A stretch of DNA of 64,000 bases from Bradyrhizobium diazoefficiens (lineage in GTDB: Bacteria > Pseudomonadota > Alphaproteobacteria > Rhizobiales > Xanthobacteraceae). Shown here piece by piece: positions 1 to 64,000 of the stretch. Every line of letters begins with the position of its first letter. The stretch's first letter is position 1. The translations under genes were made by a program, and so were the position numbers. The stretch is taken from contig NZ_JAENXS010000005.1 in assembly GCF_016612535.1 (NCBI RefSeq), positions 62,001 to 126,000 of the forward strand. The letters are read 5' to 3'. Below the pieces are notes generated by a model. The model did no database searches. It had not been told where the DNA came from and was given only the letters and a program-made list of their open reading frames with translations.

Positions 1-599
1 GCCATCCTGGTCGTGAACGGCACGATCTCCTCGTTGAAGCGGCCCGCCTGCAACGCGGCGCCGACGCGGCGTTGGCACTCGAGGCTGTATTCGTCCTGCT
101 TGTGGCGGCCGATCTTGTAGCGCTCGGCGACGACCTCAGCGGTATCGAGCATAGACATGTACATTTCCGGCTTCATCGCCATCAGTTCGTCGTCGACGGC
201 GTGGAATTTGTTCATATGCTCGTTCTGCACGAGGCTGATCGACTCGATGCCGCCGCCGATCGCGACCTCGACACCGTCGAGCATCACCGAGCGTGCAGCC
301 ACCGCGATGGCCTGGAGGCCGGAGGCGCATTGCCGGTCGATGGTGGTGCCGGCGACCGTCACCGGCAAGCCAGCGCGGATCGCGCCCTTGCGCGCCACGT
401 TCATCACCATGGTGCCCTGTTGCATCGCGCAACCCATGACTACGTCTTCCACCTCATCAGGCGCGACGCCGGCGCGCTTCACCGCCTCGGCCATCACGTG
501 CCCCGCCATGGTCGGGCCGTCGGTATTGTTGAGCGCGCCGCGGTAGGCTTTGCCGACAGCCGTCCGCGCGGTGGAAACGATTACTGCTTCAGTCGTCAT
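1..599 (-). CDS. Acetyl-CoA acyltransferase (thiolase), N-terminal part
   Basis: This gene is cut by the left edge of the window; about 199 N-terminal residues are visible. It starts MTTEAVIVSTARTAVGKAYR, the usual thiolase opening, and carries the nucleophile motif DRQCASGLQAIA with the acyl-accepting cysteine near residue 91. Thiolases cleave 3-ketoacyl-CoA with CoA, the last step of a beta-oxidation round. Only 14 nt separate it from the acyl-CoA dehydrogenase gene upstream, so it is the last visible gene of a four-gene leftward operon (SDR, two acyl-CoA dehydrogenases, thiolase). The C-terminal catalytic His and Cys lie outside the window, so activity cannot be judged. The family call is secure; the substrate is unknown. 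Confidence 0.93.
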   Translation of the reverse strand, partial: MTTEAVIVSTARTAVGKAYRGALNNTDGPTMAGHVMAEAVKRAGVAPDEVEDVVMGCAMQQGTMVMNVARKGAIRAGLPVTVAGTTIDRQCASGLQAIAVAARSVMLDGVEVAIGGGIESISLVQNEHMNKFHAVDDELMAMKPEMYMSMLDTAEVVAERYKIGRHKQDEYSLECQRRVGAALQAGRFNEEIVPFTTRM

Positions 600-613
600 G
601 CCTGCCTCGCTGC

Positions 614-1744
614 TTACGCGGCCGTGTCCAGCTGCGCGTAACGCAGCACATGGAACGCGGGATCGCCGAACTGGATGTTGATGGAGGAGAGTCGCTTGAA
701 ATAGTGCCCGACGCTGAGCTCCTCGGTCATTCCCATGCCGCCGTGAAGCTGCACCGCCTGATCGGCGACGAACTTGCCGGCATAGCCGATCTTCGACTTG
801 GCACCGGAGGCGAGCCGCGACAGGCTGGCATCGCCGCCGCTGAGGCTGAGGCTCAAATGCTGCATCAGGGAGAGCGCCTCCTGATGGGCGATGAACATGT
901 CGACCATCCGATGCTGCAGCACCTGGAAGGAGCCGATGGTGGTGCCGAACTGCTTGCGCGTCTTCGAATATTCCAGGGTCGCCGAGTTCAGCTCACCGAT
1001 GGCGCCGACGGCTTCCGCGCAGAGTGCGCCGATGGCGCGGTCTCGGCACGCTTCCAGCGCGGCAACGCCCTCGCCTTGTGCGCCCAGCAATTGGCCGCGG
1101 ACGTCGCGCAGGCTGACTTCGGCGGCCCGGCGACTGTCGATGGTCTTGAAGCTCTGGAGATCGACGCCGGTCGCGCGGCGATCGACCACGAACAGACTGA
1201 CGCCACCGCGCTCCCGGTCGTCGCCCGAGGTCCGCGCCGAGACGATCAGATAGTCCGCCCAGGGCGCGGCGATCACCATGATCTTCGCGCCGGTCAGGAT
1301 GTAGTCGCTCCCCTCGCACCGCGCCCGGGTCGTGACATTGGCCAGATCGAAACGTGATGCCTTCTCTGTCCAGGCCAGGGTCCAGATCTTCGAGCCCTCG
1401 ATGATTTCAGGGATGAAGCTTTTCTGCTGCTCCGGCGTGCCCACATGCTCGATCAATCCGCCGGCCAGCACCACCGTCTCGATGAACGGCTCGACCACGA
1501 GGTGGCGGCCGAACTCATGCATGACGATCATGGTCGAGAGCGGACCGCCGCCGAGACCGCCGGCGCTCTCAGAGAACGGCGCGGCAAGCAAGCCAAGCTC
1601 GGCGAAAGCGTCCCATTGCTTCCGGCTGAAGCCCTCCTCGCTTGCCACGATCTTACGGCGCGCCTCGAAATCGTATTGGTCGCGCAGCAGGCGCTGGACG
1701 CTGGATCGCAGCAATTCCTGCTCTTCCGTGAACTGAATATCCAT
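614..1744 (-). CDS. Acyl-CoA dehydrogenase, short subunit (376 aa)
   Basis: The protein has the acyl-CoA dehydrogenase fold order: N-terminal helical domain (MDIQFTEEQELLRSSVQRLLRD), middle beta domain (WTLAWTEKASRFD) and C-terminal FAD-binding helical domain with RKQFGTTIGSFQVLQHRMVD and QLHGGMGMTEE. The family oxidises acyl-CoA at C2-C3 with FAD. The start is supported by GGGAGGA 5' of the ATG. It lies 23 nt after a second, sequence-divergent acyl-CoA dehydrogenase gene. Adjacent unequal pairs of this kind are known from the heteromeric FadE enzymes that act on steroid side chains and ring acids, so an alpha2beta2 enzyme with its neighbour is a reasonable inference, not shown here. Confidence 0.93.
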   Translation of the reverse strand: MDIQFTEEQELLRSSVQRLLRDQYDFEARRKIVASEEGFSRKQWDAFAELGLLAAPFSESAGGLGGGPLSTMIVMHEFGRHLVVEPFIETVVLAGGLIEHVGTPEQQKSFIPEIIEGSKIWTLAWTEKASRFDLANVTTRARCEGSDYILTGAKIMVIAAPWADYLIVSARTSGDDRERGGVSLFVVDRRATGVDLQSFKTIDSRRAAEVSLRDVRGQLLGAQGEGVAALEACRDRAIGALCAEAVGAIGELNSATLEYSKTRKQFGTTIGSFQVLQHRMVDMFIAHQEALSLMQHLSLSLSGGDASLSRLASGAKSKIGYAGKFVADQAVQLHGGMGMTEELSVGHYFKRLSSINIQFGDPAFHVLRYAQLDTAA

Positions 1745-1767
1745 CCGATCCTCCCGATCCGCCGTGG

Positions 1768-2949
1768 CTAGAGCCCGAGCACGGCCTTGGCGATGATGTT
1801 TCGCTGGATCTCGTTGGATCCGCCGTAGATGCTGAGCTTGCGCGCGTTCAGATATTTCTCCGACGCGGTATGGCCGTAGTCGGGGCCGGGCATGAAGCGG
1901 TTGGCGCTGACCGGATGCTCGCGGATGGCAAGGCCGTAATTGCCGATCGCGCGATGGGTGAGCTCGGTGACATTCTGAAATATCTCGGTACCGCGGATCT
2001 TGAACAGCGAAGCCGCCGGACCTGGATCAATGCCCCGCGCCATTTGGGCGACGACGCGCAGCTCCGTCGCCTCCAACGCCAGCACGTCGAGCTCGATGCG
2101 GGCAATGTCGCGCAGGAATTCGAGATGGGCGGGATCGTCGGCCGGTATCTCGGCCCTCACGATTTGCTTCAGCTTGTTGATGTAACGGGTGGACCGGCCG
2201 ATGCCGGCCATGCTGGTGCGCTCGTTGCCGAGCAGGAACTTAGCGTAGGTCCAGCCCTTGTTCTCCTCGCCGACCAGGTTCTCGGCGGGCACGCGGACGT
2301 TTTCGAGGAAGACGTCGTTGACCTCATGGCTGCCGTCGATCGTGATGATCGGCCGCACGGTGACGCCGGGCGACTTCATGTCGATCAGCAGGAAGGAGAT
2401 GCCGGATTGCGGCTTCGCGGACGGATCGGTGCGCACGAGGCAGAAGATCCAGTCCGCATGCTGCGCCAGCGTGGTCCAGGTCTTGTGACCGTTGACGATG
2501 TAGTGGTCGCCGTCACGCACCGCCTTGGTTCTGACGGTCGCGAGGTCCGAGCCCGAGCCCGGCTCCGAATAGCCCTGGCACCACCAATCCTCGCCGGACA
2601 GAATCCGCGGCAGAAACTTCTTCTTCTGCGCCTCGTTGCCGAACGTATAGATCACCGGCCCAACCATGGTGACGCTGAAGGCGAGCGGCGGCAGCGTGCC
2701 GGCGCGAGAGGTTTCCTGCTCGAAGACGAAGCGCTGCGTGACGGACCAGCCCGGGCCGCCATACTCCTTGGGCCAGAGCGGCGCGATCCAACCCTTCTTG
2801 TAGAGAATCCGGTGCCAGAGCAGCGACTGCTCCTTGGTCAGGTCGGTCTCCGGATTGGGAACGCGCATCTCCGGCGGATAGTTCTCCGCAATGAAAGTGC
2901 GCACCTCGTCACGGAACGCGGCATCCTCGGGGGAAAGCTTGAGCTCCAT
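1768..2949 (-). CDS. Acyl-CoA dehydrogenase, long subunit (393 aa)
   Basis: The start chosen is MELKLSPEDAAFRDEVRTF, which matches the family's usual N-terminus; the frame stays open about 30 codons upstream but that part has no family character. Motifs include the FAD and substrate loop WCQGYSEPGSGSDLA, the WTTLAQHADW strand and the C-terminal IYGGSNEIQRNIIAKAVLGL. The family transfers hydride from acyl-CoA to FAD and passes electrons to ETF. The gene sits 15 nt downstream of the SDR gene and 23 nt upstream of the shorter acyl-CoA dehydrogenase, within one leftward operon. The pairing suggests joint action on a bulky or cyclic acyl-CoA; the real substrate is unknown. Confidence 0.93.
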   Translation of the reverse strand: MELKLSPEDAAFRDEVRTFIAENYPPEMRVPNPETDLTKEQSLLWHRILYKKGWIAPLWPKEYGGPGWSVTQRFVFEQETSRAGTLPPLAFSVTMVGPVIYTFGNEAQKKKFLPRILSGEDWWCQGYSEPGSGSDLATVRTKAVRDGDHYIVNGHKTWTTLAQHADWIFCLVRTDPSAKPQSGISFLLIDMKSPGVTVRPIITIDGSHEVNDVFLENVRVPAENLVGEENKGWTYAKFLLGNERTSMAGIGRSTRYINKLKQIVRAEIPADDPAHLEFLRDIARIELDVLALEATELRVVAQMARGIDPGPAASLFKIRGTEIFQNVTELTHRAIGNYGLAIREHPVSANRFMPGPDYGHTASEKYLNARKLSIYGGSNEIQRNIIAKAVLGL

Positions 2950-2963
2950 CGTGGCAGGCTCCG

Positions 2964-3701
2964 CTACCACTTCTCGCCGAAGGGACGGATCTCCATCTCG
3001 AACGTCCACGCGCTTTTCGGCTGCTGGTAGAGCTGCCAATAGGATGCGGCAACGGAGGACGGCGGCATCAAGGCGTCCGGATCATCCAGCGCGTTCGGCC
3101 CGAGAGCCTCCAGCCGGCGCTGCCGAACCCATTCGGTATCCACGCCAGAATCGATGATGAGATGCGCGACGTGAATATTTTTCGGGCCAAGCTCGCGTGC
3201 CATTGCTTGCGCGACCGCGCGAAGGCCAAACTTGGCGCTTGCGAAAGCTGCATAACCGCTGCCGCCCCGGAGCGAGGCGGTCGCCCCCGTAAAGAAGATG
3301 TTGCCGCCCCCGCGCGGCAGCATGAGGCGGGCTGCCTCGCGACCGGCCAGAAAGCCGGAATAGCAGGCCATTTCCCAGACCTTGCGGAAAACGCGTTCTG
3401 TGGTTTCCAGGATCGGGAAGTTGACGTTCGCCCCGATGTTGAAGATGCAGACCTCCAGCGGCGCGTGCCTGTCCGCATCGTTCAGGAAGGAGATGATTTC
3501 GTCTTCATTACGAGCGTCGAGAGAACGGGCGTGGATTTCTCCGCCGGCAGCCTCGACATCCCTCACGAGCGGGGCCAGCTTTTCGCCGTTACGGCGGCCG
3601 GCGAAGACCGTGAATCCCTCTGCCGCAAATTTTTTGGCGATCTCGCCGCCGATGAAATCGCCGGCGCCGATCACGGCCGCGGTTGCGTTTCTCTTTTGCA
3701 A
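2964..3701 (-). CDS. SDR-family protein without the catalytic tyrosine (paralog 1)
   Basis: This 245 aa Rossmann protein has an N-terminal nucleotide-binding glycine motif (VIGAGDFIGG), the DAR stretch and FFTGATAS where SDRs carry the catalytic serine strand. At the YxxxK position it reads F-A-S-A-K (F153, K157), so the proton-donating tyrosine is replaced by phenylalanine. It is first in the leftward operon with two acyl-CoA dehydrogenases and the thiolase, where a 3-hydroxyacyl-CoA dehydrogenase would be expected. It is clearly paralogous to the divergent gene at 4050-4793, which has the same substitution. It may use another proton donor, act on an activated substrate, or have a non-redox role. 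The SDR fold is certain; the reaction is not. Confidence 0.88.
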   Translation of the reverse strand: MQKRNATAAVIGAGDFIGGEIAKKFAAEGFTVFAGRRNGEKLAPLVRDVEAAGGEIHARSLDARNEDEIISFLNDADRHAPLEVCIFNIGANVNFPILETTERVFRKVWEMACYSGFLAGREAARLMLPRGGGNIFFTGATASLRGGSGYAAFASAKFGLRAVAQAMARELGPKNIHVAHLIIDSGVDTEWVRQRRLEALGPNALDDPDALMPPSSVAASYWQLYQQPKSAWTFEMEIRPFGEKW

Positions 3702-3896
3702 GGCTCGTCTCCCGGTTGGGTTGGATCTGTTGAGCTATTCCGCCGAGCCCGGAGCGCCTGGCCCAATGCGGCGTTCGCCGGTCGTGAGCATATGGCCGCC
3801 TGCTATATCGGTCGCGCTTGTAAAGGTCGCCATTGCCAACCTCCCGGATATGAGCCCATGTCCTTTGCCGCAGCGCATTCATGGGTCCGATCTAAC

Positions 3897-3911
3897 GTTC
3901 TTTTTTAGAAC
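3897..3911. promoter_or_regulatory. Candidate operator, GTTCT-N5-AGAAC (site 1)
   Basis: This is a perfect 5-bp inverted repeat with spacer TTTTT, 196 nt upstream of the leftward SDR start. The same palindrome occurs at 4018, 7485 and 11528, each time upstream of a gene of the same cluster. The probable binder is the HxlR protein encoded at 7643; this is inference. Confidence 0.65.
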
Positions 3912-4017
3912 TCGTCAACCGCTAAATTTGTCGCTTTCGGCTTTGGCGCGAGAAAGCGGCAGCTAAGTTGCCCTTTCGACCGTTCTTTACAAAGCTGCAG
4001 AGAGCAATTACCAATAC

Positions 4018-4032
4018 GTTCTAAATAAGAAC
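4018..4032. promoter_or_regulatory. Candidate operator, GTTCT-N5-AGAAC (site 2)
   Basis: The arms extend to eight bases here (TACGTTCT / AGAACGTA, 4015-4035), making this the best copy in the window. It ends 15-18 nt before the ATG of the SDR gene at 4050, a position where a bound protein would block transcription or initiation. Confidence 0.7.
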
Positions 4033-4049
4033 GTACTTGAGGAAAACGC

Positions 4050-4793
4050 ATGGTCGAGAGCCGCGGCGTGGCAATCCTGGTGGGCGCAGGCGATGCGATC
4101 GGCGCAGCCGTCGCGCGGCGCTTTGCGAAGGGCGGCTATACGGTTTGCATCTGCCGGCGCGACGCCGCCAAATCGCAGGGGCTTGTGGATGAACTGACTG
4201 ACGCCGGCTGTCGAATCCACGCCTTCAGTGTCGATGCGCGTCAAGAGGCCGAGGTCCAGAAGCTCTTTTCGGACATCGACAGCAATATCGGACCGATCGA
4301 GGTCTGCCTTTTCAATGCCGGGTCCAACGTCAACAAGCCCCTCCTGGACACCACGGAGAAGTTGTTCTTCAAGGCCTGGGAGCTTGCCTGCTATGCCGGC
4401 TTCCTCGTGGGCCGCGAAGCCGCGCGGGTCATGCTGCCGCGCGGGCGCGGCACCATCTTCTTTACTGGCGCGACGGCCAGCATTCGCGGCGGCAAGGGCT
4501 TTGCCGCGTTTTCCTCGGCGAAATTCGGACTTCGCGCGGTGGCCCAGGCCATGGCGCGCGAGCTTGGGCCAAAGAATATCCACGTCGTCCATCTCATCAT
4601 CGACGCCGGCGTCGATAGCGACGCGATCCATCAGCGCATGAAGGCGGCAAAGGGGATCGAGGCGAGCGAGATCCCGCCGGACAGCCTGACCAAGACCTCC
4701 TCAATCGCAGACGCCTATTGGTTCGCGCACCAGCAGTGCCGCGACGGCTGGACCCATGAACTCGATCTTCGCCCGTCGGTGGAGAAATGGTGA
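4050..4793 (+). CDS. SDR-family protein without the catalytic tyrosine (paralog 2)
   Basis: This 247 aa protein is a close paralog of the divergent SDR at 2964-3701: both share FFTGATAS, SAKFGLRAVAQAMARELGPKN and the C-terminal EKW. Its cofactor motif is LVGAGDAIG. The YxxxK position reads F-S-S-A-K (F154, K158), so the catalytic tyrosine is missing here too. The start follows a GAGGAAAA Shine-Dalgarno-like stretch and lies directly behind operator site 2. Its stop overlaps the start of the GST gene (ATGA). Two diverging copies with the same lost residue suggest a conserved special chemistry rather than decay. A heteromeric pair is possible. Confidence 0.88.
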   Translation: MVESRGVAILVGAGDAIGAAVARRFAKGGYTVCICRRDAAKSQGLVDELTDAGCRIHAFSVDARQEAEVQKLFSDIDSNIGPIEVCLFNAGSNVNKPLLDTTEKLFFKAWELACYAGFLVGREAARVMLPRGRGTIFFTGATASIRGGKGFAAFSSAKFGLRAVAQAMARELGPKNIHVVHLIIDAGVDSDAIHQRMKAAKGIEASEIPPDSLTKTSSIADAYWFAHQQCRDGWTHELDLRPSVEKW

Positions 4794-5470
4794 TGAGCCC
4801 GACACCCGATCTCACGCTGTGGGGCGCCGGCACCAGCCGCACCATCCGTGCGCACTGGGCGATGCACGAGCTTGGCTTATCCTATAAGGCCAAGCCCATT
4901 GGGCCGCGCACAGGCGAGACCAAGACGGCCGAATATACCAGGCTCAATCCCCGCCAGAAGATTCCGCTGTTGCAGGACGGCGACTTCTGCATCGGGGAAA
5001 GCGCCGCGATCGTCGCCTATCTGTCGCGGATGTATTCCACGCCGGAACGCTCGCTGATTCCGGACGCCGCCCGTGACTATGCCGCATGGCTCGAATGGTG
5101 CTTTTTTATCGTGGCTGAACTCGATTCGACGAGCCTGTATGTCATGCGCCGTCACCGGGCGGACGCACTGGGACACATCTATGGCGTTGCGCCTGAGGTC
5201 GTCGCTCAAGCCGCAGACTATTTCCGCGGGCAGCTGCGCCACGTCGAAGTCGCCTTGGCTGACGGCCGGCCGTTTCTCATGGGCGAGCGCTTCAGCAGCG
5301 CGGATATCCTCCTGACAACGTGCCTCGACTGGGCCATCGCTTACGGCGTCGGCATTTGCGACAATGCGCGGCCCTACCTCGAACGTATTCAGCAGCGGGG
5401 GGCCTATCAGCGAGCGGTCGCAGCAAATGCTCCGGTCGCTCCCATTGCGGCGGCGCCGGCAAAGGCCTGA
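4793..5470 (+). CDS. Glutathione S-transferase family protein (225 aa)
   Basis: The N-terminal thioredoxin-like domain reads LTLWGAGTSRTIRAHWAMHELGL and carries the cis-Pro/ESAAI glutathione-binding motif (QKIPLLQDG, IGESAAIVAYL); an alpha-helical C-terminal domain follows. I chose the ATG at 4793, which overlaps the SDR stop as ATGA and has GGAG eight bases upstream, over the ATG at 4787, which leaves no room for the Shine-Dalgarno. It is translationally coupled to the SDR gene. With the glutathione-kappa-like isomerase at 6777 it suggests a glutathione-dependent step in the pathway, such as isomerisation, ether cleavage or conjugation. Substrate unknown. Confidence 0.88.
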   Translation: MSPTPDLTLWGAGTSRTIRAHWAMHELGLSYKAKPIGPRTGETKTAEYTRLNPRQKIPLLQDGDFCIGESAAIVAYLSRMYSTPERSLIPDAARDYAAWLEWCFFIVAELDSTSLYVMRRHRADALGHIYGVAPEVVAQAADYFRGQLRHVEVALADGRPFLMGERFSSADILLTTCLDWAIAYGVGICDNARPYLERIQQRGAYQRAVAANAPVAPIAAAPAKA

Positions 5471-5501
5471 AGAGCCGCCGGCCGCCGACGAGGGCCGTTG
5501 A

Positions 5502-6707
5502 TTAAACGGCCACGCGCACGGCGCGCTCGGCAATCATCTTGTCGATGGCGGCATCGTCATAGCCGAGATCGCGCAGCACCTCGCGCGAGTGCTCGCCGAC
5601 CCGGGGCGCGGGCCCGCCAATCGCGGCCTGGTTGACATCGAACCGGGCTGCCGGCTTGGGCTGCCGCACCCGGCCGACCTTCGGCTGGTCGAATTCGGTG
5701 ATGAGGCCGCGCGCGACGACCTGTTCATTGTGGATGATCTCGCCCCGCCGCAGGATCGGCGCGCAAGGCACATCTGCGGCGTCCAGGCGCTCCAGCCACT
5801 CGGCCGTCGTATGCTGGCTGATATATTCCGCCATCTTGTTGATCCGCGCGGTGGCATTGACCGAACGCGTCGCCGGCGTTGCGAAGCGGAGATCCTTGGC
5901 AAGTTCGGGATCGCCGCAAGCGCGGCAAAAACCCTGCCATTCGGAATCGGAGATGGTGCCCGCGGTGATATAGCCGTCGCTGGTCTTGAACACGAGATCC
6001 GGCCGGTCGTTCGGATCGGCGGCGGCCGCCTCGGCGCCGACCACGGTGTATTGCATCATCCCTTCCGGCCACAGATAGGAGATCATCGCATCCAGCATCG
6101 CCACCTGGATATGATCGCCCTGCCCCGTCTTCTCGCGTGCATACAGTGCCGCCGCCACCGCCTGCGCGGTGAACACCGCGGTGGTCTTGTCGCAGACGAT
6201 GGTGCGGATCATCTGTGGCCGGTTCGTCACCGGCTGCGACTGGATGTCGGCGAAGCCGGAGAGTCCCTGAACGATCGGATCATAGACGCGCTTCTTGACA
6301 TATGGACCGGTATCGCCGACGCCGCTGATCGAGACGTAGATCAGGCGCGGATGGAGCTGGCGCAGCTCCTGAACGCCGAGACCAAGACGTTCCATGGTCC
6401 CTGGCCGGAAATTCTGCACCAGGACATCGGCCTGCGCGACCAGCCGGGTGAGCACCTCGCGCCCCGCCGCACTCTTGACGTCGATCGACAGCGAGCGCTT
6501 TCCTCGATTCGAGGAGATGAACAGCGCGGAGAACTCGCCTTCCTTGTCGATGGTGGCACGGCTGCGGCGGGTAATGTCGCCGCCGATCGGCTCGATTTTC
6601 AGCACGTCGGCGCCCTGATCCGCCAGAAACATGGTCGCGAATGGACCCGACACAACGCCGGTCAAATCGAGCACCCGAACGCCGTGAAGTGGACCGGGCA
6701 TGGGCAT
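5502..6707 (-). CDS. CaiB/BaiF-family (class III) CoA-transferase
   Basis: The 401 aa length is normal for the family. It opens GPLHGVRVLDLTGVVSGPFATMFLADQGADVLKIEP, shows NRGKRSLSIDVK and NFRPGTMERLGLG, and carries a conserved aspartate (D173 in IVCDKTTAVFTAQAVAAAL) at the position of the acyl-anhydride-forming residue. Family members move CoA between carboxylic acids. It is the second gene of a leftward unit behind the isomerase gene (70 nt gap) and could activate the pathway acid by exchange with succinyl-CoA or acetyl-CoA, in parallel with the ligase at 8219. Donor and acceptor cannot be read from sequence. Confidence 0.92.
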   Translation of the reverse strand: MPMPGPLHGVRVLDLTGVVSGPFATMFLADQGADVLKIEPIGGDITRRSRATIDKEGEFSALFISSNRGKRSLSIDVKSAAGREVLTRLVAQADVLVQNFRPGTMERLGLGVQELRQLHPRLIYVSISGVGDTGPYVKKRVYDPIVQGLSGFADIQSQPVTNRPQMIRTIVCDKTTAVFTAQAVAAALYAREKTGQGDHIQVAMLDAMISYLWPEGMMQYTVVGAEAAAADPNDRPDLVFKTSDGYITAGTISDSEWQGFCRACGDPELAKDLRFATPATRSVNATARINKMAEYISQHTTAEWLERLDAADVPCAPILRRGEIIHNEQVVARGLITEFDQPKVGRVRQPKPAARFDVNQAAIGGPAPRVGEHSREVLRDLGYDDAAIDKMIAERAVRVAV

Positions 6708-6776
6708 TCTCCCTGATTTTGCTTTTGTTCTCGAACCGCGAGCGTCTTTCGCCAGTCGCCGGACGATCGGCGCTCG

Positions 6777-7409
6777 TCAGGCCGACTTGGGAACGGGCTG
6801 TCTGGTTTGCTCGACGATGGACTCCTCGACGTCGCGGAGCTGGTCCTTGCCGAAGAACATCTCCTTGCCAACGAAGAACGTCGGAGAGCCGAATGCTCCC
6901 CGGCTGACGGCATCGTTGGTCAGATCGATCAGCCGTTTCTTGACGTCATCCTGCTGTGCGCGCGCCATCAGCCGGTCGACATCGATGCCCGAGGAGATAA
7001 ACGCGCTGCGAAAGATTTCGAGGTCGTCCATCTTTTTCGGCTCTTCCCACATATGATGATAGGCGGCGCGAAAATAGGGCTCGAACGTGCCCTCGAACTG
7101 GGCGGCGACAGCGCCGCGCATCAGCATCAAGGTGTTGACCGGAAAGAAGGGATTCTGGTGAAATTTCGTGATGTTGTGGCGTCGGATGAAGCGCTGGGTC
7201 TCCAGCGCCTGATATTCCGGCTTGTTCTTGATCCCGCGAAGAGAATCGAACGGCGACATGTTGCCGGTCGCTTTGTAAATTCCGCCCAGCAGGACCGGGA
7301 CGTAGGTGAACTTCACGCCGCTGCGCTGCTCAATGCCCGGAATGGCCGTTTCGGCCAGGTAGGCGTTCGGACTACCGAAATCGAATTGGAATTCAACCTT
7401 CAAGGTCAT
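6777..7409 (-). CDS. 2-hydroxychromene-2-carboxylate isomerase-like (DsbA/kappa-GST fold)
   Basis: The 210 aa protein starts MTLKVEFQFDFGSPNAYLAE, the opening of the HCCA isomerase/kappa-class GST family, with S13 at the glutathione-thiol-contacting position. It keeps the family's FGSPTFFVGKEMFFGKDQL C-terminal signature. Characterised members (NahD) interconvert 2-hydroxychromene-2-carboxylate and o-hydroxybenzylidenepyruvate with glutathione during naphthalene breakdown. It heads the leftward unit with the CaiB/BaiF gene and is divergent from the HxlR regulator, with operator site 3 between them. The fold call is firm; a naphthalene-type substrate is only suggested. Confidence 0.87.
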   Translation of the reverse strand: MTLKVEFQFDFGSPNAYLAETAIPGIEQRSGVKFTYVPVLLGGIYKATGNMSPFDSLRGIKNKPEYQALETQRFIRRHNITKFHQNPFFPVNTLMLMRGAVAAQFEGTFEPYFRAAYHHMWEEPKKMDDLEIFRSAFISSGIDVDRLMARAQQDDVKKRLIDLTNDAVSRGAFGSPTFFVGKEMFFGKDQLRDVEESIVEQTRQPVPKSA

Positions 7410-7484
7410 CGCGGCTTCTCCCGGAGATCGTATGGCGGTCCCTCGCGATCCACTCGCCAGCGACCCATTTTCCTCTAGCGTATA

Positions 7485-7499
7485 GTTCTAAAATAGAAC
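7485..7499. promoter_or_regulatory. Candidate operator, GTTCT-N5-AGAAC (site 3)
   Basis: The spacer is AAAAT and the arms extend by one base (AGTTCT / AGAACT, 7484-7500). It lies 76 nt upstream of the isomerase start and 144 nt upstream of the HxlR start, so it fits both target control and autoregulation. Confidence 0.65.
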
Positions 7500-7642
7500 T
7501 GTCAAATATGTCTGTACTCCGCTGGTTTCCGTTGTCCCGAGGGGTATTGTTTGGAATTTAGTACCTATCTAGAATGCAAGAGACGGCGCTGGCCTCTGTG
7601 GCGATTCGAAACGGCCCATGCCGGCACGACTGGAGTGTGTGG

Positions 7643-8176
7643 ATGAAGTGGAAAGAACTCGAGGAAGAGCCGTGCTCGATGGCCCGGACCATCGGCGTGA
7701 TCGGCGATCGCTGGACGCTCCTGATCTTGCGTGAGTGCTTCCTGCGCACGCGCCGCTTCGAGGGATTCCAGTCGGCGCTGGGAATCACACGGCACTTGCT
7801 CGCCGAGCGGCTGAAAAAACTGGTTCGGCAGGGCATCCTGCGCCGCATTCCGTACCAGGAATCGCCCAAGCGCCACGAATATATCCTGACTCAGAAGGGC
7901 CTCGACCTCTATCCGATCATGATGGCGATCGTGCATTGGGGTGATACTCATATGGTCGACGAGCGCGGCCGCCCCTTGCTGCACCAGCACCGCAAATGCG
8001 GAAAGGACTTCGATCCGGTCATGGTGTGCTCCGAATGCGGCGAGCCGCTGTCGGCCAAGGAGGTTCACACTCACCCGGGGCCGGGTGCCCGCGGCGGCCT
8101 GATTGAGAAAAGCGCGCCGGAGACCGGAAAGACGCCGGAGAGCAGGAAGACAAAGGCACGCTCACGCGCCGCTTGA
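7643..8176 (+). CDS. HxlR-family transcriptional regulator
   Basis: The 177 aa protein has the HxlR winged-helix: EEPCSMARTIGVIGDRWTLL, then the recognition region FQSALGITRHLLAERLKKL and the wing RRIPYQESPKRHEYILTQKG. The start chosen (ATG 7643, MKWKELEEEPCS) has GGAG seven bases upstream and matches where the family begins; an ATG at 7574 has no ribosome site. The tail adds about 70 residues, including H-x3-CG...C-x2-CG (HRKCGKDF, VCSECGEP), a possible small metal-binding knuckle or effector domain. It sits among the units carrying the GTTCT-N5-AGAAC palindrome and is the best candidate for their regulator. HxlR proteins often sense small electrophiles or aromatics. Confidence 0.9.
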   Translation: MKWKELEEEPCSMARTIGVIGDRWTLLILRECFLRTRRFEGFQSALGITRHLLAERLKKLVRQGILRRIPYQESPKRHEYILTQKGLDLYPIMMAIVHWGDTHMVDERGRPLLHQHRKCGKDFDPVMVCSECGEPLSAKEVHTHPGPGARGGLIEKSAPETGKTPESRKTKARSRAA

Positions 8177-8218
8177 GACGGCAGCGCCGGCATGCCGCAA
8201 GTAACGCTGAACTCGCCG

Positions 8219-10021
8219 TCACACCAAGACCACATCGCGGCACGGTTCGTTGGCGTAGAGGCGCTCAACCTGTTCGGAGCGAACTTTCAGCACGGCACGT
8301 TGGTTGACATAGGCCTTGTCGGTGATTTCTCCCGCGGCCATTGATGGCGGATCCTTCAGCAGCGAGAACGAACAGATCCTTTCGCTGCTCCCGACCGTCT
8401 CGTTATACTCCTGAAAACGATCCTTCAGGAACTGAATCACGCCAGGATCGCAGGTCAAATCGCCGGCTTGGCCGCTCGAGATTCTTGCCGCCTCGCTCGG
8501 ATTCAGCCAGCAGAGCAGCGCGCACGCCTCGCGGTTTTCGCCCGCAACGACGATATCGAGCAGGACGCCGCGGGTCGCGGCCAGGATTGCCGCGCGCATA
8601 TTGCCGATCGCCACCCAGGTGCCGTTCGAGAGCTTGAAATTCTCGGAGATTCTGCCGGTAAAGCGAAGACCCCGCTCCGGCTTCTGCGGGTCCAGAAACG
8701 AGACGGTATCGCCGATGCGATAGAAGCCCTCTTCATCGAAAGCCTTTTCCGTCAACTCCGGTTGGCCGAGATAACCGGGCGTGACGTTGGGTCCCTTGAC
8801 CCTGACCTCGTAAGTATCGGTGACGGGAATCAGCTTGAGCTGAAGTCCCGGCGCGGGAAGGCCAATCTCCCCCGGCTGATCCGTAGCCCAGTGGGTCGTA
8901 CTGATCGTCGGGGCGGTTTCGGTCGTGCCGTAGCCTGACATGACAGGAATTGACCGGCCCGTGATCGACGATGTCAGCCGGTAGAGTTTTTCAAGCGTGC
9001 CTTGCGAAATTGCAGCGCCGGCGTAGCTCAAACGATCCATCCGCTTGAACACGCTGGCCCCGAGGTCGTGGTCCTTCTCGACCGCGTCGCATAAGAGATT
9101 GTAGCCCGCAGGCACGTTGAACATCGCGGTCGGCGAAATCTCCCTGAGATTGGCAATGGTCTTGTGAAAGAGCTGCGGCAACGGCCGGCCGTTGTCGATA
9201 TAGAGCGTTCCGCCATTCTTCAGAATGCCGTGAAGGATGACGTTGCTGCCCATCGTATGGTGCCAGGGCAGCCATTCAACCTGCACCGGGGCAGCCGGAG
9301 GTGATACGAGCAGGCTCCCCATTTGCAGGGAGCTTGCCATCATCCGGTGGGTATTGAGCACCCCTTTGGGAAAGCCGGTCGAGCCGGAAGTGAAGAGGAT
9401 CTTGGCGACTGCGTCGCAAGGCACCTCGCGCGAGGCGCGCGCGAATCCCTCGCTCCCGGTCCGATCGGTCAGAACCTTGAAAGGCACCGTGTCCGGCGCA
9501 CCATCGACGCTGGTCCAGGTCGCGGCGGCCAGTTCGGGAATGGCGCGACCGGCGGAAAAGTCGCGACCGCTCTGGACGAACACGAAACTCGGGCGCAGCA
9601 CTTGGGCGATGTCCTTGAGCCGTGCCAGTCCGCCGGGCATCAGCGTGTAGTTTGGCGAGATCGGCGCCAGAACGACCCCGATCGACATCGCCGCAAACGA
9701 GATCACCGCGTTCTCGATGGAGTTTCCCGACAGGACCGCGAGCTTGTCGGCCGGCTTTGCGCCCATGTCGATCAGGCTTTGGCCGACCGCCTGAACCTGC
9801 GTCCACGCATCTCCATAGGTGATCTCGTCCCATTCGCCCTTCGCGTTGCGCTGCGCGAGGAAAATCCGGTCCGGGACGGCTTCGGCCCAGCGTGGCAGAA
9901 AATCCGTGATGCGCCAATCGCACGGTTCCCACGCGAGAGGCGAACTCAAGATGAGCGTGCCGTCTGCCCGGCGCTCGATGGAAACCTCTCGTGGTGCAAA
10001 CGTCAGTGCCGTCGTCGACAT
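8219..10021 (-). CDS. Acyl/aryl-CoA synthetase, feruloyl-CoA synthase-like (600 aa)
   Basis: This AMP-forming ligase carries the phosphate-binding loop ILFTSGSTGFPKGVLNTH, the adenylate motif SGYGTTETAPT and the hinge RIGDTVSF...GRISENFKLSNGTWV. It forms acyl-AMP and then acyl-CoA. The long N-terminal part and the ENFKLSNGTWV variant, in place of the usual D-x(6)-K-x(2)-G, resemble proteins annotated as feruloyl-CoA synthase; that specificity is from memory and unproven. The start (ATG 10021) has GGGAG upstream; an upstream-extended frame has no family match. It lies 129 nt downstream of the binding-protein gene and probably shares its promoter. It would activate the imported acid. Confidence 0.88.
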   Translation of the reverse strand: MSTTALTFAPREVSIERRADGTLILSSPLAWEPCDWRITDFLPRWAEAVPDRIFLAQRNAKGEWDEITYGDAWTQVQAVGQSLIDMGAKPADKLAVLSGNSIENAVISFAAMSIGVVLAPISPNYTLMPGGLARLKDIAQVLRPSFVFVQSGRDFSAGRAIPELAAATWTSVDGAPDTVPFKVLTDRTGSEGFARASREVPCDAVAKILFTSGSTGFPKGVLNTHRMMASSLQMGSLLVSPPAAPVQVEWLPWHHTMGSNVILHGILKNGGTLYIDNGRPLPQLFHKTIANLREISPTAMFNVPAGYNLLCDAVEKDHDLGASVFKRMDRLSYAGAAISQGTLEKLYRLTSSITGRSIPVMSGYGTTETAPTISTTHWATDQPGEIGLPAPGLQLKLIPVTDTYEVRVKGPNVTPGYLGQPELTEKAFDEEGFYRIGDTVSFLDPQKPERGLRFTGRISENFKLSNGTWVAIGNMRAAILAATRGVLLDIVVAGENREACALLCWLNPSEAARISSGQAGDLTCDPGVIQFLKDRFQEYNETVGSSERICSFSLLKDPPSMAAGEITDKAYVNQRAVLKVRSEQVERLYANEPCRDVVLV

Positions 10022-10150
10022 CGAAAATGATCTCCCGAATTGCTGAAGGCCGCACGCGGTGCATTCCTGTGGTGCCCCTGGGCGGCTCGCCGACACAGAG
10101 CAAGCACGGACGCAGCTCGCGCCGCGTCCGCTCCTCTGGCTGTCACGAAC

Positions 10151-11350
10151 TCACTCGGACCTGGCGTCCAACACCTCGCTGAAGGCTTCCCAGGTCGAGC
10201 CGGTCCACCGCTGCAGCCGCATCTGCGTCCAGATCATGTTCTCGGTTTCGCTGGTGTTCACCCTGATCCCGGGCAACGCGGTCGGGACGACGAAATCCCT
10301 GAGGTTCTTGGCCTGTGCCAGAACGTTCTTGCGCGACAGATCATTGCTGCATTGTTTCAGGATCTGCTCGAGCAGGATGCCTTGCTGATAGCCGGTGAGA
10401 TAGCTGCCGTTGGTGATATCGACGCCGGGCAGGTACTTGTCGAGAAACGCCCGATAGGTCTGCATGGCGGGATCGTCCTTCCAGGTCGGATCCACGACGT
10501 CCTTGTTGATGGTCCCGACGATCACGCCCACTGATTTCTCGAGGCCAGCCGGCGCGAGCGTGCCGCCGACCGAACCGGACGGAAAGTTGATGATCACCGT
10601 CGCCTTCCAGCCGATCACAGAAGCTTGCCGGATCGCCTGCGCGGCGAATTTCGGCGTTCCCGCGATCATCAGGGCCTCGGCACCGGAGCTTTTCAGAGTT
10701 GTGATCTGCGAATCGACGGTCGGCTCCGTGACCTCATAGGACGCGCTGACGACCTTTCGATCGTAGTCCTTGCCGAGAAACGCTTTGAAGGCATTGACGT
10801 AGTCTTTGCCGAGATCGTCGTTCTGATAAAGGATCGCGTACTTTGCGTTCGGCAGCGCCTTGGTCAAATACTTGGCGTAGATCTTTCCTTCAGTGTCGTA
10901 GCTGACGAGGCCCGTCGTCGTCAGCGGGTAGCTCGCGACGTCAGTGAACTTCGACGAACCGCTGATGATGGCGATGCTGGGCACCCCTTTCGCCCGCAGG
11001 TATTTTGCCGTGGCCGAAAGGCCGGGCGTGCCGAGCTGGCCGAACATGAACGCCACTTCATCGCTCTCGACGAGCTTGCGGACGTGCTCCACCGCTTTCG
11101 GAGGACTGTAGGCGTCGTCATAGGCGATGTAGTTAATCTTGCGGCCGTTGATACCACCGCGGTCATTTATCGATTGAATGTAGGCGATAAGGCCCTTGCC
11201 TACGAGACCGATCGAGGACGCAGGTCCGCTGAATGGATATACCCCGCCGATCTTGATCTCGGTCGCGGTCACTCCTTGCTCGTCGGCTGCGAACGCCGGA
11301 CTGCTCAAAAGCAAAGCCAGAGCCGCAAGACTCTTCCATTTCGCCAACAT
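10151..11350 (-). CDS. ABC transporter substrate-binding protein, branched-chain amino acid type
   Basis: The 399 aa protein begins with a clear signal peptide (MLAKWKSLAALALLLSSPAFA, cleavage before ADEQG) and continues with the family's GVTATEIKIGGVYPFSGPASS opening and a Leu/Ile/Val-binding fold. The ATG at 11350 is preceded by AGGGAGGA. In Bradyrhizobium-like organisms such proteins often bind aromatic or organic acids instead of amino acids. No permease or ATPase gene is nearby, so it is an orphan that would have to use a transporter encoded elsewhere. Operator site 4 lies 178 nt upstream. It leads the unit with the CoA ligase, which supports binding of the same acid. Confidence 0.92.
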   Translation of the reverse strand: MLAKWKSLAALALLLSSPAFAADEQGVTATEIKIGGVYPFSGPASSIGLVGKGLIAYIQSINDRGGINGRKINYIAYDDAYSPPKAVEHVRKLVESDEVAFMFGQLGTPGLSATAKYLRAKGVPSIAIISGSSKFTDVASYPLTTTGLVSYDTEGKIYAKYLTKALPNAKYAILYQNDDLGKDYVNAFKAFLGKDYDRKVVSASYEVTEPTVDSQITTLKSSGAEALMIAGTPKFAAQAIRQASVIGWKATVIINFPSGSVGGTLAPAGLEKSVGVIVGTINKDVVDPTWKDDPAMQTYRAFLDKYLPGVDITNGSYLTGYQQGILLEQILKQCSNDLSRKNVLAQAKNLRDFVVPTALPGIRVNTSETENMIWTQMRLQRWTGSTWEAFSEVLDARSE

Positions 11351-11780
11351 GGCTCGTCCTCCCTGATGCGCACCCATCCGGGCACGTCGTTGTGTTTTGT
11401 TGCGTCGCCCGGCTGCTCGCCCAGCACCGTGCCGTGCGAACTGCGCGCCTCGCCGCCCAAATCTGATTGGCCGGCGCGGTGAGCCCTGCGGCCGTTGAGC
11501 TCGGCCGTCTTGCAGCGAAAAGCTACCGTTCTTTTTTAGAACTAGTCAAGCGATTAGATGGTCGTTCGTTGACGGCGCCACCGAGCCGACGGGTTCGATG
11601 AGAAGTGGCATGTTTGGCTTGGGGCGCGAAAATCACTAGGGCAGAGCATCTTCAGCCGGGAACGCCGCGTCGGAGAAGCAGGTTGCGCCGCCCGCATCAT
11701 CTTAATTCTATTATTGAACCTGTCTGGTCCTGGCCCGCTGCGAAAGCGGGACGCGAGCGATCACGAGCCGAAGGAAGAAC
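11351..11780. promoter_or_regulatory. Divergent promoter region with operator site 4
   Basis: I see no convincing gene here. The stretch holds the palindrome at 11528-11542 and the start region of the decayed MarR gene. Nothing else structured is obvious. Confidence 0.5.
11528..11542. promoter_or_regulatory. Candidate operator, GTTCT-N5-AGAAC (site 4)
   Basis: The spacer is TTTTT, identical to site 1 over all 15 bases. It lies 178 nt upstream of the binding-protein start, close to the 196 nt seen for site 1 and its gene. Confidence 0.65.
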
Positions 11781-12386
11781 GTGTCCAGGAAGGACGTCGG
11801 GCGAACGTGCACGACAGGCGGTCCAGACCAGTTCAGCGCCTGCTCCGGGAGCCAGTGCCTGCTGGGGGCCATCGGTCTCGACCGGCCTCAAATCGGCAGT
11901 CCGCTGAGTTATCTCTTGACCTTGGGGCCGATGACCATGGCGCGGCTCCCCAAGCTGATGTCGACGGATCGTGCGACCACGGGGTATAACCTGAGGCCGC
12001 TCGTGCGCGACAGTTTCGTTGAGATTTCGGTCGGCGAGAATGACCGCCGGGAGCGCATCGTCAGCGTCACAAAGCAGGGACATAAGACGGATGCCTGCGC
12101 GCTGGCCGCATGGCGACGCGCGCAGACAGCCTTTGAAGACACTATGGGCGAACGGGAAGCCGCCGATATGCGTGATCTGATGGACCGGATCGTTGACGTC
12201 CCTCTTCCCGCCTCCAGTCCATCACGTGAGCCAGTGTGCCGTTCCAGGATCGAGCGCGCACCGCCTCGAGGCCGCAGCATTGGAAGCGCTAAAGAAATCC
12301 TTGAGAAACTGCAGAGCTGTCGCAGCCAAGCCGATCAAGAGAAAATGATCGCCATCTTCTTCTTCGACTTCGCTAGCTCACGATGA
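11781..12386 (+). pseudogene. Decayed MarR-family transcriptional regulator
   Basis: From about residue 43 the frame reads like a MarR wing-helix core: LSYLLTLGPMTMARLPKLMSTDR, ATTGYNLRPLVRDSFVEISVGENDRRERIVSVT, then WRRAQTAFEDTMGE. The first 40 codons after the GTG start (SD AAGGAAG) do not look like the family. The next frame over (about 11,800-11,895) gives RARQAVQTSS...STGLKS, which does resemble a MarR N-terminal helix. That suggests two offsetting indels. The region after about residue 145 is also uncharacteristic. If a product is made, its dimerisation helix is probably wrong. The alternative is an intact but divergent gene. Confidence 0.55.
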
Positions 12387-12622
12387 TTTTTGGCTCTCTC
12401 CACTGTCTCACAATACTCCAAGCTTTATCTACCTTCACTAGGTTGAGTGCCGAACGCGGTGGTCAAATAAATTAACGCGGCGCTATCTCCTGAGTCATTG
12501 CTATCGATTTCGCAGTCGCCAACGCAGAAGCTGATGCCAACGCACTGTGTTTTGCACTGAGAATGATCGGCGAGGAAGCGCGCGCCTTGAACGCGCTAAA
12601 TTTTCAGTTTGGAGAAAACGTC

Positions 12623-12844
12623 ATGCCGCGGCGTCCGGCAAAGGTTACACAAGCCGACCTAGCTCGCGCGATCCGAGCCGCCAAGGAAGCCGGCGCGAGC
12701 GCGGTCAGCGTCGATGCAGACGGTGTTATTCGGATTGCGCTGACGTCGAGCGCCCCTCCAACCAAACCCACTGCAGGTGTCGACGAAATATGGGTTCCAT
12801 CGGAGGCGTTGGAGCGTTACCTGAAACGCACCGAAAGCGGGTGA
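12623..12844 (+). CDS. Small hypothetical protein next to an integrase
   Basis: The 73 aa protein starts MPRRPAKVTQADLARAIRAAKEAG. The ATG at 12623 has GGAG eight bases upstream; a longer frame from 12563 has none. Small proteins of this composition (a helix-rich AKVTQADIARAIRAA opening, then a short GAVRI-type strand and a tail) are often found beside phage or island integrases. It could be a recombination directionality factor or a small DNA-binding protein, but no named family can be assigned. It precedes the integrase by 119 nt. Confidence 0.65.
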   Translation: MPRRPAKVTQADLARAIRAAKEAGASAVSVDADGVIRIALTSSAPPTKPTAGVDEIWVPSEALERYLKRTESG

Positions 12845-12963
12845 AAGACACCTTATGCAATTGATGCGGAGTCATCGCGTCGCTAGACTCCGGGCATTGG
12901 TCGACGGAGACAGCAATCCTTGGAACGGAAAAACGCGACCCCCGCGCTCCCGGGGATCGGCGC

Positions 12964-14592
12964 ATGTACCTTTACTTTAACTATTCCGAGTCCGGTTCGC
13001 TGCGCTGGTACGTGAAAGTCAGCAGCAAAGGCCGAAGGATCGGGATTGCGGAGGAATACGGAACGTCAGCGTTCGACGCTGCCTATGAAGCAGGCGTTAC
13101 AGCGTTGGGGGGAGTCATTCGCATGCGTCGTGGCAAAGGCATAGCGAAACCGGACCAGCCGGAACGTCGCTATTTGCATGTCGACGTAAGCCAACGTGGT
13201 CAAGTGCGGTACTACGTGCAATTGCGAAACAAGCTGCCGAAGATCCGGATCAAGGCCGAGTACGGCACTAGTGAGTTCGGCGCCGAAGTTGATGCCGCGG
13301 TTGCCGGCCAGATCGCGCTGTACGGCAACGACGGCGATTTCATCAACGCACAGAAGCAGCGCAACGAGGCGCGCCCTGCTCTGCCGGAGACACCGGCACG
13401 CGCTGGTACGCTGCGCTGGTACTGGAACGGCTACAAGCAAAGTGATCACTGGCTCGGCAACCTCAGTATCGGTCACGAGGGGCTTGCGGAGTCCACGCGG
13501 CTCCAGCGCATCGGACTAATCGAGTCACTGCTACCCGAGAATGGCGAGAAGCCGTTTGCGGTGCTGACGCGCAAGGTGATCAAAGCGGAGATGAAGGCGC
13601 GTACCCCATCGCAGGCGGGCAATTTGCTATCGGCGGTTCGGGGCATGATCCGTTGGATGATCGACGAGAGGCATATCGACGAAGACGACGATCCAACGAT
13701 CGGACTAAAGTCCGGCAAGGCAAAGGCGAGCCGTGAGACCGGCGGTTTTGTGCCCTGGACCGAGGACGACATGGCCCGCTATCGGGCGAAGTGGCCGTTG
13801 GGTACCGAAGCACGGCTGATGTTCGACATCCTGCACTACACGTTCCTGCGGCTTGGAGATGCCCACCGTTTCGGGCCGCCCCACCTGCGCCAGATCGTGC
13901 GAAAGATGGCTGTGCAGATTGCCGCTGAGAAAAGTCAGGGCAATACAACCGTCACGGTGCCTGTCCATCCGGAGTTCGCTGCGAGCCTGAGGGCGGCTCG
14001 CGCGGCGAACATCACCGGCGCTGAGGTATTCACCGGCAAGGTCGTCCGCGGCCGTGTCCTGCCGATGAACAAGAAGGCGTGGGCGGCCAAGTTCAAAAAA
14101 TATGCGGTTCTCGCGGGCGTCAACGAACCGAAGAAGAGCTGCCATGGCGTTCGAAAGGCCTGGGCTGAACTCGCCGCTTACGCCGACTGCACTGAGAGTC
14201 AGATGATGGCCATGTTCGGCTGGACCGCCCCCAAAATGCCCGCACACTACATCGCGCAGGCGAATCGAGAGAGGCTCGGGATCAGCGGGATGGAGAAGAT
14301 CGTCACCTTCGATCAGGGCCAGTCACTGGACGACGACCTGGCAACGCCGCAGGTGAACAGCGCGCGAACGCCACACCGGAACGGAGTGGTAACTTTCCGG
14401 GTAACGTCCGAGAAAAAGTCTAATTATTTCAATGTGAAATGTGGGTTTGTGGTGCGCTCGGAGGGACTCGAACCCCCACGATTTTACTCACTGCCACCTC
14501 AAGGCAGCGCGTCTACCAATTCCGCCACGAGCGCTTTTGGGGATGCCGGCTTGAGGCCTAGGAGGCCGGCCGGATCAACGGCGCCGATCTAA
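12964..14592 (+). CDS. Tyrosine recombinase (integrase) running through tRNA-Leu
   Basis: The 542 aa frame contains the tyrosine recombinase residues: R296 (TFLRLGDAHRF), H394-x-x-R397 (SCHGVRKAW), W420 and the nucleophile Y429 (MPAHYIAQANRERL). The N-terminus has two related segments, residues 1-50 and 62-118, each with a Y-x-V...K-I/R-x-x-EYGTS-x-F pattern; these may be duplicated arm-type DNA-binding units. No stop occurs before the tRNA-Leu gene on the other strand, so residues from about 496 onward (SEGLEPPRF...NSATSAF) are simply antisense tRNA and downstream DNA. The gene points at the tRNA 3' end, the normal arrangement for an element integrated there. The element would lie to the left. 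Confidence 0.9.
   Translation: MYLYFNYSESGSLRWYVKVSSKGRRIGIAEEYGTSAFDAAYEAGVTALGGVIRMRRGKGIAKPDQPERRYLHVDVSQRGQVRYYVQLRNKLPKIRIKAEYGTSEFGAEVDAAVAGQIALYGNDGDFINAQKQRNEARPALPETPARAGTLRWYWNGYKQSDHWLGNLSIGHEGLAESTRLQRIGLIESLLPENGEKPFAVLTRKVIKAEMKARTPSQAGNLLSAVRGMIRWMIDERHIDEDDDPTIGLKSGKAKASRETGGFVPWTEDDMARYRAKWPLGTEARLMFDILHYTFLRLGDAHRFGPPHLRQIVRKMAVQIAAEKSQGNTTVTVPVHPEFAASLRAARAANITGAEVFTGKVVRGRVLPMNKKAWAAKFKKYAVLAGVNEPKKSCHGVRKAWAELAAYADCTESQMMAMFGWTAPKMPAHYIAQANRERLGISGMEKIVTFDQGQSLDDDLATPQVNSARTPHRNGVVTFRVTSEKKSNYFNVKCGFVVRSEGLEPPRFYSLPPQGSASTNSATSAFGDAGLRPRRPAGSTAPI
14450..14534 (-). tRNA. tRNA-Leu (anticodon GAG)
   Basis: Read on the minus strand it starts GCGCTCG, which pairs with CGAGCGC at the 3' end, followed by discriminator A and an encoded CCA. 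The anticodon stem is CTGCC/GGCAG around the loop TTGAGGT, giving anticodon GAG. A long variable arm and a GGTTCGAGTCC T-loop are present, as in class II leucine tRNAs. It is fully overlapped by the integrase frame on the other strand. Confidence 0.96.
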
Positions 14593-14720
14593 CAAATCCA
14601 TCAGAGGGGTACAAGCCTGCAATGGCCCCGAATTCCACAAGCTTGACAGGAAAGTTCCGGCCCGCTCCCCCGGGATCGGCCTCTGCCCCGTGCCCAGGCC
14701 TCTGCCCCGTGCCCAGGCCG

Positions 14721-14975
14721 CTACCGCGTGCCTGCCGTGCGCGGCAGCATCTGCTTGACCTCGACGGCGATCCGGTTGCGGTCGACCAGCACCACGCCGG
14801 AGGCCACCGGCAGATTGTTGGCGAGAACCTTGACCTCGTCGGCCTCGGTTGCGTCCAGCTCGATGATGGCGCCGCGGGAAAGACGTAATACTTGATGGAT
14901 CGGCATGGTGGTCGTCCCGAGGACGACCATGAGATCCACGGTGACTTTATCGAGAGTAGGCACTGTCAGCACCAC
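14721..14975 (-). CDS. FliN-like flagellar motor switch (SpoA domain) protein
   Basis: The 84 aa protein is little more than one SpoA domain: VTVDLMVVLGTTTMPIHQVLRLSRGAIIELDA, then VKVLANNLPVASGVVLVDRNRIAVEVKQML. Such domains form the FliM/FliN C-ring of the flagellum or the cytoplasmic ring of type III secretion. It is shorter than E. coli FliN (137 aa) because the N-terminal extension is missing. The start is a GTG with only a weak ribosome site, chosen because the domain begins at once. No other flagellar gene is adjacent, and the neighbour is lipB, so it is an isolated copy. Confidence 0.82.
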   Translation of the reverse strand: MVLTVPTLDKVTVDLMVVLGTTTMPIHQVLRLSRGAIIELDATEADEVKVLANNLPVASGVVLVDRNRIAVEVKQMLPRTAGTR

Positions 14976-15045
14976 CGCAACTAGAGACTCGCGCCAAAGG
15001 ACTTGGCATTTGCGCCGACGATCATCACCACGTTATGGTTAGGCA

Positions 15046-15795
15046 ATGGTTAATTCACCGCAAAACCTCCGCCAAGATCGGCGTCAAGACCTCGATTTGA
15101 CGTCGTTTTCCGCCCCTGGCGGCGAGCCGGTCGAATGGCGGATTTCGGACGCGCCGGTGCCTTATCCGGGAGCCATCACCGCCATGGAGGCCCGCGTCGC
15201 CGCGATCGCGGCAGGCGAGGCCCCGGAGCTCGTGTGGCTGCTCGAACATCCTCCGCTGTACACTTCCGGCACCTCGGGCAAGGATTCCGACCTGCTCGAT
15301 CCCCGATTCCCGACCTTTGCCACCGGGCGCGGCGGACAGCTCACCTATCACGGCCCCGGACAGCGGGTGGCCTACATCATGCTCGACCTCAAGCGCCGCC
15401 GCCCGGACGTGCGGGCCTATGTCGCAAGCCTCGAGGAACTGATTCTGAAGACGCTCGCCGCCTTCAACATCCGCGGCGAGCGGCGCGAGGACCGGGTCGG
15501 CGTCTGGGTGAAGCGCCCGGACAAGGGCGAGGGGCACGAGGACAAGATCGCGGCGATCGGCGTCAGGCTGAAGCGGTGGGTCTCGTTCCACGGAATCGCC
15601 ATCAACGTCGAGCCGGAGCTTTCGCATTTCGCCGGCATCGTGCCCTGCGGCGTCGCCGACTCCCGATACGGAGTCACTTCGCTGGTGGACCTCGGCCAGC
15701 TCGTCACTATGGCCGATGTCGACATCGCGCTCCGACAGGCGTTTGAGGAGCTGTTCGGGCCGACCAAAGCACTGGTGCCGGAAGCGGCGGCTTAG
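15046..15795 (+). CDS. lipB: Octanoyl-[acyl carrier protein]:protein octanoyltransferase LipB
   Basis: LipB moves octanoate from ACP to the lipoyl domains of pyruvate and oxoglutarate dehydrogenases and GcvH; LipA then adds sulfur. The 249 aa protein has the family's [20 protein letters not shown], the lysine motif [19 protein letters not shown] (K167) and the acyl-thioester cysteine in [17 protein letters not shown] (C201). It is a single gene facing away from the FliN-like gene. A weak purine stretch precedes the ATG. Confidence 0.97.
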
Positions 15796-15988
15796 GCTGT
15801 TGGAAAGCTGACCGCGCTTGTTCTCTGCCGTTGTGGAATCGGCTACGTTTGTTTCCGGTGCCGCCCACGCCTCCCCCCTCCGCCGGGAAAGCAGACCTCA
15901 TGCCGGGCGATGAGATCATCGGACCGACTGTTCGAGCGCCAAGCATAAGGAGGGGTTGCGATCATGCTCGCAATGGGAGGTTCTCACG

Positions 15989-16702
15989 ATGAGACTGTCT
16001 GCACCCATCTATCATCTGAAGCGTAAAGCAAAACGCCTGTCCCGCGAGGAAGGCATCCCGCTCCACGACGCACTGGACCGCGTCGCCACGGCCGAAGGCT
16101 TTTCCGCCTGGAGCATGCTCGCAGCGAAAGCCGCCGCACTGACGCCAGCCAATAAGCTGTTCCCGCAATTCAAGCCGGGCGACGTGGTGCTGGTCGGGGC
16201 ACGCCCCGGTCAGGGCAAGACTTTGATGAGCCTCGAACTCGCCGTGGAGGCGATGAAGTCGGGCCATCGTGCCGCGTTCTTCTCGCTTGAATACACCGAG
16301 AGAGACGTGCTGGACCGCTTGCGGGCGACCGGCGTGGACCCGGCGCGAGTCGCCGATATGTTCGAGGTCGACTGCTCCGACGCGATCAGCGCCGATTACG
16401 TCGTCAAGCAGATGGCCGCGTCCCCTCGCGGCACGGTCGTGGTGATCGACTATCTGCAACTGCTCGACCAGCGGCGCGAGAACCCCGATTTGACCATTCA
16501 AGTGCGCGCGCTGAAGTCGTTCGCGCGCGACAAGGGACTGATCGTCGTCTTCATCTCGCAAATTGATCGGTCGTATGATCCCTCCGTCAAGCCCTGCCCC
16601 GATCTCGACGATGTCCGATTGCCGAACCCATTGGACCTGAAGCTGTTCGACAAGACGTGCTTCCTGAACAAGTCCGAGGTTCAGTTCCGCGCGGCAGGCT
16701 GA
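15989..16702 (+). CDS. Small stand-alone DnaB-like RecA-fold ATPase
   Basis: The 237 aa protein carries Walker A GARPGQGKT (70-78), the helicase motif SGHRAAFFSLEYTE and Walker B VVVIDYLQLLDQR, all typical of the replicative DnaB C-terminal domain. It lacks the DnaB N-terminal primase-binding domain and has a short helical N-terminus instead (IYHLKRKAKRLSREEGIPLHDALD). GGGAGG eight bases before the ATG at 15989 decides the start. It may be a DnaB-like accessory ATPase rather than a true helicase; no replication gene lies beside it. Confidence 0.82.
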   Translation: MRLSAPIYHLKRKAKRLSREEGIPLHDALDRVATAEGFSAWSMLAAKAAALTPANKLFPQFKPGDVVLVGARPGQGKTLMSLELAVEAMKSGHRAAFFSLEYTERDVLDRLRATGVDPARVADMFEVDCSDAISADYVVKQMAASPRGTVVVIDYLQLLDQRRENPDLTIQVRALKSFARDKGLIVVFISQIDRSYDPSVKPCPDLDDVRLPNPLDLKLFDKTCFLNKSEVQFRAAG

Positions 16703-16762
16703 CAATCCGTGCTGCAACGTGGTCAAGCCGCGGGTGAGATTGCTCACCCGCGGCCCGCAGTC

Positions 16763-17185
16763 TCACGCCGCAGCTAGCGACACCTCGAGCTTTCCGGCGA
16801 TGTAGCGCCGTTCCTGGGTCAGGCCGCCGAAGCCATAGGCATCGCCCTTGACCTCGTCGACATGCAGATAGGTCTCGGGATGCAGCGGGCCCAAAATCTC
16901 GGCCATGCGCTTGAACATGGCAGCGAGATAGGCCGCCTTCTCGTCCTTGGTGTTGGTGCCCTCGGTGACATGGATGTCGATCCAGTAGCTCGCGAGCTTT
17001 TGCTCGGCGAGCGACCGGCCGCCGGCGAACCAGTCGCCGGCGTCGACCGATTTCACGATGATGGCGGTGACCTTGGGATCCTTGTGCAGAATCCTGGCGG
17101 TGAGTTCGGACACGGCGTTGGCGATGTCGGCCTTCAGCGACGGCGGCTGGCGAGGCGTGGTGTAGGACACAGTGATCAGGGGCAT
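16763..17185 (-). CDS. Tautomerase-family protein (double-length 4-OT type)
   Basis: The 140 aa protein begins MPLITVSYTTPRQPP, so after Met removal it exposes the N-terminal proline that acts as the general base in 4-oxalocrotonate tautomerase enzymes. At about 140 residues it is twice the 62-residue 4-OT unit, as in the cis-CaaD/MSAD-like and fused groups. It is divergent from a LysR-type regulator with a 113 nt shared promoter, the usual layout when the regulator controls the enzyme. The substrate is unknown. Confidence 0.85.
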   Translation of the reverse strand: MPLITVSYTTPRQPPSLKADIANAVSELTARILHKDPKVTAIIVKSVDAGDWFAGGRSLAEQKLASYWIDIHVTEGTNTKDEKAAYLAAMFKRMAEILGPLHPETYLHVDEVKGDAYGFGGLTQERRYIAGKLEVSLAAA

Positions 17186-17265
17186 TGTCGTTCTCCTCAG
17201 AATGTCGCGCGGGGTTCGTGCGGCGTTGAGCAGAAGCTAGACCTCCCACCGTCATTTTGGTATCT

Positions 17266-17279
17266 TATCTATGTAGATA
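17266..17279. promoter_or_regulatory. Palindrome in the tautomerase/LysR divergent promoter
   Basis: TATCTA-TG-TAGATA is a perfect 6-bp inverted repeat, 19 nt before the LysR start and 80 nt before the tautomerase start. LysR regulators bind dyad T-N11-A sites in such divergent regions, so this is the natural operator candidate. Confidence 0.55.
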
Positions 17280-17298
17280 GCAGTGATAACGATACGTA

Positions 17299-18153
17299 AT
17301 GACAGCCACACTCGATATCGCCACCGTCCAGGCCTTCCTGCTGGTCGCCGACCTCCAGAGCTTTACCCGTGCCGCCGAGGTGCTTGGCACGACGCAGGCC
17401 GCCGTCAGCCTCAAGCTGCAACGGCTGGAGATGCTGCTGGGCAAACGCCTCGTCGAACGCTCGCCGCGCGCGGTCCGGCTCACCACCGAAGGTGCAGCGT
17501 TCCTCGATCGCGCCCGTGCGCTGATCGCGGCGCATGATCGCGCGCTATCTGGTGAGATACCGGCCGCGCAATCGCTTTCGCTCGGCATTTCCGACCACGC
17601 CGCTGGCCCCGAACTGGTGCCGCTGCTCGAACGCCTGCACGCGATTTCGGCAAATCTCACCCTCGCCGTCACCATCGGCTTCTCGCGCGAGATGCAGGAT
17701 GCCTACGACGCGGGCGAGCTGGATGCAGTGATCGTCCGCCAGGAAGGCAGTCGGCGCGGCGGCGAGAAGCTGACCGAGGACGAGTTCGGCTGGTTCGCGT
17801 CGCGACGCTTCACACTGCCCAAGGGCGAAGCACTGCCGCTCGCGACGCTCGCCCCGCCCTGCGGCGTCCGCGCCATTGCCGTGCGCGCGCTCGACAAAGC
17901 CGGCATCACCTGGCGCGAGCGCTTTGTTGGCGGCGGCGTCACGGCGGTGGTCGCAGCCGCGCGCGCCGGACTTGCGATCGCGCCGCTGGCCTGGCGGATC
18001 GCACCGCCCGGGTTGGTCGACATCGGGCCTGCGCACAAGCTGCCAAAGCTCGGTAGCTCCAAGGTGATGCTGCATTCGAAGGTTAGCGATCCGGCCAAGC
18101 TTGCGGCGCTGCGCGCGGTGGCGGCGACGTTTCGAAGTGTAGCCGCCACCTGA
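17299..18153 (+). CDS. LysR-family transcriptional regulator
   Basis: The 284 aa protein has the LysR N-terminal helix-turn-helix (VQAFLLVADLQSFTRAAEVLGTTQAAVSLKLQRLEMLLGKRLVERSPRAVRLT) followed by the two-lobed effector domain (SLGISDHAAGPELVPLL...). Length is slightly below the usual 300. It likely regulates the divergent tautomerase gene and itself. The effector is not deducible. Confidence 0.93.
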   Translation: MTATLDIATVQAFLLVADLQSFTRAAEVLGTTQAAVSLKLQRLEMLLGKRLVERSPRAVRLTTEGAAFLDRARALIAAHDRALSGEIPAAQSLSLGISDHAAGPELVPLLERLHAISANLTLAVTIGFSREMQDAYDAGELDAVIVRQEGSRRGGEKLTEDEFGWFASRRFTLPKGEALPLATLAPPCGVRAIAVRALDKAGITWRERFVGGGVTAVVAAARAGLAIAPLAWRIAPPGLVDIGPAHKLPKLGSSKVMLHSKVSDPAKLAALRAVAATFRSVAAT

Positions 18154-18157
18154 AATC

Positions 18158-18400
18158 TCACAAGATCGCCTCGAACGCGCTGCGCAGCGTCTCGTGGCGG
18201 AACACAAAGCCACGGCTCAGCGCATTGTTCGGCAGCACGCGCTGACCGACGAGCAACAGCTTATCGGCGAAGCCGCCACCTATCCGGCGCAGCAGACCGC
18301 CGGGAATGCGGAACCCCGCGGGCCGGTGCAGGCGGCGGCCGAGCTCCTCGGTGAACTTTGCGTTTGACGAAGATGACCGTCTGTCAAGCCGTTCCTGCAT
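18158..18400 (-). pseudogene. C-terminal remnant of a TIGR01777-type SDR (DUF1731 domain)
   Basis: The frame reads FTEELGRRLHRPAGFRIPG...FADKLLLVGQRVLPNNALSRGFVFRHETLRSAFEAIL and then stops. This is the C-terminal DUF1731-like tail of nucleoside-sugar epimerase-like proteins of about 300 aa or more, with no N-terminal Rossmann domain upstream. What precedes it (to 18,507) is the leader of the kinase gene. It is best read as a truncated, dead gene, perhaps cut off when the kinase region was inserted or rearranged. Confidence 0.6.
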
Positions 18401-18507
18401 TCTGCCTCCGGCCCTGTATACCGTCCAGCTTGGTTGCCTAAGAATCCTTCATCCGGCGGAACCAACGGGACCTTCGAGCGTTTGCTCCGGTCCAGGCGGG
18501 GTTCGGA

Positions 18508-20028
18508 ATGGTTCAAAAGTCTAGTCAACAGAGAGACTTGTTCGAAAGTGAACGCAGTTTCCGGCTGTTGGTTGAAGGGGTTGCCGACTACGCCCTCTAC
18601 ATGCTCGACCCCGCCGGCATCATCACCAGCTGGAATAGCGGCGGCGAGCGCATCAAGGGCTATTCCTCCGCAGAGATCGTCGGCCAGCACTTTTCGCGCT
18701 TCTACACCGAGGTGGACCGGGCCAACGGCAAGCCCGCCCGGGCGCTTGGCATTGCCCGGGACAAGGGCCGCTACGAGGAGGAAGGCTGGCGCGTCCGCAA
18801 GGACGGCACCTTCTTCTGGGCAAGCGTCGTGATCGACCCGATCTTCGAGCACGGCCAGCTCATCGGCTTTGCCAAGATCACGCGCGATATCACCGAGCGG
18901 CGCGACACGCAGCTCAAGCTCGAAGCGATGCAGAAGCAACTCGCCGAGTCCCAGAAATTCGACGCGCTCGGCCAGCTCACGGGCGGGGTCGCCCACGACT
19001 TTAACAACCTCCTGATGATCATCAGCGGCAGCCTCCACATCCTAAAGAGGGGCGCGATCGACGACGCCAAGCTCCAGCGCGCGATTTCCGCGATCGAAAC
19101 CGCGACCAAGCGCGGCGCGGCGCTGACGGGGCAGCTCCTGACCTTCGCGCGGCGGCAGAGCGTCAATCCTCAGGCGATCGATTTCGCTGAGCGTATCGCT
19201 TCGATCCGCGAGGTGCTTGAAGCCGGCGTCGGCAGCTCCGTGCGCCTCGCCTTCGACATCGATCGCGATGTCTGGCCGATCACGACCGACGCTTCCGAAC
19301 TCGAGACGGCCCTGCTCAATCTCGTCATCAACGCCCGCGATGCGATGCCCGATGGCGGCACGGTGACGATCAGCGCACGCAACGTCGTGCTGAACGAGAC
19401 GCTGCTGACTGGCGAGTTCGTCGCGATCGACATCGCCGACACCGGGCTTGGTATCCCCTCCGACGTCGTCGACAAGATTTTCGAGCCGTTCTTCACGACC
19501 AAGCCGATCGGCAAAGGCACGGGTCTCGGCCTGTCGCAGGTGCATGGCTTCGCGCATCAGGCCGGCGGCACCGTGAGGGTCGCAAGCGAGCTCGGCAAGG
19601 GCACGACCTTCACCATTCTGCTGCCGCGCGGAGAGGATGCGCCGGTGCGCGAGGCAACGGAAGCACGGTCGCTCCGCGGCAGCGGCACGGTGCTGCTGGT
19701 CGAGGACAATCCGGAAGTCGCCATTGTCAGCATCGGCCTTCTGGAACAGCTCGGCTACCATGTTCGCCGCGTTCCCGACGCCGAGTCCGCACTGCGCGAA
19801 CTCGAGCACAACGGCGTCGACTTCGTCTTCTCCGACATCGTGATGCCCGGCAAGATGGACGGGCTCACCCTCGCCCATCGTTTGCGCCAGATCCGCCCCG
19901 ACCTGCCGATCCTGCTCGCCACAGGCTACAGCGAAGCCGCGGCCGGCGTCCGCGGCGACTTCCCGATCCTGCGCAAACCGTACGAAATCCACGAGCTCAG
20001 CGAGGCGATCGCGAAGCTGCCGCGGTGA
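18508..20028 (+). CDS. PAS-domain hybrid histidine kinase with C-terminal receiver
   Basis: The 506 aa soluble protein has a PAS domain (residues about 18-130, [26 protein letters not shown]), a HisKA domain with the phospho-acceptor H163 in [11 protein letters not shown], a HATPase domain ([49 protein letters not shown]) and a receiver domain from about residue 391 ([23 protein letters not shown]). No transmembrane segment is seen, so it senses a cytoplasmic signal. There is no partner regulator beside it. The kinase at 24780 is of the same type. Confidence 0.94.
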
Positions 20029-20034
20029 ATACCT

Positions 20035-20334
20035 CTACACCGTTGGCAGCACCGAAAACGCTTCCCCTGCCCTGCGCAGGTTCAGCTCGTCCGCACTCGC
20101 CGTCTCGCTGGTGACGCTGTCGACGCGCGACGACGGCGGTCCGTGGCGACACAGTGCGACCATATCGGCGACGTGCTTCGGCGTGCCGGCGAACAACGCT
20201 TCCACGCTGCCGTCGCGGCGGTTGCGGACCCAGCCTTCGAGGCCGCTTGCGGTGGCCTGGTATTCGACCCAGGCCCGGTAGCCGACGCCCTGGACGCGGC
20301 CGCGGATCATGACCTGGAGGATCGCCCGGCTCAT
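20035..20334 (-). CDS. acyP: Acylphosphatase
   Basis: The 99 aa protein matches acylphosphatase from end to end: [23 protein letters not shown] with the phosphate-binding arginine R20, and [17 protein letters not shown] with catalytic N38. It hydrolyses acyl phosphates such as acetyl phosphate or carbamoyl phosphate. Its start overlaps the stop of the PEP mutase-family gene by four bases, so the two are translationally coupled. Confidence 0.94.
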
Positions 20335-21197
20335 GTCTTCAGCCCGAGAAGATCGGCACTGCGCGCCTTGACCTCGGCCTCGCGCATGACGCGGCCCGTC
20401 AGTTCCGCAGACGGCAACCCCTTGAGCGCTTTCGGCGCCGTGCCCTCGCGCAACGCTTTCTGGGTCTCGTACACGGCCTGCGTAGCGGCCGCGATCGGCG
20501 CGTGGCCCTGGAGCGCGATGCGTACGCGCTGGCCCGCGAGATAGTCGATCGCGTTCAATTCGTCCGGCGCGCCACCGAGAACGATCGGAAGACGCGTCGC
20601 GGATACAATGGCCTCGAGCTCCGCGCGCGACTTGATGCCGGTGAAGAACAACGCATCGACGCCGGCGGCCTCGTAGGCCCTGGCGCGGCGGATCGCGTCC
20701 TCGAGCGAAGTGATCGAGGCGGCGCCGGTGCGGCCCATGATGACAAGCGAGGGATCGCCGCGGCCGTCGAGCGCGGCCTTGATCTTGCCGACGCCCTCCT
20801 CCAGCGAGATCAGCTGCGCCTTCGCTTCGCCAAACGCGGCGGGCAGCAGCGTGTCCTCGATGGTGAGGCCGGCGGCACCCGCCGTCTCCAGCTCCTGCAC
20901 CGTGCGGCGCACGTTGAGCGCATTGCCATAGCCGTGATCGGCATCGACCAGCACCGGCAGGCTTGCGGCGCGCGACATCCGCCGCATCTGCTCGGCAAGC
21001 TCGGAGAGCGTGATCAGCGTGATGTCGGGATCGCCGAGCACGGCGAGCGAGGCGACCGACCCGCCGAACATGCCGAGGGGAAAGCCGAGGTCCTCGGCGA
21101 TGCGGATCGAGATCGCGTCATAGACCGAGCCGGGATGGACGCAGGCTGAGCCCGATAGAATGGAGCGCAGTTTCTCGCGGCGGGAACGAAAGGCCAT
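20331..21197 (-). CDS. Isocitrate lyase/PEP mutase-family enzyme (oxaloacetate decarboxylase-like)
   Basis: The 288 aa TIM-barrel protein has the superfamily's [20 protein letters not shown] opening, the metal site [13 protein letters not shown] and the [11 protein letters not shown] loop. The lyase cysteine motif KKCGH is missing; at that place it reads [13 protein letters not shown]. This fits the oxaloacetate decarboxylase-like or carboxyphosphonoenolpyruvate-type branches rather than methylisocitrate lyase. It overlaps acyP. The exact reaction is unsure. Confidence 0.85.
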
Positions 21198-21277
21198 GGT
21201 GCCCTCTCAACTGTTGCGACGCAGCCGCAGCATACTCCAGCGTTGGTGGGCCCCGGTTAGGGCCCCGCTCACACGCG

Positions 21278-23293
<2,016 letters not shown>

Positions 23294-23480
23294 GCTTTTC
23301 TTGAATCTCGACCTTGGGCGGGACCCTTCCCCTTAGCCGTTCGGACCTATCGGGGACGGGCCGTGTGGCACCCGTGGTACATCAAAATGGGCCGGAGGCA
23401 ACGGTCTAAATCCGGCCCTTCCGGCGTACCAGCGCAAGACCGAAATGAACGTGGACGGGCTTGGCCCGCCCTCGGGCAAC

Positions 23481-24572
23481 CTACGGCCTGGCCTTGGACT
23501 CGGACCTGGACTCGGACTTGGCCACGTCCCGGACCAGGCCGTGAATGAAGTCAAGTTTGGCGACCACCGCCGGCGACAGGATGAAGGGATAGAGGTCGCG
23601 CATCCCCATGGCGCGGTTGACGCTGTTCATGGCGAAGGCGAAAGGCAGCCATGCGTCGATGAGCGCCCGGATGTCCCTGGCCTCGTAGGGGTTGAAACGG
23701 ATGCGTGCCGTCAACTCCCCGTCGCGGTCGACCTTGGGCCGCACCTCCATGCCGAACTCCGAGGCCATCTCCAGCGTATCGACGATATGGAGATAGTGCG
23801 CCCAGGTTTCGGCAAAATCCTCCCAGGGGTGCGTGGTCGCATAGGCCGACACGTAATTCTGCTGCCAGTCCGGCGGTGCGCCGTCGGCGTAGTGGCGCTG
23901 CAGCGCCTGGCCGTAGTCCACGGAATCATCGCCGAATACAGCACGGCATTCCTCCAGCTTGCCGCCATCGCGCACCAGCACATCCCAGAAATAGTGGCCG
24001 ACCTCATGTCGGAAATGCCCGAGCAGCGTCCGGTACGGCTCGCCCATCTCCAGCCTGCGCCGCTCGCGCTCGATGCCGTCAGTTTCGGTGAGCGCGATCG
24101 TGATCAGGCCGTTGTCATGGCCGGTCAATATCTTCTGCCCGCTATTCGGATCGTCGGCGAGGAAATTGAAGATCAGCCCGTGCTCGGGATTGTCCTGCCG
24201 GTTTTGCAGCGGCAGTTGCCAGCGGATCAGGGAATAGAACAGCCGGTGTTTTGCCACCTCCAGGGCGCGCCAGCCTGCGAGCTGCGCGGGATCGGAGAGA
24301 TCGGGCACGATGCCGTTATGGCGGCAGGCGCGGCAATAGCCGGTGGTATCGCTCGCATCCGTCAGCCAGTTGCATGCGTCATATTCGGCATTGCGGCAGA
24401 GCATCCGCCCTGTGCCCTTGTCGGCGAGCGTGGTCCAGGTCGCGCCGTCAGGCTCGATCGCCGACATCGTCTCCTTCTCCGGCAGGAACGCGACCCGGTG
24501 TCCGCAACGTTCGCAGGCGCGGTTCTCGAAATAGAGCACGTTGCGGCAGGCCTGACAGACAAAGAGCTTCAA
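23481..24572 (-). CDS. Putative zinc-binding metallopeptidase with N-terminal zinc ribbon
   Basis: The 363 aa protein starts with a zinc ribbon (VCQACRNVLYFENRACERCGH; C6, C9, C20, C23), has a second Cys pair region near residues 59-83, and contains the metalloprotease motif HEVGH (H189, E190, H193) in GHFRHEVGHYFWDVLV. It matches the widespread uncharacterised putative zinc-binding metallopeptidase family. A downstream SYATTHPWEDFAETWAHYLH segment supplies the likely third zinc ligand. The C-terminal tail ends in a short Ser-Glu-Ser-Lys repeat. Confidence 0.85.
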   Translation of the reverse strand: MKLFVCQACRNVLYFENRACERCGHRVAFLPEKETMSAIEPDGATWTTLADKGTGRMLCRNAEYDACNWLTDASDTTGYCRACRHNGIVPDLSDPAQLAGWRALEVAKHRLFYSLIRWQLPLQNRQDNPEHGLIFNFLADDPNSGQKILTGHDNGLITIALTETDGIERERRRLEMGEPYRTLLGHFRHEVGHYFWDVLVRDGGKLEECRAVFGDDSVDYGQALQRHYADGAPPDWQQNYVSAYATTHPWEDFAETWAHYLHIVDTLEMASEFGMEVRPKVDRDGELTARIRFNPYEARDIRALIDAWLPFAFAMNSVNRAMGMRDLYPFILSPAVVAKLDFIHGLVRDVAKSESRSESKARP

Positions 24573-24779
24573 GATTTAGCCTCTTGGGAAAGGGAGTTTT
24601 ACGAATAACAGTTGTGGTGCCTCGCAGATACGCCGCCGACGGCTCATCGTTCCAATGTGCGGAACAAATAGCCGGACCCCGCGTCCGTCGCCACACGCCG
24701 TTAAGCGGGGCGTTTCCTAATCTATTCCCTTTTGAGCAATGGCTATCACGCTTTGTCTGTGTGAATATCGGCCCGGCAC

Positions 24780-27257
24780 GTGCGCTTCCGCATCACAACG
24801 GCCGACGCCTTGAACGATCCTACGCCCGAAACCACAGCCGCCGAAAAGCTGCGCCAGCATCTCGAAGAGATCGCGCGCGAGCGCGACGATGCCTATCGCG
24901 CCCTCCAGGAGCGCGAGGCCGAGCTCGCGCGCATCCAGCGCATCGCTGGCGTCGGAGGCCTCGAGATTGATTTCCGCGACGGCGTGAAGAACCGGCGCAC
25001 CCCCGAATATCTCCTGATCCACGGCCTGCCACCGACTGCCGCGAACGAGAGCTACGACGACTGGATTGGCCGCGTTCATCCCGAAGATCGCGAACGGACG
25101 GTCCGCCATCTCTTCGACACCCTCAAGGGCGACGGCAAGGACTATGCGGATCGCTACCGCATCATCCGCCCCAATGACGGCGAGATGCGCTGGATCCGCG
25201 TCGTCGGCAAAATCGAGCGCGATGCGGGCGGCCGCGCGGTACGGCTGGTCGGCGCCGACCTCGACGTCACCGACCAGATGCTGGCGCAGGCCACGCTGCG
25301 CGAGAGCGAGGAGCGGTTTCGGCTGATCGCCGACAGCGCGCCGGTGCCGATATGGGTGACGAAGCTCGATCGCACGCGCTCCTTCGCCAACCAGGCCTAT
25401 GTCGACTTCGTCGGCTTGCCTTACGACCAGGCCATCGCCTTCGACTGGCGCAAGGTGCTGCATCCCGACGACCTGCCGCATGTGTTGCAGCAATCGGTCC
25501 AGGGCGAGGCGTCGCTCAAACCGTTCGTACTGGAGGCCCGCTACAAGGACGCCCGTGGCGACTGGCGCTGGCTGCGCTCGGAATCGCAGCCGCGCTGGGA
25601 TCCGACCGGCAAACATATCGGCTTCATCGGCGTCGCCCATGACATCACCGTTGCCAAGCGGGCCGAAATCGAGCTCAGGCAGCTCAACGAGACGCTGGAA
25701 GAGCGCATCGTCGAGCGCACCGCCGAGCTCGAGGCCAACGAGGCGCGGCTGCGCGCGATCCTTGGGACCAGCAACCAGTATCAGGGCTTGGTCAACCTCG
25801 AAGGCGAGCTGCTCTACGCCAACAAGACCGCGCTCGACGGCATCCGCGCCGAGGCGAACGACATCATCGGAAAACCGTTCTGGGACACCCCCTGGTTCAG
25901 CACCACCGAAGGCGTGAGCGCCGCGGTGCGCGAAGCCTTCGACACCGTCCTCAAGGGCGAAGCGGTGCGGATGGAGATGCGGCTGCGCCTGCCCATCGGC
26001 GAACGCGATTTCGAGTTCGGCATGCGCCCCGTGCTCGACCGCCACGGCAACATCACCGGCGCGGTACCCGAGGCCGTCGACATCACCGAGCGGCGCCGCG
26101 GCGAAGAGGCACTGCGGCAGTCGCAGAAGATGGAGGCGATCGGCCAGCTCACCGGCGGCGTCGCTCACGATTTCAACAACCTCCTCACCATCATCCGCTC
26201 GGCGACCGACTTCCTGCGCCGCCGCGAGCTGCCGGAGGAGCGCCGCCGCCGCTATGTCGATGCGATCTCGGATACCGTCGAGCGCGCCTCCAAGCTGACG
26301 GCGCAGCTACTGGCTTTCGCGCGCCGGCAACCGCTGAAGCCGCAGATCTTCAACGTCGGCAGCCAGGTCGAGAACGTGGCGCAGCTGGTCCGGCCGCTGG
26401 TCGGCGGCCGTATCGAGATCGCGGTGGATGTCCACGATGCCGGCTGCTTTACGGTCGCCGACATCGCGCAATTCGAGACCGCGCTGATCAACCTCGCGAT
26501 CAACGCCCGCGATGCCATGGACGGCGAAGGCCATCTCACCATCGCGGTGCGCAAGGTCGAGGGCATTCCAAGCCTGCGCGCGCAGTCGGCACGCGGCGGC
26601 GATTACGTCGCGATCTCCGTCGCCGACACCGGCAGCGGCATCGCGGCGGAACACCTCGACTCCATCTTCGAGCCGTTCTTCACCACCAAGGAAGTCGGCA
26701 AGGGCACGGGCCTTGGCCTGAGCCAGGCGTTTGGCTTCGCAAAGCAGTCCGAGGGCGACATCGCGGTAACGAGCACGCCCGCACAAGGCGCGACCTTCAC
26801 CATCTATCTGCCGCAGGCGCAAAGCCCGGCGGCCGAGAAGGAAGCCGCGGCCTTGACCCACGAGGGCGCCACCACCGGGCGCGGCTATCGCGTGCTGGTC
26901 GTCGAGGACAATGACGATGTCGGTCAGTTCTCGACCGAACTCCTGGAGGATCTCGGCTATGTCGTCCGTCGTGTCGCCAACGCCAACGCCGCGCTCGCCA
27001 TCCTCGGCGAAAACGAATTCGCCGTCGACCTCGTGTTCTCCGACGTCATCATGCCCGGCATGAACGGCGTCGAGCTCGCCGGCATCATCCGCGAGCGCTA
27101 TCCGGGGCTGCCGGTGGTGCTCACGAGCGGCTACAGCAACGTGCTCGCCGAAAACGCCCATCGCGGCTTCGAGCTGATCCAGAAGCCGTATTCGGTGGAG
27201 TCGCTGTCACGGATATTGCGCAAGGCGATCACGGAGAAGCTGTCGGTGGCACGGTGA
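24780..27257 (+). CDS. Multi-PAS hybrid histidine kinase with C-terminal receiver
   Basis: The 825 aa cytoplasmic protein has an N-terminal coiled coil (AEKLRQHLEEIARERDDAYRALQEREAEL), three PAS/PAC domains (about 60-160, 175-290, 315-440), a HisKA domain with H463 in [14 protein letters not shown], a HATPase domain ([27 protein letters not shown]) and a receiver domain (RVLVVEDNDDVGQF, LVFSDVIMPGMNG). The GTG at 24780 is the longest start; a TTG at 24810 giving L/M-NDPTPETTAAEKL is also plausible. There is no cognate regulator next to it. Residues 290-315 form a linker helix typical of PAS-PAS signal transfer. Confidence 0.93.
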   Translation: MRFRITTADALNDPTPETTAAEKLRQHLEEIARERDDAYRALQEREAELARIQRIAGVGGLEIDFRDGVKNRRTPEYLLIHGLPPTAANESYDDWIGRVHPEDRERTVRHLFDTLKGDGKDYADRYRIIRPNDGEMRWIRVVGKIERDAGGRAVRLVGADLDVTDQMLAQATLRESEERFRLIADSAPVPIWVTKLDRTRSFANQAYVDFVGLPYDQAIAFDWRKVLHPDDLPHVLQQSVQGEASLKPFVLEARYKDARGDWRWLRSESQPRWDPTGKHIGFIGVAHDITVAKRAEIELRQLNETLEERIVERTAELEANEARLRAILGTSNQYQGLVNLEGELLYANKTALDGIRAEANDIIGKPFWDTPWFSTTEGVSAAVREAFDTVLKGEAVRMEMRLRLPIGERDFEFGMRPVLDRHGNITGAVPEAVDITERRRGEEALRQSQKMEAIGQLTGGVAHDFNNLLTIIRSATDFLRRRELPEERRRRYVDAISDTVERASKLTAQLLAFARRQPLKPQIFNVGSQVENVAQLVRPLVGGRIEIAVDVHDAGCFTVADIAQFETALINLAINARDAMDGEGHLTIAVRKVEGIPSLRAQSARGGDYVAISVADTGSGIAAEHLDSIFEPFFTTKEVGKGTGLGLSQAFGFAKQSEGDIAVTSTPAQGATFTIYLPQAQSPAAEKEAAALTHEGATTGRGYRVLVVEDNDDVGQFSTELLEDLGYVVRRVANANAALAILGENEFAVDLVFSDVIMPGMNGVELAGIIRERYPGLPVVLTSGYSNVLAENAHRGFELIQKPYSVESLSRILRKAITEKLSVAR

Positions 27258-27299
27258 TGTTCGTCGTCCTCCATGACAACTTGACCCCTTAGGTAGCCC

Positions 27300-27740
27300 A
27301 TGAAACCCGCCCTCTTCTCCGCCTGGCAGACCTGGGCGTTGCTCTCAGCCTGCTTCGCCGCGCTGACCGCGATATTCGCCAAGGTCGGCGTCGAGAACAT
27401 CAATCCGGATCTCGCCACCTTCATCCGAACCATTGTGGTGCTGCTCGCCTTCTCGGTGCTGCTGTTCTTCACGGGACAGTTCGCGGTGCCTTCGGCGGTC
27501 TCGTCAAAGACCTGGCTATTCCTGATCCTCTCGGGATTTGCGACCGGCGCGTCATGGCTATGCTATTTTCGCGCCCTGAAGCTCGGCCCCGCCACGCTGG
27601 TGGCGCCGATCGACAAGCTCAGCGTCGTGCTGGTGGCCCTGTTCGCTTTCGCCTTTCTTGGCGAGCGCCCGACCGCCCAGGGCTGGCTCGGCATCGCCAT
27701 GATCGGCGCCGGCGCGGTGCTGCTGGCGGTGAAGTTTTGA
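27300..27740 (+). CDS. EamA-type drug/metabolite transporter, half-size
   Basis: The 146 aa protein contains about four to five hydrophobic helices and the EamA signatures WTLLSACFAALTAIFAKVGVENINPDLATFIRT-like opening, FLILSGFATGASWLCYFRALKLGPATLVAPIDKLSVVLVALFAFAFLGERP. It corresponds to one EamA repeat, whereas most DMT transporters hold two; it probably works as a dimer. It is 32 nt upstream of the kinase gene at 27773 and could be cotranscribed. Confidence 0.88.
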   Translation: MKPALFSAWQTWALLSACFAALTAIFAKVGVENINPDLATFIRTIVVLLAFSVLLFFTGQFAVPSAVSSKTWLFLILSGFATGASWLCYFRALKLGPATLVAPIDKLSVVLVALFAFAFLGERPTAQGWLGIAMIGAGAVLLAVKF

Positions 27741-27772
27741 AACACTGATCCCGGAGACACTCGTTCTCAAGC

Positions 27773-29211
27773 ATGCACTCGCTCCGCTCCCGATTGCTGG
27801 CGCTTTGGATCATGCTGGTCGTCTCCGGCCTTGCTACCGGCTACCTGCTGTTCGAATCGTTCCAGCAGACTTCCAATGCGCGGCTGGCCCGCTCCGAGGA
27901 GCTGGTCGCCCGCGCCTGCCGCGAGCTCGCCGATCGCTACCAGCTCTTCGTCGCCGCTTGGCACGGGGCTCCGATCGATGATCAGCTCAGACAGCAACTG
28001 ACGGCCGTCACGCAAACGGCGCTTGCGGTCACGAATGGCGTCGAAGGCGGGATATGGAAGGCCGACCACGGCTCGCTCGCCTATGCGTTTCCCACCTATG
28101 AAGGCACGGGACCGAAGACCGATCTTCCCGCAGCCGAGCTGAAAACCATCCGCGAGGTCAATGCCGAAGCGCTCCGATCCGGCCGCGCGGCATCGATCAG
28201 GCAGCCCGGCCGGTCGCAAGTTCTGATCGTCCACGCCTGTCCCTTGCGCGGGCCCCTGCCGGGGATCACCGGATGGACTATGACACGTGCCTTCACCGCA
28301 GAAGGCCCGGCGTATAATCAGCTGCTTGCCGGCCTCATCTTGCTTGCATTGACCATCTTCGGTTCGGCGGCGTGGCTCGCGCGCGTCTTGTATGTCTGGT
28401 CGCGCAAGATCGATCAGATCGAAACTGCACTGGATGACCGCAAGAACGGACTGGTCGATCTGCCGAAAATTGCGCCCACCGGCGCGCCCGAGCTCGACCG
28501 CCTGGTCGATGCGCTCAACAGCACCGGCGAGCGGCTGTCGGCGGAGCGTCGCCGCGCCGCCGCTGCCGAGCGGTTGGCGGCGCTCGGCCGCATGTCGGCG
28601 GGACTCGCGCACGAAATCCGCAATCCGATCGCCGCAATGCGGCTAAAGGCCGAGAACGCCTTGGCCGCGACCGACGGATCGCGCAGCTCGGCAGCTTTGA
28701 ACACGATTCTCCAGCAGGTGGACCGGCTGGATGCGTTGTTGCGCGACCTTCTGGAAATGACCCAGGCGCGCGATCCGAAATTCTCGGAGGTCGATCTTGC
28801 GGCTTTTCTCGCCCGCACCGTCGAGACCCATCGCGAGCTTGCAGCGGCGAGGGGCATCATCCTGACCGCCGGAACCGGGCCCGCGTTCGCGCAGTTACCG
28901 AAGTTCGATCCATCCCAGATGCAACGGGCCATGGACAATTTGATCATCAACGCCCTTCAAAACACACCTGCCGGCGGCGCGATTGCCGTCGAGGCACACC
29001 GGAAAAATGACATGTTGCTGTTGCGCGTGGCCGACACCGGTCCCGGAATTGCCGCAGAGCTGCGCGAACGGCTGTTCGAACCCTTCGTCACCGGCCGCGC
29101 CGACGGCACCGGTCTTGGTCTCGCCATCGTTCGCGAGATCGCACGACATCATCATGGCGACGTCCGCCTGCTCGAGGCCGCCGGCGGCGCAGTATTCGAG
29201 ATCGAGGTCCC

Positions 29212-29227
<16 letters not shown>
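27773..29227 (+). CDS. Membrane sensor histidine kinase, NtrB/DctB-like
   Basis: The 484 aa protein has an N-terminal transmembrane helix (LLALWIMLVVSGLATGYLLF), a periplasmic region to about residue 180, a second helix (LLAGLILLALTIFGSAAWLARVL), a HAMP-like linker, a HisKA domain with H280 in GLAHEIRNPIAAMR and a HATPase domain (DTGPGIAAELRERLFEPFVTGRADGTGLGLAIVREIARHHHG). It overlaps the sigma-54 regulator gene by 16 nt, so the two form one two-component system. The periplasmic domain gives no sign of the ligand. Confidence 0.93.
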
Positions 29228-30573
<1,346 letters not shown>

Positions 30574-30621
30574 CATCGGCCTCTTCGGCGAATTTCTCTT
30601 TCGAAACAGCGATTATCCGGC

Positions 30622-30637
30622 TGGCACGTCGCTTGCT
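30622..30637 (+). promoter_or_regulatory. Sigma-54 (-24/-12) promoter
   Basis: The sequence TGGCAC-N5-TTGCT matches the RpoN consensus (TGGCAC-N5-TTGCA/T) at every fixed position, with the GG and GC dinucleotides 10 bases apart. It lies 48 nt upstream of the ATG at 30685 and just after the gene for a sigma-54 activator. Confidence 0.85.
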
Positions 30638-30684
30638 GAAGTCATCGCACGCGACAACGTCGCGAAATCGAAAGGAGATGTTCC

Positions 30685-31380
30685 ATGAAGACGACACGCA
30701 TGCGCGCGCTGTTTTGCCTGCTGCTCGCCACGACGGCGATCGGCGGCGGAGCAGCCGCCTACTCAGAGGCAAGAGATCCGATGTGGGATTCCTCGCAGCT
30801 CCCGGAATCGCGCGGAATCGTCAAGCAATACACGCTGACGCCGCGCGGCGATGTCGACGGCATCATTCTCACCGACGGCACCGAAGTCAAACTGCCACCG
30901 CATCTTACTGCGCAGACCGTATTCGCGATCCACCCGGGCGACGAGGTCTCGGTGCGTGGCCTGCACGCCCGCGTCCTACCGCTGGTCGACGCGGCGTCGA
31001 TCACCAATATCGCGACCGGCAAGAGCGTCGTCGACGATGGTCCGCCTGACCGGCGCGGCGGCAATGATGATCGTGTCGTCGGCGGCAGGATCGCGCTGCA
31101 ATTGCATGGCAAGCGCGGCGAGGTGAATGGCGTGCTGCTTGACGACGGGACCACCCTCCGGCTGCCGCCGCCGGAGGCCGAGCGCATGCAGGAGTACCTG
31201 CGCCAGGGCCAGACCGTCGCGGCGCGCGGCGACGTGCTCGACACCGTGCTCGGCAAGGTCGTCGATGTGAGGGCCATCGGCGCTTTCCCGGACCAGATGA
31301 CGGAGCTGCGCGGTCCGCGTCCGCCCGGCCCGAAAGACGGCCCCGATCGTCGCGGCCCGCCGCCGCCTCCACGCGGCTGA
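30685..31380 (+). CDS. Secreted two-repeat beta-rich protein (unknown family member 1)
   Basis: The 231 aa protein has a signal peptide (MKTTRMRALFCLLLATTAIGGGAAAY) and two similar units of about 60 residues: RGIVKQYTLTPRGDVDGIILTDGTEVKLPPH...GDEVSVRG and GGRIALQLHGKRGEVNGVLLDDGTTLRLPPPEA...GQTVAARGD. Each looks like a small beta-barrel (OB-like) strand set. A proline-rich tail (PPGPKDGPDRRGPPPPPRG) ends it. AAAGGAGA precedes the ATG. It is first behind the sigma-54 promoter; its paralog follows directly. The function is unknown. Confidence 0.8.
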   Translation: MKTTRMRALFCLLLATTAIGGGAAAYSEARDPMWDSSQLPESRGIVKQYTLTPRGDVDGIILTDGTEVKLPPHLTAQTVFAIHPGDEVSVRGLHARVLPLVDAASITNIATGKSVVDDGPPDRRGGNDDRVVGGRIALQLHGKRGEVNGVLLDDGTTLRLPPPEAERMQEYLRQGQTVAARGDVLDTVLGKVVDVRAIGAFPDQMTELRGPRPPGPKDGPDRRGPPPPPRG

Positions 31381-31421
31381 TCCTCATTCACAACCGAGAC
31401 AAAACACGCAAAGGACTCAAC

Positions 31422-32045
31422 ATGCATTGGATCAATCCCGATAGCCTGCCCGAAGTCGCAGGCACCTTCGAGCGCTTCGTGCTCAATCCCCATGGTGAGG
31501 TCGATGGCTTCGTCATGACCGACAAAAACGCCGCCATCCTCGTGCACACACCTCCGCACCTGGATGGCGAGCTCACCAGTCACCTCGCGCTCGGCGACAG
31601 CGTCCGCGTGCGCGGGGTGCGTCCCCGCGGCGTCGAACTGCTGGCCGCGGTCGCCGTCACGACCGCGAGCGGCCGGCAAATCATCGACCAAGGTCCGGAC
31701 CACGATCGCAAGCATCCGAAGGTGAAGCATGAACCCATGACGGCCGACGGCATCGTGCAGATGTCGCTGTTCGGGCCGAAGGGTGAGCTGCGCGGCGCAC
31801 TGCTGTCCGACGGGACCGTCCTGCGCGTCGGCCCGAAAGAGGCCGAGCAGGTCGCAGCTCTGCTTGCGCCTGGAGCAAAGCTCGCGGCGCGCGGCGACGG
31901 CCTTCAGACCCGGCATGGCCGTGTGATCCATGCGCCGGAGCTTGGCCCAGACGCCGCGAGGCTGAAGCCGGTGCGGAAGCCGAAGCCCAAGGAAAAGGAC
32001 AAGCACAAGGAGCCGAAGCACGAGGGCGACGCTCGCGCGGCCTGA
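31422..32045 (+). CDS. Cytoplasmic paralog of the two-repeat protein (family member 2)
   Basis: The 207 aa protein repeats the same two-unit plan as the gene before it (AGTFERFVLNPHGEVDGFVMTDKNAAILVHTPPHL...GDSVRVRG, then GIVQMSLFGPKGELRGALLSDGTVLRVGPKEAEQV...GAKLAARGD). It lacks a signal peptide and ends in a lysine-rich tail (RKPKPKEKDKHKEPKHEG). One copy is thus probably outside and one inside the cell. It lies 41 nt downstream, in the same sigma-54-controlled unit. The function is unknown. Confidence 0.78.
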   Translation: MHWINPDSLPEVAGTFERFVLNPHGEVDGFVMTDKNAAILVHTPPHLDGELTSHLALGDSVRVRGVRPRGVELLAAVAVTTASGRQIIDQGPDHDRKHPKVKHEPMTADGIVQMSLFGPKGELRGALLSDGTVLRVGPKEAEQVAALLAPGAKLAARGDGLQTRHGRVIHAPELGPDAARLKPVRKPKPKEKDKHKEPKHEGDARAA

Positions 32046-32093
32046 CGAAGGCCTCGCGCGAGGAAGAAAGCAGCCGTATTTCGGAGGACTCTG

Positions 32094-33371
32094 ATGGCCG
32101 GAAATGTCGACCAAGGGCGCGCCGGCCGCGCGCTGGATGCGGCCAATTTCTTCCTCGCCGACGTCCGCGATGGGCTCGGCCCCTATCTTGCGGTCTATCT
32201 CCTGACCGAGCAGCACTGGGACGAGGCCAGGATCGGCCTCGTCATGTCGATCGGAACGCTGGCCGGTATCGTGGCGCAGACGCCGGCCGGTGCGCTGGTC
32301 GATGCAACGCGCGCCAAGCGGCTGGTGACGGCCGTCGCTGCCATCACGGTGACGATAGCGTCGCTGGCACTTCCATTGTTTCCAAGCTTCCTGCCGGTCG
32401 TGATTTCGCAAAGCCTCGCGCACGCGGCCGCCGTGGTTTTTCCTCCGGCAATCGCCGCCGTCTCACTCGGCATTTTCGGACACTCCGCCTTCACCCGGCG
32501 GATCGGCCGCAATGAGACGTTCAACCACGCCGGCAATGCGGTCGCGGCCGGGCTCGCCGGCCTCTCCGCCTGCTGGTTCGGACCGACCGTCGTCTTCTAC
32601 CTTCTCGGCGCCATGGCGGTCGCAAGCCTCGCCAGCATCCTTGCGATTCCCGAGGAGGCAATCGACCACGATCTGGCCCGCGGCCTTCACGACACCGGCA
32701 CGGGCAGCCAGCACGAACAGCCCTCCGGCCTCGGCGTTCTCCTGACCTGCCGTCCCCTGCTCGTCTTTGCAATCTGTGTGACGCTCTTCCATCTGTCCAA
32801 CGCGGCGATGTTGCCGCTGGTCGGGCAGAAGCTCGCACTGCAGGACAAGAACATGGGCACCAGCCTGATGTCCGCCTGCATCGTCGCCGCCCAATTGGTG
32901 ATGGTGCCGTTCGCCATGCTGGTCGGCGCAAGGGCCGACCGCTGGGGCCACAAGCGCTTCTTCCTCGCTGCGTTGCTGATCCTGCCGGTTCGGGGGACGC
33001 TCTATACACTTTCGGACAATCCGTTCTGGCTGGTCGGCGTGCAGCTGCTCGATGGCGTCGGCGCCGGCATTTTTGGGGCGATCTTCCCCGTCATCGTCGC
33101 CGACCTCATGCGCAACACCGGCCGCTTCAATGTCGCGCAAGGCGCTGTGATCACCGCCCAGAGCATCGGCGCGGCCCTGTCGACGACGCTCGGGGGGTTC
33201 GTCGTGGTCGGAGCCGGCTACAGCGCGGCCTTCGTCACCCTCGGCGCGGTCGCGGCGATCGGCGCTGTCGTTTGCCTCTTCGCCCTCCCCGAGACGCGGC
33301 AAATCGCCGATGCCGGTCGGCGCCCGCAGGGGAAGACAGCGGCATCAGCTTCCGCTATCGCTGCCGAATGA
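32094..33371 (+). CDS. MFS transporter (425 aa)
   Basis: The protein has about twelve hydrophobic segments with the MFS layout, including the loop 2-3 region ALVDATRAKRLVTAVAAI, the central cytoplasmic loop near residue 205 and LVGARADRWGHKRFF for the second half. ANFFLADVRDGLGPYLAVYLL near the N-terminus is typical of a group of uncharacterised rhizobial MFS proteins. It is 48 nt downstream of the second repeat protein and 25 nt upstream of the ArsB-like gene, consistent with one operon. The substrate is unknown. Confidence 0.9.
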   Translation: MAGNVDQGRAGRALDAANFFLADVRDGLGPYLAVYLLTEQHWDEARIGLVMSIGTLAGIVAQTPAGALVDATRAKRLVTAVAAITVTIASLALPLFPSFLPVVISQSLAHAAAVVFPPAIAAVSLGIFGHSAFTRRIGRNETFNHAGNAVAAGLAGLSACWFGPTVVFYLLGAMAVASLASILAIPEEAIDHDLARGLHDTGTGSQHEQPSGLGVLLTCRPLLVFAICVTLFHLSNAAMLPLVGQKLALQDKNMGTSLMSACIVAAQLVMVPFAMLVGARADRWGHKRFFLAALLILPVRGTLYTLSDNPFWLVGVQLLDGVGAGIFGAIFPVIVADLMRNTGRFNVAQGAVITAQSIGAALSTTLGGFVVVGAGYSAAFVTLGAVAAIGAVVCLFALPETRQIADAGRRPQGKTAASASAIAAE

Positions 33372-33396
33372 AATCATTCCATTTCAAGGATTGAAC

Positions 33397-34647
33397 GTGC
33401 CGTCTGACGCCATCTGGGCCTGGAGCATCATCGCGCTTGCGACCGCAGGCGTCATCATCCGCCCGTTCCGCCTGCCGGAGGCGATCTGGGCCGTGATCGG
33501 GGCCGCCGCGCTGGTGCTGCTCGGCTTCCTGCCGTGGCAGGACGCGCTCACCGGGATCGAGAAGGGCATCGACGTCTATCTCTTCCTGATCGGCATGATG
33601 CTGATCGCCGAGCTGGCGCGGCTCGAAGACCTGTTCGACTATCTCGCAGCCCTTGCGGTGGAATATGCCGCCGGCTCGCCGCAGCGGCTGTTCCTGCTGA
33701 TCTACATCGTCGGCACGATCGTCACCGTGTTGCTCTCCAACGACGCGACCGCGATCGTGCTGACCCCGGCCGTCTATGCCGCGACGCGCGCGGCCGGCGC
33801 CAAGCCGCTGCCTTATCTGTTCGTCTGCGCCTTCATTGCCAACGCCGCAAGCTTCGTGCTGCCGATCTCCAACCCCGCCAATCTCGTCGTGTTCGGCGCG
33901 CACATGCCGCAACTCACCGAATGGCTGCGCCTATTCGCCCTACCCTCGGCCGCATCGATCCTGCTCACTTACGTGGTGCTGCGCCTGACCCAGCATCGCG
34001 CGCTGAAGGAAGAAACGATCGCACGCAGCGTGCCGCATCCAAAACTCGGCCGCGGCGGCAAGCTGACGGCAGTTGGCATCATCGCGATCGGGGTCGTGCT
34101 GGTCACGGCTTCGGCACTCGACAAGCAACTGGGCTTGCCAACCTTCATCTGCGGCGTGGTCACGGCCACCATCGTGCTGCTGATCAACCGGCAGTCGCCC
34201 CTGCCCGTGCTGCGTGGCGTGTCATGGAGCGTGCTGCCGCTGGTCGGCGGGCTCTTCGTGATGGTGGAGGCGCTGGTGAAAACCGGCGTGATCGGGCAGC
34301 TCAGCGCTCTGTTGCACGAAGCGGTCGCGCAGTCGGTTCCGCAGGCTGCCTGGAGCGCCGGCATTGCGACGGGCGTCGCCACCAACGTCGCCAACAATCT
34401 GCCCGTCGGCCTCGTTGCAGGCTCCGTCGCCGCCAGTGATCACCTGCCCGCAACGGTCGTTAGCGCGATCCTGATCGGCGTCGATCTCGGTCCAAATCTG
34501 TCGGTGACCGGATCACTCGCGACAATCCTCTGGCTGGTCGCGCTGCGGCGGGAGAAGATCGAGGTCGGCGCTTGGCGGTTTCTCAAGCTCGGCATGCTTG
34601 TAACCCCGCCCGCCCTGATCGCGGCGCTTGCAGCCGCGATCAGGTAA
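33397..34647 (+). CDS. ArsB/NhaD-type (ion transporter superfamily) membrane transporter
   Basis: The 416 aa protein has about ten to twelve helices and the ArsB-type motifs LLGFLPWQDALTGIEKGIDVYLFLIGMMLIAE, VTVLLSNDATAIVLTPAVYA and SNPANLVVFGAHMP, with NVANNLPVGLVAGS in the second half. A GTG at 33397 with AAGGA six bases upstream is the best start; the frame is open further up but overlaps the MFS gene. Related proteins export arsenite or move dicarboxylates and ions. No arsR or arsC is near, and control by sigma-54 is unusual for arsenic resistance, so the substrate is open. Confidence 0.85.
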   Translation: MPSDAIWAWSIIALATAGVIIRPFRLPEAIWAVIGAAALVLLGFLPWQDALTGIEKGIDVYLFLIGMMLIAELARLEDLFDYLAALAVEYAAGSPQRLFLLIYIVGTIVTVLLSNDATAIVLTPAVYAATRAAGAKPLPYLFVCAFIANAASFVLPISNPANLVVFGAHMPQLTEWLRLFALPSAASILLTYVVLRLTQHRALKEETIARSVPHPKLGRGGKLTAVGIIAIGVVLVTASALDKQLGLPTFICGVVTATIVLLINRQSPLPVLRGVSWSVLPLVGGLFVMVEALVKTGVIGQLSALLHEAVAQSVPQAAWSAGIATGVATNVANNLPVGLVAGSVAASDHLPATVVSAILIGVDLGPNLSVTGSLATILWLVALRREKIEVGAWRFLKLGMLVTPPALIAALAAAIR

Positions 34648-34666
34648 CGAGCAGACTCTATTTTTT

Positions 34667-34716
34667 GAGCATGATCTTTCTCGGAAAACCGCTACGCACT
34701 TTTCCGGATCATGCTC
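34667..34716. repeat. Dispersed hairpin repeat, copy 1
   Basis: GAGCATGATC and GATCATGCTC close a hairpin with an inner stem CGGAAAA/TTTTCCG. The same unit occurs inverted at 40119-40166. Copy 1 ends on the first base of the stop codon of the leftward MFS gene and faces the 3' end of the ArsB-like gene, so it may terminate transcription from both sides. Confidence 0.8.
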
Positions 34717-36080
34717 TAGTCGTTCTCGTAGCCATAGACTTCCGGCAGGATGAAGATTGCCGCACACAATCCGATCAGCGGGAAGATCGCGACGAACAGC
34801 GTGGCGCCGGCCTGCCCGATCGCCGCGAACAGCGATGGGAACAGGAAGATCGCCAGGAACGACGGCAGCTTGACGAACATGTAGGCAAAGCCGCTGGCGG
34901 TGCCGCGGTACTTCGGCTTGGCGACCATGGTCGGGATCGTCATGCAGTTCGAGGCGTCCCAATAATGCCCCCACAGCATCGCGGCGGCGGCGAACGGCAG
35001 CAGGATCGTGTTGTTGGTGTAGAGCGCGAAGGCCGCGACCAGCAGGGAAGCCAGCACGATGCCGAAACCGGCAATGGCGATGCCGCGATGGCCGATCTTC
35101 GGGGTCAAGAGCGGACCGACCCAGCCCGACACGGCGGCGAGACAGAACAGGCCCATCGTCACCAGATTGTTGCCGAGCACGCTCGACACGCCGACCATTA
35201 CGAACAGCACCGGCAGATAGAACGCGAAGGTCGAGAACTCGCTGCCTTGCGCGAAGCAGGCGATCCAGCCGTAGATCGTGGCGCGCCAGCGGATCGGGTC
35301 CTGCTTGAGGTCGGCCAGGAAAGCTCGGGTCGAGACCTTCGGCATCTGCACGTCCTGGTCCGGCAGCATCGCGAGATCGTCGTTGAACATCTCGCGCGCG
35401 ACCTGCTTGGCCTCGCGGTAGCGTCCTTTCTGGACCAACCAGACCGCGGTCTCCGGCACGTCGTGGCGCATGATCAGGATGATCAGCGCCGGCACCGCGC
35501 CGAGGCCGAGCGTCACCCGCCACAGCATCTCGTGCTGGATGTCGAGCAGCAGGAAGATCACGATGACGCCGATGGTCAGGACTTCACCGACCGCGAACAT
35601 GAACTGCCAGCGGTTGCCCATGACCTCGCGCTCGCCCTTGGCCATGGATTCCATGATGTAGGTGTAACCGGTCGAGATGTCCGAGCCGAGCGGGACGCCG
35701 AGCAGGAAGCGGATCACGACGAGCCAGCCGACGCTGGGCACGAAGGCCTGCGCCACCGCCAGCACGATGAACATCACCATCGTCACCAGGAACATCACGC
35801 GGCGGCCGATCTTGTCGGACAGCCAGCCGCCGAGCAGTGCGCCGATCAGCGCGCCGCCTTGCGTACCAGCTGCGGCAAGGCCCAGCATCAGCGGATCGGG
35901 ATTGTACTGTTCCTTGATGAAGATCAGCACGAAGGCGATCGAATAGAGATCCCAGGCCTCGACCAGGATCGAGGCCATCATCAGCCAGCCGACCTTGTTG
36001 CCCTTGGGACTGTAGTTCGTGATGAGGTAGCGGATCGCGGCTTCGCTCGCGGTTGGTTGTGGCATCGCCATCGTCGACAT
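34716..36080 (-). CDS. MFS transporter, metabolite:proton symporter type
   Basis: The 454 aa protein has about twelve helices and the sugar/organic-acid symporter motifs GGWLSDKIGRRVMFL (loop 2-3) and RFLLGVPLGSDISTGYTYIMESM with a KGEREVMGNRWQ loop. The ATG at 36080 follows AGAGAGGACC; an upstream in-frame TTG is less likely. It lies 59 nt downstream of the GntR gene on the same strand, next to a divergent sugar-acid operon, so it probably imports the acid that the operon degrades. Confidence 0.9.
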   Translation of the reverse strand: MSTMAMPQPTASEAAIRYLITNYSPKGNKVGWLMMASILVEAWDLYSIAFVLIFIKEQYNPDPLMLGLAAAGTQGGALIGALLGGWLSDKIGRRVMFLVTMVMFIVLAVAQAFVPSVGWLVVIRFLLGVPLGSDISTGYTYIMESMAKGEREVMGNRWQFMFAVGEVLTIGVIVIFLLLDIQHEMLWRVTLGLGAVPALIILIMRHDVPETAVWLVQKGRYREAKQVAREMFNDDLAMLPDQDVQMPKVSTRAFLADLKQDPIRWRATIYGWIACFAQGSEFSTFAFYLPVLFVMVGVSSVLGNNLVTMGLFCLAAVSGWVGPLLTPKIGHRGIAIAGFGIVLASLLVAAFALYTNNTILLPFAAAAMLWGHYWDASNCMTIPTMVAKPKYRGTASGFAYMFVKLPSFLAIFLFPSLFAAIGQAGATLFVAIFPLIGLCAAIFILPEVYGYEND

Positions 36081-36139
36081 GTTTGGTCCTCTCTTCAAAA
36101 CTCTTTACGCGCCAAGTACTTTTAAGCACCAAGTACTTT

Positions 36140-36907
36140 TCAGGCGCCAAGCAGCGGCTCGATGCTGCAATCGAGCAGCCGCGGATCGATGCCCGCCTCC
36201 ATGCCCGTGAACATCTGGTCCATGTAGTCGATCAGGGCATCGCTCGCCTTCACCGCGTCCTCGACGCGACGGCCCGCGACGGCCGCGAGAATGGCGAGAT
36301 GATGATCGATCGTGCTGGACAGGTCCGTCTGCCCCGGCATGAAGCGGTGGTGGATGTAGCCGATACGGCGATACAGCGTGTGCAGCGGCCGCAGCGTATG
36401 CACTAGGAACGGCTCGCCCGCGGCCTCCAGCACCAGCGCATCGATACGGCGGTCGATGCTGTTGAATTCGTCGAGGCTCAGATTGGCGCGGCGCTCGCGC
36501 AGGAGACGCTCGATGTGCAGCGCCTGATTGCGGTGCGAGAGGCTGGCACGATCGGCTGCAAGACGAATGACGAAGCGCTCCATGTCGCGGCGCAAAGCCA
36601 GCAGCATGCGCTCACGCGCCAGATCGATCGGCGCGATGTGCAGGCCGTGGCGCGGACGGATGATGATGAGCGTATCGGCGGAGAGACGATTGACCGCGTG
36701 GTGCACCGGCGTGCGACCGAAGCCGGTGATCTGCTGTAATTCCAGCATGGTCATGAACTGGCCGGGCTTGAGCTCGCAATGGACGAGGAGCTCTTCAATC
36801 CTCTGATAGGCCAATTCGAAGAAGTTGAGCCGGTTCCTCCGGGAGGGCTTACCCTCGCCGTCGTCCTCCTGTCTCACCACCTGGAGCGTGCGCTTGCGCC
36901 GTGCCAT
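36140..36907 (-). CDS. GntR-family (FadR-type) transcriptional regulator
   Basis: The 255 aa protein has an N-terminal winged helix (ELAYQRIEELLVHCELKPGQFMTMLELQQITGFGRTPVHHAVNRLSADTLIIIRPRHGLHIAPID) and a helical C-terminal FCD-type effector domain (RRDMERFVIRLAADRASLSHR, HLAILAAVAGRRVEDAVKA). The N-terminal 28 residues are strongly basic (MARRKRTLQVVRQ). It is divergent from the dehydratase operon with a candidate operator at 36976. It most likely represses the dehydratase operon and its own MFS partner until the sugar acid is present. Confidence 0.93.
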   Translation of the reverse strand: MARRKRTLQVVRQEDDGEGKPSRRNRLNFFELAYQRIEELLVHCELKPGQFMTMLELQQITGFGRTPVHHAVNRLSADTLIIIRPRHGLHIAPIDLARERMLLALRRDMERFVIRLAADRASLSHRNQALHIERLLRERRANLSLDEFNSIDRRIDALVLEAAGEPFLVHTLRPLHTLYRRIGYIHHRFMPGQTDLSSTIDHHLAILAAVAGRRVEDAVKASDALIDYMDQMFTGMEAGIDPRLLDCSIEPLLGA

Positions 36908-36975
36908 GTCTGCCTCCCGTCGGCCTGCGCTATCGCTGCAGGGCGGCGCCTTATTTGTGGCACCCTTAAAACATG

Positions 36976-36991
36976 TTGTGATATATTACAA
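36976..36991. promoter_or_regulatory. Candidate GntR operator
   Basis: TTGTGATATATTACAA is an inverted repeat with one mismatched pair, located in the divergent GntR/dehydratase promoter. GntR/FadR regulators bind short dyads such as TTGT-Nx-ACAA, and only one such dyad is seen here. Confidence 0.55.
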
Positions 36992-37082
36992 GCAGGCGTA
37001 ACACTTCCAGCGGTGCGCCACATGCTGCGGTGCGAAATGAAACAGGCCGGCGCAACGCGCCTGTGATGGGAGGGCAATTGCC

Positions 37083-38282
37083 GTGAAGATCACGTCGATC
37101 GAGACGTTGCGCACCGAGGAATTTTCGAACGTCATCTGGGTGCGCGTCCACACCGACACGGGCATGATCGGTCTCGGCGAAACCTTCTACGGTGCGGGCG
37201 CGGTCGAAGCGCAGATCCACGACACCTTTGCCGGCCGCCTGCTCGGCCGCAATCCCCTGCACATCGAGGCGATCCATCGCGACATGCTGAACCTGCCGAT
37301 GGCGCAGTCCTCCACCGGCGTCGAATATCGTGCGGCCTCCGCAATCGACATCGCGCTGTGGGATCTGTTCGGCAAGGTCTGCAATCAGCCTGTGCACCAG
37401 ATGCTCGGCGGCCTCTGCCGCGACAAGCAGCGCATCTACAACACCTGTGCCGGCACCCAATATGTCCGCTCGACCAATATCAGCCCGGTCGCCAACTGGA
37501 ATCTCGGCGCCGCCAAGGGGCCTTACGAGGATCTCGACGGCTTCATGCATCACGCCGACGCGCTCGCCGAAAACCTGCTGGAAAATGGCATCTCGGCGAT
37601 GAAGATCTGGCCGTTCGATCCTGCGGCACAGGAGAACAAGGGCCTCTACATCACCGCCGCCCAGATGAAGCACGCGATCGAGCCGTTCGAAAAAATCCGC
37701 AAAGTCGTCGGCGACAAGATGGAGATCATGGTCGAGCTCCACTCGCTCTGGAACCTGCCGACCGCAAAACAGATCGCGCGTGCGCTCGAGCCGTACAAGC
37801 CGACCTGGTACGAAGACCCGATCCGCATGAACTCGCCGCAGGCGCTCGCCGAATATGCGCGCTCGACCGACGTCTGGGTCTGCGCCAGCGAAACGCTGGG
37901 CTCGCGCTTCCCCTACAAGGACATGCTCGACCGCGACGCCATGCATGTGGTGATGGCGGATCTGTGCTGGACCGGCGGCCTCACCGAAGGCCGCAAGATC
38001 GCCGCGATGGCCGAGACCTACCACCGGCCCTTCGCACCGCATGATTGCATCGGCCCGATCGGCTTCATCGCCGCCATCCACATGTCGTTCAGCCAGCCCA
38101 ACACGCTGATCCAGGAATCGGTGCGCGCCTTCTACAAGGGCTGGTACAATGAGCTCGTCACGACGATGCCGACGATCAAGGACGGCTATGTCTTCCCGAT
38201 GGAAGGACCGGGCCTTGGCGTCGATCTCCTGCCCGCGGTGTTCGATCGCTCCGATCTGACCGTGCGTCGCTCCAACGCTTAA
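37083..38282 (+). CDS. Enolase-superfamily (MR/MLE) sugar-acid dehydratase
   Basis: The 399 aa protein has a capping domain and a TIM barrel with metal ligands E218, E244 and E270 (MVELHSLW, WYEDPIR, CASETLG) and a possible catalytic H320 (FAPHDC). The usual K-x-K base motif reads K174-I-W176 (SAMKIWPFD), so only one lysine is kept; the proton-abstraction scheme may differ from mandelate racemase. The GTG start has GGGAGGG upstream. It is first in an operon with gluconate 5-dehydrogenase-like and idonate dehydrogenase-like genes, which suggests dehydration of an aldonic or uronic acid. Confidence 0.88.
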   Translation: MKITSIETLRTEEFSNVIWVRVHTDTGMIGLGETFYGAGAVEAQIHDTFAGRLLGRNPLHIEAIHRDMLNLPMAQSSTGVEYRAASAIDIALWDLFGKVCNQPVHQMLGGLCRDKQRIYNTCAGTQYVRSTNISPVANWNLGAAKGPYEDLDGFMHHADALAENLLENGISAMKIWPFDPAAQENKGLYITAAQMKHAIEPFEKIRKVVGDKMEIMVELHSLWNLPTAKQIARALEPYKPTWYEDPIRMNSPQALAEYARSTDVWVCASETLGSRFPYKDMLDRDAMHVVMADLCWTGGLTEGRKIAAMAETYHRPFAPHDCIGPIGFIAAIHMSFSQPNTLIQESVRAFYKGWYNELVTTMPTIKDGYVFPMEGPGLGVDLLPAVFDRSDLTVRRSNA

Positions 38283-38294
38283 GGATTTCTCGAG

Positions 38295-39062
38295 ATGAGC
38301 ACTGCCCTCTTCGACCTTTCCGGCCGCACTGCACTGGTGACCGGCTCCTCGCGCGGGCTCGGCCGCGCCATCGCCGAGGGCATGGCCAAGGCCGGCGCCA
38401 GGATCATCGTCAACGGCGTCGATCCCAAGCGAGTCGAACAGGCCGTCGCCGAGTTTCGCGCCGCCGGCCATCAGGCCGAAGGTGCCGCCTTCAACGTCAC
38501 CGACGAGCCCGCGATCGTCGCGGCGTTCAACGACTTCGACAAAAAGGGGATTGCGGTCGACATCCTCGTCAACAATGCCGGCATCCAGCACCGCAAGCCG
38601 CTGGTGGAGTTCACCACCGACGAATGGCGCAAGGTGATCGAGACCAACCTCACCAGCGCCTTCGTGATCGGCCGTGAGGCGGCCAAGCGCATGATCCCGC
38701 GCAAGCACGGCAAGATCATCAATATCGGTTCGCTCGGCAGCGAGCTCGCGCGCCCGACGATTGCGCCCTACACCGCCGCCAAGGGCGGCATCAAGAACCT
38801 GACCCGCTCGATGGCGGTGGAATGGGCCCAGCACGGCATCACGGCCAATGCCATCGGCCCCGGCTACATGCTCACCGACATGAACGAGGCGCTGGTCAAC
38901 AACACCGACTTCAACAATTGGCTGATGGGCCGCATCCCTTCAAAGCGCTGGGGCAAGCCGGACGAGCTGGTCGGCGCTGCAATCTTCCTGGCCTCCGACG
39001 CCTCCACTTACGTCAACGGCCAGATCATCTATGTCGATGGCGGCATGATCGCCGCGATGTAG
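38295..39062 (+). CDS. SDR, gluconate 5-dehydrogenase-like
   Basis: The 255 aa classical SDR keeps all catalytic parts: GSSRGLGRAIAEGMAKAGA (cofactor), NNAGIQHRKPL, GSLGSELARPTIAPYTAAKGGIKNLTRSMA with Ser, Tyr and Lys (YTAAK), and IYVDGGMIAAM at the end. It closely resembles gluconate 5-dehydrogenase (IdnO/Gno), which interconverts 5-ketogluconate and gluconate with NADP(H). It lies 12 nt after the dehydratase gene and 24 nt before the alcohol dehydrogenase gene. Confidence 0.9.
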   Translation: MSTALFDLSGRTALVTGSSRGLGRAIAEGMAKAGARIIVNGVDPKRVEQAVAEFRAAGHQAEGAAFNVTDEPAIVAAFNDFDKKGIAVDILVNNAGIQHRKPLVEFTTDEWRKVIETNLTSAFVIGREAAKRMIPRKHGKIINIGSLGSELARPTIAPYTAAKGGIKNLTRSMAVEWAQHGITANAIGPGYMLTDMNEALVNNTDFNNWLMGRIPSKRWGKPDELVGAAIFLASDASTYVNGQIIYVDGGMIAAM

Positions 39063-39086
39063 TCGCGAACCCAAGGGAACGAGACC

Positions 39087-40118
39087 ATGCGCGCCGTCGT
39101 CATTCACGCCCCGAAGGATCTCCGGATCGATAGTTATCCGGATCCAGCACCCGGCCCGGGCGAAGTCCGCGTCAAGATCGCCAATGGCGGCATTTGCGGC
39201 TCGGACCTGCATTACTACCACCATGGCGGTTTCGGCGTCGTTCGCATCCAGCAGCCGATGGCGTTGGGTCACGAGATCGCCGGCGTAGTCGCGGCCGTCG
39301 GTGATGGCGTCGCCGGCCTAAAACCAGGCGCCCGCGTCGCGGTCAATCCGAGCAAGCCCTGTGGCCAGTGCCTGCATTGCCAGGAAGGCATGCGCAACCA
39401 GTGCCTCGACATGCGCTTCCTCGGCAGCGCGATGCGCTTTCCGCATGTGCAAGGCGGTTTTCGCGAGTTCATCACGATCGATGCGACGCAAGCCGTGCCG
39501 ATCGCCGACAAGCTGTCGTTGGCCGAAGCCGCAGTCGCCGAACCGCTGGCGGTGTGCCTGCATGCCGGCAAGCAGGCCGGCGCCCTGCTCGGCAAGCGCG
39601 TACTGATCACCGGCTGCGGCCCGATCGGCGCGCTGATGATTTTGGTCTCGCGCTTCGGCGGCGCCTCCGAGATCGTGGTCACTGATGTCGCCGATTCCCC
39701 GCTCGCGGTTGCGAAGAAGCTCGGCGCCACGCACGCCATCAATGTCGTGACGCATGCGACCGCGCTCGATCCCTGGCGCGCCGGCAAGGGCGTGTTCGAC
39801 ACGCTGTTCGAAGCTTCCGGCAACCCGGCAGCGCTCCGGACCACGCTCGACGTGCTCAGGCCCGGCGCGACGCTGGTGCAGCTCGGCCTCGGCGGCGAGA
39901 TGACGCTGCCGATCAACGCCATCGTCGCCAAGGAATTGCAGCTCCGCGGCACCTTCCGCTTTGACCCCGAGTTCGAGCTCGCGGTCAGGCTGATGGGCGA
40001 CGGCCTGATCGACGTCAAGCCGCTGATCACGGCCACCATGCCGTTCGAGAACGCGGTCGCCGCCTTCGAGCTCGCCAGCGACCGCTCGCAGTCGATGAAG
40101 GTGCAGCTGACGTTCTAA
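39087..40118 (+). CDS. Zinc alcohol dehydrogenase, L-idonate 5-dehydrogenase-like
   Basis: The 343 aa medium-chain dehydrogenase carries the catalytic zinc site (GGICGSDLHYYHHGG, ALGHEIAGVV), the structural four-cysteine lobe (NPSKPCGQCLHCQEGMRNQC) and the Rossmann motif ITGCGPIGALM. It is most similar in motif pattern to L-idonate 5-dehydrogenase, which makes 5-ketogluconate for the SDR beside it. The operon thus looks like an Idn-type ketogluconate pathway joined to a dehydratase. Copy 2 of the dispersed hairpin starts right after its stop. Confidence 0.9.
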   Translation: MRAVVIHAPKDLRIDSYPDPAPGPGEVRVKIANGGICGSDLHYYHHGGFGVVRIQQPMALGHEIAGVVAAVGDGVAGLKPGARVAVNPSKPCGQCLHCQEGMRNQCLDMRFLGSAMRFPHVQGGFREFITIDATQAVPIADKLSLAEAAVAEPLAVCLHAGKQAGALLGKRVLITGCGPIGALMILVSRFGGASEIVVTDVADSPLAVAKKLGATHAINVVTHATALDPWRAGKGVFDTLFEASGNPAALRTTLDVLRPGATLVQLGLGGEMTLPINAIVAKELQLRGTFRFDPEFELAVRLMGDGLIDVKPLITATMPFENAVAAFELASDRSQSMKVQLTF

Positions 40119-40166
40119 AGCATGATCCGGAAAAGTGTGCAGCGGTTTTCCGAAAAGATCATGCTC
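40119..40166. repeat. Dispersed hairpin repeat, copy 2 (inverted)
   Basis: AGCATGATC and GATCATGCT pair around CGGAAAA/TTTTCCG with a four-A bulge. It is the reverse complement of copy 1 at 34667, with few differences, and begins on the base after the idonate dehydrogenase stop codon. Confidence 0.8.
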
Positions 40167-40175
40167 AAACAAAAA

Positions 40176-40208
40176 CCTAAAGCGCGATGATGTTCATCGC
40201 GCTTTAGG
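40176..40208. terminator. Bidirectional terminator-like hairpin
   Basis: A perfect 15-bp stem (CCTAAAGCGCGATGA and its complement) with a TGT loop lies between two convergent genes and overlaps the stop of the leftward gene at 40204. A run of five A lies on its left side, so it best terminates leftward transcription. Confidence 0.75.
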
Positions 40209-40644
40209 GCTGCGCGAGTGCGGCGATGACCTCGCGGGACACGAAGATCTCCGCGCGCTCCCACGATTCATCGTTGTCGCCGCGGAACGTGTAGAGCTTG
40301 TCCATCACGATCTTTCTGGCGCCGACGTCGATCACCGCGACCTTGGCCCATTGCACCAGCGTGCTCGTCTTCTGAATGCCGCCGATGATCTTGAACGCCG
40401 CCCCCTCCTGCACCGACGGCGCAAGCTGGTGGCGCGGGTCGGCAGCGATGTCCCGCCGGAGCGCGGCCATGAATGCCTGCAGCCGCCGCTCGTGGGCGGC
40501 GGTCTGATCGGCTGGCTCGGCCGAGGTATCGGTGTAGCTGAAATCATCGAGAGCAATGGTCGTGGTCTCAGTGGCTGCGGCGCGGCCATCCAGCCCGGCC
40601 GCGAGCAGAACAAGGAAAGACAGCAACGGCAGGGTATGGCGCAT
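40204..40644 (-). CDS. Secreted DUF2380-like protein
   Basis: The 146 aa protein has a signal peptide (MRHTLPLLSFLVLLAAGLDGRAAA) followed by a domain with IALDDFSYTDTSAEP, AFMAALRRDIAAD and WAKVAVIDVGARKIVMDKLYTFRGDNDESW. These fit the DUF2380 family of periplasmic proteins of unknown role. I chose the ATG at 40644 because it is followed at once by the signal peptide and preceded by GAGGG. It ends convergently with the idonate dehydrogenase operon. Confidence 0.72.
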   Translation of the reverse strand: MRHTLPLLSFLVLLAAGLDGRAAATETTTIALDDFSYTDTSAEPADQTAAHERRLQAFMAALRRDIAADPRHQLAPSVQEGAAFKIIGGIQKTSTLVQWAKVAVIDVGARKIVMDKLYTFRGDNDESWERAEIFVSREVIAALAQP

Positions 40645-40831
40645 GACAGCCCTCGCGTGGTGGAAAGACCGCAAGCTAGACGGACGCTTCACGCGCCGCA
40701 GCCGTGGCCGTCCCGACCAGCACCGGGAAAATTTCACGACGTTGCACCGCGGTAAGGGTGCCGCTTTTCGCAGCCAGCATTCTGCCCTTTAATGCGGGGG
40801 CGACAATTCCGTTCGCGCCAGGTGCCCGCCG

Positions 40832-42217
40832 ATGTGGAACCGCCCGAGGTTCGATCTCAAGGTCCGTCTGACGATGCGCGTGGCCGCGATATCGGCCGCC
40901 TGCTTCGCCGCAATCTCCGCCTATTTCCTGATCACGGCCGACCGCGCCGCCCACGCACGCATCGACGGTATTGCCGCCATCGTGGCCAAGACGCTGGAGC
41001 TGCAGCAGGGCAAAATCCTGTGGGCTGCGAGCCCCCGCTCGGACTTTCCGAACCTGGATCCCGTTTCGGCCTATGTGATGACGCCCGGCCTGTGTCTGGC
41101 ATTCCGCGGCACCAGCGGCGACATGCTCCAGCGGTTCTGTAGCGGCGCGCCGATACCTGCTGACCCGCCGCCGCAAGCCTTCACGGCCTTCTATCGCAGC
41201 CTGTTCGACCCCGGCCGCGAGGCGGCGCGGCCCGTGATCTTGCGCGGAACGAAGCTCGGCGAGGCCGTCGTCACGGTCGACCCGGCCGTTCAGACGGCCG
41301 AGGCCTGGCACGAGGCCGGTCGACTGATGATCGCGTTGGCGATCACGCTGCCGCTGTTGTGCATGCTGGTCTACGCGGCACTCTCGCGCGCACTGCGCCC
41401 CACCCGCATGATCCGCAGCGGCCTCGAGCGGATCGCCGCCAACGACCTCACGGCGCGGCTGCCGCCGTTCGATCTCGCCGAACTCTCCGCAGTTCGCGAT
41501 GTCTTCAACCATCTCGCCGAAAGCCTCGACACCGCGCTTGCCGAGCGCGCCGAGTTGACCCGGAAACTGATCGCGCTCCAGGACGAGGAGCGCCGCCATC
41601 TCGCGCGCGAGCTGCACGACGAGTTCGGTCAGTCGCTCGCCGCCATCCGCGCGCTCGCATCCTCGGCCCGCCAGACCGCCGCGCAGGACTGCCCCTCTTT
41701 GCTCGGCGAATGCGACGGCATCGCGCGGACCGCGACCGGCATGATGGAGACGCTGCGCGGCGCGCTGTTCCGGCTGCGCCCGCCTGACGTCGAGGAGCTG
41801 GGGCTGGTGGCCAGCCTCGAAGGCCTGGTTGCCGGCTGGAACGGCCGCAGCCGAGGCGAAACACGTTATTCGATCCGTTTCGACGGCACGTTCGAAACCC
41901 TGCCGGCCACGATCAGCGCCAACCTCTACCGCATCGTGCAGGAGGCGCTCACCAACGCTGCCAAGCATGCCGGCGCCACCAAGGTGAGCCTGGAATTGAC
42001 CACGCATTCCGACGACATCGCGCTCGCCATCGATGACGACGGACGCTCGACCGATCCCGCCGCGAAATCCGGAATGGGCCTGCTCGGGATGCGCGAGCGC
42101 GTCGCGGCCCTGCGCGGCCGGCTGAGCTTCGAGGCTCGACCAAATGGCGGCTCCGCGTTGCGTGTCGTCATTCCCGTCGCGGCTGCCACTGCGCAGGCAC
42201 TGGAGCACGCGGCATGA
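40832..42217 (+). CDS. NarL-type sensor histidine kinase
   Basis: The 461 aa protein has an N-terminal helix (VRLTMRVAAISAACFAAISAYFLITA), a periplasmic stretch, a second helix near residue 170 (LMIALAITLPLLCMLVYAAL), a HAMP domain (RPTRMIRSGLERIAANDLTARLP) and a HisKA_3 domain with H262 in RRHLARELHDEFGQSLAAIRALA, then a HATPase domain (NLYRIVQEALTNAAKHAGATKVSL, GMGLLGMRERVAALRGRLSFEA). Its stop overlaps the regulator start by four bases. The ligand is unknown. Confidence 0.94.
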   Translation: MWNRPRFDLKVRLTMRVAAISAACFAAISAYFLITADRAAHARIDGIAAIVAKTLELQQGKILWAASPRSDFPNLDPVSAYVMTPGLCLAFRGTSGDMLQRFCSGAPIPADPPPQAFTAFYRSLFDPGREAARPVILRGTKLGEAVVTVDPAVQTAEAWHEAGRLMIALAITLPLLCMLVYAALSRALRPTRMIRSGLERIAANDLTARLPPFDLAELSAVRDVFNHLAESLDTALAERAELTRKLIALQDEERRHLARELHDEFGQSLAAIRALASSARQTAAQDCPSLLGECDGIARTATGMMETLRGALFRLRPPDVEELGLVASLEGLVAGWNGRSRGETRYSIRFDGTFETLPATISANLYRIVQEALTNAAKHAGATKVSLELTTHSDDIALAIDDDGRSTDPAAKSGMGLLGMRERVAALRGRLSFEARPNGGSALRVVIPVAAATAQALEHAA

Positions 42218-42867
42218 GCGCGACCATTTTGCTGGTCGACGACCATTCCGTCGTTCGCGAAGGCTATCGCTCCGTGCTCCAGAAGCAACCCGGCCTGCGC
42301 GTCATCGCCGAAGCCGCCGACGGCGCGGAGGCCTATCGTCTGTTCAAATCCGAGACGCCCGACCTCGTCATCATGGATCTGAGCATGCCCGGCATTGGCG
42401 GCATCGAGGCTGTCAGGCGGATCCGGCAATGGGACAAGGCGGCAAAGATCCTCGTCTTCACCATGCACGAGAATGCCGGCTTCGCCGTGCAGGCAATCCG
42501 CGCCGGCGCGAGGGGTTACGTCACCAAGACCAGCCCGCCGGAGACGCTGGTGCGCGCGGTGATGGACGTGCTCGCCGGCAAGATCGCGATCAGCCCGGAT
42601 ATCGACCACGAGCTCGCGCTCAGCCGGATCAGCGGCGACAAGTCGGCCGCCGACGTGCTGACGCCGCGCGAGTTCGAGGTGATGCGGCTGCTGCTCGCCG
42701 AGAACACGACGGAAGAGATCGCCGAGACGCTCCATGTCAGCCCGAAAACGGTGGCCAACCTGCATTCGCTGATCAAGGACAAGCTCGGCGTCGGCTCCGA
42801 CATCGAGCTGGTCCGGCTGGCGCTGCGGCAGGGAATATTGACGCAGCTCGATCTCGGCGATGCCTGA
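42214..42867 (+). CDS. NarL/LuxR-family response regulator
   Basis: The 217 aa protein has a receiver domain with D55 (VIMDLSMPGIGG) and lysine in YVTKTSPPE, then a GerE/LuxR helix-turn-helix (LTPREFEVMRLLLAENTTEEIAETLHVSPKTVANLHSLIKDKLGV). It is coupled to the kinase gene at 40832 as a two-component pair. Targets are not deducible, but the membrane protein at 42878 is convergent with it, not downstream on the same strand. Confidence 0.94.
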   Translation: MSATILLVDDHSVVREGYRSVLQKQPGLRVIAEAADGAEAYRLFKSETPDLVIMDLSMPGIGGIEAVRRIRQWDKAAKILVFTMHENAGFAVQAIRAGARGYVTKTSPPETLVRAVMDVLAGKIAISPDIDHELALSRISGDKSAADVLTPREFEVMRLLLAENTTEEIAETLHVSPKTVANLHSLIKDKLGVGSDIELVRLALRQGILTQLDLGDA

Positions 42868-42877
42868 AGCGGGCAGA

Positions 42878-43720
42878 TCAGGTCAGATAGCGCGTGACGT
42901 AGCCGTCCATCGCATAAAGCGCGCAGAGCGCCAGGCTCGACCAGACGGCTGCGCTGAAATACAGGAACATCCAGGTCAGCTCGCCCTTCCAATGCGCGAT
43001 GTCGTGGGTCACCACCCATCGCGTCGAGACGTCATGCAGCCCTTCGAGGAAGCCGAGGAACCTGCCGCCCTGTTCATGCCCGGCCCGCCAGCGGCTGAGA
43101 TACATCGGCACGTCGACGGTGACGAGGAAGGCGAGGAAGCAGGCGATGCCGACGATGCCGGCGATCAGCGCCCAGCGCACCGGGCCCTGGAATTCCGGCA
43201 TCAGCCGGCACAGCGCGATGCCGGCGAGGAAGAAGGTCACCGCCCACAGCGAATTCTCGACCGCGTTGAAGAAGAAGTTGGTGGTGACGACCGCGTACCA
43301 GGAGAAGCACTCCGCGATGATGATGATCGGCACGATCATCAGCGCGATGTTCACCGCGGTCTCCGCGCCCGTCATGCGACCGAGCTGATGCAGGATGATC
43401 GCCCATTGCGCGACGAAGCACAGTTCGGCCACGGTCGCCACGGTGCGGCCGACGAACACGCTCGACAGCCAGGTGTCGAACAGGCAGATGCGCTGCACGT
43501 CGGCGCGCGGCAGCACCGAGCGGAAGGCGCAGCCGAACACATAGCCCGCGCAGAGCAGGAACATCAGCCCGATATCCGAGCCGCCGCCGACACTGCCGGC
43601 AACGGTCGGATAGAACTCGCGGTACAACATGAACCAGACGAGGATATTGGCTGCACTAACCAGCGTCAGGGATCCCCACCACCACGCCAGGGGATTTGAC
43701 CGCGCCTGCCACTGCAACAT
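42878..43720 (-). CDS. Polytopic membrane protein of unknown function
   Basis: The 280 aa protein shows about six to seven hydrophobic helices (LAWWWGSLTLVSAANILVWFMLY, GLMFLLCAGYVFGCAF, VNIALMIVPIIIIAECFSWYAVV, WALIAGIVGIACFLAFLVTVDVP and ELTWMFLYFSAAVWSSLALCALYAM among them) separated by short loops rich in His and Trp near the C-terminus (WVVTHDIAHWKGE). The start chosen (ATG 43720) has GGAG six bases upstream; longer frames lack a ribosome site. No family is recognised. Confidence 0.8.
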   Translation of the reverse strand: MLQWQARSNPLAWWWGSLTLVSAANILVWFMLYREFYPTVAGSVGGGSDIGLMFLLCAGYVFGCAFRSVLPRADVQRICLFDTWLSSVFVGRTVATVAELCFVAQWAIILHQLGRMTGAETAVNIALMIVPIIIIAECFSWYAVVTTNFFFNAVENSLWAVTFFLAGIALCRLMPEFQGPVRWALIAGIVGIACFLAFLVTVDVPMYLSRWRAGHEQGGRFLGFLEGLHDVSTRWVVTHDIAHWKGELTWMFLYFSAAVWSSLALCALYAMDGYVTRYLT

Positions 43721-43926
43721 AAATCGCTCCGTCGTAGTCCACATGACATTCAACGGTAGCAATTCTGTCATAAATCTGCAGCACGGCGCGACAAAAATCT
43801 GCGTGACGGCACTGTCATAATTCGCCTGCGCGTTGTCATAATCGCGAAGGCGACGGCTTTCCCCACTCGTTTCGAAGCTTTTCCGGGAGCCGCCACTTCG
43901 ACTGCCCCCGGAATCTCGCGGGGCAT

Positions 43927-44421
43927 TTATTTCTTCAGCCCGCCCACATAGGCCACCAGCTTGTCCAGCGTCTGGTAGCCATATTCAACCGCGCCGAAGC
44001 CGATCATGTGGTCCCGCTGCTCGGTGGTCGAAGCCAACTGCCGCATCATCAGCACGGTCTTGCCGTTGCTTTGCTCGGCAAACGTGAGGATGAAGCGGAA
44101 CATGCCGGGATCATCGTCCTGGTCGACGCCATGGTCCATCTCCATCAGTTTCGGCCGCTCGATGCGGCGGAAGCGCATGCGGTTCGGATAGATGGTGCCG
44201 TCGGGACCGATCATGTTGAAGCGCCAGACGCCGCCGACGCGCACGTCGATCTCGAAGGTCTCGACCTCAAATCCCTTCGGCCCGAACCATTGCGGCAAAT
44301 GCTTTGGATCGGACCACGCCTCGAACACCAGATCGCGCGGCGCGTCGATCACGCGTGACATCACGATCTCGCGGTCGAGCGACCATTGCGACAGGGCAGC
44401 ATTGGCAGAATTCGTCATCAC
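43927..44421 (-). CDS. SRPBCC (AHSA1-type) protein
   Basis: The 164 aa protein has the AHSA1/START-like fold signature: SLDREIVMSRVIDAPRDLVFEAWSDPKHLPQWFGPKGFEVETFEIDVRVGGVWRF, YGYQTLDKL. Such proteins bind small hydrophobic ligands or act as co-chaperone-like factors. Its start overlaps the stop of the ArsR-type regulator by four bases. ArsR-SRPBCC pairs are common in rhizobia and other alphaproteobacteria, and the SRPBCC protein may be the regulator's target or effector. Confidence 0.9.
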   Translation of the reverse strand: MMTNSANAALSQWSLDREIVMSRVIDAPRDLVFEAWSDPKHLPQWFGPKGFEVETFEIDVRVGGVWRFNMIGPDGTIYPNRMRFRRIERPKLMEMDHGVDQDDDPGMFRFILTFAEQSNGKTVLMMRQLASTTEQRDHMIGFGAVEYGYQTLDKLVAYVGGLKK

Positions 44422-44849
44422 TCGGAACCTTTCCGTTTGGTTGTCTTCCTGGTGGCCTTCTTCGTTGTCGTATTCGCTGTCTTATTCGCTGTTCTGGACG
44501 GCGGCTTTGCTGCCGCCCTCTCCTGCTTGAGCTTCATCACATAGGCCTCGAACCGATCGAGCCGCGCCTCCCAGATTGCGCGCTGCTGCTGGAACCAGTC
44601 CTCCGCGCCGACCAGCGCGTGCGGACTGAGGCGGCAGGTCCGCACGCGGCCGGATTTTTCCGACTGCAGCAGCCCGCTCTCTTCCAGCACGTGGATGTGC
44701 TTCATGAAGCTCGGCAGCGCCATCTCGAAGGGGTCGGCGAGTTCGCCCACGGAGGCTTCGCCGGCGCACAGCCGCATCAAGATCGCCCGCCGCGTGGGAT
44801 CGGCAAGGGCCGCAAAAATCTGGTCGAGCTGGGACAATTGGTTAGCCAT
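44418..44849 (-). CDS. ArsR-family (metalloregulator-like) transcriptional regulator
   Basis: The 143 aa protein has the ArsR winged helix (LDQIFAALADPTRRAILMRLCAGEASVGELADPFEMALPSFMKHIHVLEESGLLQSEKSGRVRTCRL). It has no cysteine metal site visible, so it is the non-metal ArsR type. A Lys/Arg/Thr-rich tail (KTANTTTKKATRKTTKRKGSE) ends it. The start is the ATG at 44849, which lies inside one of two identical candidate operators, pointing to autorepression. Confidence 0.92.
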   Translation of the reverse strand: MANQLSQLDQIFAALADPTRRAILMRLCAGEASVGELADPFEMALPSFMKHIHVLEESGLLQSEKSGRVRTCRLSPHALVGAEDWFQQQRAIWEARLDRFEAYVMKLKQERAAAKPPSRTANKTANTTTKKATRKTTKRKGSE

Positions 44850-44857
44850 GAAGCTAA
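44842..44857. promoter_or_regulatory. ArsR candidate operator 1 (overlaps the start codon)
   Basis: TTAGC-N6-GCTAA, here with one more base on each side (GTTAGC / GCTAAC), covers the start codon of the ArsR-type gene. A protein bound here would block translation start and transcription. Confidence 0.6.
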
Positions 44858-44891
44858 CTATAGAGGCGCCGCGCGCCGGCGTCAACAATTG

Positions 44892-44907
44892 TTAGCTCAT
44901 GAGCTAA
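44892..44907. promoter_or_regulatory. ArsR candidate operator 2
   Basis: TTAGCTCATGAGCTAA is a perfect 16-bp palindrome that contains the same TTAGC-N6-GCTAA frame as operator 1, 50 bp away (about five helical turns). It lies between the ArsR gene and the divergent serine hydrolase gene and could serve both. Confidence 0.6.
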
Positions 44908-44937
44908 GTAATTTGGTGGAACCCGGAGCGCGTAATC

Positions 44938-46173
44938 GTGAATTGGGACAGCGGGCTTTCCCCGCTAAGACAGCCCCCGGGGGCACCGCATGAACTATCG
45001 GATCACGTGCCACCTGTTGTCACCTCACTCCATCTCACCCGGCGAACCCTCGCCTGCGCCGCGCTTGTTCCCTTCGCGGTCGCACTTGCCCGGCCGCGCC
45101 GTGCAGCGGCGGATTCCGACGTGACCGCGCAGATGCGCGATATCGTTCCCGCCGAGCTCGGGCCGACCGTGACGCCGGAACATCCGGGCGGCCTCGCCGT
45201 CGCGCTCTATGCCGGCCGCCATGCCGAGTTTTTCAACTACGGCTTTGCCGACGACACCACAAAGCGGCCGGTAACGCCGGACACGCTGTTCAATCTCGCC
45301 TCCTTGCGAAAACCGTTCGAGGCAACGCTGGTGGCGCTCGGCACGCTCCAAGGCGAGCTGCGGCTCGACGATCTCCTGCCCAAATATCTGCCGGAGCTGA
45401 GCGGCGACTATATCCGCCACGTCACCGTCGGCGAGCTCGCCACGCACACCTCTGGCCTCTTGCTGCCGACCGATCACCCGCCCTGGCCGAACGACTCATA
45501 CTCCGAGGCGCAGTTCATCGACATGCTCAACGCCTGGACGCCTGCGGGCGTCGCGCCCGGCAAGCAGCGGATCTACTCGCATGCCGGCTACGTGCTGCTT
45601 CAGCTCGTGCTCGAGCGCTGCTATCGCGCGCCGATCCCAGAGCTGATCGAGAGCCGCATCCTCAAGCCGCTCGGCATGCATACGACATTCGTTCCCGAGC
45701 GCGGACGGGACAACCGCGCTATCATGGACGAGGCCGCGATGCGGCGCGTGGTGCAAGGCTATTCCGACCAGGGAACGGCGATCGGCCCGCCCGGCGACCA
45801 GCAGAGCTATTTCGACTTCCCCGGCACCGGCCAGATGTTCTCGAGCGCGCGGGATCTTTCGACCTTCGTGGCGGCCTGCGTCGACGGCCGCTCGGTTGAT
45901 CCACGTTTGCGCGAGGCGCTGCGGATGACGCAGCACGAAAGCTTCCGCGTCGACGAGAAATTCGGACAAGGCATGGCCTGGGAGACCGTGCATCTCGACG
46001 GCCTCACCGTCGTCGACAAGCCGGGCGGCCTCAACAACGCCTCCGGCTATATCGGCCTGGTGCCGGCGCGGCGGATCGGTATCGTGCTGCTGGCCAATCG
46101 CGGCGAATATCCGCACGAGATCGCGCGCTACAAGATTTTGCCTGCGCTGGCGCGGCTCGTCGTGTCACATTGA
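44938..46173 (+). CDS. Serine hydrolase, beta-lactamase class C/esterase type
   Basis: The 411 aa protein has a Tat-like or Sec leader (TRRTLACAALVPFAVALARPRRAAA), the S-x-x-K nucleophile motif NLASLRKPFEA, the tyrosine motif YSHAGYVLLQLVLE and a KPGGLNNASGYIG region in place of the KTG box. Such proteins act as esterases, D-aminopeptidases or penicillin-binding-like enzymes; resistance function is not implied. Its GTG start (44938) is uncertain: a GTG at 45007 in frame is also possible. It is divergent from the ArsR gene. Confidence 0.88.
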   Translation: MNWDSGLSPLRQPPGAPHELSDHVPPVVTSLHLTRRTLACAALVPFAVALARPRRAAADSDVTAQMRDIVPAELGPTVTPEHPGGLAVALYAGRHAEFFNYGFADDTTKRPVTPDTLFNLASLRKPFEATLVALGTLQGELRLDDLLPKYLPELSGDYIRHVTVGELATHTSGLLLPTDHPPWPNDSYSEAQFIDMLNAWTPAGVAPGKQRIYSHAGYVLLQLVLERCYRAPIPELIESRILKPLGMHTTFVPERGRDNRAIMDEAAMRRVVQGYSDQGTAIGPPGDQQSYFDFPGTGQMFSSARDLSTFVAACVDGRSVDPRLREALRMTQHESFRVDEKFGQGMAWETVHLDGLTVVDKPGGLNNASGYIGLVPARRIGIVLLANRGEYPHEIARYKILPALARLVVSH

Positions 46174-46183
46174 AGTGCACGCC

Positions 46184-46888
46184 TCAGACCGAGCGCGTCA
46201 GCCCGCCGTCGACGCGGATGTTCTGGCCGGTGATGTAGGCCGCGCCGTCGGACGCCAGGAACGAGACCGTCGCCGCGATCTCTTCGACCTTGCCATAGCG
46301 CTTCATCGGCACGCTGTCGCGGCGTGCGTCTAGCTGCGACAGGCTGTCAATCCAGCCCGGCAGCACGTTGTTCATGCGGACATTGTCGACGGCATGGGTG
46401 TCGGTGAAGATCTTCGTGAAGGCGGCAAGCCCTGCGCGGAACACCGCCGAGGTCGGAAACATCGCACTCGGCTCGAAGGCCCAGGCGGTCGAGATGTTGA
46501 TGATCGCGCCAGCCTTCTGCGCCTGCATCACCGGCGTCACCAGCCGGGTCGGACGGATCACGTTCAGCAAATATGTATCGAGACCGATATGCCACTGCTC
46601 GTCGGTGATCTCGGTGATGGCCGCGCGCGGCCCGTGACCGGCGCTGTTGACGAGCACGTCGATGCGCCCCCACCGCGCGAGCGCACCGTCGACCAGGCGT
46701 TTCAGATCGTCATTGGACTTGTTGGAGCCGGTCACGCCGAACCCGCCGAGCTCGGCCGCGAGCGCCTCGCCCTTGCCGGAGGACGACAGGACGCCCACGC
46801 GAAAGCCGTCGGCCGCGAGCCGCCGCGCAGCCCCGGCCCCCATGCCGCTGCCGCCTGCGGTGACGAGTGCGACCTTCTCTGCTGCCAT
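46184..46888 (-). CDS. SDR-family oxidoreductase, atypical active site
   Basis: The 234 aa protein has the SDR cofactor region (VALVTAGGSGMGAGAARRLAADGFRVGVLSS) and VLVNSAGHGPRAAI, NISTAWAFEPSAMFPTSAVFRAGLAAFTKIF and VDGGLTRSV. At the usual YxxxK place it reads F-P-T-S-A-V-F-R, so neither the tyrosine nor the lysine is in place. This is the third SDR in the window with a lost tyrosine, in a different subfamily from the two at the left. It converges with the serine hydrolase, ending 10 nt from it. Confidence 0.85.
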   Translation of the reverse strand: MAAEKVALVTAGGSGMGAGAARRLAADGFRVGVLSSSGKGEALAAELGGFGVTGSNKSNDDLKRLVDGALARWGRIDVLVNSAGHGPRAAITEITDEQWHIGLDTYLLNVIRPTRLVTPVMQAQKAGAIINISTAWAFEPSAMFPTSAVFRAGLAAFTKIFTDTHAVDNVRMNNVLPGWIDSLSQLDARRDSVPMKRYGKVEEIAATVSFLASDGAAYITGQNIRVDGGLTRSV

Positions 46889-47012
46889 GACCGATCATCC
46901 CTGTGATAGCGTTGAGGCGAACCGAAGGCCCGGCCTGTCATCAGGCCTTCTACCGCCAGACTTGCCCGCAAACCAGACCCTGCCCGCAGGTCCACCGTCC
47001 AAGGCATCCGTC

Positions 47013-47855
47013 ATGAGCGAGTTGCAGATCCGCAATTTGCGCCCCGAGGAGATCTCCATTGCGATCGACTGGGCCGCGATGGAGGGCTGGAATCCCGGCC
47101 CGCGTGACGCCGCCTGCTTCGCGATCCCCGATGCGCAAGGCTTCTTCGTCGGCGAGATCGGCGGCGAGCCGGTTGCGACCGTGTCCTGCGTCAATTACGA
47201 CGACCGCTTCGCCTTCCTCGGCTTCCACATCGTGCGCAGAGGCTTTCGTGGCAGAGGTCACGGCCTGCGCATCTGGAATGCGGCGATCGCGCATGCGGGC
47301 TCGCGCGTGATCGGGCTCGACGGCGTCGTGGCACAGCAGGACAATTACAGGACATCAGGCTTCCGGTTTGCCTATGCCAATATCCGCTACGGCGGCAGCG
47401 TCGCCGCGCCGGCCAGACCACCCGCCGAAATCGTCGCGCTCGACAAGATTCCGTTCGCGATGGTGGAAGCCGATGACGCCACAATCTTCCCCGCCCGGCG
47501 CGCCGCCTTTCTGCGCGCGTGGATCGACACGCCCGGCCATGTTGGCCGTGCGTTGGTGCACGATGGCAAGCTCGCCGCATGGGGTGTGATCCGCCCGTGC
47601 CGAACGGGACACAAGATCGGCCCGCTGGTAGCCGATGACCGCGCCGCGGCGGACGCCGTCGTGCAGGCTTTGCTGGCGAATCCCGGAAGCAGCGAGATGG
47701 TCCTCGACATCCCCGCCGTAAACCGCGATGGTCTTGCGCTTGCGGAATCCCTGGGCCTGAAGCCGGCGTTCGAAACGGCGCGAATGTACACTGGACCCGT
47801 CCCGACGGGCCAGCTCGACCGCGTGTTCGGCGTAACCAGTTTTGAACTAGGCTAG
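47013..47855 (+). CDS. GNAT-family acetyltransferase, two-domain
   Basis: The 280 aa protein has an N-terminal GNAT domain (LQIRNLRPEEISIAIDWAAMEGWNPGPRDAACF, FLGFHIVRRGFRGRGHGLRIWNAAI with the acetyl-CoA loop R-G-x-G-x-G, YRTSGFRFAYANI) followed by a second domain with a similar fold (APAEIVALDK, ILP-like strands, NRDGLALAESLGLKPAFETARMY). The start at 47013 has AAGG eight bases upstream and begins at the domain; the longer frame is not supported. The family is often annotated as GNAT; substrate unknown. Confidence 0.87.
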   Translation: MSELQIRNLRPEEISIAIDWAAMEGWNPGPRDAACFAIPDAQGFFVGEIGGEPVATVSCVNYDDRFAFLGFHIVRRGFRGRGHGLRIWNAAIAHAGSRVIGLDGVVAQQDNYRTSGFRFAYANIRYGGSVAAPARPPAEIVALDKIPFAMVEADDATIFPARRAAFLRAWIDTPGHVGRALVHDGKLAAWGVIRPCRTGHKIGPLVADDRAAADAVVQALLANPGSSEMVLDIPAVNRDGLALAESLGLKPAFETARMYTGPVPTGQLDRVFGVTSFELG

Positions 47856-48023
47856 TACCGGCCTTGATGCCGATACCAGCTTGAAATTTGTAATCTGTTT
47901 CACATGCCCGCTGCGGCGCAGCGTGTATTGCTGTTCGATCCGCCGATTTTGCCGGACGGCTCGAACATCATTTTTCCGACCACATCATTTTCTCACCATC
48001 GATATTTCATTCAAGAGGATTTG

Positions 48024-48338
48024 ATGACCGAAGCCAGAAGCAGGGCCGGCCCATCTCAGCACACGGCCGAAGACCTGCGGCACCCCGGGATCGTGGCTGC
48101 GTTGCTGCTCGCCGTCGTGACGGCCTTCGGGCTGCACATGCTGATCTCGGCTCCCGCGATACGCGCGGCTGCGGAGGCGGAGCTCGCGCGCGTCATCGCG
48201 GACGAGGATCGAGATGTCTGCGGCCAGTTCGGGTTGCGCGCGGGGACGACCTCTTTTGCGGCTTGCAGCCGCGAGCTCGCGAACGTCAGACAGAAGCAGT
48301 CCGACCGCGACCAGGCGGCCGCGGCAGGAATTCTGTAG
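48024..48338 (+). CDS. Small single-pass membrane protein
   Basis: The 104 aa protein has one hydrophobic helix (GIVAALLLAVVTAFGLHMLISAPAI, about residues 22-46) and a soluble C-terminal part with two cysteines (VCGQFG, AACSRELANVRQKQSDRDQAA). The ATG at 48024 follows AGAGGA at proper distance. No known family is recognised. Confidence 0.65.
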   Translation: MTEARSRAGPSQHTAEDLRHPGIVAALLLAVVTAFGLHMLISAPAIRAAAEAELARVIADEDRDVCGQFGLRAGTTSFAACSRELANVRQKQSDRDQAAAAGIL

Positions 48339-48375
48339 CGCATTCTGTAACGCATTCTGTCATGCAGCAAGCCGC

Positions 48376-48825
48376 TCAGTAGCAGCGCATGATGTTGATG
48401 GTTTGCTCGCCGCCACCGCGGCCGGGCACCGTCACGGACTCCGTCGGGCAGCTCGGCACGTAGGGCCGATCTGACGGTACGACATTCGGCGGGAAGCGAT
48501 GTGCCCAGTCCCAGGGAACGTCGTAGGTGTAGGTGTAGCGCACGTCGTTGGTAACAGGCTGTCCGGCGTCGACGAAGGGCTGGCTGTAGCCTGCGCCGTC
48601 GTTGAAGAAGCCGCCTCCGCCTGGCCAATAGACAAATGAGCCATTGCGGCCACGGAATCGCGCGCCCGGCGCGATCGGCGAACGTGCCGCTGCCGACGCC
48701 GCGTGAGCGGCCATCACGCCATGCGGGGCAGCGCCGCCCGGTCGTGCAAAACTGTCGCCGGGGCTAAGAAGCAGCGCGGCTGCGCTGAGCGAGGCGAGCA
48801 ACGCCCCAAATGATCTGGACATCAT
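48376..48825 (-). CDS. Secreted hypothetical protein
   Basis: The protein of about 149 aa has a signal peptide (MMSRSFGALLASLSAAALLLSPGDSFA) and a glycine/proline-rich mature part (SFVYWPGGGGFFNDGAGYSQP, YTYTYDVPWDWAHRFPPNVVPSDRPYVPSCPTESVTVPGRGGGEQTINIMRCY) with two cysteines near the C-terminus that could pair. An in-frame GTG at 48837 gives four more residues. No family recognised; it looks like an envelope protein conserved in rhizobia. Confidence 0.68.
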   Translation of the reverse strand: MMSRSFGALLASLSAAALLLSPGDSFARPGGAAPHGVMAAHAASAAARSPIAPGARFRGRNGSFVYWPGGGGFFNDGAGYSQPFVDAGQPVTNDVRYTYTYDVPWDWAHRFPPNVVPSDRPYVPSCPTESVTVPGRGGGEQTINIMRCY

Positions 48826-49111
48826 GATACGCACCAACTCGTTTGGCTTCGCGGATAGCGGCTCCCCACCGCACGCTAGGCCGGCCCGTCGCCCGCCCGC
48901 AAACGTATAATTAATTGTTGGTTAAGGCACGGGATTATCAGGGAAGCCGGTGCGGCAAGACGCCCGGGATTTCAGTCGGTTTGACCGAAATCGTGCTGCA
49001 AAATTCATCGCCTCATGAGCAGTTGATGGGAGTTGATCGTGCCAGCTGAACAGGTCCGGAACGCTCCCCATTGCGATCGTTGGCTCCGACACAAGAAAAG
49101 GAGCATCTCGC

Positions 49112-49399
49112 ATGCAACGCAGAATGAAACTCGTGCCCCTGATCGCAGCAACGCGTGTCGCGGGCACGGCCGCCGCGTCAGCGCAAACCTACGATCGGTT
49201 CGGCAATCCCGTGGGATGGCAACGGCCCCCGCCAGCATATGAACGGGTGCAGCCGCGCGCGATGTACTATTCTGGCACAGCGGGCCCCTATGCCGCGCTC
49301 AACGGCACCAACCATCCGACGCCAAGCTCGACGCAGGGCGACGTCGGCCCTGACGGCAACAATAACGGCACCCTGACCGGCGGTTATCGCAACTGGTAA
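49112..49399 (+). CDS. Small secreted Gly/Asn-rich protein
   Basis: The 95 aa protein has a short signal peptide (MKLVPLIAATRVAGTAAASAQ, cleavage near AQT) and a tail rich in Pro, Gly and Asn (NHPTPSSTQGDVGPDGNNNGTLTGGYRNW). A strong AAAAGGAG precedes the ATG. It converges with the last curlin-like gene, 53 nt away. The function is unknown; the position next to the curlin-like cluster may be chance. Confidence 0.65.
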   Translation: MQRRMKLVPLIAATRVAGTAAASAQTYDRFGNPVGWQRPPPAYERVQPRAMYYSGTAGPYAALNGTNHPTPSSTQGDVGPDGNNNGTLTGGYRNW

Positions 49400-49451
49400 G
49401 CCTGGCTCGACCGAAGGCCCCTCGTCCGCACCAGCGATGGGCCTTCGTACC

Positions 49452-49742
49452 TCAGTGACCCCGCTGCTTGCGCAGCCAATCCAGCATGTCCTGCGCGTTT
49501 CCCGTGCCCTGCGACACGATCGCGGTATTGCCGCCGCTGCGGCGGTAGACCGTGGTGCGGCCCGGCTCCTTATCGATCCTGACCTCGGCCTGCGCCGGAT
49601 CGCCGCTTTGCGTAATTGTCGCCGTGCCGTTTTCGTCCTGAACCACGGTGGTGTGGCTGTCATTGGCCTCACCGGCGCCGGCCGGCGCCATCGCCATGAC
49701 GGTCATCAGGCTCATTCCGGATGCGAGCAGGAGCAACTTCAT
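49452..49742 (-). CDS. Small secreted protein with weak curlin-like repeats
   Basis: The 96 aa protein has a signal peptide (MKLLLLASGMSLMTVMAMAPAGAGE) and a mature region with N-G-T-A-T-I-T-Q and G-G-N-T-A-I-V-S-Q-G-T-G-N, resembling the NxAxxxQ strand of curlin. The repeat is weaker than in the four genes upstream, and the C-terminus (DMLDWLRKQRGH) is helical. It is the last gene in the row, 20 nt after its neighbour. It may be a nucleator, chaperone-like or minor subunit. Confidence 0.62.
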   Translation of the reverse strand: MKLLLLASGMSLMTVMAMAPAGAGEANDSHTTVVQDENGTATITQSGDPAQAEVRIDKEPGRTTVYRRSGGNTAIVSQGTGNAQDMLDWLRKQRGH

Positions 49743-49762
49743 GTCATACCTCTTCGTCTCGA

Positions 49763-50221
49763 TCAGCGGTTGAACTGGAAGATGGCCAGCCAGTTGAAAC
49801 GTCCGAACTGCCTGACGGCTCCCGTATTCATATCGCCGACCTGAAGCAGCAGCGCATTCGTCGAATTGCCGACCTGGGTGATGTCCGCGATGTTACTCAG
49901 GCCCGACTGGCCGACCAGCGCATTGGTGGTGCTGCCGACCTGAATCACGTCCACATAGTTGCGCGTCCCGTTCTGGACAATCGTCGCATCGACGGTTCCT
50001 GTCCCGATCTCGATCACGCGTGCGATATTGATGCGGCTGTTCTCCACGATCGTGACCGGCTGGACGTTGTTGCCGAACTCCACGACCGTCTCGATGCTCA
50101 CATTCCTGTTGCTCACGCCGCGCTCGATGGACCCGGCGGATGCCTCTGTCGCCAGGTTGATGGTGGCGAACGCTGCCATCACCGCCAGGATCCGCCTCAG
50201 GCCGTGTTTGCCGTATCGCAT
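49763..50221 (-). CDS. Curlin-like repeat protein
   Basis: The 152 aa protein has a signal peptide (MRYGKHGLRRILAVMAAFATINLATEASA) and a mature part of about 11-12 residue repeats: VQNGTRNYVDVIQVGSTTNALVGQSGLSNIADITQVGNSTNALLLQVGDMNTGAVRQFG, in the Q-x-G-x-x-N pattern of CsgA/CsgB curlin. The ATG at 50221 has GGGGAG five bases upstream. It lies between two other curlin-like genes with gaps of 20 and 43 nt. The first part of the mature chain is poorer in repeats, which could suit a nucleator. Confidence 0.78.
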   Translation of the reverse strand: MRYGKHGLRRILAVMAAFATINLATEASAGSIERGVSNRNVSIETVVEFGNNVQPVTIVENSRINIARVIEIGTGTVDATIVQNGTRNYVDVIQVGSTTNALVGQSGLSNIADITQVGNSTNALLLQVGDMNTGAVRQFGRFNWLAIFQFNR

Positions 50222-50264
50222 CGCCGCTCCCCTTCGCATTGAGGTCAACGCCTCCTCAGGCACT

Positions 50265-50672
50265 TCACGGGCTGCTCTGGTTCACCGTCGAGGAGTTGAT
50301 CGCGCCGAATTGCGCGATGGCTCCCGTATTCATGGCCCCGAGCTGCGACACGAGGCTCGTCGCCGACTGGCCGGTCTGGCCGACAAAGGCGAGATTGTTC
50401 ACGCCAGCCTGCCCGACCGATGCCGAATTCGTTCCGCCGAATTGCAGGATGCCGGTGGCGTTGTTGGTGCCGTTCTGGATAACGGTCGCGCTGGTGCTGC
50501 CGCCGATCATGAACACGCCCGCCATGTTGAGCTGACTGTTCTGGTTCAGCACGATCGGCGGGCCGCCGACCGAAACGATGGTCTTGATGTCGGCGGTCTG
50601 GGCGCCGGCCGATCCAGCAGCGCAACAGAGCGCGAGAAACGAGACGCAGGCGACGCCTGGAAAGTGTTTCAT
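50265..50672 (-). CDS. Curlin-like repeat protein
   Basis: The 135 aa protein has a signal peptide (MKHFPGVACVSFLALCCAAGSAGAQT) and at least six Q-x-G-x-x-N units with a period near 11: IQNGTNNATGI, LQFGGTNSASV, GQAGVNNLAFV, GQTGQSATSLV, SQLGAMNTGAI, AQFGAINSSTV. This is the curlin beta-strand period. The ATG at 50672 has GCGAGG at proper distance. It is likely secreted and amyloid-forming; this is inference. Confidence 0.82.
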   Translation of the reverse strand: MKHFPGVACVSFLALCCAAGSAGAQTADIKTIVSVGGPPIVLNQNSQLNMAGVFMIGGSTSATVIQNGTNNATGILQFGGTNSASVGQAGVNNLAFVGQTGQSATSLVSQLGAMNTGAIAQFGAINSSTVNQSSP

Positions 50673-50689
50673 GACATGCCTCGCCGCGA

Positions 50690-51082
50690 TCACGGAGTCT
50701 GCTGGAGAATCGTCGAGCCGTTCAGGATCCCGAGCTGGCCAACTCCGGCCGCGTTGTTGGCGCCGATCTGGCCGATCAGGCTCGAATTGGAGCCGCCGGC
50801 CTGACCGGCCAGCGCCGAGTTGGTCGCGGTCGCGGTGGTGCCGCCCTGCCCGATCACCGAATTATTGACGGTCAGGAGCGAGCCCATCTGCAACGTCGTC
50901 GCGGTGTTGGTTGCACCGAACTGCAAGGTCGTGGCGCTGTTGTTGGCGCCCCCGCTCTGGGAGATGAAGGAGTTGTTCGTTGCACCGAATTGCAACACGC
51001 TGGCCGAGTTGCCGGCCTGGGCATCGACAGCGGTCAACAGGCTGAACGTGACGGCCGTCGCGATAATGAATTTGGTTTTCAT
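50690..51082 (-). CDS. Curlin-like repeat protein
   Basis: The 130 aa protein has a signal peptide (MKTKFIIATAVTFSLLTAVDAQA) and repeats LQFGATNNSFI, SQSGGANNSATT, LQFGATNTATT, LQMG, GQGG, GQAGGSNSSLI, GQIGANNAAGV, GQLGILNGSTI. The start follows GGAGGA at seven bases. It ends 17 nt before the next curlin-like gene. The regular Q/N spacing is the main argument for a curlin-like amyloid fold. Confidence 0.82.
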   Translation of the reverse strand: MKTKFIIATAVTFSLLTAVDAQAGNSASVLQFGATNNSFISQSGGANNSATTLQFGATNTATTLQMGSLLTVNNSVIGQGGTTATATNSALAGQAGGSNSSLIGQIGANNAAGVGQLGILNGSTILQQTP

Positions 51083-51201
51083 GTCATTTCCTCCGCCAAT
51101 GTCGGCGAGCGACCTCTGGTTTGGTCGACGAGTCCGATTGCGGTCTTTGAGAATGGCCCGGACGCGTCGCGCTGTGACGCGCCCGGCCAAACGGGGCTGG
51201 T

Positions 51202-51603
51202 TCAGTGCGCCGTCTGCGAGACGCCGCTGGTGTTGACGCCGAACGCGCTCAGCTGACCGACGCCGGCGGAGTTGTTCTGGAGTGCGGCGGGCCCGAACGA
51301 ATTCTGGGTGATCCCGCTGCCGTTGTTGCCGAACGCCACCTGGCCGGTGGTCGCCGAGTTCTGCACGCCGATCTGATTCACGGAGCTGGCGTTGTTGAGC
51401 GAGGCGGCGCTCGTACCCTGCATGGTGGATGCACCGTTCAGGATGCCGACCTGGGTCGTCGACGAGCTGTCATTGGTGAGGCCGTTCTGCGTGACGCTGG
51501 ACGAGTTCACGACGCCGAGCTGAACCGTGGTCGAAGTATTGGCTGCCTGAGCCGCGGACGACAGAGCGAACACGGCGACGGAAGCGAGGAGCAATTTACG
51601 CAT
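51202..51603 (-). CDS. Curlin-like repeat protein, first of the row
   Basis: The 133 aa protein has a signal peptide (MRKLLLASVAVFALSSAAQAA) and repeats VQLGVVNSSSV, TQNGLTNDSSST, TQVGILNGAST, NQIGVQNSATT, GQVAFGNNGSGI, TQNSFG, GQLSAFGVNTSGV. The ATG at 51603 has AAAGGGA upstream. It is transcribed leftward ahead of four similar genes, with a 119 nt gap to the next one that might hold a second promoter or a processing site. A FixJ-like regulator gene lies 167 nt upstream. Confidence 0.8.
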   Translation of the reverse strand: MRKLLLASVAVFALSSAAQAANTSTTVQLGVVNSSSVTQNGLTNDSSSTTQVGILNGASTMQGTSAASLNNASSVNQIGVQNSATTGQVAFGNNGSGITQNSFGPAALQNNSAGVGQLSAFGVNTSGVSQTAH

Positions 51604-51770
51604 GGAGTATCCCTTTCTTGCCAAGTTGTCTAAGCAGGTTGCAGATGCCGTCTTGGAGGAGGCCGACATCGTAGGGATGACTCTGAACCGATTGCGCTCG
51701 ATGCGACAGACTGCAGTTCATGCTAGTCGCTACGGACTAGACGATGCACGGCAAGTCGTCGCTCGCGAGA

Positions 51771-52424
51771 CTAGGCTTGCGACTGTCCCGCGCCGCTCGG
51801 CGCCGTCTCCTGCCGCATGCTGTCGATCAATCTCGCGACCTCGATTGGCGATCGCAATTCGAGCTTTCGCATCATCCTGGCGCGATGCACCTTGACCGTC
51901 ACTTCGCTGAGCTGGAGCTTCGCTGCAATCTGCTTGGCGACAAGTCCTTCCGCCATCAGCAACATGATCTCGCGCTCCCGCGCCGTCAGCGTCTCGACGC
52001 GCTGCCGGGCCTCGCGCACCGTGTCTTCCCGCTCCAGCCGCCGTCGATCGCGCTCGATGCCATGCCTGATGGCGTCCAGGATCTCCTGCTCGCGAAACGG
52101 CTTTGGCAGAAACTCGACAGCGCCGAGCTTCATGGCTTCGACGGAGACACGCACGTCCGAGTGGCCGCTGATGAAGACGATCGGAATCGGCACGCCCGAT
52201 TTAGCCAACCTGCGCTGGAGCTCGAGCCCGGTCGGTGACGTGCCGGGGAAGCGGACGTCGAGCACCAGGCAGGATGGTCCGACGGACAACTCCTCCTCGA
52301 GGAACTCGTCCGTCGAGGCAAACAGCTTCACTTGATGTCCTGTCTCCTCGCAGAGGCTGCCAATTGCACTTCGTATCTGGATTTCGTCGTCAACGACATA
52401 AACTGTGGCTTGATTTGAACTCAT
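51771..52424 (-). CDS. FixJ/NarL-like response regulator
   Basis: The 217 aa protein has a receiver domain (VYVVDDEIQIRSAIGSLCEETGHQVKLFASTDEFLEE, phospho-acceptor D56 in CLVLDVRFPG, FLPKPF) and a GerE-type helix-turn-helix (LTAREREIMLLMAEGLVAKQIAAKLQLSEVTVKVHRARMMRKLELRSPIEVARLID). The ATG at 52424 is preceded by GGAG at nine bases; the longer frame has no matching family sequence. The gene points toward the curlin-like row, and no partner kinase is adjacent. It is the obvious candidate regulator of that row, though this is only from position. Confidence 0.9.
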   Translation of the reverse strand: MSSNQATVYVVDDEIQIRSAIGSLCEETGHQVKLFASTDEFLEEELSVGPSCLVLDVRFPGTSPTGLELQRRLAKSGVPIPIVFISGHSDVRVSVEAMKLGAVEFLPKPFREQEILDAIRHGIERDRRRLEREDTVREARQRVETLTAREREIMLLMAEGLVAKQIAAKLQLSEVTVKVHRARMMRKLELRSPIEVARLIDSMRQETAPSGAGQSQA

Positions 52425-53015
52425 TGCAATACGCTCCGGGACTTGGCGCTCGCTGATCCAGCAACGAGCCATCCATTGTTCTTGCAAGCGATAACAAGGT
52501 GCTTGAATGCATGCGCGACGACCGAGCGATTCTCGTCGGCCCGCAAGTCTCACGTCTTAGGGCCAACAGCCCGTCAAGACGAGTGAAGGCGTTCACATAT
52601 CGGGTTTCATGATTGTAAGGACCAGGTACCGCCACAGGCGGCATCACGGCGAGATACCATGTCGAGGATGTGACAGTCCGGCGTTGCAGCCGTGATATCG
52701 CCAACTGCGTCATGGCTTCGCCACCCATGCGCCGAATTGAACGCCAATGACCCGCAAAACAGACGGGACGTTCAGTCAGCTGTCGAGTTTCGATACCGCG
52801 CGCATCTTTTTGAATACGCCCGGTATGCGCTCCCTGCAAATCACGAAAGGTCGCACCCCGCCGACTTTACTTCTGGATCATGGAGCGCACCCGACCGTCG
52901 CCCTAAGAACGGCGACACACTGCCAAGCCACCGATATTAAACGGACGAAATACAACCATTGCGCGATCTACGCGGCTTCCGCCAACGAAGTCATTTAAGA
53001 AGGCGGGTTTTTGAT
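52425..53015. other. Intergenic region, no gene seen
   Basis: No convincing coding region is visible in these 591 nt; the open frames here show no signal peptide, domain or Shine-Dalgarno support. A short dyad GTCGCC-N8-GGCGAC lies near 52,897-52,916. The region separates the FixJ-like gene from the MacAB-like operon and must hold both promoters. Confidence 0.55.
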
Positions 53016-54446
53016 ATGCGATTTGTGCCAGTCATTGTCCTGTTTGGGACTGCGTGCGGCCTCGCCACCATCTATGGCGCGGCACCGGACGTCGTTGCGG
53101 GCGCTGCGGGGAGCGCCGCGGACGGCGTGAGCCGGGCCTATCAGTCGACGAGGCAGTTCCTCAAACCCGGCGGCGCTGAGACCCCGACCTTCGGGTCGGA
53201 CGCACCCGTGTTCCGCTACGCCGCAATTCAGCGCGGGAGCATCGAGCAGACCGTCACCGTCACGGGGGCCCTGCAGCCCGTCAAGACGATCGAGGTCGGC
53301 TCGCAACTGTCCGGGCAGCTCGCCCGCGTCTATGTCGACTTCAACGACACCGTCAGCAAGGACCAGCCGCTTGCCCTGATTGATCCCCGCAGCTTCGCGG
53401 CCAAGGTCGACGAAGCCAGGGCGGCGCTGGCGGTCTCCGATTCCCTGGTCGACATCGAGCGGGCCAAGCTCGATCGCGCCAGGATCGACCTGCAAAATGC
53501 CAAGGGCAGCCGCGACGTGCTCGCCGCCAAGCTCGACAGTGCGCAGGCGGTGAAGGCATCGGCGCAGAAGACCCTGCAACGCAAGCTGGCACTCCAGTCG
53601 CAGAACGTCGTGGCGACGTCGACGGTCGACGATGCGCAGACGGAGTTCACGGCGCGCGTGGCCCAGGAGCGCGAGGCCGAGGTCATGATGTCCCTCAATA
53701 CCTTCTCGGTGGACGGCGCGCTGGCCGACGTCCGTCGGATCGAAGCCGAGCTGGACCAGGCCAGAATGGCGGTTCCGGAGAAAGCCGCCGTCCTTGCGGC
53801 GGCGCAAGCCGATCTCGACCGCACGGTGATCCGCTCGCCGATCGACGGCGTCGTGGTGGGCAGGTTCGTCAACGAAGGGCAGACACTCGCGGTCGGCCTG
53901 GAGTCCCGCACCACCTTCGTGGTCGCCCATCGTCTCGAGGACATGGAAATCCACGCGCAGGTCGACGAAGCCGACATCGGACACATCGCCGCCGGCCAGC
54001 GGGCTCACTTCACGGTGGATGCCTATCCCGACCGCCGATTCGAGGCGGCCGTGCGGCAGGTGCGCAAGGCGCCACAGAACCAGCAGCACGTGGTTACCTA
54101 TACGGTCGTGCTATCGACCTCCAATCTCGATGGCGCGCTGCTGCCGGGAATGACCGCCCTGGTCAAGATCGTGATCGAGCAGCAGGACAACGTGCTGAAA
54201 GTGCCGCTGGCGGCGCTCCGCTTCCAGCCCTCCGGTGCGCGGGCAGACACGGCCGCCGGGCGCAGCGGCGTCTGGGTGCGCACCGCCAATGGCGCACTTC
54301 AGCGCATCCCTGTGACCGTCGGCGCGGCGGGCACCGAACAGGTGGCGCTCAAGAGCGGAGAGCTCGTCGAGGGCAGCCAGGTCGCCGTCGGGCAGGCGAT
54401 CCGGCCGGCCGGCATGGAATTTCTCGGCATCAGGTTCGGATCATGA
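53016..54446 (+). CDS. MacA-like periplasmic adaptor (HlyD/RND-type MFP)
   Basis: The 476 aa protein starts with a signal anchor (MRFVPVIVLFGTACGLATIYG) and has a biotinyl-lipoyl-like half (VKTIEVGSQLSGQLARVYVDFNDTVSKDQPLALIDPRSF), a long coiled coil (residues about 130-270), a second lipoyl half (LDRTVIRSPIDGVVVGRFVNEGQTLAVG) and beta-barrel domains. It links an inner-membrane ABC exporter to an outer-membrane channel. Its stop overlaps the ATPase start, and the genes 53016-56388 are one operon. No TolC gene is near. Confidence 0.92.
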   Translation: MRFVPVIVLFGTACGLATIYGAAPDVVAGAAGSAADGVSRAYQSTRQFLKPGGAETPTFGSDAPVFRYAAIQRGSIEQTVTVTGALQPVKTIEVGSQLSGQLARVYVDFNDTVSKDQPLALIDPRSFAAKVDEARAALAVSDSLVDIERAKLDRARIDLQNAKGSRDVLAAKLDSAQAVKASAQKTLQRKLALQSQNVVATSTVDDAQTEFTARVAQEREAEVMMSLNTFSVDGALADVRRIEAELDQARMAVPEKAAVLAAAQADLDRTVIRSPIDGVVVGRFVNEGQTLAVGLESRTTFVVAHRLEDMEIHAQVDEADIGHIAAGQRAHFTVDAYPDRRFEAAVRQVRKAPQNQQHVVTYTVVLSTSNLDGALLPGMTALVKIVIEQQDNVLKVPLAALRFQPSGARADTAAGRSGVWVRTANGALQRIPVTVGAAGTEQVALKSGELVEGSQVAVGQAIRPAGMEFLGIRFGS

Positions 54447-55168
54447 CAGGCACCCTGCCCCTCATCAGCCTGCGATCCGTCGGCCGGACCTACCGCATGG
54501 ACGGGATCGCGGTCCCCGCGGTCCGCAATGTCAGCTTCGATATCGACCAGGGCGAGATCCTCGCCGTCATGGGACCGTCCGGGTCTGGCAAGTCCACCCT
54601 GATGAACATGATCGGCCTGCTCGATCTGCCGAGCGAGGGCGCAATCTATCTCGAGGGCGCCAATGTCGCCGACCTCTCTGAAGACCGCAGGTCGACCTTG
54701 CGCGCCCGCAGCATCGGCTTCGTGTTCCAATCCTATAATCTGCTGGCGCGCCACAACGCGATCGAGAACGTCGCCCTGCCGCTGGTCTATTGCGGCGTCG
54801 GCCACAAGGAGCGCCTCGTGCGCGCGGAGCGGAGCCTGGAAGCCGTCGGCATGCTGCATCGGGCGCATCACTTTCCCCGGCAGCTGTCGGGCGGCGAGCA
54901 GCAGCGTGTCGCCATCGCACGCGCGCTGATTGCGTCCCCGCTGATCGTCCTCGCGGACGAACCGACCGGCGCACTCGACAGCCGCACCGGCGCCGAGATC
55001 CTGGCATTGTTCGCCGCGCTCAACCAGACCGGCCAGACCGTCGTGATGATCACACACGATCCCGGCATCGCAACCCAGTGCCGGCGCACCATCCGCCTGC
55101 ATGACGGCGAGCTCGTCGGTGACGAGACGCTAGCGCCTCTGCTGCCGAAACGGAGCGTTGCGTCATGA
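54443..55168 (+). CDS. MacB-like ABC transporter ATPase
   Basis: The 241 aa protein has Walker A GPSGSGKST, the Q-loop FVFQSYNLLARHNAIENVALPL, signature LSGGEQQRVAIARAL and Walker B/D-loop LIVLADEPTGALDSRTG. This is the LolD/MacB class. E. coli MacB carries ATPase and permease in one chain; here they are separate genes with a four-base overlap. It powers export of a macrolide, lipoprotein or peptide-like substrate; which one is unknown. Confidence 0.95.
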   Translation: MTGTLPLISLRSVGRTYRMDGIAVPAVRNVSFDIDQGEILAVMGPSGSGKSTLMNMIGLLDLPSEGAIYLEGANVADLSEDRRSTLRARSIGFVFQSYNLLARHNAIENVALPLVYCGVGHKERLVRAERSLEAVGMLHRAHHFPRQLSGGEQQRVAIARALIASPLIVLADEPTGALDSRTGAEILALFAALNQTGQTVVMITHDPGIATQCRRTIRLHDGELVGDETLAPLLPKRSVAS

Positions 55169-56388
55169 CGATGCTTCAGGGCTTTCAGATCGCTCTGCAC
55201 GCCTTGCGGCTCAACCCGCTGCGCAGTTTCCTCACGATGCTCGGGATCGTGATCGGCGTCGCCTCCATCGTGACGGTCTTTGCGATCGGCTCCGGCGCGC
55301 AGCTTCGCCTGCAGGAGCAGATCCGCTCGATCGGCGCCAACGTCCTGATGATCACGCCCGGCGCGGTCTACCAAGGCGGCGTCCGCCTCAAGGAGGGCAC
55401 CAAGCTGACGATGACCGAAAGCGACGTGCAGGCGATCCTCGAGCAGATTCCTGAAATCCAGGCCGCGGCCGGTTCGATCGCCGGAACGGCGCAAGTCATC
55501 CACGAGAGCAAGAACTGGAACACGACGATCAATGGCACGACGGCCGGGCACTTCATGGTGCGCGACTGGCAGCTCGCGTCCGGGCGCTACTTTTCGAGCA
55601 CCGAGGAGGCCGCCGCCGGAAAAGTCGTGATCCTCGGCAGCACGGTCGCGCGCGAGCTGTTCTCACCGGACGACGATCCTATCGGCGCACAGATCAGGAT
55701 CATGAAGGTGCCGCTCGAAGTGATAGGCGTGCTCGATCACAAGGGACCCGCGCAGGACGACGTCGCCTTCGTCCCTCTCACCACGGCCAAGCTGCGCTTC
55801 CTCGGCAGCGCGAGCAACATCAACCGGGATTCGGTCGCCTACATCATTGCGAAGGTGGCCGCCGACGGTCAGATGACCGGAGCACGATCTGAAATCGAAA
55901 GCCTGCTGCGGCAGCGGCACCGGATCGCGGCTGGCCAGGAGGACGACTTCAAGGTCCAGGATCCGGCTGCCGCCATGGAAGCGCAGCAGGGCGCGATCCG
56001 CACCGTGGCGCTTCTGCTCGTCGCCATTGCCTCGGTCTCGTTGCTGGTCGGCGGCATCAGCATCATGAACGTCATGATCGTGTCGGTGACCGAGCGCACC
56101 CGCGAAATCGGCATCCGTCGCGCGCTCGGCGGGCGGATGCGGGACATCCGTCTGCAGTTTCTCTGTGAAGCGCTCGTACTCTGCCTGCTCGGCGGCGCCA
56201 TCGGCGTGCTCGGCGGCGTCACGCTGTCGATGACGGTCGCACGCATGGCCGGCTGGGTCACCTCGATCGACGGCGAAGCAATTGCCCTGGCCCTCGCCTT
56301 TTCAATCGCGACCGGCCTCATCTTTGGTTTCTATCCTGCACACAAGGCGTCCAAGCTCAGTCCAATCGAGGCGCTCAAGACGGAGTGA
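55165..56388 (+). CDS. MacB-like ABC transporter permease
   Basis: The 407 aa protein has the MacB/FtsX layout: N-terminal helix (LRSFLTMLGIVIGVASIVTVFAIGSG), a large periplasmic domain and three C-terminal helices (VALLLVAIASVSLLVGGISIMNVMIVSVTERTREIGIRRALGG, LVLCLLGGAIGVLGGVTLSM, IALALAFSIATGLIFGFYPAHKASKLSPIEAL). It overlaps the ATPase gene by four bases. With the adaptor it forms a tripartite export pump that needs a TolC-like outer channel from elsewhere. Confidence 0.94.
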   Translation: MTMLQGFQIALHALRLNPLRSFLTMLGIVIGVASIVTVFAIGSGAQLRLQEQIRSIGANVLMITPGAVYQGGVRLKEGTKLTMTESDVQAILEQIPEIQAAAGSIAGTAQVIHESKNWNTTINGTTAGHFMVRDWQLASGRYFSSTEEAAAGKVVILGSTVARELFSPDDDPIGAQIRIMKVPLEVIGVLDHKGPAQDDVAFVPLTTAKLRFLGSASNINRDSVAYIIAKVAADGQMTGARSEIESLLRQRHRIAAGQEDDFKVQDPAAAMEAQQGAIRTVALLLVAIASVSLLVGGISIMNVMIVSVTERTREIGIRRALGGRMRDIRLQFLCEALVLCLLGGAIGVLGGVTLSMTVARMAGWVTSIDGEAIALALAFSIATGLIFGFYPAHKASKLSPIEALKTE

Positions 56389-56441
56389 GAACATGCTGGG
56401 TTGGCCACGACATCAAACCAGAGGCCAGGGAGGAGCTAGTC

Positions 56442-56759
56442 ATGAGCCCGGATCCGAAAGACTTGATTACGCCGACGCCGCGTGAGCGCGAATTGATGAT
56501 GCTCATCGCGCGCGGGATGCAGAACAAGAACATCGCCTACGAGCTCAAGATCTCGGAGAACACGGTGCGGGCGCATATCGGCAACATCATGCGCAAATAC
56601 CGCCTCCATAACCGGACCCAGATCGCGATCGTCTATGCACTGAAGGCGGCCCCGCTCTCGCTACGGCGCGATCTGACCAAGAGCGGCGCCAACCCGGCGG
56701 CCGTCAAGCCCGCACAGGCGCTTGCGCAAAATCCAAGGGTTCCGACCGCGCCTGATTGA
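56442..56759 (+). CDS. Stand-alone LuxR/GerE-type DNA-binding protein
   Basis: The 105 aa protein is one GerE helix-turn-helix (LITPTPRERELMMLIARGMQNKNIAYELKISENTVRAHIGNIMRKYRLHNRTQIAIVYAL) with no receiver domain and a disordered tail (PAAVKPAQALAQNPRVPTAPD). GGAGG lies seven bases before the ATG at 56442. It follows the MacAB operon by 53 nt and may be in the same transcript. Single-domain LuxR proteins often work with a partner regulator. Confidence 0.88.
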   Translation: MSPDPKDLITPTPRERELMMLIARGMQNKNIAYELKISENTVRAHIGNIMRKYRLHNRTQIAIVYALKAAPLSLRRDLTKSGANPAAVKPAQALAQNPRVPTAPD

Positions 56760-57693
56760 CTACCCTGGCCACAACACCTTGCGCGTGGCGTCGGGCAAAA
56801 CACCCAAGTCGGGGTCAAGAGAACATCGACAAAATATTTCTCTTTATTAGAATTCGGATTTTTGTTAGACATTATTTACTCCGGCCCAAGGAAGAGGGGC
56901 GATCGCGATCGTCACGAACGCGGGCCGGATGGCGGTGGGCGTGGATCACATCGGCGCGAAGGGTTTTGCAGGGCGGGCAACCGTGAGCGAGGCCGTCGCG
57001 CGCACGACCGGTGTGATCGGCGTACGGCAAAATCGTGTGGTCCTGGTGCCCGGAGCCTGTGCGCCAAGTCTTGCGGTGATGGGTGTCGCCCAACCGGGTG
57101 CACACATCAGCCATCTGCAAGGCGACGGGGGCAATAGTGCATCGCTCCCCGGGGAGATCACGACATAAGCCGTCAAACCACTGCGCAGGGAAGGCCGGAT
57201 GTTTTGGCTACACCTGTATGCCGCTGTGCAGCCTCTTGTAGCGCAACCTTCGCACAGTGGACCGCGGGTGCCAGCCGGCACCCGGTCTTCCCTGCGCCTT
57301 CTTTCAATTGAGGGGGAGGCGACCAAGCAAAGCTCGGGCGAACAAGCCGCGAGGATGCGAACTCATGTTGATGTTTCAAAGACGGTCTCGTTCCCCGGAC
57401 GCAGTGCAGCGCGCAGCAGTGCGCTGCAGAGCCGGGGCCCATGTTGCAGCGAACCGCGCGGCCTCTCTGGGTCCCGACTCTGCGCAGCAACGCGAAGACG
57501 CGTCGCAGCGCGTCCGGGACATGAGGGCCCTGCCCCTTCATCCCCGCAATGACGAATCCGTGGACGCCTGGCCCCTTCCCTGTCACTTCTGCATGCCCAT
57601 TCGCTCTTGTAACAAAACTGTCATGCAGCAAAACTAAACGATACCCGGGGGCCGCGGTTCGGCGGCCAAGCTGCCTCACCGTTAGGAGATTTG
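56760..57693. repeat. Gene-free region made of dispersed-repeat material
   Basis: No gene is convincing across these 934 nt. The part from about 56,890 to 57,310 and the part from about 57,325 to 57,560 look like intergenic repeat blocks I recall from many Bradyrhizobium sequences (GC-rich, with short palindromes such as GCAGCGC...GCGCTGC at 57,406-57,427 and many in-frame stops in all frames). Open frames in it have repetitive, arginine/cysteine-rich translations and no domain. A local structured unit is listed separately. Confidence 0.6.
57183..57297. ncRNA. Structured element, candidate repeat RNA
   Basis: An 11-bp closing stem, GCGCAGGGAAG (57183-57193) with its complement at 57287-57297, encloses a stem at 57221-57229/57252-57260 (9 pairs, one G-U) and a short hairpin GGGTGCC-AGCC-GGCACCC at 57266-57283. 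GCTACA at 57207-57212 could also pair with TGTAGC at 57237-57242, which would make a pseudoknot with the second stem. Nested, compatible pairing over 115 nt is unlikely by chance, but transcription is not shown and the strand is not known. Confidence 0.4.
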
Positions 57694-59550
57694 ATGCGCC
57701 GTTCACTGGTGTTGCTGTCAGCCGGGCTGACAGTCCTGTCCACCGGATTTGCCTCCGCAGAGAATAACACGCCCCGCAACCTGATCCTGTTCATTCCCGA
57801 CGGGTTGCGCGCGCTGAAGGTCACCCCCGAGACGGCGCCGGCGATGGCCGAGGTCCGCGACAAGGGCGTCAACTTCAAGAACTCGCATTCGCTGTTCCCG
57901 ACCTTCACCATGGCCAACGGCTCGGCGATGTCGACCGGCCATTATCTCGGCGACACCGGCGTGTTCTCCAACACGATCTGGACCAACTATACCTCGACGC
58001 CCGCCGGCGACACCGTAGTCCCCTTCATCGAGAACGACGCCGTGCTCGGCGATATCGACGAGCATTTCAAGGGCGACTATCTCAACGAAGACACCGTTTT
58101 GAAGATGGCCCGCGACAAGGGGCTGAGCACGGCGGCGATCGGCAAGGTCGGCCCGACCTACCAGTGGGACCACACCGATCATCCGGACAAGCCGGGCAAG
58201 CACTCGATCGTCATCGACGATGCCACCGGCGGCAAGGCCGGCGTGGCGCTCTCGGACGAAATGAAGGACGCCCTCACCAAGGCCGGTCTCGCCCTCGCCG
58301 CCCCCGGCCGCGGCGACAACGGCAAGGCCGGCGATGCCAGGACGCCCGGCACCACGACGGCCAACATCGTGCAACAGGCCTATTTCGCCGACGTCGCCAC
58401 CAAAGTGGTGCTGCCGATGTTCAAGGCGCGCAACAAGCCGTTCGTGCTGGTGTTCTGGTCGCGCGATCCTGATGGCACCCAGCATAATCAGGGTGACAGC
58501 CTCAACCAGATCCTGCCGGGCATCAACGGCCCGAGCACGATAGCGAGCATCAAGAATGTCGACAACAACCTCGCCCAGATCCGCAAGGCGCTGGACGAGC
58601 TCGGGCTTGCCGCCAACACCAACATCATGATCCAGGCCGACCACGGCTTCTCGACCATCTCCAAGGAGAGCAAGACCAGTCCCTCGGCCAAGGTCAGCTA
58701 TGACGACACGCCGAAGGACTTCTTGCCGATGGGCTTCGTGGCATTGGACCTTGCCAAGGCGCTCGACCTGCCGCTGTTCGACCCCAACGACAAGAACGCG
58801 GCCGTCACCGGCAACGCCCATCCGAAGGCCGGCAATGGCGTGCTCGGCAAGGATCCGACCAAGCCCGATGTTGTCGTCGCCACCAATGGCGGCTCGGATC
58901 TCGTCTACCTGCCGAACAAGGACAAGAAGCTCGCAGCCAGGACCGTCAAGGCTCTGATGGAGCAGGACTACGTCTCCGGCCTGTTCGTCGACGACTCCCT
59001 CGGTCGCTTCCCCGGCACGCTGCCGCTGTCGAGCATCAATCTGCGCGGCAAGGCGGCGACGCCGACCCCTGCGATCGTCGTCAACTTCCGCTCCTACGCC
59101 AGCGAGTGCGGCGAGGCGCCGACCAATTGCTCGGTGCAGGTCGCCGACACCGTGCTGCGCCAGGGCCAGGGCATGCACGGCAGCTTCAGCCGCGGCGACA
59201 CCTACAACTTCATGGCTGCGATCGGTCCGGACTTCAAGGCCGGCTTCGTCGACGAGCTCCCGGTCAGCAATGCTGACGTTGGCATGACCGCGGCCCAGCT
59301 CCTGGGCCTGCGTGGTTCGGAGAATGGCGGCCTGGTCGGCCGGGTGATGTCCGAGGCCCTGCCCAACGGCATCATCCCGAAGGCGTTCAAGGCCGTGGAG
59401 AAGTCGAAGAAGAAGTCCGAGAACGGTCTCGAGACCGTGCTCAACGTCCAGCGCGTCGGCAGCCAGCGCTATTTCGACGCTGCCGGCTTCGTCGGCCGGA
59501 CGCTTGGCCTGGAGCCGGAGGCCGGCAAACAAAAAACGGCGGGGAAATAA
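57694..59550 (+). CDS. Secreted alkaline phosphatase/phosphodiesterase-superfamily enzyme
   Basis: The 618 aa protein has a signal peptide (MRRSLVLLSAGLTVLSTGFASAE) and the NPP/alkaline phosphatase metal motifs: LILFIPDGLRA, FPTFTMANGSAMSTGH with the catalytic Thr, FWSRDPDGTQHNQGD and IMIQADHGFSTI. It probably hydrolyses phosphodiesters or nucleotides in the periplasm using two metal ions. GGAG lies six bases before the ATG at 57694. The stop codon lies in the loop of the terminator hairpin at 59537. Confidence 0.92.
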   Translation: MRRSLVLLSAGLTVLSTGFASAENNTPRNLILFIPDGLRALKVTPETAPAMAEVRDKGVNFKNSHSLFPTFTMANGSAMSTGHYLGDTGVFSNTIWTNYTSTPAGDTVVPFIENDAVLGDIDEHFKGDYLNEDTVLKMARDKGLSTAAIGKVGPTYQWDHTDHPDKPGKHSIVIDDATGGKAGVALSDEMKDALTKAGLALAAPGRGDNGKAGDARTPGTTTANIVQQAYFADVATKVVLPMFKARNKPFVLVFWSRDPDGTQHNQGDSLNQILPGINGPSTIASIKNVDNNLAQIRKALDELGLAANTNIMIQADHGFSTISKESKTSPSAKVSYDDTPKDFLPMGFVALDLAKALDLPLFDPNDKNAAVTGNAHPKAGNGVLGKDPTKPDVVVATNGGSDLVYLPNKDKKLAARTVKALMEQDYVSGLFVDDSLGRFPGTLPLSSINLRGKAATPTPAIVVNFRSYASECGEAPTNCSVQVADTVLRQGQGMHGSFSRGDTYNFMAAIGPDFKAGFVDELPVSNADVGMTAAQLLGLRGSENGGLVGRVMSEALPNGIIPKAFKAVEKSKKKSENGLETVLNVQRVGSQRYFDAAGFVGRTLGLEPEAGKQKTAGK

Positions 59551-59558
59551 CCCCGCCG
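59537..59558 (+). terminator. Rho-independent-type terminator hairpin
   Basis: CGGCGGGG-AAATAA-CCCCGCCG is an 8-bp perfect stem whose loop contains the stop codon of the phosphodiesterase gene, followed by CTTCATTT. A second hairpin at 59567-59585 (GCGCCCTCA and its complement) lies just beyond it and could serve the convergent gene at 59615. Confidence 0.75.
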
Positions 59559-59614
59559 CTTCATTTGCGCCCTCAATGAGGGCGCGAAAATCTCTCGGTC
59601 ACATGCCCGGATTT

Positions 59615-60181
59615 TTACATTCCAATGTCGAACACGTTCGGCAATTGGCCCGCCAAAGGCAGCGCGGTGGCGCCCAGGAAGGTCGCCACCATCGCCATCA
59701 GACGACGGTTGTTGTGGCGCTTGCCGCGCATCTGGCCGGCGATCCATTCCAGCATCTCGCTGTTGACCTTCGAGGCATAGGACGGCGCCCAGCTCTCGAT
59801 GTCCTGCGTCAGCGCAACGTTGCGCGGCGGCACCTTCAAACCGGAGGCACTTGCGGCGTAGTGGGCGACGGCCTTGGTCAGCAAATCCTCGAACCGGCCG
59901 CCATCGGTGCGCTCGGTCGCGGCCTCGTTGATCTCGAACAGTGCTTCGGCTTCGGCACGGCTGACCGGCTGGTCGTTAACCGCGGTGGCGGTCAGGATGC
60001 GAGCGCACCAGGCGGTATCATCGGTATCGAGCGAGCGAGAAAAGTGCACCCGGCCCTTGGTGGTCGGGCCTTCGCCCGTGATCACGCCGTCGCGCACAAT
60101 CGAGAGTGCATGGGCCGCTGTATCGCGGCAGGACGGTTCGAGGGACGGCGATTCAACGGATTTAGGCGCAGCGGCGGACAT
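59615..60181 (-). CDS. Hypothetical protein with C-terminal hydrophobic segment
   Basis: The 188 aa protein reads DTAAHALSIVRDGVITGEGPTTKGRVHFSRSL, SRAEAEALFEINEAATERTDGGRFEDLLTKAVAHYAASASG and a C-terminal hydrophobic segment (LMAMVATFLGATALPLAGQ). The EALFEINEA motif recalls loop-helix proteins, but no family is certain. It is convergent with the phosphodiesterase gene. The start at 60181 has a good AAGTGAACT-like purine region but no clear Shine-Dalgarno. Confidence 0.6.
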   Translation of the reverse strand: MSAAAPKSVESPSLEPSCRDTAAHALSIVRDGVITGEGPTTKGRVHFSRSLDTDDTAWCARILTATAVNDQPVSRAEAEALFEINEAATERTDGGRFEDLLTKAVAHYAASASGLKVPPRNVALTQDIESWAPSYASKVNSEMLEWIAGQMRGKRHNNRRLMAMVATFLGATALPLAGQLPNVFDIGM

Positions 60182-60557
60182 AGTTCACTTCCAGATTTCT
60201 TCTGATCGACCAGCATTTTCATGCGGGCGTAAAGGGGTGGTTAACGATTCGATACGGGGATCGCGACTTTTCATGATGGTTGCCAATTGGTCGCTATCAG
60301 GACGGTTTTGGTTCCATCAAACGTCGGGCGAGCGTGATGCGGGTCATAAAAGGCTTTATCGGGGCAATCGGGACCGTGTCGCTCTGGTGAAGATGTTTCG
60401 CCGCAGGCGCCCCTCTAACAGAAAGGTGCTAGGAAATCGGCCTCTCAGGGAAGGAGTTCACATTTGACTTGAAGCGGTTCACTTGGTCTCGCCGAGACCT
60501 TATACTAATAGCGACGACAGTAATTCACAAGCAAATTCAATGTGATGAGGTAGAACC
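60182..60557 (+). promoter_or_regulatory. Peroxiredoxin promoter region
   Basis: There is no gene in these 376 nt. The right end contains a sigma-70-like promoter with TTCACT (60478-60483) and TATACT (60501-60506) at 17 bp spacing. The spacer is filled by the palindrome GGTCTC-GCC-GAGACC (60485-60499), a position where a repressor or MerR-type activator would act. Confidence 0.6.
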
Positions 60558-61217
60558 ATGACACTTCCGATCGGCGCCACCGCCCCCGATTTCGAAGCCG
60601 AGACCACCGAAGGGAAGATCAAGTTCCACGACTGGATCGGCAACAGCTGGGCGCTGCTGTTCTCGCACCCGAAGGACTTCACGCCGGTTTGTACGACCGA
60701 GCTCGGCGCTCTCGCCAAGTTGAAGCCGGAATTCGACAAGCGCGGCGTCAAGCTGATGGGCCTCTCGGTCGACCCGGTCGACCGCCACTCGAAATGGTCG
60801 GAGGACATCAAGGAGACGCAAGGCGCCGCTCCGAACTATCCGATGATCGGCGACACCGATTTCAACGTCTCGAAGCTCTACGGCATGCTGCCGGCCTCGA
60901 CCTCGGGCGATCCCCTCACCCGGACGCCTGCCGACAACCAGACCGTCCGCAACGTCTTCATCATCGGGCCGGACAAGAAGATCAAGCTGGTGCTGGTCTA
61001 TCCGATGACCACGGGCCGAAACTTCCAGGAAATCCTGCGTGTGATCGACTCGCTTCAGCTCACAGCCAAGCATCGCGTCGCGACGCCGGCCGACTGGCAG
61101 CAGGGCGAGGACGTCATCATCTCGGGCTCGGTTTCCAACGACGAGGCCAAGACGATCTACCCGCAGGGCTGGAAAGAGCCGAAGCCTTACATCCGGATCG
61201 TGCCGCAGCCCAAATAA
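60558..61217 (+). CDS. 1-Cys peroxiredoxin (Prx6-type)
   Basis: The 219 aa protein has the peroxidatic motif SHPKDFTPVCTTELGALA with C45 as the only cysteine in the protein, and the Prx6 C-terminal domain (KIKLVLVYPMTTGRNFQEILRVIDSLQL). It reduces peroxides and needs an external reductant because no resolving cysteine is present. A palindrome sits in its promoter spacer (60485-60499). It is not in an operon with other redox genes. Confidence 0.94.
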   Translation: MTLPIGATAPDFEAETTEGKIKFHDWIGNSWALLFSHPKDFTPVCTTELGALAKLKPEFDKRGVKLMGLSVDPVDRHSKWSEDIKETQGAAPNYPMIGDTDFNVSKLYGMLPASTSGDPLTRTPADNQTVRNVFIIGPDKKIKLVLVYPMTTGRNFQEILRVIDSLQLTAKHRVATPADWQQGEDVIISGSVSNDEAKTIYPQGWKEPKPYIRIVPQPK

Positions 61218-61318
61218 GGGGCCGTTATCCGGTTGCACGCTCGGCGGCCTCCCTGCCCGTCAGTTGCATCACGGCCGGCCGATGGTTTCGGCCGGCCAAG
61301 GGGAAGATCAAGGAGAGA

Positions 61319-63049
61319 TCAAGCCGCTCGCACGCGATCGAGGAAGCTATCGACCTCGGCCTTGAGATGCAGGCTGTCGCCTGACAGCGCCTGGGCGGAG
61401 GCAAACATCCGGCTCGACGTTTCGCCGGTCTCACTGGCGCCCTCGGCTGCTTGACGGACGTTGATGGCGACGTCGGCCGTACCGGAGGCCGCAGCGCGAA
61501 CGCTGGACGCGATGTTCTGAGTGGCGCCCCGCTGCTGCTCGACCGCAGCCGAGATCGAGCTGGCGATGCCGCTGATGCGCTCGATGGTCTCTGTGATCGC
61601 CTTGATCGCGACAACCGACTCCTCGGTTGCAAGCTGCATGCTCGCGATCTGGGTCGAGATCTCGTCGGTCGCCTTGGCGGTCTGGCCAGCGAGCGTCTTG
61701 ACCTCCTGAGCCACCACCGCGAAACCGCGGCCGGCATCGCCCGCGCGCGCGGCCTCGATGGTGGCGTTCAGCGCCAGCAGATTGGTCTGCTCGGCGATGG
61801 AAGTGATCAGCTTGACGACGTCGCCGATTCGGGAGCCCGCCTCGGAGAGCTGCGCGATGCGCTGGTCGGTGGCCTCGGCCTGCTGCACCGCCTCGGCGGA
61901 GATCGCGTTGGATTCCTGCACCCTTCGGGTGATGTCGGAAATCGACTGCGACAGCTCGTCGGAGGCTGACGCCGCCGAACGGACATGGTCGGAGGCTTGC
62001 TCCGAAGCCCCGGCCGATTGCGCCGACAGCTCGGCGGTGGAACGCGCGGTGTCGGTCAATTGCCGGGCCACGCGTTCGAACTCGCCGGAGGATTGCAGCA
62101 CCTTGTCGAGGATGCCGCCGACGCTGCCGCGGAACTCATCGACGAAGTTACGCAGCTCGGATTTGCGCTGCTCGACGGCTGCAGCCGAAGCTGCGGCCTG
62201 CTCGCTGCGCAGCCGCGCCCGCTCCAGCGAATTGCTCTTGAACACCGCAACCGTGCGCGCGATCTCGCCGATCTCGTCAGCGCGATCCTCGCATTCGATC
62301 GCGACGTCGCTCTCGCCATTGGCAAGCGCCGTCAGCGAGCGCGTAACCGAGGTGAGCGGCCGGGTGATACGGCGGACGACCAGCATGGTGAGGATCAGGA
62401 CGAGCAGCGCGGCGATGCCGGCTGCGATCGCCATGCTCTCGATCGCCTGGGCCAGCATGCGCTCGTACTGCGCCATCGGGATGCCGACATAGAGAACGCC
62501 GACGACCTTGCCGGCTGCATCCGCGATCGGAAAATAAGCCGTCATGAAGGACTTGCCGAACAGGGTCGCCGGCCCCTTATAAGCTTCGCCACGGCGCAGG
62601 ACGGCTTGCGCCGGATGGTCGGCAGCAAGCTGCGTGCCGACGGCGCGGTCGCCATTCTCCTTTTTCACATTGGTCGAGCGGCGGACGAACTGCCCGCTCG
62701 CATCGTCAAACACGAACAGGGTCGCATTACCGCCGACATAGGATACCGCACGATCGACGATGGCGTGATCTTTGAGATCCGGCATCTTGGCGATCTCGGC
62801 GCGCGCCACCGCACCATCCCGCATCGTGATCCTGGCGTCAGGAACGATCTCGGCGAAGGCCAGCGCCAGCGTGCGCAGACTGACCTCGATGTCGCGCAGC
62901 GCACGCTCATTGAAGGCGGAGGTGAGCGACCAATAGCCGGCCCCGACCACCAATGCGGTGTTCATCGCAATAAGCAGGACCGCACATAGGACGGCCTTGG
63001 TACCTAGCTTGAACTGCGGCACGAACTTCGCCGTTAATGAGTTGGACAT
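61319..63049 (-). CDS. Methyl-accepting chemotaxis protein
   Basis: The 576 aa protein has an N-terminal transmembrane helix ([28 protein letters not shown]), a periplasmic Cache-type sensor (residues about 40-180, [29 protein letters not shown]), a second helix ([20 protein letters not shown]), a HAMP domain ([26 protein letters not shown]) and the signalling hairpin [43 protein letters not shown]. The ATG at 63049 was chosen over the frame at 63088 because it starts with the expected basic, hydrophobic lead. The ligand is unknown. Confidence 0.94.
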
Positions 63050-63165
63050 GAATGGAACCATCCCCGGAATTCTTGCATATTCGTGCAATCGGCTTTCGGC
63101 TCCATTAACGGTGGTTCACGCCTCCGCAACTGGCATGCTTTCCAAATCGCAAACGAGGACGCCTC

Positions 63166-63589
63166 TGACCACGCCAAGCGCGCCGCCAAATTGTCGTCTG
63201 GTTCCGCGACGATCTCCGCCTGTCCGATCAACCTGCCCTCCATGCCGCTGCCAAATCCGGCGCGCCGGTGAGAGGCGGATGCCGGCAGCAATCCCGCCAA
63301 CTGGCAATGGGTCGCCGGCTGCGGCGCCGACGCCGCACCTACTTCCGCGTGTTCAACCCGGTGCTCCAGGGCGAGAAGTTCGATTCTGACGGAACCTATG
63401 TCCGGCGCTGGGTGCCGGAGGCTGAAAGACATCCCGGCGAAGCTGATCCAGCAACCCTGGCAGGCGACTCCGATCGAGCTTGCGAGCGCGGGCGTCACGC
63501 TCGGCAAGACCTATCCGCAATCGATCATCGATCATATCAAAGGGCGCGAGCGCGCGCTCGCCGCTTACGCAAAGATCCGCAAAAATTGA
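63166..63589 (+). pseudogene. Deoxyribodipyrimidine photolyase remnant
   Basis: Two separate photolyase blocks remain. The first is the N-terminal [27 protein letters not shown] (from 63190). The second holds C-terminal pieces in shifting frames: [44 protein letters not shown], then [52 protein letters not shown]. About 300 residues in the middle are missing, the start codon is CTG and several frame changes exist. DNA repair by this gene is lost. Confidence 0.88.
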
Positions 63590-63657
63590 GCGCTGCTTTG
63601 ACACAATTATGAAACCCGCTATCGTCATCGCTCCATGCAAACCGTGGGGGACACGAT

Positions 63658-63945
63658 ATGGACGACGATAAGCCGATCACCGAGCAGGCGATGGAGACGA
63701 TCACCACCGCCGTCGAAGCGACCAAGGACGCCGCAGTCACCGCCGTCAAGAAGGTGAAGAAAGCAACCAAGGTCGCGAAGAAAGTAGCGCCGAAGAAGGC
63801 AGCCAAGAAGAAGGCCAAGAAGGCTGCGAAGAAAACCGCGAAGAAGGCTGCCAAGAAGTCGGCGAAGAAGGCAGCCAAGAAGACCGTGAAAAAGGCTTCC
63901 AAGAAGGCCGCCAAGAAGAAAAAAGCCAAGAAGGCCAAGCGCTGA
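63658..63945 (+). CDS. Lysine/alanine-rich histone H1-like protein
   Basis: The 95 aa protein has a short acidic opening (MDDDKPITEQAMETITTAVEATKDAA) and then a long KKAAKK-type tail with no hydrophobic residues. Such proteins resemble the C-terminal domain of eukaryotic histone H1 and bacterial histone-like (HctB/AlgR3-type) DNA-binding proteins. GGGGG at seven bases precedes the ATG. A terminator hairpin follows at 63963. Confidence 0.8.
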   Translation: MDDDKPITEQAMETITTAVEATKDAAVTAVKKVKKATKVAKKVAPKKAAKKKAKKAAKKTAKKAAKKSAKKAAKKTVKKASKKAAKKKKAKKAKR

Positions 63946-63962
63946 TCGCTGCTCCAGAGCAA

Positions 63963-63990
63963 ATTTCCGGGCGCGGACGCGCCCGGAAAT
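63963..63990 (+). terminator. Terminator hairpin after the histone-like gene
   Basis: ATTTCCGGGCGC-GGAC-GCGCCCGGAAAT is a perfect 12-bp stem with a four-base loop, 17 nt after the stop codon. The stem begins and ends with an A/T run, as is common in bidirectional terminators. Confidence 0.75.
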
Positions 63991-64000
63991 CTCTCCCCAA

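Follow-up and report, generated by a model that had tools for sequence, protein, structure and literature searches.

We describe here a nine-gene block in the window, a 64,000-nucleotide stretch analyzed from the 99.99%-complete genome of a soil-dwelling relative of root-nodule Bradyrhizobium. The block, or unit, comprises a row of five genes (g1 to g5), a gene for a FixJ-like response regulator, and the pump genes macA, macB1, and macB2. The row had been described in an earlier note as five leftward genes for secreted proteins, and five consecutive minus-strand genes do lie behind the response regulator; a signal-peptide-like stretch, judged by eye, begins each of the five products at its N terminus. 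The macA-macB1-macB2 operon (53016 to 56388) is divergent from the row, with the ATPase and the permease encoded by separate genes. The features are as follows.

49112..49399, plus strand: h49, small open reading frame bordering the block on the left
49452..49742, minus strand: g5, short secreted protein of an unnamed family of CsgG-less curlin loci
49763..50221, minus strand: g4, curlin subunit, 152 aa, start codon uncertain (Curlin_rpt, 53.3 bits)
50265..50672, minus strand: g3, curlin subunit, 135 aa (Curlin_rpt, 54.1 bits; ortholog profile compared with PDB)
50690..51082, minus strand: g2, curlin subunit, 130 aa (Curlin_rpt, 39.7 bits; 6 motif units)
51202..51603, minus strand: g1, secreted curlin-like repeat protein, 133 aa
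51705..51740, minus strand: conserved stretch upstream of g1, candidate operator (alignment of 27 sequences)
51771..52424, minus strand: FixJ-like response regulator (Response_reg, 75.4 bits; GerE, 66.4 bits)
53016..54446, plus strand: macA, HlyD/MacA-type periplasmic adaptor (HlyD_D23, 62.1 bits; HlyD_3, 42.6 bits)
54443..55168, plus strand: macB1, MacB/LolD-type ATPase (ABC_tran, 115.4 bits)
55165..56388, plus strand: macB2, MacB-type permease (MacB_PCD, 162.9 bits; FtsX, 67.9 bits)
57691..59550, plus strand: pde57, flank gene outside the right border, used as a control

No Pfam family matched h49. The nine unit genes are under purifying selection, with median dN/dS values of 0.06 to 0.29.

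Curlin-type repeats

The products of g1, g2, g3, g4, and g5 contain 5, 6, 5, 6, and 0 units of the form Q-x-G/A-x(2,3)-N, respectively. Among 10,000 shuffles of the mature part of each protein, 1, 0, 3, 0, and 10,000 reached the observed count. Every unit of g4 is spaced 11 residues from the next, and in g1 to g3, steps of 11 or 12 residues alternate with longer gaps. The curlin strand pattern that had been claimed for four of the genes was thus recovered in g1 to g4, none of which was equaled by more than 3 of 10,000 shuffles. Pfam Curlin_rpt (PF07012; cutoff, 20.7 bits), which the note had proposed searching for in all five proteins, scored above its cutoff on g2, g3, and g4, gave no match to g1, and gave g5 11.6 bits. 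The g5 product is a short, weak relative, and the weaker form of the repeat previously ascribed to it left no motif unit.

Eight of 28 g1 orthologs matched Curlin_rpt at an E value of ≤1 (best, 1.7e-4), and 11 of the 28 matched dbPDZ_assoc (5.4e-5). Because this unrelated low-complexity model scores equally well on them, the HMM evidence for g1 is weak. The structure model of g1 shows repeat strands, and this model and the motif test reject the reading of g1 as an unrelated protein, despite the missing Curlin_rpt match. A profile of 28 g3 orthologs matches PDB entry 8c50 (E value, 8e-38) and the major curlin subunit 8enq (E value, 0.001). The NCBIfam CsgB and CsgA models score far under their cutoffs on g2 to g4 (best, 46 of 165 bits). 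The assignment of g1 to g4 to a curlin-type subunit family is well supported, and the functional-amyloid character of the locus is predicted from these repeats.

Curli export factors and the g5 family

No csgG-like gene was seen at positions 46000 to 64000. The lack of csgG and csgF in the window had been reported before, with a suggestion to look elsewhere in the genome, and neither was found there: CsgG gave no match (Escherichia coli and Caulobacter controls positive), nor did CsgF (E. coli control positive). CsgH likewise gave none in this genome or in any of the sample's 28 unit genomes, a search in which 14 control genomes also went without a match. The description of the locus as paralog rich, curlin type, and free of csgG and csgF is supported by the HMM (3 of 5 proteins), the motif test (4 of 5), the g1 model, and purifying selection.

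CsgG is present in 0 of 32 unit genomes versus 22 of 27 other curlin-bearing genomes; the Fisher tests on CsgG and the unit disregard kinship. Among 98 Bradyrhizobium genomes, CsgG occurs in 7 and CsgH in 8, and the zero overlap between CsgG and the unit is not significant alone (P = 0.087). Curlin-bearing genomes with neither CsgG nor this pump are G058, G070, G158, G360, and G371. CsgG in 7 of the 98 genomes, together with deletion of the block in some genomes, could suggest that the row descends from a curli operon, has lost csgG, and is decaying. This is very improbable: median dN/dS is at most 0.29 for all nine genes, reading frames are open at nearly all loci, and the curlins at the genus's CsgG loci are only distantly related to those of the row (25 to 44% identity).

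An HMM of the g5 family matches at 27/27 unit loci, 5/5 second-type loci, 0/20 CsgG loci, and 1/7 other loci. The family is a further marker of CsgG-less curlin loci (32/32 versus 0/20 CsgG loci, with one exception). Its 28 members matched no Pfam family at an E value below 0.01, and the AF2 model of g5 has a pLDDT of just 65. Identity of g5 with CsgH by homology was rejected on the basis of that Pfam result and a genome that has no CsgH match.

Pump and regulator

Walker A and signature motifs are present in 27/27 macB1 orthologs. The whole-protein MacB equivalog (cutoff, 966 bits) falls short on either half (236.5 and 226.7 bits), as does the MacA equivalog on macA (137.8 bits; cutoff, 342 bits). 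The hairpin tip of macA reads R-x3-L-x6-A in 25/26 orthologs, where the TolC-docking motif has S as its last residue. No outer-membrane family scored over its cutoff among the nine unit gene products; elsewhere in the genome, TolC-type (OEP) genes number four over the cutoff plus one weak match, all on one contig (C2).

Two of 46 named loci retain the row with a damaged macA, by a deletion from macA into macB1 (L171) or a frameshift (L179), and macB2 is shortened at L072. An apparent macA stop at L141 was rejected as damage, since a query that begins at the true start finds an open match in that genome (G067). The two damaged loci, along with the linkage of row and pump, would be accounted for if the curlins had a different way out through the outer membrane, with the MacAB-like pump clearing misfolded or membrane-bound subunits. 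There is a parallel in YknXYZ, which also has a split ATPase and permease and is described in PMC5985334 as protective, thought to shield Bacillus from SDP. Such a role demands an extra exporter, which the outer-membrane search of the nine products did not supply, and it is unlikely.

The regulator has both a receiver (Response_reg) and a GerE output domain; its best NCBIfam model is FixJ (172.9 bits; cutoff, 255 bits). In 27/27 genus loci fetched, its gene separates the row from the pump. Upstream of g1, most alignment columns of 51705 to 51725 are ≥95% conserved across 27 sequences and the remainder ≥85%. This stretch is adjoined by the inverted repeat CTAGTC-N6-GACTAG (51723 to 51740), the outer half of which is less conserved; the repeat has one match in the window, which is exact, with 0.86 expected at two mismatches or fewer. 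Given its position in the 27 loci and the conserved block before g1, control of the row by the FixJ-like gene is plausible.

Linkage and loss of the block

The row is present in 28 of the 98 genus genomes. Orthologous macA (74 to 100% identity; other macA matches, ≤44%) is found in exactly the same 28 and in none of the other 70, versus 85 of 98 genomes for the flank control pde57. All 27 other genus loci keep the order macB2-macB1-macA/regulator-g1 to g5, except for g4 in one (g4 was not found in L066 and is divergent in L062). A g3-profile search returned 46 loci, overlapping the genus sample, and 46/46 have the regulator, g1 to g5, and macA at least in part. A second lineage carries the block at another chromosomal place, away from the usual flank genes (L056, L182, and L183). 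The unit is restricted to one genus at the threshold applied.

Twenty sites without the block have none of the nine unit genes; flank genes are kept at 17 of them, and h49 was found at 8. Three retain the end of g5, so the block was deleted there. On the flank-gene tree, the distribution of the block takes 13 changes, of which well-supported branches force at least 6. The losses are not proven independent, because neighbors can vanish together by chance or be exchanged by recombination. Recent mobile acquisition is disfavored by the g5 remnant at the three sites and by the G+C content of the block, which equals that of the window (0.637). That row, regulator, and pump form one linked unit, present and lost as one block, is well supported.

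The pump had been raised earlier as one idea for export, then without direct support, and it now has strong linkage support (28/28 genus genomes, 46/46 loci, and the second context); co-regulation or self-protection would explain this linkage just as well as export would. That the pump at 53016 to 56388 goes with the row had been missed in the earlier note. Row and pump diverge around one regulator, and MacB-type pumps also expel antibiotics (PMC5985334), so the regulator might drive a fibre row and a pump for small plant or microbial molecules that leaves curlins untouched. We consider this improbable, with neither half occurring alone among 98 genomes and the halves still joined in the second chromosomal context.

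Proposed export route

As row and pump occur together in the relatives checked, the pump is a candidate for a CsgG-less export route. We assign a probability of about 0.5 to the reading of the nine genes as a functional-amyloid unit of five secreted proteins, a regulator, and a pump that exports the subunits. In this reading, Sec would take the subunits across the inner membrane, g5 might keep them from aggregating too soon in the periplasm, and the MacAB-like pump would push them over the outer membrane via a TolC-type channel encoded elsewhere. Outside the cell they would assemble into fibres of a matrix or for adhesion, and the regulator would control row and pump jointly. PMC5985334 reports that MacAB-TolC expels a periplasmic peptide secreted through Sec. 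According to the same source, the peptides handled by MacB-type pumps are commonly small and disulphide bonded, and curlins are unlike that. A curlin-like layer of the periplasm or envelope would need no export and therefore no CsgG, in keeping with nine products that match no outer-membrane family over cutoff; it is quite unlikely, as it leaves the pump linkage unexplained and known curlins are described as surface fibres (PMC4838910). Judged from sequence, the best reading is a curlin amyloid locus without CsgG, in which the MacAB-like pump handles, and probably exports, the secreted subunits.

The unit shares with curli/type VIII secretion (CsgA/B with CsgG, CsgE, and CsgF) secreted Curlin_rpt subunits, side-by-side paralogs, and an adjoining regulator with a LuxR-type (GerE) DNA-binding domain, here FixJ-like. 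It differs in that the genome searches recovered no CsgG, CsgF, or CsgH and a MacAB-like operon is linked instead. Alphaproteobacterial csgH curlin loci, as described in PMC3521004 and PMC4838910, carry csgH, whereas the unit is without csgH and CsgG and has g5 and macAB; among the family loci, csgH-type curlin loci have CsgG nearby in 13/20. An HlyD-type adaptor, a MacB_PCD/FtsX permease, and a MacB/LolD-type ATPase are common to the unit, MacAB-TolC, and three-gene YknXYZ-type pumps, but the pump of the unit has no adjoining outer-membrane factor gene and, across the genomes checked, is strictly linked to curlin genes. Fap, a functional amyloid, is likewise exported without CsgG, through FapF (PMC5557850).

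A 2012 survey (Dueholm, PMC3521004) describes many Alphaproteobacteria with subunit homologs only and states that other proteins must stand in for the Csg components they lack; the unit offers a named, conserved candidate for that role. That Bradyrhizobium curlins are secreted by a dedicated MacAB-type ABC pump rather than CsgG, and that the g5 family is a new accessory at curlin loci without CsgG, is a tentative proposal that we hold at somewhat less than even odds. Since the unit is present in some near relatives and absent in others, deletions and natural comparisons are easy. If the pump does export curlins, the substrate range of MacB-type pumps would extend to amyloid subunits, and a further functional-amyloid secretion route would stand beside CsgG and FapF. 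The genus comprises nitrogen-fixing symbionts, and surface fibres could influence their attachment to roots.

The curlin unit comprises nine genes:

49452-51603, minus strand: g1 to g5, a row of five secreted proteins (g1 to g4 with curlin-type repeats, g5 a short relative)
51771-52424, read with the row: FixJ-like regulator
53016-56388, divergent: macA-macB1-macB2, a MacAB-like pump

A conserved block with the inverted repeat CTAGTC-N6-GACTAG lies ahead of g1 (51705-51740). The assembly holding the window (7.99 Mb, 14 contigs, 99.99% complete) contains five Curlin_rpt matches, every one within the g1-g5 row. Whole-genome searches of this assembly found no CsgG, CsgF, or CsgH.

In all 27 Bradyrhizobium loci fetched from the genus sample, macB2-macB1-macA is divergent from regulator-g1-g2-g3-(g4)-g5. 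Among these, g4 is missing from L066 and divergent in sequence in L062. In L072 (genome G077), macB2 is apparently shortened or frameshifted and the curlin row is intact. The g3 alignment, used as a query against named genomes, yielded 46 loci (a set overlapping the genus sample), all carrying macA (at least partial), the regulator, and g1 to g5. The sequence of L182 stops inside the pump at a contig end, a deletion runs from macA into macB1 in L171, and macA is frameshifted in L179. The L143 record (JAUEPE010000035.1), titled Frankia sp. RB7, contains the Bradyrhizobium unit with its flanks and is probably mislabelled.

Orthologs of macA at 74 to 100% identity are present in 28 of 98 genus genomes, the identical set to the 28 with the curlin row; the remaining macA matches among those listed reach at most 44% identity. 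Of the 70 genomes lacking the unit, 63 show no Curlin_rpt match (E ≤0.001); the remaining 7 carry different curlin genes. The coincidence of row and macA does not come from general relatedness of the region, because the flank gene pde57 (57691-59550), beyond the right border, is present in 85/98 genomes. In the family sample (296 genomes, 47 genera), macA matches at E ≤1e-110 were found in 8 genomes, all from Bradyrhizobium.

From this linkage we infer that the pump may export the curlins; it may instead protect against subunit stress, or row and pump may simply be co-regulated. Bearing on export, a review describes peptide STII as entering the periplasm via Sec and leaving via MacAB-TolC, with MacB substrate uptake probably in the periplasm (PMC5985334). 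Secreted curlins would be available there. The docking motif of the MacA hairpin tip contains R, L, and S; the MacA of the unit keeps R and L but has A in place of S. Four TolC-type genes exceed the cut-off in the genome holding the window, all on contig C2.

CsgG is present in 7/98 genus genomes, none with the unit, a zero overlap that alone is not significant (P = 0.087). Curlin_rpt occurs in 35 genus genomes, 28 with the unit and 7 without, 5 of the latter having CsgG. In the family sample, 29/296 genomes carry Curlin_rpt (E ≤1e-4) and 18 of these carry CsgG (0/8 with the unit versus 18/21 others). With both samples merged without double counting, CsgG is found in 0/32 unit genomes versus 22/27 others (Fisher P = 9e-12, kinship ignored). 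Five curlin-bearing genomes (G058, G070, G158, G360, and G371) have neither, and therefore the unit is not the sole answer to missing CsgG. The last three, from one other genus of the family, have curlin genes at L120, L134, L136, and L137; CsgG had no match in these genomes, and no MacAB-like pump was found at these loci. L134 and L136 gave weak CsgH-like matches.

Twenty places around pde57 were fetched, 19 from genomes lacking the unit and one from G017, whose unit is located elsewhere. None of the nine genes was detected at any of the 20 (E ≤1e-5). At 17/20 sites, the flank genes sdr46, h47, or h48 share the stretch with pde57; at L105 and L115 (both near a contig end) and L117, pde57 was the only flank gene seen. 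Junctions at block-less sites vary from genome to genome. L108, L109, and L111 retain the final bases of g5, with alignment to the window running through the stop codon, and so have lost the block. A pde57 tree was built from 43 proteins: 22 accompanied by the block, 20 lacking it at the site, and one outlier. On this tree, block presence is scattered and needs 13 changes, at least 6 forced by well-supported branches; 134/500 shuffles require as few. Some of these states may have spread through recombination at the site, and so they are not counted as independent. L056, L182, and L183 carry the block (56 to 84% protein identity) without the usual flank genes, in one context common to all three.

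An HMM built from 28 g5 proteins matches 27/27 unit loci, 5/5 loci of a second curlin type, 0/7 genus loci with CsgG, 0/13 family loci with CsgG nearby, and 1/7 other family loci. The single positive among the latter, L132, breaks the association of g5 with missing CsgG: its genome (G318) contains a partial match to CsgG on a different contig. Among the best 120 of 255 database relatives of g5, no precomputed Pfam domain was found, and where NCBI gives a name, it is that of a Bradyrhizobium hypothetical protein. A weak structure model (pLDDT 65) has five strands and a C-terminal helix. We suggest that g5 may be an assembly or anti-aggregation accessory.

The second-type loci (L065, L069, L079, L080, and L081), in four genus genomes without CsgG (G047, G058, G065, and G070), combine an approximately 480-aa curlin protein, short curlins, and g5-like genes, the last in two copies at L065, L079, and L081. 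By eye, ABC export genes of the NHLM type adjoin the curlins at 2/5 loci (L065:14110-19738 and L069:12289-19226), possibly as another export route or by chance; one of these genes encodes a peptidase-like N terminus. A patatin-like protein, also named by eye, lies between curlin genes at L065:8814-9830 and L079:9169-10185.

We found no paper in listings of the open-access literature linking curlins to a MacB-type pump. Dueholm 2012 describes curlin-only loci in many Alphaproteobacteria and calls for alternative proteins (PMC3521004). CsgH is reported to inhibit amyloid formation (PMC4838910). The subunits belong to a family already known; what is new is the candidate exporter linked to them, together with the family of g5.
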